From: Saccoglossus kowalevskii
Lineage: Eukaryota; Hemichordata; Enteropneusta; Harrimaniidae
Assembly: GCF_000003605.2 (NCBI RefSeq)
Contig: NW_003141315.1
Span: 48,548 to 106,002, forward strand
Reading direction: 5' to 3'
Length of the DNA: 57,455 bases
Under the pieces are notes generated by a model that was not told the DNA's origin, searched no databases, and was given only the letters and a program-made list of their open reading frames with translations. Below, piece by piece: positions 1-57,455 of the stretch (positions within the stretch are counted from its first letter, which is position 1; each line of letters opens with the position of its first letter). The translations under genes and the position numbers were made by a program.

Positions 1-1580
1 GTGATCCATGGCGTGATTGTCATAATTATAACATCATATTAAAACTTTATTTGGTGGAAACACATTGACCAAACCCGGATTCTTATTTCAGAAAATATTA
101 CGCAGATCAAGTTGCAAGCATGGAGGTAAAACAAGAACAGAGGTGTGAATTCGACATTCAACACAAACCACCGAACAACTCAGAAACTTTTAGCCTTCGA
201 AAATGAAAACAATTAGCAGTGTGTAAGGGCTGTGTAATTTCCTGTTTGTCCGACGCATCGTTTTCGTATCACTGTCAAAATTATTGCTACCTTTACCTAC
301 CTTTACCTACCTTTACCTTTACCTACCTTGCTAACAGGGACTAATTGGTCTCTACAAAACGATAATCAGGATCGCAAAAAAGTCAACTCATTTGAAACAC
401 TTGCCGGACGTCTCTCACTTCTGAAATCCGCTTCGATGATCATGGTCCGGAATCTATTTCTTTCAAAAGTGTTGCGCCAGGTTTATGTTGTCGGCGTTTC
501 TCTTTAAACCTAATTGTTTTTTTCATGAACGAGGACAGTTTTTTTCAAAAAATTAATCTGAGGTTAAGTGGCTTTCGTCCACTGATGTCGCACCTTCGGA
601 TCGCTTAGAAACGTGTGAATACTTACACTATGACTATACGTTACACTGCAATTGCCCACAACACAACATCTAAAAACTCTCTCTCTCAAAAAAAAAAAAG
701 AAAATAGAAAAAAAAAAAGAAAAAAAACGCCGACTGAAAAATGTATATCGTTTAAAAGTATACTGAATGACCAGTGTTATTACGGCTCAGGGGTATGACT
801 TCCTCTCACATTTTGTCATTTGGAGGCGCACTTTCGGCGAGAGTCGGAAATCCGGAAACAGTCGACCGTTTCAGGATAGGTGGGCGTGGCTACAACACGA
901 GAAATATCCCAAATTTACTTGGATACGAGTAATCATTTTCAGCAAAAAAATCAATAACTGCCCATTTCAGTGGGATACAGATCTAAAATGGGAAACGTGA
1001 GGGTGGGCATTGCACAGGCACTTTAAACATGTGTCAGGTTACATGTACGCAACAACAGCTGATTGCTATATCGATTTCTAGGGATTTGCAACTTTCCAGA
1101 AATATAGTAAATACCATAATCTTTCTACTTGTGTTGACATTTCAAGGTTTAAATACAAAATCTAGACTCAAGATCTCATTAAGTAAAGTTAATTGCCAAA
1201 TGTCAATGATTATCGTCAGTTGGTCTTTTGTTTTAAAATAAACAGGAGTCGATCGACCTGATGATTTCCACTACTGTGATATTGCTGTTAATATAATCCT
1301 TCTATGCAATGCTCAGTTCTTGTTGAATACAATTTTCCATGAATTATACAAAATCATTTTGATGATCAACCAAAGTTAGCCAGATGTACTCTGCAGATGT
1401 TGGAATTAAATCGCAATCTATAGTGTAAATTTGATAAATGATCATTTTATAGTTTAGATCAGCATGGTTAGTGGGATCAAATATTGTTGAAATCTATCCT
1501 CCCTGCATCTATTAAAAGTATTCATAATGCTTACGTACATCATACGGCAATATATTATATTGCGATTTGTAAATTTTCAG
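1..1580. other. Region upstream of the first confirmed channel exon
   Basis: No confident coding sequence. It holds a CCTTTA/CCTA microsatellite (290-330), a poly-A-rich patch (688-727) and the weak exon candidate at 1029-1146. A stretch at 92-125 is bordered by AG and GT, but it is only 34 nt and was not called. Confidence 0.5.
1029..1146 (+). CDS. Candidate first exon of the channel gene (signal peptide or TM1); speculative
   Basis: An open frame from ATG 1029 encodes a short N-terminus ending in a hydrophobic run (NIVNTIIFLLVLTFQ). A possible GT donor follows at 1147 (caag/gtttaa, weak). It would leave phase 1, which matches the phase-1 acceptor of the LDLa exon at 1581. The hydrophobic run could be a secretory signal or a short TM1. 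The donor is poor and nothing else supports transcription here, so this may be chance. Confidence 0.22.
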
Positions 1581-1697
1581 AATGTTCCGACAGTGATTTC
1601 CAATGCATCATCTCCAAAGAGTGTGTACCCATGTACAAAACGTGTAATGAGATTTTCGAATGTGAGGATGGCAGCGACGAGAACACTGACTTATGTG
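1581..1697 (+). CDS. Exon: LDL-receptor class A domain 1 of the channel
   Basis: After a TTTTCAG acceptor the frame reads a six-cysteine LDLa repeat with the acidic Ca2+-binding end CEDGSDEN. The exon is 117 nt, phase 1 at both ends, followed by a GTGAGC donor. LDLa repeats are about 40 residues, so one exon carries one whole module. Confidence 0.88.
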
Positions 1698-4600
1698 GTG
1701 AGCATAATATAATCAAAATATTTGAACTATCAGTATTACCTTTCGGAAAGCATGCATACACTGGAGAATTTTTATTACGTCACTAAATTAGAGCGCAATG
1801 TTTTTGACTGCATGAAATGCAGTACGAGAACGATGCATGAGTCTCACGAATAACATGGAGTGATGGTGTATTTTTTTGAAATATATTAGCATATGTTGAT
1901 TCACATGTGGCATCAACCACATGTCATAATCAAATGATTGCTGCGTGAAAAACTTCACGGAACCCTGGTTAAATAATTTCGACGAAAGAGGGCAACGACT
2001 CTTCAACAACCCTAGCAAAGCAAATGAGCTTTGCAATGTGCAGCCCATAAACAGAAGAAATTGGGATATTGGTGAAAATGTCAAGATGACATGGATCTAT
2101 CATTTGAATTTAAGACGGTGGAAAGTGCATTTTTGTGTACCCGAACGATGTCAGTTTTTCTATCCCACTATACAGTACTGTAAGCAATGAACGGGAGGTA
2201 GCATGGGTTATTTTCATTAGTTTTTTTCTGGATTACAAAATAACACACTGTGTGTTTTTCACTGCAGCACTATATATCCATAGTACAGGGAACACCAAAG
2301 ATTTTCTAGAATGCGTTATAAGCACCATATAAAAAGGGGTAATATAACGAAAATAAATTTGTTGAAGTTTGTCCAAAATTAACTCAAGTGTGCTTCTTGT
2401 GATATGGCAACTGAAAACCGTAGCTATAAATTGTCATAAAGCATTATTATTAGACGAAACTTGATAACAATTGTTTGTTTGTTTGTTTGTTTCTTCCAGG
2501 AAGTTTTCATTTGAGTAATTTAGCTCTGAACAAACCAGCTTTGCAAAGTAGTACATTTGAACTGAGATCTGCTGATAAAGCCAATGATGGTACCTATGGC
2601 AACGATGACCATGGCGTGTGCGCCTGGACAGCAGAAGAAAGAAATCCGTGGTGGAGTATTGATCTTGAGAGAAATTATATTATATATCAGTTGTTTGTCG
2701 TACAAAGCACCAATCAACGTACGCAGTGACAATAGATAACTTTTCGCGATAATTGTTTTAATGAACGCATGAAAAACTGTTATTATAGTTGTAAAGATAT
2801 TATTTCTTCTATTTGACAAACCAACGCTCAGCGCCAGCGTAATTACAATCTTGGACGGAGTATAATTGTTATCATATATTTGTATTATTATCGTCATATC
2901 AGCTTAATACATTACTTAAATAATAATATTTTTATACACTGAGGAAGAACACTTTATACGGGTTCAACCGTATCAATTAGTGATGCTGACCATTTCTTAC
3001 TTGCCTTCTTATAATTTAGATGTAGTTCATTATTAATGGTTGTTTGGAGCTGGGACAGCAAAAGCAAAATTCATTCTTGGTTATTTTAGCACCATCTCTT
3101 AAAGAGAGAGCGCATGGCAATAGTTATATTTTGGTCGATAATTAATATGTTTGTTCCGGTAATAAGTGTTCTCATGTTTAACATTACGTCAGTGCAAAAG
3201 TAGATAAAGATAAAACATCTGATTTTGCCCCCAAAATTATTGGCTTACTGGCTTGTGGACAGCTAATGGTCTAGGTACTATTAACTTGTCCTAGAGGACG
3301 ATAGTCGTCTCGCAGAACATGTTAACATTTCGTTGCATACGTCTCCATGAAGACCATATGAAACAAGACGCGCCGAGACGCGAAGACCACCCCCTAAAAA
3401 ACAATTTGTGAAAAGTGAACGCATCCGCGAAATGCTGAAGAATATAGAATAAGTTAGAGCGGGAGTTTAAGAAAGTTAAAAAAATCATTTCCATTCTTTA
3501 TTACTTTATTGCGTTCCAGAATTTTCAATGTACAACGTTGAAGTGAGGATTGGACCGGGTGCCAATAACTCCAAGAACAGCTTATGCGCGAAACTTGACG
3601 GTTATTCGAAGACCGCCGATATAAACATTACCATAGATTGTGAAAAGCCATTGGTTGGGCGGTATGTTAGCATACAAAGTGACACCGGTGATAATATTAT
3701 GCAGCTAGCATTGTGCGAGGTGGAAGTCAACGGAATAGGTAAGATGTAATTGTAATTGTAATAATATCAAAACCTGCTGACACATAGGGTATGTACAAAT
3801 ATACTTTGCATACTATGCTTTGGTATCGTGCAGGAATTGGATTTTTCAATACTATTTCCGTTCACTGTGAGATCCCGCGTTATGCGTGAAATCAAAGATG
3901 ACAAATAAAGGTCATAGCGTCTTTCGTAGTGTTATAACATCTCGTGAGATTTGACAAACGCGAATTTATTTTTGGTGTATTTTCTCCATTAATATTGCAC
4001 GCGATATACATTTTATAACGTCAATGATGATGAAGTACAGTTGACTCAGCGTCATATCCTCTACTAAAAAATCGGCATTTCGACAGTTACCTATGAAAAA
4101 CAAAGAAAAGCAAGTTGAAAGCCAAATCATTCAATTTTTGCAGCAGACGTTCGGTCTGCATCTTTCACGCATTACGCGATACCTCGTAGTGAATGAGAAA
4201 TAAACCTGTCGCCACAATAATTCCTATCCATATACAACTATTGTACGCAAATAGTATTCAAACAACAGTTTCCTTTCTTCTGTGTTAGTTAATATAACTC
4301 ACAACACGTTGGTGTAGGCAATGTATCACGTAAATCCAGTACTAGTTGTGATTCTTACTGAAGGTGATTGGCTCCAAGAGCTCTCGGTAGGCAAACCAGC
4401 AACACAGAGTAGTACCCATAGATATGATGACGCATATAGAGCCGTTGATGGTTATGCTAACTCCCACTATATCTGGGGGCGTAGTTGTTCCCGCACACAA
4501 CGTCAATTTGAACCCTGGTGGAAATTAAACTTACGGAAAAAAAATGAAGTTCACCGAATTGTGATAACACAAAGAACCGACTGCTGTTGTAAGTATCCTT

Positions 4601-7600
4601 TTTGAAATTATACTTCAGTGGTTCCTGTCAGCATGGGAATCATGTGACCCGACAAGCCAAAATGTAATATTCGCTGGCGCGTTTTCGCATGAGGTTTACC
4701 ACGCATAATGAGGCATACTACCAAACCAAGACACGTTATTATCTATTTGATCCATTACATAGAAATATACTTACTTACTACCGGTATAAATCTTGTAGAC
4801 AATTTCGCCTTTGAAAATTTCGTCTTCGCGTCACATTTCTACATAGTACTATATTTAAAAAACTATGGTTAATACTGCAAATGGTTACTAAAGATGTTAA
4901 AGGCGTATATCAGGTATCGAATAGTATGATAACAAATTCAGTACTTCAAATTGAAAATCAGAATCAGCTAAACTAGTAGGACGTTCTCAAATTAAGTAAT
5001 TTCAAGTTTCGTTATCAACAAAGCAAATAATACTGATTCCCTAGTACAATATTTTAGTTACTATTCCAGTTTTTTGTTAAAAGAAAAAACAAAATTGAGT
5101 GTTGAATAGTGAATTGACACAAAAAATCAATACATCGGTGAAATTCCTGTTATGTATTTGCTATGATCAACTAAAAGGTATGACAATACAATAACGTTAA
5201 TGGTTAAATATAGTATATTCAATTTATGATGAATACTATAATATTATTTGCAGTGAAAATTTTAGAAGACGCCGAAATACGAGTAGGAATAAAGCAAATA
5301 CTGAATGCTAATATGCTTTGTGGTACCATAACTCAAGAACAGGTTTTAACAAACCACTCTATCACGATTGTGTGCGATCCGCCAGTTGTAGGACAATTTG
5401 TAAGTGTATCCTTGGCTGGAAAAACAGACGAACTTACCTTGTGTGAAGTGCAAGTATTTGGATTAGGTAACATTGCTTCCTTGTTTGTTCGTTTCGCATT
5501 GCATTTTGTTGCATTGCATTTATTGCGACTTAATTAATCGTGTTAATACGTATTTCTCTGTCGCCATTTCACAGCGGTCATCGACCACCTTCGAAACGTC
5601 GCATTGCATAAACCAGCATATCAGAGTACGGCTTATTATGGCCTTGGACCGAACCGTGCTGTCGATGGCAATTCCAATTCTAATATGTATGCAGGGAATA
5701 GCTGTTTTCATACCATGAACGAACACAACGCGTGGTGGAAAACGGATTTACAAGGAACCTACAGAGTTTATAAAATAATGATTGCGAACAGAATGGATGA
5801 TCACTGTAAGTCTTCATCACCAGCCAGATTTTCTTTCTAATCTAGCACCTCAAAAAAGCACGTTCATGTACAAACCATAGTCATTGTCATCTACCCTTTG
5901 GGTGCGTTGATGCAAGAGCATGTATCAAAGCTGCATAACTTGGACTGAAGGCGTGTTATTTTCATTCAAAAACGAACACTATACCAGACGACGGTCAGCA
6001 AGATAACTTTAACTGGCTATTCAGCAGTCCGGAAACCATTCTAGCTCACAGAAAACTGTTACTCTCCAAAGAATACAATGTTTATCTAATTATGCAGCGC
6101 GCACGCCCCCACTCCTTTTTTGTATCCGTTCAGTGATGTCACTGCATATCATGAATAATAATTAGCTACAAATAAGACCAGTCTGTGGTGGTTTTGCGTT
6201 CATCTCATGTTTGCAAATTTACAACAGCTGGGCCAGTATAACACAAATCATGCATGCCACGTTACTCTTATTTTCACAGCGGATCGATTAGAGGGTGGCG
6301 TTCTAAGAGTTGGTTTTTATGAAGACCACACAAAGAACTTCCAATGTGGTGAGCCATTCAACAGTATTGAAGTGGTCGCAGAAAGTGTTACACGTGTGTG
6401 TGTTACTCCAGTCATTGGCCGATACGTGAGTCTCCAGCACGAAGATGTATCCTCAACTATGATTCTCCATGTGTGTGAGATTATGGTTTTTGCTGAAGGC
6501 AAGTCATTATTGCATTCATTCATCGACATATTTCCGACATCTGGGAGTTCTATACATCAATTATTTATATCTGTTTCAGAGATCCGTAAATCAAAGAATG
6601 GCATCGATCGAAGAACTCGTTTTCAGTTTCACAAGCAGTCGTCTGTGATTGTGGTAGGCGTATCAACAATGGACTACCTCAATCGTGTGTCTGTAGAGGA
6701 ATGTATGCAGAAATGTAGCAGTCGTCTTGGTCTCGTATGTGGCGGCATACAATACAATGAAGTCGATAATAGTTGTTTTCTGTTTGAACAGCAAAGCCTT
6801 GAATCTAATGAGAACTTAGAGTTCACCTTCAAAGCATTCTCTCATTTCTATACTCGACTGTCGATTGGTGGTAAGATGCTATTTTGTTTATAATTTCTCT
6901 CACTCAAATATAATTGCTACATATTTATTAACCTTGGAGAAGAAAGACTGTTAGACACTGACAATATTACATAATTTACCGAGCACTGAATTCATGTACT
7001 CATTTCCATGTGGATAATTACACATAAAGCGGGAGTCAACTGCTTGTCGTTGTTCTCAAACAAGAGTCTATCCACGAGGTTTTGCGTTTTTTGTTTTTTT
7101 TTGCATGGACCATTATCGTCGCTTAGGACTCGATTCCCGAGCATGCGCATGCGATGACCCGCCCGCTTTAAGTTGATCTTCTCTTTATACAGTTATCACA
7201 ACATATGATGACATATGTCCTGACAATTATTTTTCCTGCAAAACGGGTGAATGTGTACATGAATACAAAGTGTGTGATACCAATATACACTGTCCAAATG
7301 GGGAAGACGAAATCAACTGCACAAACACAAACATAGCAGGTAAATAACGCATACAGTATGTTAAATGTCACTCTACTTCGCATACGTTGTGTTTATACAA
7401 TACAAATACGCCACCGTTTGAAATGTTTCTTTATGTTATTCGTTAGATGAAGACGAATTTCCCATTGGATGGTTTACACCTTATTTAGATTTGACCGATG
7501 AATTCCGAGTTTTCGACCACTTTGCAATCCATGGATATAAGAACCATGGGTTTCAAAGGGTGAAGGGTGATAACCCACCTGATTGGTCCAGATTTAAAAC

Positions 7601-10600
7601 ATTCAGTAGAAGTCACGATTACAGCAACGTGAAAGATTCCCTAGCAATATCTCCAGAAGATCTCATTAAGTACGGACATCGCGGAGACGACTTCATTATG
7701 CAGTGCAGTTATGGAGGCATTCAATGTAGCGCAAGGTTCAATGTATTCATTTATTTGTTTGTTTACACCAGTTATTTCGAGGACAATCCGCTAATCATTA
7801 CGACAATAATAATGTGAGTGCTTAAGTGAACTGAGAACCGGAATAGCATGCGTAATCGACAGTATATATCGTCCCCATCTGATGGGAACGTAATTCATCC
7901 CAATCAAATACCATGTTTTGGTGGTTACGGTAGAATGACAATTTTATCAGAGTTAACTCAATGTTATGTTATTTGCAGGGATTTTAGCGTATTTCATGAT
8001 AAGCATTATGGTAACTGTTTCCGATTTAACCATGATATTGAAAAACCACGTTACACCAGAAAAACGGGACCTGACTATGGTAAATAGACTTTATGAACTT
8101 TGACTGCAATATCGTGTTAGAGTTTATGATTTTAGTCACTCAAATTACGTTGCATACGCCGTGACATCATTTGTTTAACTTCAGGGCTCCAACTAACTTT
8201 ATACACTGAGCAAGACGAGTATATCGGACTTTATGGTAAAGAATCCGGTGTACGTGTTGTCATTGCGCCGCAAGACAAAGCACCCTTCCCAGTGAGCCAA
8301 GGACTAACGGTGAAACCAGGAAGTGCTACGTCAATCGCAATCACTGAGGTAAACTAAATACATCTTGCTTCTTATCATAATATGATAGGTCACCAATCAT
8401 GTGGGAATATTTTGCGTACGGTTGCATATAGATGACGCAACATTGTAATTACGCCTTGATTTTCAGGATCGAACACAAAGATTACCACAGCCTTATGGCA
8501 ACTGTATTTATGGTGATGGTAAAGATCACTTTTACAAAGGAAACTTTTCTTACTCTGACTTGGTGAGTGAGACTTCAATATATATTGCGCCAATAATTTG
8601 ATCTGTTAGTTATTATTATGGTCTGCATCGACATTTCTGGGATTATTTTTTACATATTAATAGGTTTATGATATTTAAAAGAGTCATTTTCATAATGTTC
8701 AAAATTTGTTCATAACTGTATGATAAAATATTGGAAAATTTGAATGAAATTTATAAATCAATCAATTTACATCTACAAACAGTCGTGTGAAAAAGAGTGT
8801 TTGGCTAAAACTATGAAGAAGTATTGTAATTGTACAGACAGTTCATTCGAAAAATCACTTCAATGTAAACTACTGAACAAAGAGCAAGGTTAGTGACATC
8901 TTTCTGGATTATGTAGTGTATTACAAAAACAAACAAAAATGTATTGTGCTGCAGGAAACTTACAAAGAGTATAATATCAATGATGAGCAGTTTCGTATAT
9001 CATGTCTCCAGTGAAATTGGCCCTTAGTAGTCTAATGTTTTTCTCTAATAAGATATAGAAGTCTGTTGGTTTACTATAACAGGATTGATTTACTATAATG
9101 CGATCACTTAATAGGTTCATTTACTATAATGTATATTGATGTACCATAATGTAAACGAGTAGAATATCGGTTTACTCTACTTCGATCTGAAGGCCCATTA
9201 GACTATATTCCAATTTCCTTGTATATTGATTCATCACAATGTCATATTGTTTTTTTATTTTTCAGATCGTTGTCGGCAGTTGATGCTTTTCATGTTCAAC
9301 TGGAACGTATTAGCATGCAAATGTCCACAGTCTTGCTAGTAAGATTTTTTTTGCAGTATCGATTTTGATTTATTAACTTAAAATAAGAGCATGTATTTAT
9401 AAGTAATACATGTTAAAATCTATATTTCAGTGAGGTAGATTATGGAATGAAGATTTCTCTTTCGAAGTGGCCTTCAGATGTGTATCTGGTAAGAATTATA
9501 CAATAAAACATACAAAGAATAACAAACAAACAAACACACATTTCCGTGTTATTCACATAATTGGTAAACTCCACGCTGTTATACATGTGTATAACTTGCC
9601 AATACCACACTGTTATTCACGTGTATAACTTGCAAATACCAAACTGTTATTCACGTGTATAACTTGTATAATTGGAAAACCGCAGATATTCACGTGCACA
9701 AATAACTAACACGCTGTTATTCACATGTAAAAATAAATAAAACGCTGTTATTCACGTGCATATCTTGCAAATATGACACTGATATTGACGTGTATAACTT
9801 ATAAATACCAAACTGTTATTTACGTGCATAGCTGCTGTTGTTCACATGTATAATTAGAAAACTTTTGTTATTCAGATGCACAAATGACGAACTTACTTAG
9901 CTATCTAGGAAATTTATTATATAAAATTAGAAAATTATATACTTATATACTTTTTTCAGAACAATCTGTTAAAAACCCTTCATGTCAAGAACAGTAAGAC
10001 AAGAAATATCAACGACAACATTGCTGCAAGGTATTTTATATCTATTTTGCATTTGATTACAATCATACTTAAAGTTGACTAATACAGCTTCGTGAGAGTC
10101 TTTTTGCTTATATATTTCTTATTAAAACCTTATTAATATTACTTTACGCGGATTGCGGGATTGATGCACTGGATACTAAGGGGGAATGTACAATGTTACT
10201 TGTTCTATTAGATCATTTTCTTTGCAATTTTTTTAATGTTTTTTTTGCGGGATCTACATTTTTTAAATATTAGGCAACCCAAATTATATAACATATCAAC
10301 TGTGCGTAATACATGGGAAATACCGATGCGCGCATCGAAATACTACTCTTTATATTTGTCACTCGTCCTTTATCTCGTTACCAGTTTCACGATTTTTGTG
10401 CTGATGCAGTTAAATTTGTAGGCGATAACACGTGGTATTGTGAGAAGTAGTATCTATATATTTTTTCTAGCGAGTATTTACATAACAAATGTCAATTCTT
10501 CGATTTGTATTCATGGTGTGCAGATAAGCGTAGTGGAACAATAAACCACTAACAATGAACTAAGAAGATGAAATGATATTACTCTAGATGATATTACTGA

Positions 10601-11002
10601 GACAATGGTCGCCATTCGTCGTCGCATCTTATGTTATGTTTTTTCCTTGCTTTCTTCAATGCATTAGTAACAATCTTGCAAGACTGGAGATATATTTCGA
10701 TAAATTATCGTACAGTATGACTTCCCAGTATAAAGCATATACGGTACGTGGTGATACATTCATTCATTCATTCATTCATTCATTCATTCATTCATTCATG
10801 TTATTGTCTTTTTGCGATTTCTTTTTGTTTTGTTTTGTTTCAGTGGGAAGACCTACTAAGTGACATCGGAGGTACATTGGGCCTGTATATAGGCACATCT
10901 CTTATTACAGTGATTGAAATAACAACCTTCATAATAGCTATATGTCAACATTTATGCAAGAAACGAAGTAATGAAGCTAACAACAAAGTTGCATCTGGTT
11001 GA
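1581..11002 (+). CDS. Mosaic DEG/ENaC (amiloride-sensitive type) channel subunit with LDLa, fucolectin and PAN modules; 5' partial
   Basis: Nineteen exons join in one frame: 1581-1697, 2500-2718, 3520-3738, 4364-4588, 5254-5466, 5575-5805, 6280-6498, 6580-6870, 7193-7339, 7447-7735, 7979-8079, 8185-8348, 8467-8562, 8783-8888, 9266-9338, 9431-9488, 9960-10030, 10668-10743, 10844-11002. They give about 1023 codons and a TGA stop. Order: LDLa, three fucolectin domains, PAN-like, LDLa, ASC extracellular core, TM2. ASC hallmarks include GLQLTLYTEQDEYIG, RLPQPYGNC, a Cys-rich CxCP stretch, SLSKWPSDVYL and a GTS filter in TM2. Family members are trimeric sodium or cation channels at the plasma membrane. 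What the added lectin and LDLa modules bind is unknown. Splice sites were assigned by eye; one donor is GC (6499) and one is weak (7736). The usual N-terminal TM1 was not securely found, so the start is missing or lies upstream. AATAAA occurs at 11057 and 11118. Confidence 0.9.
2500..3738 (+). CDS. Two exons: fucolectin (FTP, F5/8C-like) domain 1 of the channel
   Basis: Exons 2500-2718 and 3520-3738 (219 nt each, phase 1-1) encode one fucolectin-type domain. Visible features are the opening NLALNKPALQSST, the core WWSIDLERNY, and the closing GRYVSIQ...LCEVEVNG. The fucose-contact segment, usually R-x-DCC-x-ER, is not conserved at the junction of the two exons, so sugar binding by this copy is doubtful. 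Its introns contain a palindromic MITE (3861-4193, just downstream) but no other gene. Confidence 0.88.
3861..4193. mobile_element. Palindromic MITE, family C copy 1
   Basis: About 333 bp with inverted ends: CGCGTTATGCGTGAAAT near the left and TTTCACGCATTACGCG near the right. A second copy with the same termini and the shared internal AAAAATCGGCATTTCGA is at 47361-47677. No ORF. It lies in the intron between fucolectin domains 1 and 2. Confidence 0.75.
4364..5466 (+). CDS. Two exons: fucolectin domain 2 of the channel
   Basis: Exons 4364-4588 (225 nt) and 5254-5466 (213 nt) are both phase 1-1. The first half reads SVGKPATQSSTHRYD...AVDGYANS...WWKLNL. The segment QRTDCC keeps the first arginine and the two cysteines of the fucose-binding loop, but the usual ER that follows is replaced. 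The second half ends with GQFVSVS and LCEVQVFG, the common fucolectin ending. The acceptor at 4362-4363 has a mediocre pyrimidine tract; an alternative AG lies about 40 nt upstream. Confidence 0.87.
5575..6498 (+). CDS. Two exons: fucolectin domain 3 of the channel
   Basis: Exons 5575-5805 (231 nt) and 6280-6498 (219 nt), phase 1-1. The first carries NVALHKPAYQST, AVDGNSNS, CFHT and WWKTDLQGTYRV. At the junction the frame reads NRMDDHC then DRLEGGVLRVG, so both loop arginines are kept and this is the copy most likely to still bind a sugar. The end is GRYVSLQ...CEIMVFAE. The following donor is GC (AAG/GCAAGT). Confidence 0.87.
6580..6870 (+). CDS. Exon: PAN/apple-like domain of the channel
   Basis: One 291-nt exon, phase 1-1, starts after a TATCTGTTTCAG acceptor. 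It has VEECMQKCSSR followed by CGGIQYNEVDNSCFLF, the Cys pattern and the 'x-Y-x-x-x-x-x-C-x-L' ending typical of PAN/apple modules, which mediate protein or carbohydrate contacts. The preceding 81-nt intron is open in the same frame, so an unspliced form would also be translatable. Confidence 0.72.
7024..7171. mobile_element. MITE family A copy 1 (TTAAAGCG ends)
   Basis: About 148 bp between TAAAGCGGGAG on the left and CCCGCTTTAA on the right, with internal CAAACAAGAGTCTATCCA and an ATTATCGTCGCTTAGG stretch shared with the copies near 15.7, 19.9, 25.3, 35.2, 45.3 and 57.2 kb. The TTAA at the ends would suit a TTAA-targeting (piggyBac-like) transposase; this is inference. Confidence 0.75.
7193..7339 (+). 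CDS. Exon: LDL-receptor class A domain 2 of the channel
   Basis: A 147-nt exon, phase 1-1, with six cysteines: CPDNYFSCKTGECV, VCDTNIHC and GEDEINC. The acidic end binds Ca2+ in the family. A MITE of the TTAAAGCG family ends about 20 bp upstream of the acceptor, leaving only the CTTCTCTTTATACAG tract. Confidence 0.87.
7447..9488 (+). CDS. Exons encoding the ASC (DEG/ENaC) extracellular core
   Basis: Seven exons with mixed phases (1-2, 2-1, 1-0, 0-0, 0-1, 1-2, 2-0), unlike the uniform 1-1 modules before them. In order: GDDFIMQCSYGGIQCS then YGNCFRFN (finger/palm), GLQLTLYTEQDEYIG with the PPG-like KPGSATSIAIT, RLPQPYGNCIYGDG, CEKECLAKTMKKYCNC, WNVLACKCPQSC and SLSKWPSDVYL. These are the ordered ASC core blocks shared by ENaC, ASIC and FaNaC channels. 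The block that normally follows TM1 (FPAVTxCN) is not seen here and must be upstream or lost. Confidence 0.92.
9541..9880 (+). repeat. Degenerate minisatellite
   Basis: Seven or eight imperfect units of roughly 40-50 bp, each with a core like CTGTTATTCACGTGTATAAC and a trailer like TTGCAAATACCA. It lies in the intron between the exons ending at 9488 and starting at 9960. Each core carries a CACGTG or CACATG hexamer. Confidence 0.8.
9960..11002 (+). CDS. Exons encoding the pre-TM2 region, pore helix TM2 and C-terminal tail
   Basis: Exons 9960-10030, 10668-10743 and 10844-11002. They encode NNLARLEIYFDKLSY, then WEDLLSDIGGTLGLYIGTS leading into TM2 (LITVIEITTFIIAI). GTS fits the G-x-S selectivity filter of the family. 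The cytoplasmic tail is short and basic (CKKRSNEANNK) and ends at TGA 11000-11002. An ATTC microsatellite lies in the last intron. Confidence 0.92.
10759..10798 (+). repeat. (ATTC)n microsatellite
   Basis: About ten uninterrupted ATTC units just inside the last intron of the channel gene. It makes a spurious reading frame rich in His-Ser-Phe-Ile. Confidence 0.95.
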
Positions 11003-13650
11003 GCCAACTTCGTATGTAAGACTTATTGCTACTGGAATATATCGTTTCTTAGTTAAAATAAATTGTAATGTATTTGCATGTATATGTATCTTACATGGTA
11101 CTGTTCCTAAAATAATCAATAAAAATCATCACTTACGACTTATAGTGATAATATTTAATCATCTAAAAATTGTGAATTGGTTTATGATTTACAAGCACGA
11201 ATATAAAGTATGAGTTGATGCTCTTTATTTCAGTGAGCATTGTATTCAATCTCAGTATTTGGCAAATTTAAATTCGACTAATACTGCCTAACCATAACTT
11301 TGTTTATCATTAATGTTAACTGTCCTAATATTACCTTTCAAATTGTGTTAATTCACGTTTATATTTAGTTAAAGTGTGTTTTCCGTGTTTTCATTACCAT
11401 GTTTTCATTATACTATTCGTATTTTGTAATTCTACTTATTATTTGACTTTCTTTGTATCAAACTAGTGTCATTATGTTTCATTTTCAATGTGTAAAGCTC
11501 TTACTATAAATCAGTTATTGTCATAAATATAACTTCTGTAATGTTGAATTTGACATAGTTTGCATAATCAATAATGGATAAAACAGTCAAAGCATGTTTG
11601 GTTACTGGCCAGTTTTCAAAATTGAAAATATCTAAAAAAATCTGTATGAATCTTTATTTTAAACTAAGCAATGAACATTGAACAAACAACAATAAATGTA
11701 TTTGTTTCATCATTCATTTTTTTACTGTCACCACGTGTCACCTTACTCAGAATTGTAATGTTCTGGAAAATATGTTTCATATTGTAAGAAAAAAATGAAA
11801 TATCTAACACCAATATATTATAATATATACTTTCCATAAGACTTAAGGTAGCGAGAAGGGAAATTTTCACTTTTTTCTTGATTTTTCAAAAATTGATAAA
11901 ACGGTTACTTTAGACCTTGATACATCACCCCAGGTTTACAAAAGATCGAAATTGCGAAATAACGTTGCTCAAATTAGTGTTTTAAAACACTAGCAGAAAA
12001 GACTACAACTGCCGTTTCGTGGATATTTGCATAGTGTTTATCTTTGAAAGGGTTTAAATGATAACATCTTATCTGTATACTCTGTTGTTGACGATTCTGA
12101 TATAACGGGTGATAAGCTTCCAGTTGCAAACAATGCGTGTTTATCTAACGTCCATTGTCAGCATTATTGTCAGTCGAGACTTCGTCGGAGAAACATGGTC
12201 ATACTGTGATAGGTATTTTTGATGGTTAAAAACCTTTCACTTAGGTAACCGGGATTCGGTCGTTTCCACGCTAGGCTGACAAAAGACACACACAAGCTTC
12301 TTTCATGTTCCCAAAACGATTCTCTGCCAAGTCCCTGGTTTTCACCCGAGACAGCATTAAATCCATCTTTATTTCTTGTCACCCCTTAACCAATTACAAT
12401 CAGTATAAGAGACTCCAAGGCCTTGCCTTCAAACAAACAACCAATCACATGAAAGTTTTACACATCATAATCAATTAATTACTCGTCAAGCTGTCTAGAG
12501 AAAACATTTCTATACATTGTCAACACTAACTAATATTGATGGGGTAATAATCTCGCACTAACATTCCACAAAGATACTACCTTAGTTTAAAATCGCAAAC
12601 AACATTGGTTTAGAATTACAGCTACTGTCTTGTATCTTAAAAACTGCAGAGTCATAAGATGTTTTTGGTTGATTTCGACCAGCTCGCCATCTGGTCTTGT
12701 CATTAACCTTTATCAGTATATGTCATGGCAACCACTGTCAAACTGACTGAAATATAAATCATGATAATACAGTACCTATTTCGCCCAACCTTCCGCTTTT
12801 ACATCGACCGCTTATCGCTTAATTTCCGACCACGCGGTCTTGTCGCGTTTTTTTTTCGCTCGCTCGCTCATTGAAAACATTGACCGCTCGCCCAAACACT
12901 GAAAACTGGCACATGGGTGGTCGAAATGGTGGTTTTGATAGTAAAGTGTGAACATACAACTAGTATTAACTATTATTACATTCTGAACGACACTTCAAAT
13001 CAAATAGTTGTATTACACTTGTATCGTGAAAGCAACTGAACTGGGACCTCTTGTTACGTGTTTTGGGCGCTTGTTCTAGATGTAATATTTTTTTTTATTT
13101 TAATGAAGACAGTTCGTGAAAAAAGCCTAGGTAACTCCTTTTGACAGAGCAGAGAAACGAGGAAATGTTAGTGATTAATTCCAAAAATAACGATACCGAA
13201 TCCACATCGGTCCACGTCTGGTAAAATTTGACATTCAATTTTTAAAATTAAGTCACGATCATTGAATGAGCTCGGTCTATACCGTATACGTACCGCAAAA
13301 GTGTTCCCACAAAAAATATTTTCGACTAAAAACGGCCACATGCCCTAAACAAATCGAACAGAGCTTGACATGTATGAATAATTTATTGGGCTTAAATGAA
13401 AAACGTGTCAAATTTAGTTATAGCCATAACTATTTGGTGGCCAGTCGATGAACAATTCAAAACTCAGGATTCACACGGAAGTCCTTCAGGGCTGAAAATC
13501 ATCGACGCTACCTGATCGGAGCACGAACTGGGTCACAGAACCATATTTGTCCGTATTATCAACAGGATTTTGCAAAATAACCACACCCACATTTTCAATC
13601 TTTTTTAGCGCGGAAGTTGCCAACAAATGTAAAAAAAAATCGTGAATTTC
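11003..13650. other. 3' flank of the channel gene; no gene seen
   Basis: AT-rich sequence with likely 3' UTR to about 11130. Short frames on both strands have no domain signal or good splice context. Confidence 0.5.
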
Positions 13651-15340
13651 ACGAGAAAAAAGGTGATGCGGAAGCGGGCATAAAACGATTTAAGCGCGTT
13701 TCAGTGGACAAGTATTTGCAACACAGTGTTTTGAGTTTTGTGAAGTTTTATGGTGTTTTAATGAGTTTATGAGTACGGAATATGATGGGAGGAAGGATGC
13801 CCCACGTGTTTTTAAGAGTTTTGAGATTTGTCGATGTACAGAGATATCGACGTTTTAAGAGTTGTTTTTGTTTATGTGTTGTTTCCGGAATACTTCTGAC
13901 GCTTTTTGAGTTGAGAGCACCTTTGTAACGTTTTTTAATGTCTTTTTGGGACGAGAGGTGGTGCGCTTATATACGTATTGTTTGATAACGCAAGCTTTTG
14001 TTCATGATAACAGGATTATATGTAACTTAGTAGTGCCTATTGTTTTAGTCTTTTCCCGTCTTTTATTGCCAGAGGAGAAATGTGTTATGAAAGCGACTTT
14101 GTCTTGCATTCCGTTCCACGCCGTATGACTTTTGTTTAGATTAACAACTTGTGAGTTCAGTTGAAGTTTATAAGCGTATATGACAGGAGTTTGATTAATA
14201 GCTTGTTTATTCATTGTTTATTAGTTACCGCTTTGCAATGCTTTAACAGAGAGACGCATCCCTGGTAATCACGTGATCATGCTGTCGACTGCAGTGATTG
14301 GCTGATCGCTTGGTTACACCGCCACGCCTTAGTGTTTTGGACCTTTTGATATAGAGTTTGTAACCTTAGTAACGAGAGACAGTGCAGCGAAGGGTTACCT
14401 CAGCCGACCGTTTTGAGAAAAGCTGGCCTATTGGTAACTTTTCCTTTGTTTTTGATTTATAACCGTTGATATTTGTGACTTTATAACCATTGTATTTAGA
14501 CTTATAATCAGTTTATTAATCAGTGTGTTTTACTATTTTTGATTTATACCTTTTTTTATTAGTATTGTATTTAACCCGTATGACGATGAGTAGAGGACGG
14601 TATCTTTGATTTATGAACGTGTTATGCCGGGAGGCATGGCTCAGTTTGAGTGAAGGGATGTATGACGAAATTGTTTTGCGTATCTGTTGATCGACTTAAT
14701 TAGTTGATTACGAGTGAATGGTTGTGTTATGTCTGGCACCGTTTAGGCCATTTGAGGTTCTGGAGGGAACTTGGTTCAGTGATTTGGAACTAATTACGAG
14801 ATAACCGTCGCTATTTGGGCTACTATTTCTGACACTTGGAATTCGCAATTATTAATGTAGTGAACGATTAATCAAAAGATATGACGTATTCAGTACTTAG
14901 TGTGATTGGCTGTATGTTTGAAGGTTACGCCCTAGAGTCTTTTTACTGCTTTGTAATTGGTTAATGTATTGAAAATGAATAAAGTTGTTTTTAGTTGGTT
15001 TTGGCGAGCACACGAGGACAGAGGCAGTCCAGTCCTGGAGAGTCTCTGGGCGAGTCTTGGACAGTCTTGGGCTAGTCTTGAGTCAGCCTTGCGATAGTCT
15101 TGGGAACTTTTCCCCAGAGCGCTGTGTCTTGATCGACTAAGATGAGAGTTGAAACGTATTTCGTTGTGTGCGTCTATTTGACTGTAAGGTTTAAGTTACG
15201 TTCCCGATCCCGCACCTCAAGGGGACGCGACATAGAGACGAGACGAGTTTCCCCCTGGCACGTGTGGAAACCCCAGAGGAGAAGAATTTCCCCCCTGATA
15301 ATAGTATTACAATGGGATTTGGGAGATGATTACCAATGAT
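13650..15340 (+). mobile_element. Possible LTR-retrotransposon-derived sequence
   Basis: A G/T-biased block unlike its surroundings. AATAAAG at about 14980 is followed by TTTTGGCGAGCACACGAGG, which resembles the end of an LTR and a primer-binding site, then a string of degenerate ~11-bp AGTCTTGG repeats (15030-15110). No reverse transcriptase or second LTR was found, so the assignment is weak. Confidence 0.25.
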
Positions 15341-15524
15341 ATTGTTACAAGATAAATAATTTGCTTCATTGAACACATACAAAATGCATATTTCCACTGA
15401 GATCAGTGACCTTTGAATGTGTATCACCAGTGATCAGTCAAGTAGAAACAGTCAAAATATTTTATCAGATATTTTAAATTTTTGCATTTTATTTTCATAC
15501 AGGACATCTGTTGTTCATACACGG

Positions 15525-15853
15525 AGATTCCCGTTACGATCAGCAATATGCGTTGTCGACTCGACTCGCCCTATGACTGACCTTGTCTTTGTACATCAAA
15601 ATAATTATTCCATTAACTCCAAGTGAGTATACACGGCAGCTAGGATTTCACGTTCAAAAGGATTGATTTTGTTTTAAGGTGCGGTCGCCTCTTGTGCATG
15701 CGGCAGACAGACATATCGAGTCGTTGTTTACAAACAAGCATCTATTCGTGAGTCTTCTCGTTTTCAGCATGCGTTGTTATCGTCGCTTGGGTTTCAATCC
15801 CTCGCATGCGCAGGTGACGATTCGTCTGCTTTGAAATTAATATACCATTATAA
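15525..15853 (+). repeat. Duplicated block, copy 1 (contains MITE family A)
   Basis: This ~325 bp segment recurs in the same orientation at 19712-20033 with few differences. It starts AGATTCCCGTTACGATCAG and ends just past the MITE-A terminus (CGTCTGCTTTGAAATTAA). The MITE occupies 15673-15836. Similarity extends well outside the MITE, so this is a longer mobile unit or a segmental copy. Confidence 0.88.
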
Positions 15854-16359
15854 ATTACAATTCTAATAATGAATGCATTGTTTAAATGGCATATGGTTCA
15901 GTCAGCTGATTGGAAACACACCATGAGTTGGTTTGAGAAGGAGTTAGTTAATATCTTCACCTTCACAGAATTACTAATATGGATAATGTAGATAACTATA
16001 TTTCTTATGAGAGGTGGAAAACGGATGTAACGACAAGATAGCAAACGATCAAAGTGTATTTTTGAAAACAAACTCAGTAAGAGACGTCAGAGAGAGGTTT
16101 AGCCCTTCAAGATGGCAATTGTTTTTTTTTACATTTTGCACTCCGACCTGCAAGAAAATTGTCAATTGGCTGGTTGCTGCGTCAAGTGAACTTTGGCATC
16201 AAGCCATTCGCAAGGAACGCCGGGAACGAGTGAATGATGTCAATAGATTGCACCCCCAAGAAGCCTGGGCGAAAATCTGCGGCCATGATTTTTTTTTACT
16301 GGCAAAAAATTTACCAGCAGTTTGCAAGGAAAATAGACAAGTAATATACTATTTAATAC

Positions 16360-16540
16360 ATAAAAATGGCAGAATATATCTTTTCAACAGTAAATTTTGT
16401 TAAGTGTTAATATTGGCATGTATAAACATCGTATTGCTAAGCAAACCGAGATACCCACCTGACAAAATGGTGGATCTCGGCATCTAATAACAAACAATTG
16501 TGGCGCAATTACTTACTGTTAAATCGTAAATATGTATGCA
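16360..16540 (+). mobile_element. LINE-like repeat fragment, copy 1
   Basis: The reverse complement of this stretch recurs at 20335-20510. Shared landmarks are AAGCAAACCGAGATACC and AACAAACAATTGTGGC. One frame reads LWRNYLLLNRKY, similar to the tail after the reverse-transcriptase domain in many LINEs. Its ORF is broken. Confidence 0.45.
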
Positions 16541-17339
16541 AATGTAACTTAAACTTAATATCTATTTAAATTAGATATGGTCAATTGCATGTTATTTCAT
16601 GTATTTCCTGATATGTGAAATTCAAGCACTTAGTTGTACAAATGCTGCTGAGTGGGCAGACTACAACTAGAGTCACAACCTTCAATCTCCCTTGGCCTTA
16701 TGAAATAAAAAAATCTCTGTTTCCGGTAACTCCATATACCCATTTTTTGGGGGGGAAAAATAATATATTTGTTAATGTACTTAAAATTATTTATTTAAAA
16801 CTAAATTAGGTATGGTCAATTGCATTATAGTTTTTTATTTCACGTACTTTCTGATAGGTAAAAATCAAACACTTAGTTGTACTGATGAGAATATTTTGAA
16901 AACCAACTTAGATGTCTTTTTTCACATGATTATGTTAAACCTTGATTGCGTTATATATACGTAAGTAGCGCCCGCTAGTGATGAAATGCCTCTGTTAGCG
17001 GATTTGTTTGTCATTTAAACTATACCAAATCATTGTAAACAACGTCCCTTGCATCCAACTATGTCACCGAAGTGTGCGACTTACAGAAACATTAAATTTG
17101 GAAACATCTCGTTTTGCCATTTTATTAGTTTTTAATCACTAGTGCAATGTGAGTGTTTTGAAATATTTGCTATATCACAAAGCATCGTACAAATTCACCA
17201 ATAATTCAACGACTTCTTTTAACAATCATCCTATGACAATTTTTTAATTATGCATTGATATAATATATTAAAAATTCAAAAAAATGGCAATATTGATTGG
17301 GTATAATAAGTATTATATTATACAAGTATATTGATGGTG

Positions 17340-17990
17340 TTAATCCATTGATTTGATTGGTTCAAACACAAAATTTGCATATGCAATCCATGGTATATTG
17401 GCTGTCCCGTAGCGGTGCTCGAATTCAAGCTGACAAAATTGCAGTGAAATTGCACCCGGGTAATTGCCATCTGTTTCATAGAACACGGGACAACCCAGGA
17501 TTCGACGACGATATATGGTATTGTAATTCTCCACTATGGGTAAATACATTACATGAGATGATGAAGGTAATTTCGAAAGCTACAGATTTGTGCCGAGTGC
17601 ACACCAACCACTGTATTAGAGCGACGGCGTGCAAAGTCTTTCTTTCGGACGGAGTTGAGACAAGGCATATCATGTACGTGTCACAAAAACGATGCGACAA
17701 TCTGATCTTACACCATCACACTTACGCCAGAACAACGACAAAACTTGTCAGTCATACTGTCACAAAACTTTGGTTATACCAAAGGTATCCAGGTCAGATG
17801 TTGGAACTGAGGTCGCCGTACATGACACACCGCGTCCCGCCGCGTCTCAAATTTCGGTCGAACCAAGTACCACTGAACGTCAAATATCCACATTTACAAG
17901 TAGTATAATGAGTCACAAAACCGGTTTATTTCACAACTGTACATTTAATGGGCAAATTACAATCCAAATTGAACAAAAACCGGAATGAAA
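17340..17990 (+). pseudogene. Crypton-type tyrosine recombinase remnant (DUF3504-like), frameshifted
   Basis: The frame from 17357 gives WYCNSPLWVNTLHEMMK, then TNHCIRATACKVFLSDGVE and TRHIMYVS, closely following the C-terminal catalytic part of Crypton recombinases and their domesticated relatives. The H-x-x-R pair is present (His codon at 17609). The usual second histidine (GHK) is replaced, reading SQKR. Similarity then appears to shift into another frame (17692-17988), which ends with a HNCTFNGQITI block like the typical C-terminus. The N-terminal DNA-binding part is absent. A decayed transposase is the best reading; a host gene exon is unlikely given the frameshift. Confidence 0.7.
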
Positions 17991-18335
17991 ACGAGGAAAA
18001 TCCGTTGTTTTAATGTCCCAAACTGTACACGACCCTGTATTTCAAATCACGTTAACGCTGTCAGTAAAAGGTCAGAAAGGTTATCTTTTGTTATGGTAAT
18101 TTGTGTGTTTACGCTACTCTATTCACCGTGGATACGTTTCTTTTTCATGCGGAAGAAAAATTAGTTTGTATTCAATTTGAACTGTGTTGCGCATGTAATT
18201 TTTGTATGCATTCAGCGTACAACTGCATACTATTCTTATAAATATTCAATGTTCAAGGGCCATAATCAGTAGATGAAAGTAAACTCTTTCTTTACTAGTT
18301 TTATCGAATTGTCAATATACTGGTATAATATAAGA

Positions 18336-18489
18336 GCAATAACCCCCCCCCCCCCCCCGCCGAAGTTGGGTATACCATTTGATATTGCACAATTCACTCC
18401 ATATATGCACTCGCCTGCGGCTCGTGCATATATGTCGTGAATAGTGCATTATCTCGTGGTATACCCGCCTTCGGCGGGAGTTATTGCTT
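18336..18489. mobile_element. Palindromic MITE (family E) with poly-C tract
   Basis: Inverted ends GCAATAAC...CCGCCGAAG...GGGTATACCA and TGGTATACCCGCCTTCGGCGG...GTTATTGC. A C16 run (18343-18358) has expanded inside the left arm. The inner arms CGGCTCGTGCATATATG and CATATATGCACTCGCC also pair. Confidence 0.8.
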
Positions 18490-19711
18490 AAATACTAAAC
18501 GCATACTTAATGTCAGCTTCCTTTATTTCATGTTTTGTGATATTACCTCAAACCCTGCAAATGGAAGTGTGCATGGAATCATGGGAAGAAACGGTGTGCA
18601 TTGTGCAATCTGTCATAAAGGTGATTGACAGGTCATACTTGTATTCAACTTTGGGAGGACAGTGGGTTCGACCAGGTGTGCTTGTAATTTACATAACAAC
18701 GGGTGTTTACAACTTGAGAAGTTTGAATAACAAAGGATTTTTATGATCTACTGAGTTGCCTAAGCGACACAGCTGCTAGCAAGATTACATTCTGATTGGA
18801 TCATGGGGAAACCCAGATGGTGCCACTGCCTATAAATTGGACAGACTCAGGACAGTTTGGAGCTCGTCGATCATTTCAACTTGGTGTCCGTCACTTCAAC
18901 TTGCTTACCTGTGTGTTCTGCTACGATACGATATTACAGGCTACAACCATCATGCTGTGGGACTTGTATGAACTGCTCTTCAATCTCCTGCTTCCAGCGG
19001 TGCCCTCCAGAATACCAGCGTTTCTCTGCAAGCAAGACTCCAGTATTTTTTCGTTGTTGTGTTATCACCAATGAGAGTTATCCCTAAGCAATCCCCTATT
19101 TTAGTGACTTTATTCATTGTATTTTTCTGTGCTTTATTTCTTGTAATTATTTTGAGAGGTATTAAAGCCAGGAGCTTTAACTCGATATTTTGGCGTATGT
19201 GCATTTCATTTCCAGTACTATTGTCTTGTCAAACGATTACTAGCAGTGAAAGAACCCCGTGTCCAGTGTGAGTTCCGTGGGTGGCCCTCTCAATTGTGAT
19301 AAGCAATTACTGTGACTGATAGTATTGTGTCAAAATGGTACATTGGATTTTTCTCTAATAACATGGTAGACATCATCACCACGAGAAGAGTATGACTTGG
19401 GACATACACGGTCTACATACAATAAATAACCTTTGACATAATTATTAGCTTATGATGTCACCACAAGAATATAAATCAATTAAATGACACATATGAGCAA
19501 TACATTTGTTTTGAATAGACCAATACTACTTGTTTTATTTTTCGACACGAGTAATTGGACGAATATGGTCAACTTTTAGTTGAACTACAGGCTGCTGTGT
19601 TTGAACACTTTAGGTATATTCAAGATACCTATAAAAAAAGACGCATATCAACAATAAATTCCGATTGTATATACCGATGAAGTATTGTAGTAGGTTCAGA
19701 ACAAACCCGAT

Positions 19712-20033
19712 AGATTCCCCTTACGATCAGCAATATGCGTTGTCGGCTCGACTCTCCCTATGACTGACCTTGTCTTTGTACATCAAAATAATTATTCCAT
19801 TAACGCCAAGTGAGTATACACGGCAGCTAGGATTTCACGTTCAAGGGGATTGATTTTGTTTTAAGGTGCGGTCGCCTCTCGTGCATGCGGCAGACAGACA
19901 TATCGAGTCGTTGTTTACAAACAAGCATCTATTCGTGAGTCTTTCAGCATGCGTTGTTATCGTCGCTTGGGTTTCAATCCCTCGCATGCGCAGGTGACGA
20001 TTCGTCTGCTTTGAAATTAATATACCATTGTAA
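19712..20033 (+). repeat. Duplicated block, copy 2 (contains MITE family A)
   Basis: Direct repeat of 15525-15853. The MITE lies at 19860-20016. One short deletion relative to copy 1 removes CTCGTTT near 19940. The two copies sit on either side of the Crypton remnant. Confidence 0.88.
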
Positions 20034-20164
20034 AATCAGTAAGAGGCGTCATGTCATCTATGTCGAAATGAGAAGTGGATTATTTGCCGATCACTGCTAC
20101 ATACCCTTATTTGGTGTCTGTACATCGCATTTAGTCCCGTTGGTGATTGTTATTATGCATGACT

Positions 20165-20510
20165 AGAAGTTAAAAGATGGCTTACCGAGTATCAAGTCTA
20201 TCTCCCAATAACTGGAGAATATAATAAAAAACTACGTCAATAATATTATAGAGAGATTTAACACCAACTTGTGACCAAGTGTTATCATACTGTGACAACC
20301 TATCAGATTTGTCATGTAATATATGTATCCATTCATCAAATAAGTAATATTTACGATTTAACCGTAAGTAATTGTGCCACAATTGTTTGTTATTAAAAAC
20401 AGAGATCCACCATTTTGTCGGGTAGGTATCTCGGTTTGCTTGGCAATACGATGTTTATACATGTTAATATTAACACTGTTGAAAAGATATACTCTACCAT
20501 TTTTAGTGGG
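20165..20510 (-). mobile_element. LINE-like repeat fragment, copy 2
   Basis: Minus-strand open frame 20382-20182 reads LNRKYYLFDEWIHILHDK and then SQYDNTWSQVGVKSLYN, resembling the post-RT tail of non-LTR retrotransposons. The part 20335-20510 is inverted relative to 16360-16540. It is truncated and has no RT core. Confidence 0.45.
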
Positions 20511-21608
20511 GAATTCCTTAGTATTGAGCTAAAAAGGTTGAATTAAAATATACTTTCCATGTATCAACCATTTCAGTGAATCACAGGATTTCAACAGTGT
20601 TCAGTTTTTGCATTTTTGTTTCAGAGTATGAAATCTGAAATCTTGAATCTTATATTTTGGTTTGGAGAATACAGAGGCGAAACGTGTCTTTGTATTATAT
20701 ATGTTACTGTGATTCACATTATCAATACGATATCATTTTTTTTATTATAATATTTTTCTCATTTGTAATCTATATTTGGATTGACTGTATTTTTTTAGTC
20801 GAGTATTCATGAACAATCAGGAAAATATTAAAAACTAAACAGATCGAATTGGATTGTCAACCCTTAAGTGAGTGAGTGATTTTTCTATCTGCCAATTTAC
20901 TATAAAATTGTGTTTAGAATTTTGTATTAATTATTTTTACATGAGGACATGCAACGCATTGTCATCTAGTTACATTATTACATAAATGTGTCGTTGAAAA
21001 GGCGTGTTGAGGAATCCATATAAATAAACAAACAAACAAACAAACAAAGATTGACGCTTCAGGTATTTGTTTATTTAAAAGATTCGAAAACAACATGAAA
21101 ATAAGAAAAAAATAATAATAATCTATCAATAATATGAATATATTCTCCATAATATATTCTCATTGTTCCTTCTATTTTTTAATCCATTACACGATATTTT
21201 CTGGTAATAGTTTTGTTGTCAGAATATTCGATATATACATAGTCCTGGGTTAAATTATACATCAGATTTTGAAAACAATTATAGTATTACGGATATAAAA
21301 AAAAGGCGAAATTTAATTCTACTTCCCGATAATTTGAGTTTTCTATGCTTAAAAATGTGTCAAAAAATAGAAGCTCTGTACTTCAGAGTGTAAATTCAAA
21401 ATTCAGTCGTTATAGCAATTTTGCAGGACCCATGTGGAAATCGCTCATACACCACTTTTCGGGCGCCGGTAAATACACTGTATTAAAATAATCACGAGGA
21501 TTTCACGACGAGTCTAATTGATTCGAACAGTTTTCAATGGTTATAGTTGTTATATCATTGCTTCTCCCCCACCTCCCTCATACGGTTAACCAGAGTAACA
21601 CAATACTG
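20511..21608. other. Non-coding stretch with AAAC microsatellite
   Basis: AT-rich sequence with (AAAC)n at 21027-21047 and no coding signal. It would include the 3' UTR of the minus-strand Rab gene that ends at 21609. Confidence 0.5.
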
Positions 21609-24600
21609 CTAACAGCATCTGTTAGTGCGTGGGTGTTGGATCGTTCGTTCCAGCCCGTAAACCACCGTTGTCGTCGGTTCAACTGTTGGTTCTGATTTGG
21701 GAAGTTTTTTTACTGTAATATGAGACAGAAACAAAAACGGTAATATTAAATGATATATCCGATATTGAGAATAAATTATATAATTCTAAATTAATATTAT
21801 TGTAACCCAGCCTGCCCAACAGTAATAGTTATCACTTTTTTAATGCATATTATTTTAAAATCGCACAATAACAATATATAACGTCTTGTTTGTGAATAAC
21901 CTGCTTAATGTGATTACATGGAGTATTACATTTGGTAATGAGATTTTCATGGATGAATAGAAAACAAATACAACAGCGTGACACAGTTTTCAAAAGTAGG
22001 ACATGCCGTGATACAAATCAAAACAAGAAAATTATTTACCAAAGCATTGTATGAGAATATGACGAACTACAAAAACAACAACAACAACAAATACAAAAAG
22101 TGAAAATAAAAAATACATATAACAAATACAATAGAACGCAATTGAATACGATCGAATACTATACATACAATACAATTAGGCTAGTGCAAGAGTTACAAAA
22201 CATTAAAGGGCGGTGGTCGACGCGCTGCGCACGTGCGACGTGTGTGTTGATAAATATTGATTTTCCCACAATACAATGCGCTTTTCTAATGAAAATCACA
22301 AATATGAGGTTTGACCTGGGCGCGACTTGCACAGATTGCCGCCGGAGACTCCTTCGAAACCTTCCAATCACCTACAATTATTTCCTGATTAAAGCTTGGT
22401 CACGTCTCATTTTGTACTCGTTGATCTGCGCAACAGTCAAAGTCCCCATCCTTGTTTATATGAGACTCGTATGCCTCGCGCATGCGTGGCGCGACGATTT
22501 CCACCCTATAAGAATTGCAGAAACCTACCAAGTTCCATAAATACATCATTGACATTCAGTCCAGTCTTCGCCGACGTTTCCATAAACATAAGGCCATTAG
22601 CTTTGGCGTACGACTGTGCTTCCTGTGAATAAAAACCAATATTTTTTGTTTATATGCAAATGATAATCGTTTGTGTACTGTTTTTGTGGACTTACAGACG
22701 AAACCAACAGGATGTTGTCATTAAAATTGCTCTGGATAAGATCAGAATAACATAATTACCTACTTTTTTTCAAAATATTGTTGATTACCTGCAGACTTTT
22801 GTCTACAGTATTTACCTTACTTCTACGTGTAAATATATAGGTACTGTAGACAAAGTTTACCGGTAATTGACAATATTTTGAAACAAATTAGATAACCAGT
22901 TGTTTCAATTTTAAAACATCCAGAGCAATTACAATGACATTATTCAACGGTTGCTCTTTTACAAGAACACCAAATCCAATTGCAAGAAAAAAAATATTTA
23001 TAGGAAATATTTTTATATCTTAGAAGTTATGGGCAAATTTGTATAAGATTGTTATGGAAGTTTACCAATGCGAGAAAGACTAATCGATTACACTTTGGAA
23101 GAAATCTTGGCCACGTTGCCATCAAGCCATGGACGTTTTGTCTGTCTTTCTGCGGGCGGGTTAGTGCAAGAGTGTTTGTTGGATGTAATAATAAAGCTAA
23201 TGCAGTACACAGTTGAACTGATTCTTTTCTTGTGATATTAAACCTAAATAATCGTCACCGTTCCATTCTTACCTCAGAGTCAACCATTCGTTCATCTTCA
23301 AGGTCAGCCTTATTGCCAGCCAGTGCAATTATAATGAGAACACCTCTCTCAGTACTTTCTTTAAGCTCTTTCACCCAAGACTTGGCTCGCTCATATGAGT
23401 TCTGCATTCAATGGACAGAGATACTCGGATTTAGCGATTAAACATGAGAGTAATATTCGGGTAATATTGCCACGTGAATTACAAAATTATCTCTACACTG
23501 AATTCATTTTATTTCGAACTTAGAAAGTCAGATGTAATAAATAGTAAAGATATTTGTGATGAACAAACTTTACAAGGAAATCAATGGCATCGCGTCACCT
23601 GTCGATGGCCGGGTAATTCGGTACTGCTGTTAAAACTCAATATTGTAATTTATTTAATTTATTGGTTACGACCCATTAGAATATTATCTCGAACTATTTC
23701 CAATCAAGTCAGACAATTTGTGAAGTTGTGCTTGAATACCTGACACACAATTCCCGTACTTGGCTTGAATATGTACGTTGTCGTTTACTCCGGTCTTACG
23801 CCCAGAGAGTAAGTGTATATTCATTGCATTGGATCAATTGTTATAACCTGACTAAAGTGCTACAGTTTAAACCTATCAATCAATAATTTCGATCTCTCAG
23901 TGGTGATTGTAGGTAATCGTAGAATGAGAGTTCGTACATGGTGCATATATTAACGGCTCGACAAATGGTTGGTAATTATTAACATTATACACATTGTTTT
24001 TGCATGTCAACAACGTTACTATGCACTCGAGTAAAGCATTAAATTATCATACCGGTTAGGACTACCTGCATATAAATCCTTGAAAATATACAAAGATGGG
24101 ACTGCAAAAAATCGCCACTGTACGAAATTCTGGGCCTAAACCATCGATTGTACCTTGATCAGATAATCTGATCCATATCCCATAATACTCTCTATTGTGG
24201 GGATGGAACAAATAATATTTGAACCATTGAAATACAACGCCTCCTCGATTTAACAACATTGTGTCTTTTTCTATTCGTAGACTGTCGACAGTTCTCGGGC
24301 CTAATAAAGACACTTTTTTTCAAACGCCGTAGGCGTGTTAACAAAATGCCGAAGGCATTTAAAGCCATAAGGTGCCATAAGGTCCGAGAGACTGTTATAG
24401 CATTCAACGCCCTCATGCGGTATTACGTAGAAATTGCCCGGTGACGTTTCTGTTGAGACTTGTCACTCAAACTACAACTACTTCCTGTTTATTGGTGACC
24501 CGTTTCGCTCATGATTGGTTGAATGGTCTCAGCAGGAACGTCACCGGGCAATTTTCAAGTAATGCCACATGAGGGCGTTACATGCTATAACAGTCTCCCG

Positions 24601-27600
24601 GGCCGTAAGGCTTGAAGCCTTAAGACCCTCGCTTGAAAAATGCCTTCGGAATTTCGTTAAAACGCTACTACCCCGTGTTTTGTAAATATTGTTTACGTGG
24701 CTTTATAAATGATACCTCTGTTGTCTGCTTCCGATATTCCGATCAGTTGAAGCAGAATAAGTACGTTGAATCCGTGACTGATCTGACGTAGGGGTATTTT
24801 AAAAAATACACGACTACACACATCTGCTGTTGCTTATTTTGTATTCTGTTTTCATATAATCAAAGCGAGATTCGTCTTTGATTTAGCAGTAATGATTTAA
24901 TCACATTGGGCGGACATCTTAGATTTACAAAAACAAGTGCAAAGGATGACCGTGGGTCATAGCCTCGTTATGGCTCTATGCTAGTTCAAGTATCAAATGC
25001 TATACCAAATGACATGTAACATTGTTATTTCGTGTACAATAGTTTTCTATACTATCCGATGTAGTAACATTGAAGTAAACTGTTTTAGATTTGAACGTTT
25101 ATTTTAGAATGTCTTGCATAATATATGTACGTTTGTCACACTCGGTTGTCACTTTGTCAAGTAAACTAATATTTATGTATAAACAGTGCATGTCTTTATA
25201 TCACCAACTAGAGTTATGTATTTCAGTTGCCATGGGTGTTTTCAAGTCTACTAATTCTGATTTACCCTAAAGTCAAGAATTATAGCTACTTTGGTTTAAA
25301 GCGCGCGAGTTTTCACCTGCGCATGCGTCAGATGCCCATAGCGTGTCATTGTTTACAAACAAGTGTCTACCCATGAGCCTTTTTTAGTGCGTGTTGTTTA
25401 TATCACCGAATCCACAAACACTAACAATTATATGGTTAGTTAGATCTACAATAAAGTAACTCAGATACAGGGTATGTTAGAACATCGACGAAAAACTGTC
25501 CAGCGACGAGACAGAGTTTAAAAAAATATAAACACAAATAAATACACATACATTGTCTTTCAGTGATTTGGTTCGATGTACCCCCCCCCCCCCCGCGCTG
25601 CCATATAAACCGCTACACTAGACTTTGGTCGTCCTAACTTAATAATACTACACTAATTAATAAAATACAAATTCCACAATGTTGAACAGTTCGCAAGAAT
25701 CGAGCAGTGTTGTATTCATTTTCACATGGGGCACATTAGCAAGTATCATGCAGATGGGTATCAAGTGAGTGGGTGAGTGAGTCAGTGAGTGAGTGAGTGA
25801 GTGAGTGGGTGAGTGGGTGGGTGGGTGAACGAATGAATGAATTATGTACATTTACGACTATTGAAATAAAATACAACTGCTCAATAAATCATTGAAATTC
25901 TGAACTGGTTATAGTATTGACAAGAATGAACGAACAACTAAAAAACAAAATAACAAATGAATTAATTAACTAATTGAATGGTTTTCAAACAAACGAAGTT
26001 TCGGCGGCAATACAACTTTAAAATGGTGGACTCAATGCAGGTGATTATCTCATTCCATACCCATATTACGTAATCCACGTCAATACCTGAGAGGTGAGAC
26101 ACAGTTCAATAGTAAAATCGCCAGCCAGAAGTGTTCGTTATAAGCATGGACCTACAAACCACATTTTTTTCATGACTAGGACAGCGTTTCGTCAATTATT
26201 CAAATATGTTGGGTATTTAAACCTTTTTAACGTATGACATATGTTTTTGACATTTACGTTACACGATTTTGAAAGAAATATGCACAGTCAAATATTTTAG
26301 AAACAAATATCTACTTGGGGATTTACTGAAAAAATACACCTACAGAGACTTGATAAAGAAAATCAAAAACAAAGACAGTAAAATGTGCAAGTCGCGCAAC
26401 GTGCCTGGCAAAAATATCTACAGAATTTAATGAAAAATTTTATTATAAATCACACACACCAGAGTATGGCAAATAAATACAGTAACACCAACTAAGAGCA
26501 AATCAAGTAATGTCGCAGTAGTTCTGTGATTTATATCACAGAGTATTTGATGGTCAACTAATGTTTATTTATTGAACATTTTGACTCTAAAATGTTCAAA
26601 TCGCGTAACGAGCCAAGCCAAAATACCACCCCTAATTAGACGTGCTGGCGAGTATCCCATTGTCTTTTCTATGTGTTATTTCGAGTGGGTATTATTTGGA
26701 AAAATAGTTTGCCGACAACCCAAATTAGTTGATAAGTGCATTCTTACCATAATAACGGAATAGTGACTGTGGATAAATCGCCATGGTTGCACCACGGTTG
26801 TCATAGATACACGTCTGGTATTTTGGGCGCACCGTGGTTTTGAACACCGTCGCTATCGTGGTGCCGAATGGAACTATTTATCCAATTATTCAAAGATTCC
26901 ATTTATTTCTCGGGTGTAGTCATTTAGCGTACGCCGAGCAATCCGATGTTGATATTCAATAAAACAAGTACGTACGATACATACAACTAATACTGCTTCA
27001 TCCAGGGTAATTTTTCATATGACTGTTGGCTTGGCAGGTTGAACATCGTCGTTTAATCCAATTATTATTTCTGAACCACTCGGTGTGAAATTGTTTTATT
27101 AATGTTTTTTTTTTGTTTTTGTTTTTTTTTTCGTTTTTCAACATAGACATTGGGGATTACTTGCAATGAATCTAAATCTGGCGTGGGTTGCCCTAGGAAT
27201 GCAATGACGGCATGACAAAGGGTGAATTTACAGTCAATTACACCAAGTACCACGGGATTCAATTTCATGGCGTGAACAACGGCCCTGTTTCAGTTTTATT
27301 GAATTAATCTGTTTGATTGTAGTTGTCCTTATACACGGTGACAGTTACTAGTAACTTTCACACGGCCACTATATATTTGCACGTGAAGACACTATAGTCT
27401 AGTTAACGGTATCGATCAGTTTTACTCTGTGGATCAATATAATATCTGGCAAAAGCTGTTTTTTAATTTGTTCATATTGCCAGTGTAATACTAAGGCATA
27501 ATTATCTCTGTGACGCCAAATCATTGGATATTTGCATGAAAGCATTCACATCCCCGGAATGAATGAATGAGCGATGGGTTTACATGGGTGCTGTTAGCAT

Positions 27601-28740
27601 GTGCGTAGCATGAGTATCCTGTCCAATTTGAAAACATGTTAAAAAATGACAAAAAAACGTTGCTTTTGCCCCTTTGAATGTAAAACATGTCATGGTGGGT
27701 TGGTAGTTGTTTCTGGATAAGTGAGATCGTCTCAGTGAAGTATTTCCATCGTTATATACATACTGAATAAATAGATATAAATGTGTGTAGAAAGTTATAG
27801 AAATGTTGCTCCCTCTAGGCGACAATCGTGTTTGTGTTTATATCATGGAGAAATGACTCTACAGGTGCAGTGTTTGTTTGTTTTTAAACATCTACAATTA
27901 TTGGCAATGAGTAGACAACTTTAATTGGGGTGCTAGTTGAATTGATCATTTTTTTAAGGGCAATTAAATTCTTCCACAAAAAAATACTATCAATGGTTTT
28001 CTTGTCATTTTTCAAGCTTCCCTACATTGGTGATCGCAGCCTTTTGTTTCACCCTGTTAAATGTTCTTAATAGAGGTGCATTTCTATAAATCCCACTTAT
28101 ATATTATATATTATAAAAGAAGGCCCCGTGATATTGGAATATTGAAACATAAATCTAACCTCATACAATTTTCAAATATCTCCTGATCTCGGGCTAACGC
28201 TCTTGAGCCAGCATATCAACTTCTGGAAATCAGGTAACTTTTCAGTTCGGTGAAGAAGAATATGATGATTGTACACATTTCGTGTCAAAGTATAAAGATA
28301 ACATGAAAGTATATTTGCTGGTAAATGCTATAAGAATGTCGATGGCTAAAACTGAGCCAATAGTGGCCAACATCAATCAGAATCTATGTGTGTTTAGAAA
28401 GCATGGCATTTTGTCGAAAAAGACAATTATCTGACTTATGTTTTCAGGTTTGCTAAAATTCATATAGCGGCTCGCCGTTTGGTTTATCGGGGTTTTGAAA
28501 ATATTCCCTACAAAAGTGTATTTATATTTTATACGACGGTAACCACGTGTTTTCTAAAACGCGATCAGAAAGACCATGTTGAGGCCTCATGTTGAGCGTT
28601 AATGTCTCATTGACAGCACATTTTGAAAAAAACAGCTACTATTTCAGATAAAGTTGAAACAATAATTAGAAAGTCCAGATACTCTCACTCAGAATACATT
28701 CTTTACATCTGTGCCTTTTAATAATAAACAGGTAAATAGA

Positions 28741-28783
<43 letters not shown>

Positions 28784-30479
28784 ATGATAACCGTGGATGT
28801 GTTATTATTTTTTTTGGTTTATGTTACTACGGCTCACCTATCAATTCTATGGGTCAGCCCTCTACAAAAAAAATGGTGTTTCAACAATTTCAGGCATTAT
28901 TTATTCAAAAAACTTGGGCTTGATAGGTTTTGGCCATTATTGGACCGGTTATAAAATACTATCCTTTCTTCAATTTTACTATATTACTGAAATTGTGACA
29001 TGTGTGTTTTCTTATTTGACTTTGGTGAATACATCGTGGAATAAAAACGATTTATTGTGACAATGAAAACAATCCGAGATATTCGATAATTCGGCTCCTT
29101 GCGGAAATGTGGGAAGGGGTGGCAGAAAACGGTCTCACTTCATGCGAAAAAAAAACACTTCTATTTGCTGGTTGTTCTCTCGCAACTTCATTAAATGTGC
29201 ATATTTTCTCATTTGACTTTCGTGCAATGTATATATCGCTAGTTACTTCTTCAGAAAGTTATAGCCAATATAAAAATTAAAAACGTGTGTTTTCCTTGCC
29301 ACTACAATGTCGGTCGAAGTATGGACGCCGTTAAACAACATTCAACCTACGTATAAGAGTGCTAAACAAGGCACGGAATGAAACGTGTGCTGCAATTAAT
29401 ACGCTTATTATCAACACGCATTGGTATATCAATAGAACGACATTCGTTAATAGTCATGTGCCTTACCTTACTAGTGATGTCATAGACGACGAGGCCAGCC
29501 TGTACGTTACGATAATACATTGGCGCTATACAATGGTATTTCTCAGCTCCAGCAGTGTCCCAAATTTGGAATTTCACTAGTCTGTCCCCAACATGTATTC
29601 TGTTGACTGTGAATTCCGCTGCGAATGAAAACGAGAACTATCTTGCTATGTGTCGATGCAAAGTGTGTGTAGAGTGAAAAAACGCGAACTGTACGGTGAC
29701 GCAGTTTGCGTTACATTTGCACTACTGTGGAGTGCCAGTGTTTTAAATTACCGTGTGCGTGCCGGGTGTGGGTGAGCGTTAATTCACGACAGGGTGACAT
29801 TGTCAATATTAGGTTCATTCTGCGAAACACGGCAGCAGCCGCGGCGACAAAAGCAAACCTTAAAATTAATACGCAACCCGTTATCGGGACATTATTGCAT
29901 TCGTTATTATGCTGTTATTATGCCGTTTATGCTGTTATTATTAATCTTTGGCCTTTGTCAAATTCGCCAACTGGCAATCGACAAGTACAATGCGATGCAG
30001 AATAAACAGTTACCGATTTACTAAATCTAGCACGCCCATTCAATGTCACGAGATCGGATTTTCCGCAATGAAACACAAATACAACTGCGCCATTCCCGCC
30101 TTCACCTTTGTGTATGAATCATATTGTTCATATTCGCATCATTTACGCTGAATGTGGTTGACCGATGGTTGGAGTTTTGACCTAAGTTCAATACTATAGT
30201 ATCGTAAAAAAAAATCGGTAGGTAGGATGAGCTATTGATCAAAACAATATCGGTTGTCCAGACCCGGGTCAGCAGTATTCCCACTAACTGTATACGCAGT
30301 TCTACGGTAACTATGATGAACGACTATGTTCGTTTTTTTAAATATGGTATTTACTCACCCCCTATGGTTGGTGGTTGGTCGTGGTACTCGCGGCACGTAA
30401 ATCGCACAGATAAGCATGTTTTACCAACCGACGACTCACCCACCACCACCATTTTGAACATTTCCATTCTCTCGTTCAT
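21609..30479 (-). CDS. Rab5-like small GTPase, copy 2 (199 aa)
   Basis: Five minus-strand exons: 30479-30359, 29618-29467, 23401-23273, 22622-22529, 21712-21609. All splice sites are GT-AG and the total is 199 codons plus stop. G1 is GESSVGKT, switch I ends PTIG, G3 is [11 protein letters not shown]4 is NKAD, G5 is ETSAK. The MYYR block after switch II and the tail KKLPKSEP are Rab5-like. The end RCC would accept two geranylgeranyl groups for membrane attachment. Rab5 relatives control early endosome fusion and uptake. The catalytic glutamine of WDTAGQE is Ala here, which in Rab5-type enzymes should slow GTP hydrolysis. The start is ATG 30479; ATG 30467 is an alternative four codons in. A MITE lies 18 bp past the exon-4 donor. 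Confidence 0.93.
22203..22511 (-). mobile_element. MITE family B copy 1
   Basis: About 309 bp, ends TTAAAGGGCGGTGGTCG and CGACGATTTCCACCCTATAA. The interior matches copy 2 at 55789-56099 in the opposite orientation, for example TTGATTTTCCCACAAT and CACAATACAATGCGC. It lies inside intron 4 of the Rab gene and contains GCGCATGCGTGGCGC near its right end. Confidence 0.82.
24314..24670. mobile_element. Long palindromic MITE (family D)
   Basis: The two halves are near-perfect inverted copies: GAGACTGTTATAGCAT with GCTATAACAGTCTC, CGCCCTCATGCGG with CCACATGAGGGCG, and AATTGCCCGGTGACGT with ACGTCACCGGGCAATT. The loop is about 70 bp. It lies in intron 2 of the Rab gene and makes a spurious frame at 24259-24444. 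Confidence 0.85.
25295..25408 (+). mobile_element. MITE family A, left part only
   Basis: Begins TTTAAAGCGCGCGAG and runs through CACCTGCGCATGCGTC and TGTTTACAAACAAGTGTC, then loses similarity near 25408, so the right end is missing. Confidence 0.7.
25578..25830. repeat. Poly-C run and (GAGT)n/(GGGT)n microsatellite
   Basis: C14 at about 25581 and a GAGT/GGGT tract at 25767-25828. The opposite strand reads as a spurious His-Ser-Pro-Thr frame. Confidence 0.92.
25830..29466. other. Large intron 2 of the Rab5-like gene; no exon seen
   Basis: The 6-kb intron between exons 2 and 3 spans 23402-29466. Besides MITEs and a (AAAT)n tract at 28735-28784 it has two imperfect copies of a ~40-bp string (26383 and 26589, AATGTKCAARTCGCG). 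Short frames lack domain signal. Confidence 0.5.
28735..28784 (+). repeat. (AAAT)n microsatellite
   Basis: About twelve TAAA units inside the large Rab-gene intron. Confidence 0.95.
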
Positions 30480-33230
30480 TGTCTCCCGTAGTCATCAAAC
30501 TGTCCCTTAACCTTGAAAATGTTGATTTGAAGAAGAGCGAGTGAGTTTGTTTAGCAGTGATGAATGTAAACAACGTATGCGTTGTAGTGTTCCTGCAAAA
30601 CGTTCACTTTTAACTGCAGGTGATGCACATATGGAAATGCATTATGATTACGCCATTCTGAAATAAATAAATGTTTAACGGGATGTGCAACATTGTAAAA
30701 AGATGATGAAAAAAAGCAATTTATTTCCTTGTGTAAGCAGAAATGGGCGCGAAAATGTTCCGAATTCACGACTTTAAATAATAGGCAAACAGAAGTTCGG
30801 TAATTGCACCCAGATGGGTTTATGCAATCCATGGAATGAAGGCTTGACGGCATATCACGATTAAAACACAAGCCACCAACAAAATGCAGGTGCCTAAATT
30901 TGAATTAGGCTTGTAATTTGAGATACAAGCGCATGTACATCTTGCTCTCAATATACAGTGATTAGAAAAGTTACGGTGAGTTTTGCTAATCCAGTGTTGC
31001 ATAACAAACACGTGGATGTCGGTGGCCGCGTTCCCACTGCCTGCACAGATTATTCAAATTACCTATAAACATGGCAACGTATTGCTAGGCAACCTCGAAA
31101 CGAGATGGTAGAAATGTTATCCATACGAGTATGTGCGTTAATTAATAAATATAAATAAACAAAAGTCGGTAAAAATATTTTTTTTAAATATTGAGCAAAC
31201 CAACTGCACAGTAATGGCGTGTTGTGCGTATGAGAAAGTCATGTGATGCAGCAAAGCTTACACCATCTGTTTGAGTTCGAAGAATGCTATTATTAGAATG
31301 CAAAATATGAATATATTCAACTGTCGGTCGTTTTATAATAATGGAGATGGATGATTATCTAAACTATAGCCCCCCGATTTATGACGAATATAAGAATTCA
31401 TAAACACCGTGTCTACTGCATAATAAGGCTATGGTGTGTATCATACGGGTGAATCGATCAATTTGTCAGAAAAAACAAACTTTATAGATTATCTTGCACG
31501 CTGAACAACAAATGTCGTCGATTTTACTTCAGCGAGGCAAATATTGGCACTTTAATAACGGCCGTGATCTGGGAGTTTGAACCTCATTGTTCTCCGTGCA
31601 TTTGCAAAAAAACAAAACGCAGAGCTCAACACTTTCATTTGGTGTGGGCAGTATGACAACATACTAGTAGATAGATATAACAGCGTGTGCATTACCGAAT
31701 ATACCGGGAATCATCAAATGTAATCCGGTCGTAGCTGGCAACCGGTGCCCTTGGTAATTATTTAATATAACCAGATGTGTTGAGCAATAACCGTTCATCA
31801 GGCCATTGCTTGGAACCATTGCTCAAATTAAACAATTAACTAGGATTACGAGTATCTGGTATCAACATCTAAATGTTATATTTATCGGTTCTAGCAGCCT
31901 TCACGCATTGTCTCATCGTACTGTACGTGTACAGTTGTGTTATGTGGGAAGTCCACAATACGAGACCATTGCATTATTATATGATGATGTATAATGGAAT
32001 AAGGCAAATTCATATATATTTATATATTGTATATAAATGAAAAATTACGTATAAAGAACTACATCTTAATATGAGATTCTAAAGTAACGATTTTTCTTGC
32101 AATTGCATACTCGAGGAGTAAAACTTCGGCGGTGCAATTCTGGTGCGCTTGGCAAACTGTAACACCGAATGCCACTCGACGTGGGTCCATAAACATAGGT
32201 ATATACGTTCGATACGTATTATATAATACAGTCCGAGTAAAAAAACTCTTAAAGGTCAACAAAATTCAGTCAAATGTCGGCGATTCTTGCCACCTGAAGA
32301 ACAGTTTTCTGCCTAGCAACGGTTCTTCCAATCAGCTTGAAGGCAACAGTTCATACCAGCTTCACAGTGTTATAAAATAGCCGAATGTTATTACTATTCT
32401 AAACCGCGTATACAGTACTAGTTTACATGGAGTGGAGATACTAGTATAATCATTGTTTATTTTTACCGTCACGGGGTGATGCTATGAATTCATCGGTTAC
32501 AATAATTCGCCTTCACTGTTGGTGTACGCTGGCCACACATATCAATGTAATTGTAAACTACCCGAGTGTACATATACGGGATTCATAGCTCAGTATGAAC
32601 CAATAAAACATATTGTTCGCCGCGCTCTCTATAAATACCTAACGCAGCCCAGCCCACACGGCTTATGATGATACCGGATTATCACTTCGTCATATAAAAA
32701 GCAACGTTTTTCATGAAATTCAGGTCACGGACTGCAGGAGTAACAACACATAATATTTCTGACTATGAAGAATTATATAAGCTATAAGCTTGAAATTAGC
32801 AAACAGGTCCATATCTGAATATTATTGCAATGTCATTCTAATTCAAACCACAGTAAACTGCCATCACTCGCCTAATACTGACTAGAAAGAAATACTGCGG
32901 GTGCAATTGTTAGCTTTTTGTGCGTATTCATTTATTGCGTTTTGAAAAATCATCTCGTATAATTTGTTACAAAATAAAACATTGGTTTTGCAGCTTGCAA
33001 TGTATACTTCCGATGAAAACGCTAGTGCGCATGCGCTTCCAAATAGTTTCCCGCACACAAAAAGCACTGGTACGTTATTTGATAAACCATGGAGGTAAAC
33101 AATTCTGTCTTTCACCTCCATGGTTAAACAGCATCGTTTGTCCAAGCTTAACGCATTTTTCAAAGAATACTGCAGTTTCATAAACTCGAGTGTAAGTGTC
33201 GTGTTGAGTTGTTATAGAACGGTGCCAATT
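30480..33230. other. Upstream flank of Rab5-like copy 2; no gene seen
   Basis: 5' UTR and promoter of the minus-strand Rab gene are expected just above 30480. No TATA box or RNA gene recognised. A short hairpin (AACCATGGAGGT at 33085 and ACCTCCATGGTT at 33114) is the only clear structure. Confidence 0.45.
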
Positions 33231-33234
33231 CTAG

Positions 33235-33846
33235 CTGTGGTCCATAGCTCTTCTTAGTTCGGTCTTTTGTCTGTGTGATGGTATTTTGTTCATTTTTGAT
33301 ATATTTTGTGTCATTAAATTTGTTATTCTCAGTTATTAGGATTTTTATCGACACAGAAGAGCTATGGTTCCTCTCATGGTCCTGCGTAACACAATCGTGC
33401 GACGCCGAAATGGAATCACAAATAAAAGTCGACAAAAGCAGAATATTTTCTAGCATCACACGATCGAAGCTAACGCCAATCGAAAATACGTTTATTAAAC
33501 TCTCACCAAAGCCAAGATCGTGTCAAAAACCATTAGTTTGATGTTATTTTTCCCGGGATTTAGTGCTCCGGACCACACGTAACTCCGGTGACAGCCATTT
33601 TCTTCAGGTCGAACGATAACAATGTGACGTCACTGGAGAACATGCTGTCCAAGCGCTCGGTACATTTCTTAGATAATAAAAAGTACCTAAAGTAGGTTCG
33701 GTATACTTAGTCAGACAGTCAGTTGCCAGTACATGTTTTTGTTATGCAATAAATGGACAAATAAATGTCTTTCCATGCGATGGCGATGCAATTTGGCGTG
33801 AAACGTGTTACGTAAGTCTATGGGAGGAACCATAGCTCTTTTCTGT
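33235..33846. repeat. Cluster of inverted CCATAGCTCTT repeats
   Basis: Three copies of a ~12-30 bp string: CCATAGCTCTTCT at 33241, its inverse AGAAGAGCTATGGTTCCTCT at 33355, and GAGGAACCATAGCTCTTTTC at 33824. The second and third match over about 30 bp with opposite orientation, consistent with termini of a ~490 bp non-autonomous element. Confidence 0.5.
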
Positions 33847-33852
33847 CAATAA

Positions 33853-34085
33853 CAGTGGCGGCGGCACAAGGGGGCAGAGGGGGTCGCCCCCTTCGAAAAA
33901 AATGTTGGGGGCGTCCCCCCTTCAAAATCAAGCTGAACCTCTTTGTGTCAGCCAAATTTGCCCCTCAATATGCAGAAAAATAGCGTTTCGGGGGGAGCAT
34001 GCCTCCGGACCCCTTAGTAAGGTCGCGGGGTTGGTTAGCAGATCCCGTCCCCCATGCAAAATGTCGTGCCACCGTCTCTGAATAC
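33853..34085 (+). mobile_element. Non-autonomous repeat, CAGTGGCGG family, copy 1
   Basis: Starts CAGTGGCGGCGGCACAAGG and shares TGTCAGCCAAATTTGCCCC and CTCAATATGCAGAA with the reverse complement of 54850-54955. A short third piece with CAGTGGCGGTGGCAC lies at 51772. The right end CGTGCCACCGTCTCTG roughly inverts the left. No ORF. Confidence 0.65.
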
Positions 34086-34089
34086 AAAT

Positions 34090-37000
34090 CCTAATATTTG
34101 AAAATAACAAATTTTATGACACAAAATGTATCAGAAGTGACTAAAATATCACCACAAAGACTAAAGATCTAGACCGACACGAGAACCGCTATCGACCCAC
34201 AGCTATGCGTACTGGTCATGTTGATCGGCGAATGAGCATCCAGGGAATTACTTGAAAATCCCCCATGCATTTTTAACGAATGTGTCTCAACTAATCCCCT
34301 AGTTTAGGCGAAGAGTCATCTAGCTTGTAATCGTGTAAATTATTTCTGAATAACGGTTAAAATGGTGAATTACTGTAAAACACACCAGCCGTCAAACAAC
34401 GTTGGGGTTGTTGGAACTTTTTCACAATAACACCAATGTCGGATTTTTGAGCCATTTGCCATTGCTTTTCATGAAATAAAATTTTCGGCATAACTCAATA
34501 ATTAGTACCTTGCATATGATGCAAATATATATATGTACTAATGTTTTCCCCAAATTATTAGGAAATTCATGCTATTTTTATGAATAATGCTTTGTCAAAA
34601 GCCCTTGTTTTTGCTTGTATTCATCCGGGTCCCCTCAATATATATTTCATATTAGGAAGCAATGCAATCGTAACAGTCGGTGATTCGTGTCTGTATCAAT
34701 AATTGTTTAACCTAACAAAATAGGTCGAATGCCCACGAAAGACCCCAATACACTGCTCAGCTGTGGAAGCATCATTATTAAGGCCCATTCACCTGCATAC
34801 ACAGCATGATGTGAACAATACAGCTTATTATATACAATTTACACATAGCTATAAATAATGTGGGACTGGACAAATTTATGCTGGGCATTTGCTAATGTTT
34901 CAACTATCATTGCATTTTTTTTATATCGAACGGTGTTCGTGTATAATAAATGTGTATATAAATTAGGAATATTAATTTCATGTTAATTAAATTCACATTC
35001 ACATTTTACCAATCACACCCCAGACTAAGCTAAAAACATAAAACGTGTGAAATTAATGTTGTGATTTGCTAAACAAAATATGATATATTATTTTAAAAGC
35101 GAATATCCTGCTGGGTAGTATTATTCTTTTAAACGAACATGCCTCTACTGTAACTGACCTTCATAAACAATATGAGAGATAGCGATGGGCACTAATTTTA
35201 TATTTTGTTTATCCATATATCCGTTTAACATAGTTTAAAGCGAAGGGTTTGTTACCTGCGCATGCGTAGGAATTGAGTCCCAGGCGACGATAGCGATAAT
35301 GGGTAGATGCTTGTTTGTAAACAACGACACGCTGCGGCCGTTTGCCGCACGTACAGGTGACAACTCCCCCGCTTTAACATAAACTTGAACACGGAAATCG
35401 TAATTTTTTAACGCGTATTCAAGACATCCAACAATGTCCCCAGCAGTGTTTTGCTTGTATACATTATCGCCATTCATGTACATTGAAAACATTAACAATA
35501 ATGTTAGAGTAAATTCAATGTATGGACAACGAACTTACAGCGAGTGTAAACAAAATTCGTAAGAGTAACTTGTGACTTCCGTGGAAACGTCCTTATCAAT
35601 ATTCCAATAACTCCGATCAACTCGTTGAAGTGACCACAAATAAGATTCGTATGGATAATTTACACAATCATGCTTTTGTATCTTTACAACAATGTTGCAG
35701 TGTGAAAACAGGTACGCACGATAGAAAATAATTAATCAAGTCAAGTAGTGCCAAGGAAAGTCTCCATGACATTAGGTCATTTGATGGCGGAAATAAGTGA
35801 GTCACATTTTCGAGGGGACTTTCGTAGGGAATATGATGATGATGTAAATTAAAGATTCTGAAGACGCTTTTTTAGATACGGTATCTCACGCTAATACGAC
35901 CCAACAACGCACGAATATATACTTTATAGTGATTTTTGATTCTCGGGTACAATAAATAACATTTATTGAATATTTAACTTAGAAAAACAACCCTTATAAC
36001 CCGTAGGCAGGCCAGCCACACTGGTTCTTACTGCAAGAGGTAACGCCCCCCCCCTGCCAAATTATAAGGCAAATTAAAAACAAGATACAAACACGTAACG
36101 TGTTGTGTAATTACATACACATACGTAACAGCGTTGAATAAGATGTATGGAAGCAGACCCCGGAAGCAGACACAGACAAGAAACAAGATCGAACTGAACA
36201 ACAAGTTGAATTACAGCAACGTAAAAACAATCACTGCACAATAACAATAACTTTATAGTACACAGTCGTGTAGTATTTGACATGAAGATATCAAAACGTA
36301 TTTATTACTCCTATTATAGATTAATATTGATTATCACAACTAGCAAGTCGTACAATAAGCATTCAAATTTGCATTTGCTAATGTAGACTTTAAAAACAAT
36401 ATTCATTTTATAAAAGCACTATTCGTAATCAAAAATAACCCCTTTGTTTGTAGTACTGTGTTTTCCCGAACCGATGGAACATATTCTGTCACCCTCAAGC
36501 GTAAACCGCGAGCCTGACAATCAAGTCTGCTTTGGTGTCGCATTGCACTGATAAAGTCGACGCGCCCGACGTCATTGAGAAAGATTTGATTCAGTAACAC
36601 ATTAGCTGGTTTATGTGTGTTACAACAGTTACATATCCGTGTCAGCTCACACAAGGACAGCGCCACATTGATAATGTCACATGTATGTTTTTGTTATTAC
36701 AGAATGTCACAATGTATTTCCTGATTTATTTATTATTTTGTTTTTGCTGATTGATAATAAACCACTGATAGACATGGATGTGGCTCAAAGGGATTTTAAA
36801 TATTGTAATTGTAATATACAGGGTAATGTTTGTTCATTGTACAAATTTTGTTATAACAAATCATAAAATTATGTCTTAAAAATGATGTAATTGTTTATGT
36901 TCTAACAAATGCTACAATATATCAATTTTATTATGATTATCCGGGTATTAAAATATAGAACAGATTGTGACAGGACAATGGTACATCGATAATATATTGC

Positions 37001-38590
37001 AGACATATGTCAGCCTGCACGCCTAGTCGGTGCTGCTCTCCACCACAATATTTCACTGCATGATTCAATTATGTAATGAATATAAAATAATTCATATTTG
37101 AAACCATTGTCAGTATCAAGCAATAAACATGACAAGAATAGAGACAATCCAGATATCGAAGATTACAATAATTGAGTCAGAACAAACTCTTGACGGTTTT
37201 TGATCAGGGACTAAGTTTGAACTCACAATGTCGTACACAATCTGATTTTTTTAGTCCATGGATATCTAGTGCATACCCGGCTTTACATATTCTTACAGTG
37301 ATACATAGTCTTGATTGTAATATGTATAATGATGCCGAAATATTACCGTTTAATAGCCACGCACTTCCGATGAAATGAAACAATGCTCACATCTGCAGAC
37401 GCTTTAAATTTGTGTTCGCGTAATTAGGGGTGATTATTTAACTCTAGATACGTCACGCAATTCAGGGGGGCATTCAGTTATCAATTGATGCGCGCGGAAA
37501 GTTATCTGTAAACAAAAATGGATCCAATTTTAAACCTAGATTCCACCTATAAAGGTGATGATCGGCGCGTTGAGCATTCCGATTTAATGTAAACTAATAT
37601 ATGTATATCGATCATGCTACGGCTCAACGACCTCTACCCTGTAAAATTACGTCATATGAGACTCTTTTAGAGTCTAGTAAACGCTACCTGTGCACGTGGA
37701 GGTAAAATTTGTACCGCCCATGTTTAACGTATAAATTACTGTATTTTCAGTACATTAAACATAACCTCCCTACAGGTGAAAGTAAAAACCCGTTTTTCCA
37801 AAGTTGTGTTCCCGTGCACCTGTTCCCCTAAGGCGAAAACAAAATATGTGATGCAATAGTCGTTATACATCGATAGAGGACGCAATTTAACGTTCGCGGG
37901 GTTAGCACCAATTTGATTACATAAGCTCCCTACCTTGCGTCAAAAATAAGCTGAAAAAAATCATCTTTTCTCGTGAATTAATGTTTTATGGGGAAAATAT
38001 TTGAAAACATACCCTTTATTTTATCTCAACAGTGACAATATGTAAATTAAAAATATGAAATTAAAAAAGTATTATGCTTTATATGCCAGCTTCATCATTT
38101 CTCTAATTCTGAAATACTAGAAACAGACACAAGTGTTTTCAATGTGGTTAATGCATTAACTCAAATACTTTTTATAATTACAAATACAGCATATTTTACC
38201 GGGTTTTTTTTTGCATTCTGTGCACATTTTTGTCTAAAACATCGCATTGATTGTATTTATGATGCGGGTATCGCCGATCCAATTTAATCTTTATTTTTTT
38301 TTATTGAAAAACATATAATACTTTTCGGAGTTATTTTTGTAATGTATATATCGAGTTGTAAGGTTGTACCTTATTATAATATCTTTGTCTTTAAGCTTTA
38401 TATTAATAAAAAAATAATAAAATAAAATGGGAGTATTTTACAATCCAAAAGTTTTCGTTGAATGCAATACATGTATGTAAATTAGGCATATGTTATTACA
38501 GGTCACACATTACCTCACATCATCTGGGCGCTGCTATATTCATATTCGGCGCATACTGTTTACGTTTCTAACAATTTATTTGAGAGCGAG
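34090..38590. other. Non-coding interval before PEX11G
   Basis: AT-rich DNA with one MITE-A copy. A minus-strand frame at 36666-36403 (87 codons) has no recognisable domain or good splice context and was not called. Confidence 0.45.
35232..35378 (-). mobile_element. MITE family A copy
   Basis: About 147 bp from TTTAAAGCG to CCCGCTTTAA, carrying TACCTGCGCATGCGTAGG, GATAGCGATAATGGGTAG and GCTTGTTTGTAAACAACG. Orientation is opposite to the 45.3-kb copy. Confidence 0.8.
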
Positions 38591-38597
38591 ACGCCGT

Positions 38598-38663
38598 GAC
38601 CCCATAATGACCTACATGACCCTCGTGGATCAGGTGATCATGTCACGTGATGCACAAGGGTCA
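38598..38663. promoter_or_regulatory. Nuclear-receptor half-site cluster upstream of PEX11G
   Basis: TGACCC (38598), TGACCT (38608) and TGACCC (38617) stand as direct repeats with 4 and 3 nt spacing, followed by GGGTCA (38658). An E-box TCACGTGA sits at 38643. They lie 85-150 bp before the PEX11G start codon. Half-sites of this kind bind RXR-type receptors; function here is inferred from sequence only. Confidence 0.4.
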
Positions 38664-38746
38664 ACATGTAGAATGACCAGAGATACGGGAGTACGCAGGG
38701 TGATGATTTTAATCTAAGCACGCGTTGATTTGAGCGAAGTACTGCA

Positions 38747-41700
38747 ATGGAGCTAACAGTCAACATTTTGGATAGTTACCGGGGCCGTGATAAAGTCATG
38801 CGTACAGCATGTTTCGGTGCCATGTTGGCCGCGGGTTTGGTTGAAAGGCGAAACAAGGGTATGTCGACCAGGCTGCAAGTCGTCGTCGGCAGGCTTGCAG
38901 CGGCACGGACTGTTCTCCGGTTGTTCGATGATATACCGATGTTAGCATGGACATTGCACTATGGACTCGGCAAACAGGTATGTACGTTTGCCGGCGTATG
39001 TGCTACAGTACGCCTGTTGACCCCCCCCCCCTCCCACGCAATATACCGGGGCAGCACCATCTGTACACATGTCTCTTGTTCCGGGTGCTCTGGGTAGGGT
39101 TGGGTAACGCCTACTTCCGCCATTATGGAACCTTGAGTAAACAGGCATGATTGTAGCTTGAGCTCGCTTGATTTGAATTGTGTTTTGTACAGAACTAGGT
39201 AGCAATGGCTGTTAGGGATGGGATTTGTTCAGTAGAATTGATTATCCTATTCAAATATTTATTATAAAGCTATAACGGGGAATTTTTCCAAATCAGGAGA
39301 ATTCACCAGATCATAGAAACAAATATACACATCCCAGTCAAAAGACAATCACTCGATTAGACAATTATGATGAAAATCTAAAGATGCACAATTGATGAAG
39401 TGATTTTTTTTTTATTTTCAAAGAGGAAAAAATGAGTAAAAGTCTTCTGTTTGGAAGATATTCTGCCAATATTTTAAACTAATTAGTTCACAGTTTGAGT
39501 TTCTTTTTACACTCAACCCCTAACCCTAACTCTAACCCTACCCCTACCCCCACCCCAACGCTCCTTAATTTAATGGTATATGTCCATTCTACGGATGAAG
39601 GGACATGTACAATTGAATCAATTGGGGGTGAAAATAGATCGTTAGTAATATAATTGTAAATTACTATTTGCTACATTGGATACTGCATTTTAGTGAGAAC
39701 TGTAGAATAATTAATTTTCATTGGTATCAAATTTCACTATATTGACTCGATAATAAGCGCATCTTCTGTATTCACTGACTTTCCAGTGAAAGAATGAATT
39801 TTATCATAATTGTATGTGGGATTTCAGTTATCAGCACAAATAGATAAATTACAGACTGCTAAACATTGTAGCCATTGTTTACTTATCTTTCAGTACACTC
39901 AAGCCAGTAACCCGGAAACAACTCTAACTATACCTGGCCAATTAACTATGCAAATCATGTTTAGGTAGTTCTTCTCTGATGAGTATCCTCAGCTAATTAG
40001 GGTGCACCTTGGTATTGAACGAGTTCTGATTCTAGAAAATGGATTTGGTCAGTTTTACACTGGTGACCGGAAATGTATCCAACCAAAATCTCACCCTACA
40101 CCCTCGTCAGCACTAAGCATTATCGCGTAACTAACAGCATCCTTGCAATACTGATTAAAAATGACTTTTCTGGTTCCAAATGAATAAAGGTAAAATGCTT
40201 GGATGTTCGTGGCAATGTATATGTAAATGGAACCTAGACATCTGAAAAAATGTTGGTCAAAAGTTTTCCAGCTATTTGCATGTTATGTTTAGTGCACTCC
40301 CGAAGGAGAATACGAACAACAATGCATGACGGGATTTTTTATAGTGAAGACAATAAATAACTATAAATTTCGTCATATTTTGATTAATATAACTCGCGAA
40401 CGCCGCACCTTTCAGATTTGATTTTTGGCCAACTGTGTTCAACTGTGTTCAAAAGTGTTCCCAACAATACAACTTTAATAAGTTAACTTTAAAGTTATCA
40501 TCGAATATAATATTTGTAGGAAAAGGATGCCACCATAAGATGGTTGAATGTTGCCAAGAATATATGTGACCAATGCTTCTTTCCTGTTGAACACATTGCT
40601 TGGGCAGGAGAAGCAAAGATCATTGATGTCAAGTCACCAACCCCGTGGTCAGTAGCCAGTGTTATGATATGGGCAAGTTCATTGGTGCTTGGTTGTATTA
40701 TGTAAGTAAATTGGCCAATGAGATATATTGATATCTTGCTTTCGACAATACATATTGGTCTTTGGCTGTATAATGTATGTGTATTCCCCAATCAGATATA
40801 TTGTTATATTTGATATTCGATACACAGGTTTTGGATTCTTCACATTGGCTCTTCACTAGCTTCAATAAATAAATTGTCCATTAATTTGTGTATGTCGAAC
40901 TAGTTACTTTTTAAGCTTTTCAACATTTTATTTGTGGAAGTTATTATTATATTACATGTATATATTAGTGTGGACTTTTTGTAAAGCCTTCATATAGGCT
41001 AGCACTGTACATTTTGTTTTATATACAATCAAAATATATAGTTTTTTAAATTCTTTGTTGACAAAGCGACATACTAGTAATTTACCATTGGTTTGAATGA
41101 TTGTTTTCATTGACAGATCAATTAAAAAGATGCACACTCTCAAAATGAAAAAGAAAACTTTACTCGATGAACTCAGCGCTAGTAAACTAAGGTGAGTGCT
41201 TGAAAGAAAATGCTCAGGGGGGAAGTTCAGTATTTAGCAGCAACATTCAATTGACAAATTATTATTTTTATAGCCTACTTTATTGCCACTGTGTTTTAAA
41301 GATGCAAAACGGCAAAGGCATGTTTTTTATATTGTTGTTTGATACTGCGTGTTAAAGATCAAATTATATTATGTTCATCGAAAATCGAAAATGCTGTGTA
41401 CTATTTGTTTGATGAAATAATATATATATATTATTAATTTTTGATCAAACAAATACTCAATGCTCTCATCAATGTAAAATATCAAACATCAACTGATAAA
41501 AGGTTTACATGTTTTCATTCATATTACAATATATTGTCTTGGGTATTTGGTTAAAATTAAATTATCATGTTTTTGTTTATTTGTCGGGCAGGAATGACAA
41601 TTCAGAAGTATTAAAAGAAATTCAAGAATCAGTAAAGAAAGTACTGCTTGAAGAAAAGTTCAATAAACTTGATTTACTTGGCAGCGTGACCAACCTTCTA

Positions 41701-41850
41701 TGTGCGGTGAATTGGTTTCCACCTGGTATACTTTGGGCTGGTAAATTCAGTATGTCTATGGTTGGTTTCTTGGCTAGTGTGTCGTCTGTTGTGGGGCTGC
41801 ACAGGGTATACGTACAGACCAAGGAAAAGCTGCGATTAAAATATGCATAG
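38747..41850 (+). CDS. PEX11G: Peroxisomal membrane protein PEX11-gamma (248 aa)
   Basis: Four exons: 38747-38977, 40520-40701, 41117-41191, 41592-41850, giving 248 codons, close to the usual ~240 of the family. The N-terminus LDSYRGRDKVMRT, the block RTVLRLFDDIPML and HYGLGKQ are PEX11-gamma signatures. PVEHIAWAGEAKIID follows in exon 2, and WFPPGILWAGKFS in exon 4 near a hydrophobic C-terminal helix. PEX11 proteins sit in the peroxisome membrane and help it elongate and divide; the gamma form lacks the strong amphipathic tubulating role of alpha/beta in known species. Start ATG 38747 follows GCA in a fair context and begins the conserved N-terminus. Introns are phase 0, 2, 2. It is divergent from, and unrelated to, the Rab genes on either side. 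Confidence 0.95.
39515..39558 (+). repeat. Interstitial telomere-like tract (CCCTAA variants)
   Basis: CCCCTAACCCTAACTCTAAC followed by CCTACCCC variants in intron 1 of PEX11G. Perfect units are few and the tract drifts into C-rich sequence. It fits the TTAGGG telomere type found in many deuterostomes. Confidence 0.65.
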
Positions 41851-44090
41851 TGATTATTCCGGGTTACTCTATGCAACATGAATTTAATTTTGTTAAAATG
41901 GGCGTGGCAATTCTTTGTATAAGGGTTTTTTAAAGCTATGTGTGTTTATTTGCTAGAGATAATGTCATAACATGCCACAAACAATACAGGAATATTTTTG
42001 GTCTTACAAATCATGATTTGAATGTAAAACAAGATTAGACCCTGACAGGTTTATAAAGTTAATTTTTAATAGCCTGCACCACTCTTTCTTTATTCTATTG
42101 AATAACTAAACTTATAGAAAAAAAACTAATGATGACAATTTTTTACCGGATTTATATGCATTTACAAAGTTGATTGGATTGTACATTGTGGGGATGATTT
42201 TACATCTTTCATACCTAATTTTCATTTTTTCTCCTGATGAAACAGGATCATTATGGAGATGAATGCATTTGGATATGTACATTGTGATTTGTCAACCAAT
42301 TAGAGCATGTCTTACTAAAAAACATACTGTAACATGCGTTACGATTGGCTAATTGACGTGGAAATTGGATATGCAAATTTCTCAGATTAGGAGAGATTCC
42401 TTCACAACTTGTGTGCTTTCACAGCACTGCATGACATACCGGCGTTTTAATGAAACCTTCGGGATTAAGAGTTCAAACATTGAAATTCTGTCTACCCCTG
42501 GTTTGGGCAGTGTGTATATCATATTCCATACCCTAACTCATTCTGTTAGCGTGTAATACATGCTTCAAGATGGTGAATGGTTGTTGTAGTTTGCATTTGT
42601 TTTTTTAATTTTAAAAAAATGTTTAAATCTTAACGAAATACGCAGGATGGAACAATTTTCGAGTTGATTTTTAAAACAAATTGACAATTTGAAAAAAAAA
42701 ATAATAAAAATATTTACAAAAAAGGATAATTTAATAATAGAAAACACATGCACCACACATTTAACAGAGAAAGACAAAACAAATACATCAACATAATCCT
42801 GAAAATTAATCTAGCTCAAAAATTAAAGTCAACTAATTATAATTAGCACATTTTTTTATCATCTACCAGAGATTTCGTTCAACTTCTTAATTGTTATTTT
42901 AAAACAGATGATTACGTAGTGCTGTTTAATCTGAGTTAGTCTCTCAGCATTTTAAAGCAATACAGTCATATTACTTTGTTTTTAGACAGAATCCGATGGC
43001 TAGTGATCAAATTGACAATGTTGCCATACTACGTTAAGCTGAACATTTTTTTCTTTGCGGCGCCACCACTGACGTTATTGTTGCATTTAAACTGATAAAA
43101 ACACGTTACTGACGCCACTGTCAGACACTAGGGTAAACAACTACTGATATTGATAGTTCGCTAGCTAGTTTTATACTTCTCTGCAATTTAAAACTGCGTG
43201 CCCGAAGTATATGATTTACACATTTACTAACGAAACACGCTCAATAGTTAACAATAATATTATTTTGAGACATTGATCTAGACAACAAACTTTTTAAATC
43301 GCTTCAAATTTCAACGAGACAGAAGCAGTGGCGAAATTGTAGCAATACTAGGTTGTGAAATTGTAATACTCTGAAAATTGTGAACACAGCTCACAGCAAA
43401 GATTCAACAGATTACAAATGCAAGAACACAGCAACGAACAATTTCCAAATGCCAAACGAAATAGACGGTGGAAGCTCTCGTTTCAAAATCAAAATATTTT
43501 TCATTTTATCATTCTTTGTAGTCGTAAACACTACTTTCAAATACAAGAAAACAAAATATGCAAGTAAAAAAATTAATGTTTACGTGGTGACTGAAATCTG
43601 CTATGCTAAGACAAGCTACCGGAAACCAGCTAGAAAAAAAAAACTCAAACTATTTTCAAAGGCCACTGTCTCTATGCGGGGGAAATGGACGGCGGTGGAA
43701 ATGTTGGCAACGATGTCTGAGTATATGTCTGTATTTAGTGAGTGGCGACAGCGTTTTTATCAGTATGACGCGCCATCTTTAAAAAAAAAAGTGCTCAATT
43801 GTTCATTGTTCTGATAAACAGTATGGCAACTTTTCTCATGTAATTATCGATGTGAAATCAGTGATTCCGTCGTTGTGGAAATTTTGGCAGAGAAGTAAGT
43901 AAGATATTGATCATACTGTTCGTATATGATATATTGATCACATCTTCGTCTTTGGTATGCGGAGATAGTACTTGTGTAAGACTCATTTTCTATTTTTACT
44001 GAATTTACTTCTAATTTATGCAAATATTTTTAACGTACAGTGCTGTCGGATCAGCTGAAAGGCTGTCTGTATTTCTATGTAATTAGTTTA
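41851..44090. other. 3' flank of PEX11G; no gene seen
   Basis: AT-rich. A 144-codon frame at 43380-43814 is Lys/Thr-rich, has no domain and arises in A-rich sequence, so it was not called. Confidence 0.45.
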
Positions 44091-44095
44091 AATAT

Positions 44096-44463
44096 TATAT
44101 AGCACTAACACACGACCAATTAGTTTTTGTGCATACTAATTAGCTAATTTACATGACAGATACATATGTCAGAATGTTCTTTATGCATATTGTCATCAAA
44201 TGTTTCAAATGAACCTGAACTAAATGTATAGCTATTTAATCTCAATCTGTATAGTAAACAATACAGTTAATATTTCACATTATATAGCACCAACACACGA
44301 CCAATAAGTTTTTGTGCATACTAATTAGCTAATTTACATGACATACATATGTCAGAGTGTTCTTTATGCATATTGTCATCAAATGTTTCAAATGAACCTG
44401 AACTAAATGTATAGCTTTTTAATCTCAATCTGTATAGTAAACAATAAAGTCAATATGTCATTG
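44096..44463 (+). repeat. Tandem duplication, two units of 185 bp
   Basis: Units at 44096-44280 and 44281-44463 both read TATATAGCAC, CACACGACCAAT and CATATGTCAGA in order, differing at a few positions and by one 2-bp indel, so the copy is recent. Confidence 0.92.
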
Positions 44464-45274
44464 ACTTTATACCGTTAAACAAGACAGAACTATGTTGTTA
44501 GCATAACATGTTCTTGCTTTTTAATCTATATATTTTGCGTAAAAACTATTCTTGCAGCAACATATTATGCTAGGTGGAATACTTGTACGAAATTAAAATG
44601 AAGCTAAAAGTAAATATGTGTTCTAACATAAATCATTCTTCTAACTGTCTAGGAGCTATTTTAAACTACATAACTGGAACATCATTGTATTTTACCCTAT
44701 GTAAATTCATGTGGCAAATGTATTAGACTGGCCCAGTACTAATTCTGTGTGGACCCAAATGTATAACTAGACTTTTTTTCCTAAAAATGAACAATGTACC
44801 GGTTTATTTGGAGGAACCGATTAACTAACATTCAGCATGCTATGGTATAGGGTGAATATTCATGTAACTAAAGGGATATATTAATTAAACTTATGATAAG
44901 TCACCATGATCAGAAATTCAGAAGAATGTTGGACATTTACAATGATTATATGCAAAATTACTAACATTATATATGCAAAATAGTGGTTGTTTATACTTTG
45001 TGTATTTTTTACAAAATTAAATAATACAAATGGAAAAATTATAATAAAATATTTGTGTCAGTTTTTTTTTTTTTAATTAGTGCTTTACATGTGCATCTTT
45101 TAATTGTTGGTTGCCACCGAGTATTTAATACACGGAGCGGCATACCTTCACATATTTATTGCACTTGAACTTTGAATTTGTAATACGTACCCAGTCTCGA
45201 ACTTGAAGCATCGTCACCAACTGTAGTAATCACTAGAGGAACTGTACTATGCTCATTTGACCTTTTTATCTTTC

Positions 45275-45436
45275 AAAGCGGGGAGTCGTCACCTGCGCAT
45301 GCGTCCGATAGCCATAGCGTGTCAGTGTTTACAAACAAGAGTCTACCCATGAGCCTTTGCGTTTTCAGTGTGTGTTTTTATCATCGCTTGGGGCTTGATT
45401 CCCGCGCGTGCGCAGGTGACGACCCTCCCGCTTTAA
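45275..45436 (+). mobile_element. MITE family A copy (best preserved)
   Basis: About 160 bp: CAAAGCGGGGAGTCGTCACC on the left pairs with GGTGACGACCCTCCCGCTTT on the right. The interior has CTGCGCATGCGTCC, TGTTTACAAACAAGAGTC and ATCATCGCTTGGGG. No coding capacity. Confidence 0.88.
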
Positions 45437-46274
45437 ATTGTTAGTTTACAATCTTCAATCGGGGGTTCTCTCTGTAGTTAGCTGTGCGACAGTTGTGACC
45501 TTGATAATGTTCGCAGTCATAAAATAAAAGGGTTCAGAACCAGGGTTAACATTTCTGTATTGCGGCGTGGATTTAGCATACTACTCGGAGAGATCACATG
45601 ATTTGTGCATCTTTTATTTATGTATATTACGTAACGATGGTTTTAGGATAGCGTGCGCCTCTTCCAGCTCCGTCACTGCTACAGTGTGTTCGGTAGTAAT
45701 GTTTAGCATAGCACATATAGGATGTCCCAAAGTAAACAAGTTGTAAAATTTTTTTGCATACTGACACACTATCTTCTGAGCTATATGAAGATTTTCATTT
45801 CTCTGCATTCAAAAGAATGAGCGATTTTTGATACTTTGCCTTCATTCAGATATTTCGACCACCTTGAAGGATCCTTGGAAGGTACATTTGCAAAATATTT
45901 GAAGACAATTATTATAACTAGTACACTTGTGGAGACAAGTAAGGGCGGTGCGAAAGGACAATTTATGCACTAGAATATTTCAGAATCCGGAGACAAAGTG
46001 TGCTTTCTTTTTGTTTTATTCTCAACTTGAAGGTGATCGCTGTAGTATCGTACACATCTACTGATTTTCAATTGTATGTGTCACATGTTCCTTTCCGTGG
46101 CCCCGAGAATAAGGCACAATTCTCATAAGCAGCGCCCTCTAGTGACAGAACGCTTATGTAGTGTCAAAATGACTTAAATGTAATTCAAATCGACAGCTAT
46201 GTCTGGTTGTGGAGTCGTTCGTCGTCTGTAATGACGTAAAATCTCTCAAAATCATAATTTTCATTGATGGACAT

Positions 46275-47098
46275 CTACAGATCAAAACGATATAGAGGGT
46301 CCTTCGTCTCACCCTTTTTACGCCATAGAAGCTTTTCGTCGCTTGGGGGCGCGATTACAGGAAAGGTGTATTCAACACAATATTCTCTGGTACTGTACTT
46401 GAATAAATCTGATAACCTGTAATTTACATATATTCCGCTTGAGGAGTCACAATAAACATGTGCCAACACGCATATTAACAATAAATATTTACTGGTCCAG
46501 ATTGCCATGAATAATCCGCGTATAAAGTACATATGCATCAAAAAGTAGGTCGTATAATATGATGGATTGCGTGTATTCACCATACAGACATTATTACAAA
46601 TGAATAGAAGGTGGACTATCACCAGCAGGTTTTGTAAAACGTCTAAAACAATGATTTCATTTCGTTGACGTGTTTTGCGGTTCTTGTAGAGCGGTGGTAG
46701 TCGCGGCAGGTCCTGTTCGATATGATGGAACTCCCCGGTGGGACTCATAGCGACGTATCCTTGCGGGCGGACATCCGAGCACAAAGGCCGAAAACTCTCA
46801 GAAAACGGTACTTTGGGATGGTTGTTGAGACTCTCCTGAACAGTGTAACAAGATTAGCCCTGCGTGTGTAACATATCTAAATTCGGTTGATCAGGATTAC
46901 TTCAAAGTTGAGTTTGTGTTGTTTTCTCGAATTTTCACCGGCTCGACCGGCGTTCCACAGCAGTGCGTACAAAACTCGTAGACATGGTACAGTGCATTCT
47001 CCTTCCCAGAGTTTCTTGCGGTTAGATTACCGAAAGTATTCGGAGAAATAGAACTCTGCCTGGGAGATTGGCATCCTGCGTAACAAGGGTCACGCGCC
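46275..47098 (-). CDS. Possible small multi-pass membrane protein gene; unrecognised
   Basis: A minus-strand frame (open to about 46833, stop near 46275) has two or three hydrophobic segments, among them VLQNLLVIVHLLFICNNV and YLLLICVLAHVYC, preceded by a basic patch (YKNRKTRQRNE). A second frame just upstream begins ATGGCGCGTGAC at 47098 in a good Kozak context (gagg-ATGG). TTACACTGTTCAG ending at about 46834 would be a usable acceptor between them, and a weak GTGAAA donor is present. I do not recognise the family. The frame is longer than chance usually gives in this AT-rich DNA, but no domain supports it. Confidence 0.3.
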
Positions 47099-47149
47099 AT
47101 CCTCCGATGGTAGAGAATGGGAGATTGGGTACAGTGGTGCGCGTCTTAG

Positions 47150-47265
47150 CAACGTGGAACGTCTGGTGACGTAACTCCGCCCGACCATACACCACGTCTA
47201 AAATACATCGTTTGTTTACATGAAATTCGAACACGCGCTGCGCAACGACCACCGCCCTTTAAAGA
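47150..47265 (-). mobile_element. MITE family B, terminal fragment
   Basis: The end CGCGCTGCGCAACGACCACC then GCCCTTTAAAG is the inverse of the left terminus of the 22.2-kb copy. The other end is not clear. Confidence 0.6.
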
Positions 47266-47360
47266 ACAACCAACACATTGTACGTCCGTATTTTCCTACC
47301 TAATATAGTTCGGTTACGTGAAAATAATCTCATAAGACTTTTAGAATTGATCGTTTTTCG

Positions 47361-47677
47361 TTCATTTTGAGATTCCGCGTTATGCGTGAAATCGCATAGC
47401 GTCGTAGTGGCGACAAACATAGCGTGGGATTTGACAAACGGGAAAGTATTTGGGGGATATTTCCATGCTTAATAATGTGCTGTACACATTTGATGATAGG
47501 CAATTTGGATGAAATAAGGGTATTCAAACGCAATATTCCCCTTTCAAAAATCGGCATTTCGATGTGAGCTACGAAATAAGGAAATTCGAGTTCAAAATCA
47601 ACTTGAAATCGTTCAATTTTGAGGGCATGCATTCGGCGCGCGTCTTTCACGCAACTCGCGAGATCTCGCAGTTGAAC
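47361..47677. mobile_element. Palindromic MITE, family C copy 2
   Basis: Same termini as 3861-4193 (CCGCGTTATGCGTGAAATC on the left, CTTTCACGCAACTCGCGAG on the right) and shared AAAATCGGCATTTCGA, TTTGACAAACG. About 317 bp. A spurious minus-strand frame of 106 codons crosses it. Confidence 0.78.
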
Positions 47678-48418
47678 GGAAAATCCAGTATTGTATATTC
47701 CACATTAACATCAACAAATGCATCGTGTTTTTATCGTGTCTCCACGCCATGATTGAACTTGGTGCTGCAACCTAAAACATGTCATTATATTATCCATTTT
47801 ATTCAACGCGATATTATTAGTTCTAGCCTTTTTTAAATTCAATATACTTAAACTATAATGTACTCCCCGGTGGCTCGCAATGAACTCAACATTCTATTCC
47901 TATACATGTACGAGGCCTTGATGCTCAATAATGCAATACATTTTCGCGAATAATCTGTGGCAATGACGTCATAAAATTCGCTGGTATTGACAATGCTCTA
48001 ATATACTTATATATAATGTAGTGGGAGTACAATTTATTACAAAATGAAAGTACCTGTATATTTCCATCTATGAGTAGACTTCTATATATATACTCAAACT
48101 CTAAATGATGTGAATAAAAAATTGTTTGTCATTCAATCTGTGTTAAAATTACTAATACATGTAATCCACGCGCATTAAAGGGAAAGTCAAGGCTAACAAC
48201 ATAATACTCCCCCATGAAAGAGCTCGGCAAATGTAAGAACATGCAATTTACATTTTTTTATATCACTTCTCATTCTCTTGATATTCAATTTTTCATCAAT
48301 TTATGTAGACCTACATGTTGATTCTTCAGCAAAGGATTATGGGTAAAGTGTGACATCATAGAATCTTTTGCTAAGTCCAGCTATGGGTGACTTCTCACGA
48401 CTTGAGGAATTGTCAAAG

Positions 48419-51400
48419 TCACGTTTTACAGCAACGACGTTTATGTGTTGACTGGTCGGCAGGTAACTTGCTACCAATTTTAAGTGTATCAGGATCTCCT
48501 TTTTCATTCTCTAGAAGTTTCATGTTTTCTTCGTGAAGTTTTATTGCTGGAATATGAAAGTAAAGTTTAGTATAACTAGTATCTGTTTATTTTATATCCA
48601 AGGAAAGGGTTGTCCCCGTAGAGCTCACTTTATTCGAACATATTTGTTTTGAGTGTGCTGCCAAATGAGTTTATATTTTCATGAATTTATAGAAAATCTC
48701 TAACATTGGGCCCAGGACTATATTGAAAAGTAGTCCAACTCTTGACGTCACATCACCGTCCGGTGTACAGCAAACTCTCATAACGTGACTGTGTTATTTC
48801 TACTTTTACCGATGGTGGCAGTAAACTGGGAGTATGACGCCACCTAGTGTCTGTACTGTGGCATTTGCTTATATTGCTAGCGGTGAGCCCGCACAAAATA
48901 TAGCATGCCTCAAAAACAAACGAACACAAGATTTTGACTGAAACTCGATTTCTCGTCAAATTGTTCTTGACCATCTGAGCATGACCATCTGTAGACGTTG
49001 ATTAAACAAAATCGACGAAGATTTGAAAGTTAGAGCCATAGTTTGTGGGATTCTCATGGTTAAAATCGGGCATTTCTACAGTTGGTGAATACACTTACCT
49101 AATGTAGAAAAGAGGTCATCGACATTCAAAGCGGTTTTTGCAGAGGTTTCTATAAAAGTGATACTGTTGTCATTGGCGTATGCTTGGGCATCCTGTAAAA
49201 CAAAGACGATATTTAACACATGCAATAACACTAATGCGAAAAATAAAGATAAGTGGAATGCATACACCGTCAATCAAATTTCAGGAACGATTTTTACTTT
49301 TGATATTGTGTGCCAATTTATTTTCAGTGTTAAATCTCAGTCCCTCGCGTTAGGAGGGACAGTGCCTAAATCGTGACTGGGGGATGAGTTGCGCCCTCAC
49401 CTACAGCGGCCGCCCGGAGACGCAACACACACAATTTCTCTGGATCAGCAGAAAGGCCTACGATATATAATTGTGTGTAATTGTGTTGTAGCAAACATCT
49501 CGTTATCAGCCAAATGGCAGTTGGACAGATCTAAATGTGCAAATAGTACATAGCTGTACACAGTTGTCGGTGAAATCGATGACGTCATGGAACTACGCGT
49601 CCACTGATGGAAATTTACACAATAAAACACTTTCCCGAAAGTAGCAAAACTTGGGTGCAAAAATATTTCTGCTTTGTCATGGCAGAAAATATAAACATGT
49701 TACTTTGCTGATAGTCGGTAGAAAGGAATTTTATTTTTGTAATGTTGGTTAGTACACCCAGAAGCACAATATCACGCATGCAAGTTTGAGTTACACACCA
49801 AAACGCGCGCATGCGAAACGCCGTATCTGCGACTTCCGGGAAGGTCGTCTATGTTAGTCACCCTGTGGTGGGGCACTACGCTACCACACTTACTTCACAG
49901 GACACTTTTCTCGTGTCTTCCAGATCGGCTTTATTACCAGCCAAAATTATTGCAATATTGGGAGTGGCTTGTCTGTGTAGTTCCCTCACCCATGAGTTGA
50001 CTCGCAAAAATGTAGTCTAAAAAGTAAATCAGAAATATCATATAAAAATAAAATTCCAGTACTCCAGGGTGTTAAACAATTCATATATACCTCGACTATA
50101 ATTCGTAAATATGCTATAGAAAAAAATAAAATTGTCTACGTTGTCTATATTGATTGACTATCGTCAAAATCTGGAAAAATAATAAAATAATATTCTTTTT
50201 TTTAAGTCAAGCACAGGATTCATCTTTAGTGATTATAGCAAGTTACGATATTCGTTGATAATGTGAGACACTTTCGTTTTATTTCACTCTAGTACTATTC
50301 TACAAAATGTTCTCAATGTGTTTTCCCAGCGACAAGTTACCTAATTAGCAACGAGGTTCGTAATTACGTGAGTTGTGTATGTATATATGTAGGTTGTGTT
50401 TCTAAGTTTCATTGACCATTAACAAGAAATGCTGCAATAAAACAGGCAAAATAAAGTTGTCGATTGAACGACGGCTAATACAGAAGCCTAACGTTGAAAC
50501 TCTGGGTAGAACATCTCCCTCTAGTGCAAATGCCCACTGCTACATAACTATCTTGTCTATAACGCCCTCTAGTGGGGGAAGCGTTTACGTGAAAGAATGA
50601 AGGCTGTTGACCTCGATATTCGTTTTATTTTCACTTTTTCATCAAATAACAATATTTTTGAGAAATTCACCACATTAAAAATTACGAATATTATAGTTGT
50701 CGCTTAGAACGAAATGTCCTTCGCCATTACGCGATTTTGACATCAGAGAAGCGATTCTCGTAGAAAATATTTTAATTCAAGAAAATTCTATCTAGTCCAA
50801 ATATGGTAAAGTATACCGATATATCGGCACAGAACGTAACATGGACAGTGCGACGTCATTCCTACCTGCTGTGTGATGTCATAAACGACGATGGCGGCAT
50901 GCGCCCCTCTGTAGTACATTGACGCTAAACTGTGATACTTTTCAGTTCCCGCAGTGTCCCATATTTGTAATTCTATAAGTGCATTTTCTACATGAAGTGT
51001 TTTGGACGTGAACGCAGCTAGGGTTGGAATAATATGAAATATTATAAATTATTGGACGTAACTCAGTGAAGTTTAAGACACACAGACTGCAATGAATTGA
51101 AATCAATCGGTGAAAATGAATTAACAATATTAAAAAAAAATAATAATCGTCAACAATAATCATGATTTTTTTTTAGAAAATTCGTCATAAATCGCAAGAC
51201 AATGTTCATTGGTTTATTATATCAAATAATGTATCCATGAAATAACATTCTTTTGTGTGTTACTGTGACGTATTTGTTTTTTTTAAAAATCCATAACACA
51301 ATGTTAAAGACAAAAAGTTTTTTTTTTTTTTTTTTTTTTTGACCCCGGTTTTTTTAATATATGATTTTTTATCCTACGACACCAGCTTACAATTTGAGAT

Positions 51401-52004
51401 ATGGCATAACATCTCTGACAAATGAATCTATGATAACAACGCTTATGATATATATAAAATGACCGCTATCCACTAAAAAAACAACCAGCATTTTCGAGAA
51501 AATTACCTGGTGACCCCCAACTTTGGAAGATCAATATCTTTATATTGCCCAGGAGTACAATTTATTGCAGAATGAATTATAAATTTGTATTTGCATTTAC
51601 CAGTAGGCTTCTGTTACGTGGGACAAATGTATTTTGATGACACATTTTATTTATAGGATCTTTTTCTTTGATAACATTGATTTGATTTTTTAACTATTTC
51701 TAAAACTGGACATATGATCACCAGGACTGTTTTTTTTATAAATGATATTTTCTTTGTGGTGACCCCAAATCAGTGGCGGTGGCACATGGGCACAAGTAGT
51801 TTCGCATTAACTTTAAGCTGTTGATTTCAACAGGAACGGGGGCTCACCTCCAATGGTTGTCTGCATATCTTTATCGAATTCTCCTCTGACATACTGCATA
51901 GCCAGACTTGACTTGCCGACACCTGCTTCACCCACCAGTACTAGCTTATACTGGAACCGTTGAGGTCGCTTGTCATAGCGCTGCGTGGAACCATTCCTTG
52001 ACAT
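48419..52004 (-). CDS. Rab5-like small GTPase, copy 1 (217 aa)
   Basis: Five minus-strand exons: 52004-51848, 51017-50866, 50016-49894, 49192-49099, 48546-48419, all GT-AG, 217 codons. G1 is GEAGVGKS, switch I region QTTIGAAF, G3 [11 protein letters not shown], then [14 protein letters not shown] as in Rab5, G4 NKAD, G5 ETSAK. The C-terminus KRRCCKT gives a CCxx prenylation site like that of Rab5. Rab5 relatives act on early endosomes. The glutamine of WDTAGQE is Thr, so GTP hydrolysis is probably weak. ATG 52004 is chosen because the sequence upstream looks intronic; an in-frame extension exists but has a pyrimidine-rich stretch ending in CAG. The four introns match the other Rab gene in position and phase (1, 0, 0, 1), so the pair arose by duplication. 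Confidence 0.94.
51315..51340. repeat. Poly-T run
   Basis: About 25 T in the first intron of Rab5-like copy 1; no feature besides length. Confidence 0.9.
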
Positions 52005-54850
52005 TTGTTTGTTTTTCTTGTTTGTAGTGAGTACTTGAAAAAAAAGAACATGACACCATACTATATAATTAGACATGTGAGTCATTGAAACACCGATCAA
52101 TAATGGTCAATAAATTTTATCTGAATTTTAACTTCTGATAAGGAAATAAGGTACATCCAAATCTGGTATCATATAAAATATCAGGATGTGTAACTAAATA
52201 GCGACATTTGCTGAAAATGCCATGTTTTGTTTGTTTTTTCGATTTCTCTGCGTAAAATGTGAAATTTGAGTGTTTGTATTCTTGTATACAAACGTTTGAT
52301 TCCCTTATCTTGTATTTACTGTAATATACAAAATATATTCACCCCCAGGTGACTAAGGCATTTCACTCCAATATGGTAGTGGCAATGCCAGTGACGTGTC
52401 AGTACTCTTAGGTCGTCGCGCTCATGGTCATATTACCCGTCCACCATTATGATCGCCCATTATTGAAAAACAAAAACTGCAAACAATTCCATTGTAGATA
52501 TACCGAATCCCATGACAACCCGTGTTTATAACTGAATGATTCACGGCATGCACGTCGCAAAATTTTGTACCGATACCGCCCTAAACTGAACAGCGGTAAT
52601 AATGTCCATTCAGGCCACCCATATCGCCCCGGTGACCCCACGGAGCTTTTCTGTGACTAGATACCAGCCCCCGCTCATAGGGACTGCGTACAGTTGATCA
52701 TAGTTCCTGGGCTCCCAGTGACCCAACCCAACACCAATAATATAAAAACAATGCCAATATGAACCCGTTATGCAAATTGCTATGAAAGGGTCAACGCGGT
52801 TTCCACCGTGGTCGATTCAAGGCCGAGTTTTGTTGTTGGTGCTCACAGGCCGGTAGTTTTCAAACCCTTCGGATATGACGTCATTTCTGGGCAATATGGG
52901 AGTCCCGAACATGTAGTAACAGCAACGCGGTCCGGACGTTGCGAAGACTGCGATGTTTTAGACACAACAGGTCCGGGCAACAGGTTAACGTCAGTGACTA
53001 CCGTACGATGTAATAATTCGGGCTTATGTGACAATTTGAAGGTTTAGCAGGCGTAAAGATTCATATATATCCAATGATGACGGGTGTACTCACCACTGAA
53101 ACCGCTACGGTGGTCGTCAGGCTATTATGGCCTGCTCAATACATCGTCACATGTATGGGCAGAGTCACAAACAATTAGTCAACCAGGAAGTCAACGAGGG
53201 ATGTGCAAATAAAAACAGGGGAGGGAACGTTCACATATTTAGTCGTGAATAAAACAAAAATAAAACAATACTAATAATAACAAAACAGTTTATTGAAATT
53301 GATAGAACTCGGGTGCTGTTGTGTTTTCTGAGTTCAGCTCCTTTTTAGTCACATCCAGGTGACAGAGCTTGGGCGACAACCTCCTGGCGCGCACCCCCGA
53401 TTTCCCATTGTTATGTATCTGACATCACCTGTCATATTTTTTACTGCTATTGCGCCGTCCCTGACTGTCGCCGAAACTAGTTAACAGCATTCACTTCACG
53501 AAGTGAATATATAATCACGGGTATAATGGTTATTTTTCGGAAACCTGATTCAGTTAGTTCTCAGAATCAGATATCGATCTGTGGTTGTATCAACAACGGT
53601 GTTTGCACTATCGTCGACAAGCCGACTGCTCATGACCTCAAGGTGATTCACAGGAAATCACGTGACACCCCGGACCCACAAACCGTATACTAGTACTGTA
53701 AATGCATTAATTATTCACTGGGTTTTAATTTTGCTATTTTTGATAATAAGTAGAAATCGCCAAGTTCATTGTTTTTTAAATTAAAACCCAGTGAATTAGC
53801 TAAAAATATCAAAATTGTGGAATTAAATGCCAGTAAAAATTAATGGTCCAACCGTGGAGGTAACAGTAATACCTTTTACAGGCTACTCAAAAGAAAAAGT
53901 GGCGTGATTTTCTTTGCTTTACTTCTCAGGCTGACAACAACGACGAAAGTTAGTTACATGATACAACTGGTGTCCATGACATACATGACGCTACTAATGA
54001 CGCCATGTACCAGCTATCTTGGTCATATGGTCTGCCTCTTCTTGGATGTGGCACGTTTCTTTCCATCTTGAGTTTAGCCTGCTTATCTGCTCCACACATG
54101 AACTTCCTCTGCATTGTCATTTTCTTCAAACCCAAAATATCAAGCGTACGATGCAAGCAAGCAATACATACCTATTGTACATATCATGGAAATTAGTGTT
54201 AATTTGTGTGTACTATATATCTTTATGAAAATAAAAAAAAATATTAAATTAAATTAAATTAAAAGGTTCATACATTCGATTAGAACTGATTTTTTTAATT
54301 TTGCAAAGTGCACCTTTTAAAAGCTGTGTTGAAAGCTCACATGCCAAAACTACTTTGACACGGTGATGAATAGTGCTTTACTTTAAACGCGCATGAGGCC
54401 GTGACTTGTATCCCTAACTCCTTCACCATAATCAATAGCAAAATGAAATAACATTCGTGTTAAACTTTAACACATGCGTCTTAAGCCTGTAGGTCCCATG
54501 TTAAATTAAACTTGTTGGAGTAGGAAATTTGTCTACAAAAATGTATGAATATTGTACTTACCTCTATTAATTAATAGTATGTAGTACACTTGTTACACAT
54601 TTCGAATTCTACTACGCTATGACGTCAGAACTGCGAATCTGTAAGTACGTTTTCCCTCCTAAATATTTATTCACTTTGTAACCCGCATATAGTTTATAGC
54701 GCTAGTCTGTTGGCATGCTTTACTTACTTGATGGACATTCTCATGTTTGATCTGGTGAGTAAGTATTTTCCACCCTACGACATGAATATAGATCGCATAC
54801 CCCTCGATGACAATGTAAAAACATGAAAAAAAGAACTATTTTACACATAT
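52005..54850. other. Upstream flank of Rab5-like copy 1; repeats only
   Basis: No confident gene. A family-F terminus lies at 52640-52720. A minus-strand frame 54156-53950 (68 codons) could be a terminal exon but has no clear acceptor or domain. Confidence 0.4.
52640..52722 (+). mobile_element. Family F repeat, right-end fragment
   Basis: AGATACCAGCCCCCGCTC then GGGACTGCGTACAGTTGATC and TAGTTCCTGGGCTCCCAGTG match the right arm of 55248-55642. Confidence 0.65.
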
Positions 54851-54955
54851 TCTGCATTTTGAGGGGCAAATCTCGCTGACATAAAGGGTTTCAATTTGGC
54901 TGGGGTGGGGACTGCCCTGTCTTTCCCTTCCCCGTGCCCCCGCCACTGGTCAGAA
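54850..54955 (-). mobile_element. CAGTGGCGG-family repeat, copy 2
   Basis: The reverse complement starts CCAGTGGCGGGGGCACGGGG and ends with TGTCAGCGAGATTTGCCCC then CTCAAAATGCAGAA, as in the copy at 33853. Confidence 0.65.
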
Positions 54956-55079
54956 AAAAAAGTTGTAATGACTTGAAAAAAAAAATTAAATTACATACCA
55001 CATATTCAGATAAAATTTGAGTATACAAACTGAAATAAAATAGGGTAATTTGAGAATTGGTATATATAGCTCGTATAAC

Positions 55080-55212
55080 TGCTGCCGGATCTCGCAATAT
55101 GACAAAGTTGCTGGAGTTCGTTCGCACTGGTTGGTTCAATGACTTTGGCAAGTCGTAAGAACACCTCGCTCGATAGTTCACTTTGAATCAAAGTTGACAG
55201 GAGAGTCGAAAT
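55080..55212 (-). CDS. Weak exon candidate, unrecognised
   Basis: After the minus-strand acceptor CTTTTTATTAG the frame reads ISTLLSTLIQSELSSEVF then RLAKVIEPTSANELQQL, a helical, protein-like composition. No good GT donor is seen before the frame becomes AT-rich near 55080, and no neighbouring exon is convincing. It could be an exon of a gene starting beyond the right edge, or chance. Confidence 0.25.
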
Positions 55213-55247
55213 CTAATAAAAAGGCGAAAACAAAATTAGCGTAAAAA

Positions 55248-55642
55248 CACAGGGATCCCAGAAACTATAATCAACTGTACGCAGTCCCTATGAGCGCGGG
55301 GGGGGGGGTCTGAACAGGTCACGCCTCCAACTGTGCCACGCGTTCGGGCCAACCGTTAATTATTCATAAATAGAGTCAATTTGTGTAGTTTTCTTGATTC
55401 ATTCTGCAGATATCGGTAAAATATAGGTAAAGCTTTGGCGAAATTTGAAATAGCAACTAATAATCTTCAACCTGGTAGATTTTGTAGATTTTTTTTTCTG
55501 TTTGTCTGTTTTTTCCAGTTTAAAAAATATGAGCTCGCTGGAACCTTCACCCCTTGTCTATTTCTTACACAAGATACCAGCCGAACCCCCCCCCCCCCCG
55601 GGACTGCATATAGTTGATAATAGTTCCTGAGCTCCCTGTGGT
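55248..55642. mobile_element. Palindromic MITE, family F
   Basis: Left arm ACTATAATCAACTGTACGCA then GTCCC, right arm GGGACTGCATATAGTTGATA then ATAGTTCCTGAGC, inverted. About 395 bp, with G10 and C14 runs near the two ends. A short frame inside is not a gene. Confidence 0.78.
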
Positions 55643-55788
55643 AAAAAGCGAAGCGTGTACCGCTTCAACTCATAATCTTCAATGTAAAATATGGCAATAC
55701 GTTCGTGTCATAAGAATACTACCAGGATCGTAGTACCAGCAGTTTTATGCACATGTACTAATTTATTTACACATTGATATGTATATGG

Positions 55789-56099
55789 TTAAAGCGCGGT
55801 AGTCGTCGCGCTGCGCATGTGCGAGATATATGGGTCTCATATAAACAAAGATGGCGACTTTGATTGTTGCGCAAATCAACGAGTACGAACTGGAACGTTT
55901 CCAAGCTTTAATTAAGTAATTTTCATATTATTGGAAGGCATCGAAGGAGTCACCTGCGGTAATCAGTGCAAGTGGCGCCCAGGTCAGACCTCATACTTGT
56001 GATTTCCATTTGAAGAGCGCATTGGATTGTGGGAAAATCAATGTTTATCAACACAGTACAAATGTGGCACATTCGCAGCGCGACGACTCCGCGCTTTAA
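55789..56099 (+). mobile_element. MITE family B copy 2
   Basis: About 311 bp, TTAAAGCGCGGTAGTCGTCG on the left and CGCGACGACTCCGCGCTTTAA on the right, both TTAA-ended. Interior matches 22203-22511 in inverted orientation. Confidence 0.85.
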
Positions 56100-56103
56100 G
56101 TAT

Positions 56104-57200
56104 GTATTATGTTTACAGTTTCAAAATGTACTTCAGTGTTAGTTGTTTTCAGGGACGCGTTACGAGAAGGGATATTGGTTGGCTTGATGTGGGGAGGTAT
56201 CGACGCTGGTCCTCACTGGGACATCGACTACAATTCCGTGAATAGGTTTTAACCAATTCTTTATTTATAACCTTGCCTTAAATCAAATAAGAATGGTTCG
56301 CTGGTTTTCATCTCAAAACTTTTAAAATGTACATATTTATTATTTTTACTGATGGGTTTTTACTTCACACTAGCATTTAGACTGAAGTGCAGGTGTATTG
56401 CCATTTCATGACAACAATTCCAAATATTCCCCTTATTTGTTATCATTTTAACGATTTTTGTTCGATGACTACTCTTGATAGAGAATTTGGAACTCAGAAA
56501 TATGAGGATGTATGCCCCTTATGGATGTGTGTGTGTGTGTGGGGGGGGGGGTCATGTACAGGATTATATTTTAAGACTCTGTCATCGAAAACAATAATGT
56601 ACAATCTATTATGAAATATTGTTGTTGTGTAATATTGTATGTTTAATACAATAGGTTTTCAGGCCTAACAACCAGTTCAATCATTCAAATTGTATTGGCA
56701 ACTTGTGCGTACACAAACTGTAGTTGAGAGCAATTGGCAGATATTTATAAATGTAACGACATAGTTTTTTTTTTATGAGTCAGTTCTAATTCTCAGTGTG
56801 CGTGTGTTAGTAAAAAGTAAACTTTAAAAATCAAACAATATGAAATATGACAAAAATTTTCAATTTGGTGGGAAACAGCTCGTATCATACAAAACAAGTG
56901 GCAAAAAAGCAATATCTGCATAAAGGGGTATATATTGTTCATAAAATGTTAAGACAGTGGTTTCAATTTTCGTGTTTTTTTTTGTTTTTTTTGAAAGGGA
57001 GGGCTTCCGAAGATGGGGATTCCGCGAGTCTTCGTCGAATACATTAGCTTATATTCTCATGCTGTGTATTCCAAAAAGTTGCTTGTCGTGAGTATAAATG
57101 TGACAAACTTCGAGTTATAATTCCTATGGCATTAAATCGCTTATATACATTGTAAACTTTGCCCTTTGCTTGCTATACATTATTTAATCACTAACCGAGA
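56104..57200. other. Right-edge interval; no gene seen
   Basis: AT-rich with a GT microsatellite and G10 run at 56527-56550. Short frames have no domain signal. Confidence 0.5.
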
Positions 57201-57205
57201 ACAGA

Positions 57206-57358
57206 GCCTTGGGGGCGTCACCTGTGCACGCGCGGAAATTGAGTCCCAAGCGATGATAACAACACGCTAAGAACGTAAAGGTTCATGGCTTGTTTGTAAA
57301 CAATGACACGCTATGGTATTATGACGCATGCGTATGTGACGAGTCCCCCGCTTTAAGT
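57206..57358 (-). mobile_element. MITE family A copy
   Basis: About 150 bp ending CCCCCGCTTTAA on the right; interior GCTTGTTTGTAAACAATGAC and AGCGATGATAACAACACGC as in the 35.2-kb copy. The left TTTAAAGCG is degraded. Confidence 0.75.
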
Positions 57359-57455
57359 TATGATTGCTAATGTATACATAGTAAACAAAGCAGGGTGGGG
57401 GTCCATTTACAGTTATAAATCACAATTATCAGATTTGAGGTTTTTGTGTTTCCCG

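Follow-up and report, generated by a model that had tools for sequence, protein, structure and literature searches.

Lectin and receptor modules within a predicted DEG/ENaC channel subunit of Saccoglossus kowalevskii

The DEG/ENaC family is defined by an HG motif, TM1 and the FPxVTxCN motif, and its channels are usually described as compact, with a finger domain that tunes gating. In the part of PMC6197857 used here, the GRIP domain of ENaC is placed in the finger, flanked by alpha1 and alpha2. F-type lectin domains, in turn, have been described together with C-type lectin, pentraxin, CCP, transmembrane and FA58C domains in the sections consulted of the review PMC5712786, in which the word "channel" occurs 0 times, as it does in the consulted text of PMC8001218 on exon-shuffled modules. 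The main texts of five channel family surveys (PMC9822975, PMC6827283, PMC10507113, PMC9949801 and PMC10148893) contain 0 occurrences each of kringle, LDL and lectin, and "EGF" in two of them is EGFP in the text looked at. The lancelet pangenome includes a fucolectin-APEC protein, and ENaC is mentioned 0 times in the extract of that paper used here (PMC12373286). A limited literature search, with UniProt, InterPro and the proteomes of other animals outside its scope, returned no prior description of a lectin-bearing DEG/ENaC channel; automatic predictions with the layout presented below may already exist. The gene described here lies largely in a window of 57,455 bases of the S. kowalevskii contig NW_003141315.1, and the exon coordinates given are those of this window on its + strand.

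Exon structure and position of the modules

The 19 exons found between positions 1581 (start of E1) and 11002 (end of the stop codon) form one frame once spliced, which encodes, in order, an LDLa module, three F-type lectin (FTP) domains, a PAN module, an LDLa module, a DEG/ENaC core, TM2 and a stop. E1 (1581..1697) is the third LDLa of the gene, the two others lying upstream of the window. Every FTP domain is made of two exons, namely E2 (2500..2718) and E3 (3520..3738) for domain 1, E4 (4364..4588) and E5 (5254..5466) for domain 2, and E6 (5575..5805) and E7 (6280..6498) for domain 3, with a GC donor at E7. The PAN/apple domain is encoded by E8 (6580..6870) and the channel-adjoining LDLa by E9 (7193..7339). 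All nine of these module exons are a multiple of three bases in length and of phase 1-1, as are both upstream LDLa exons. The channel restarts in phase 1 with the finger-start exon E10 (7447..7735), which contains RVKGDNPPDWSRF and runs as far as CSYGGIQC, and the ASC core continues over E11 (7979..8079), E12 (8185..8348; LTLYTEQDEYIGLYG), E13 (8467..8562), the cysteine-rich part in E14 (8783..8888), E15 (9266..9338), E16 (9431..9488; YEVDYGMKISLSKWPS), E17 (9960..10030) and E18 (10668..10743), which precedes TM2. Finally, E19 (10844..11002) carries the GxS pore motif as GLYIGTS (GLFIGAS in ASIC1), TM2 with a hydropathy of 2.06, a short C-terminus and the stop codon TGA.

When the joined window exons were scanned with Pfam, ASC (E 2.7e-67, 228.2 bits), F5_F8_type_C_2 in three stretches (E 6.5e-36) and Ldl_recept_a in two stretches (E 3.4e-10) were found, while PAN_1 (E 1.8e-7) was obtained with E8 scanned alone and is absent from the list for the whole joined protein. 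Among PDB matches to the channel part, ASIC1 ranked best, followed by ENaC subunits, ASIC5 and FaNaC, an order that is a ranking and not a tree. The Pfam scan of the joined protein, together with the exon joining and the PDB matches, bears out the coordinates, the domain list and the sodium-channel core with TM2 of the original prediction. Its description of the exons as lying in a single frame holds after splicing, whereas the raw exons E1–E19 occupy all three reading frames.

No TM1 candidate was seen by eye among the + strand open reading frames of window bases 1-1580; TM1 was found farther upstream. Exons for the start, TM1 and palm beta1, followed by two LDLa exons, occupy the same strand of the contig roughly 3.2-3.8 kb upstream of the window. 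They encode STSAHGISKI (HG motif), a hydrophobic TM1 and LDFPSVTVCN (palm FPxVTxCN), can be aligned with ASIC1, and match Pfam ASC 1-89 when U1 and U2 are taken with the two LDLa exons. The gene as joined comprises 23 exons (19 within the window and 4 upstream), all of them open and with usable splice sites, and has both start and stop. Because the TM1 and beta1 exons lie upstream of the window, the modules are predicted to interrupt the ASC domain rather than precede the channel. The original placement of the modules ahead of the ASC core was thus wrong, and at least two further LDLa exons precede the window.

Skipping all module exons leaves a frame of 521 amino acids that covers Pfam ASC 1-455 of 455 at 307.6 bits (cut-off 23.6), and the modules therefore make up a class 1-1 cassette that enters the channel gene at a single phase-1 position, apparently within the finger. 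This cassette, consisting of at least three LDLa, three FTP, one PAN and one further LDLa module, enters between the channel stretches matching Pfam ASC up to 89 and from about 123, and so far adds approximately 700 residues (627 codons in E1–E9 and 81 codons in the two upstream LDLa exons). In the alignment with ASIC1, the module-skipped protein can be followed up to residue 106 and again from 198-199, with the join (residue 124) falling in the unaligned gap between. From profile and alignment, we infer that the cassette point belongs to the finger domain and corresponds roughly to the site of the protease-sensitive GRIP domain in ENaC. Since a run of N separates the upstream exons from E1, the join across it is a predicted one, and it is supported by the interval of the paralogue C6, which has no N there.

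Lectin motifs and related channels in the same genome

All three FTP copies have the sequence of an F-type lectin domain and match both MsaFBP32 (3cqo; E 1.9e-25, 5e-38 and 3.9e-28 for FTP1, FTP2 and FTP3, respectively) and eel agglutinin (1k12; E 3.7e-11, 2.9e-15 and 5e-16) in the PDB. The fucose motif, scored as His..RxDx4(R/K), is retained at none of its four positions in FTP1, while FTP2 has kept the Arg and the Asp, with the His changed to Arg and the last Arg to Ile. FTP3 has the complete motif (His, Arg, Asp and Arg), with the His and the first Arg/Asp in E6 and the last Arg in E7, as well as a DG calcium motif, and is the only lectin copy of the gene with a predicted intact fucose site. 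It is without the adjacent Cys pair of eel agglutinin (DDHSDR compared to DCCGER), and because of this and the degeneration of two of the three copies, fucose binding by the cassette is a putative function. The original idea that the lectin domains recognise sugars thus retains partial support.

According to the predicted genes, the channel is not unique, as this genome encodes a whole family of mosaic channels to which it belongs. LDLa modules occupy the cassette place in all seven paralogue intervals examined, some of which carry kringles as well. C6 (24,201 bases, no N) has a module order identical to that of the window gene, with the fucose motif complete in FTP2 and FTP3 and lost in FTP1. 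As a control for chance, an LDLa pattern was run on both strands of eight channel loci and gave 48 sense-strand and 0 antisense-strand matches, although the pattern is insensitive to some true LDLa modules (one of four found in C2729 and three of four in C6, with Pfam counts as reference). With the same pattern, the number of matches was 0 on both strands of window positions 11003-57455, on both strands of contig bases 1-44000 and across 20 mononucleotide shuffles.

A genome search with the LDLa1/LDLa2 family (E <= 3.7e-7) gave 45 matches, of which 40 have a TM1 exon on their 5' side and/or a finger exon on their 3' side, on the same strand and within 35 kb; two of these matches are the window gene's own, and the first rank of channel genes is partly built in because the query was modelled on them. 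With the same strand and distance, 21 of the 77 FTP matches listed outside the window gene precede, on the 5' side, finger exons that belong to six other channel genes, and the other 56 lie away from channel exons. This genome is therefore rich in FTP modules, which do not necessarily imply sugar gating. In the genome match lists, 9 of 22 TM1-finger pairs lacked both an LDLa-family match and an FTP match. A short finger-exon tree of 13 rows, with C4507a, C309, C3229a and C3229b left out, did not bring the FTP genes into one group; with 3 changes and only 2 starred branches, it speaks neither for nor against a single origin of FTP channels. The mitochondrial contig carries a tRNA-Lys with the anticodon TTT, shows AAA at positions judged by eye to be conserved Lys, and has no AGA/AGG in the COX1 stretch, which argues against an echinoderm, as echinoderms read AAA as Asn.

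Possible roles of the cassette

A possible explanation for this layout is that exon shuffling created the cassette in a phase-1 intron following an ancestral LDLa pair, and that gene duplication spread it. The subunit would assemble into the usual trimer, with the cassettes forming a crown on the fingers, and FTP3 would then offer three equivalent sites per trimer for fucosylated glycans of a microbe, mucus, the egg coat or the animal's own matrix, while the LDLa, PAN and degenerate FTP modules could serve as calcium-dependent spacers and protein contacts. A crown that is bound or pulled might signal through the finger, at about the GRIP place, and alter channel opening. In the part of PMC5712786 used here, eel agglutinin is described as forming homotrimers and hexamers, with a three-fold symmetric trimer, and MsaFBP32 as a trimer; such lectin trimers would fit a trimeric channel. 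We lean slightly towards this explanation as a whole, that is, the architecture plus a glycan-binding crown acting on gating. Ligand-controlled gating through the cassette, taken by itself and read from sequence alone, is a possible but tentative proposal.

Three other roles share the same architecture and are mutually compatible. The cassette could anchor the channel mechanically to a glycoprotein matrix or a neighbouring cell, so that force on the finger opens it in the manner of a degenerin tether. Degenerins include touch channels, the channel's outer part bears a long run of adhesive modules, and the degenerate FTP copies suit structural over sugar-sensing roles; however, FTP3 and two of the C6 copies have kept the fucose motif intact, which suggests a selected sugar contact, and an anchor appears rather unlikely. 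Localisation or clustering of the channel with gating left untouched, where compact forms would be possible by skipping the symmetric exons, is consistent with the single frame and full ASC domain that remain once all module exons are skipped. We consider this quite unlikely, as the finger and thumb of ENaC and ASIC take part in gating according to the text used of PMC6197857. An inhibitory plug resembling GRIP and released by proteases would agree with the roughly matching position in the finger, but the cassette is built of other, named domain families, which makes such a plug improbable. Kringle, PAN and LDLa modules are nevertheless found in protease cascades.

A decaying or non-functional copy, to which the one GC donor could point, is very hard to reconcile with the open exons, usable splice sites, start and stop, complete ASC profile and preserved pore motif. 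Equally improbable is that two adjacent genes, one for the modules and one for the channel, have been misread as one: the window by itself has no TM1, and new domain combinations in lancelet and helminth gene models have been attributed to prediction errors (in the text used of PMC4967905 and PMC12964723), but this reading was rejected on the channel exons flanking the modules on both sides, the symmetric phase 1-1 module exons, and the recurrence of the arrangement in paralogues, with the same order in C6 free of N. The same evidence strongly supports the original claim of one gene combining lectin and receptor modules with a DEG/ENaC channel, and a single predicted subunit with the cassette inside is very highly probable.

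Comparison with known channels, lectins and mosaic proteins

If a channel family exchanges entire recognition modules at this place of the finger, it would amount to a natural experiment on gating by extracellular domains, offer a candidate direct route by which lectin recognition leads to ion flow, and illustrate clearly how exon shuffling can reach an ion channel. Such mosaic channels may let cells respond to molecules outside with a flow of ions. That the mosaic channels of this genome are ionotropic pattern-recognition receptors, in which one conserved sodium-channel frame with swappable class 1-1 finger cassettes (LDLa arrays, F-type lectins, kringles and PANs) would turn a microbial, gamete or matrix ligand into sodium entry, is a speculative and unlikely extension.

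The channel shares the HG motif, TM1, the FPxVTxCN beta1, the cysteine-rich core, GxS and TM2 with ASIC1, the ENaC subunits and FaNaC, and differs from them in the foreign modules held within its channel domain. The cassette resembles the GRIP domain of ENaC in being an addition to the finger at roughly the same site, but GRIP is described in the section used of PMC6197857 as a tract of beta strands that carries protease sites, while the cassette strings together independent class 1-1 modules. With MsaFBP32 and eel agglutinin, all three copies share the sequence type of the lectin domain, and FTP3 also the full fucose and DG calcium motifs, though in this gene the lectin domains belong to a channel. 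Finally, the symmetric phase 1-1 modules of 3n length resemble those of exon-shuffled metazoan mosaic proteins, as described in the text used of PMC8001218, whereas the acceptor here is a two-TM ion channel that carries the modules within its own domain.

Position of the module cassette in the channel gene

On the forward strand of the window, 19 exons (E1–E19, 1581–11002) splice into one frame without an internal stop, a split codon followed by 1,023 complete residues. Of their 18 introns, 17 have GT-AG boundaries and the remaining one, which follows E7, has GC-AG. Each of the nine module exons (E1–E9) has a length divisible by three and phase 1 at both ends, while phases are mixed among the channel exons after E10. 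Pfam detected two LDLa domains, three F5/8C-type (NedA-like) domains and the DEG/ENaC sodium channel profile (ASC) in the joined exons, and a PAN domain when E8 was scanned alone. Among solved structures, ASIC1 is nearest to the channel part, followed by ENaC subunits and FaNaC. A 34-bp minisatellite occupies 9571–9830, within the intron that separates E16 from E17.

The ASC match in the window exons begins only at profile position 123–124, so the start of the channel is absent from the window. The window spans 48548–106002 of contig C3226 in a genome of 572 Mb and 4,830 contigs; this genome was searched, and then the part of the contig 5' of the window. Four exons were found there on the same strand as the window gene: U1 (C3226 44743–44973), with a start codon, an HG motif and TM1; U2 (45159–45300), which encodes LDFPSVTVCN of beta1 and ends in phase 1; and two phase 1-1 LDLa exons, U3 (46082–46201) and U4 (46382–46504). 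Together covering ASC 1–89 by Pfam, these exons (C3226:44743–46504) are assigned by sequence to the window gene, 5' of the window. The join of U4 to the first window exon is inferred because a run of N intervenes, which could hide extra modules.

When U2 was joined directly to E10, the frame was kept and the resulting 521-residue protein matched ASC 1–455 of 455 with 307.6 bits; the whole cassette therefore interrupts an otherwise complete channel gene at a single phase-1 point. The original prediction had placed the modules ahead of the ASC core, but with the TM1 and beta1 exons 5' of them they lie instead inside the channel domain. In this module-skipped protein, the ASIC1 alignment covers residues 21–106 and resumes from 198–199. 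The U2–E10 join, at residue 124, falls in the unaligned stretch, which is part of the finger domain in ASIC1. Channels and lectins of these kinds have been described before, as has the shuffling rule; the papers searched gave no DEG/ENaC channel whose finger holds a module cassette, and automatic predictions in sequence databases may include one.

Judged by sequence controls, chance is not the source of nine stop-free phase-1 module exons flanked by channel exons. An LDLa pattern gave 48 sense and no antisense matches at eight channel loci, none on either strand of window 11003–57455 or contig bases 1–44000, and none in 20 shuffles. A phase 1-1 exon finder made for the paralogues covered all nine known module exons when tested on the window, fusing two into one candidate and lengthening another.

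Several other features were recorded. The window contains a PEX11-like gene, matched in two stretches on the forward strand (38729–39094, Pfam E 3.8e-13, and 41500–41847, E 0.0017, which is under the curated cut-off), Ras-family GTPase stretches on the reverse strand (51816–52106 and 50791–51048), a further Ras-like stretch on that strand about 21 kb from these (29365–29637), and a 183-bp tandem duplication (44094–44460). On the mitochondrial contig C4830 (L054), COX1 lies on the strand opposite to putative ND1 and COX2 ORFs, the tRNA-Lys anticodon is TTT, and the COX1 stretch contains no AGA or AGG codons.

Lectin domains and their fucose sites

The prediction of three fucolectin domains held up: for all three discoidin-like domains, the best solved relatives are MsaFBP32 and eel agglutinin, by which they are classed as F-type lectins (FTP1–3). 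The F-type fucose motif is described as HX24RXDX4(R/K) (PMC5712786); its positions were read from columns aligned to eel agglutinin and MsaFBP32, not from a count of motif spacing. In the window gene, the positions H, R, D and R are W, S, N and S in FTP1 and R, R, D and I in FTP2; FTP3 retains all four. In the paralogue on contig C6, where the readings depend on hand-chosen exon joins, they are V, N, D and S in FTP1 and H, R, D and R in both FTP2 and FTP3. By these aligned positions, the sugar site is gone from the first lectin domain and retained in the last in both genes. All six domains conserve the calcium-motif DG.

A family of mosaic channels

As a genome query, the channel part returned at least 100 matches to paralogous exons. 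The sequences of seven of 36 chosen intervals were analysed, these being one block of the list rather than a random draw. LDLa exons were present in all seven, with TM1 or beta1 exons 5' of them in six; the exception, C1573, is N-rich. The order in C6 is that of the window gene: TM1, beta1, three LDLa, three FTP, PAN, LDLa and finger. Pfam, applied to hand-picked, joined candidate exons of C6, C2729, C4796a and C3229a (C4796b, C1573 and C3229b were left out), found four LDLa, four kringle and four PAN domains in C2729, nine LDLa and two kringles in C4796a, and 12 LDLa, four PAN and two kringles in C3229a. Kringles inside DEG/ENaC genes on C2729, C4796 and C3229, four of them in one gene, are a second unexpected module type there.

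Across the genome, channel genes contain, by coordinates, 40 of 45 strong LDLa-family matches and, among the FTP matches listed outside the window gene, 21 of 77. An LDLa-family match precedes the finger exon in 18 channel genes including the window gene, and FTP exons do so in six others (C3786a, C3786b, C309, C3245, C2851 and C6); no TM1 exon of C3245 or C2851 was found in the genome matches. Among 22 TM1–finger pairs, an LDLa-family match was present in 12, and counting FTP matches as well raised this to 13. The other nine showed neither; they may be compact channels, or their modules may have diverged beyond the reach of the queries. At six loci (L001–L006), ASC positions from about 15–22 to 217–236 were matched as a single stretch, making these loci candidates for a compact channel form; one of the stretches has two in-frame stops, and the LDLa pattern matched at none of the six.

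Three further loci were noted. C309:12965–21479 (reverse strand) has two FTP and two LDLa-family matches without a listed TM1 or finger exon nearby, and could be a further mosaic channel or a relative that lacks the channel. Three FTP matches at C3226:197770–203912, on the strand opposite to the window gene, are not near the channel exons found, and C4670:36678–40586 is a single 1,735-aa open frame with many LDLa-like matches.

Possible origin and use of the cassette

Class 1-1 modules are described as entering phase-1 introns (PMC8001218), and the cassette probably arose by such exon shuffling into a phase-1 intron. The LDLa pair, common to many paralogues, would have been gained first and the differing additions later; the finger-exon tree does not separate a single from a repeated gain of the FTP domains.

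The exon structure demonstrates, for the predicted protein, one subunit with the modules inside the channel domain. The channel would presumably be a trimer, with the modules as a crown bearing three FTP3 sites. Trimers are formed by both eel agglutinin and MsaFBP32, with three-fold cyclic symmetry in the case of eel agglutinin (PMC5712786), and this would fit a trimeric channel. Contact with fucosylated glycans could then load the crown, the finger passing the effect on to change gating. We regard this tentatively as the likeliest use of the cassette, somewhat short of an even chance, and a mechanical tether, a plug relieved by protease and a role purely in localisation are all live alternatives. 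In ENaC, the protease-sensitive GRIP domain belongs to the finger, where alpha1 and alpha2 flank it, and is wedged between the finger and the thumb (Noreng et al., PMC6197857); within an alignment that does not fix the exact helix, the cassette occupies about the same place in the finger.
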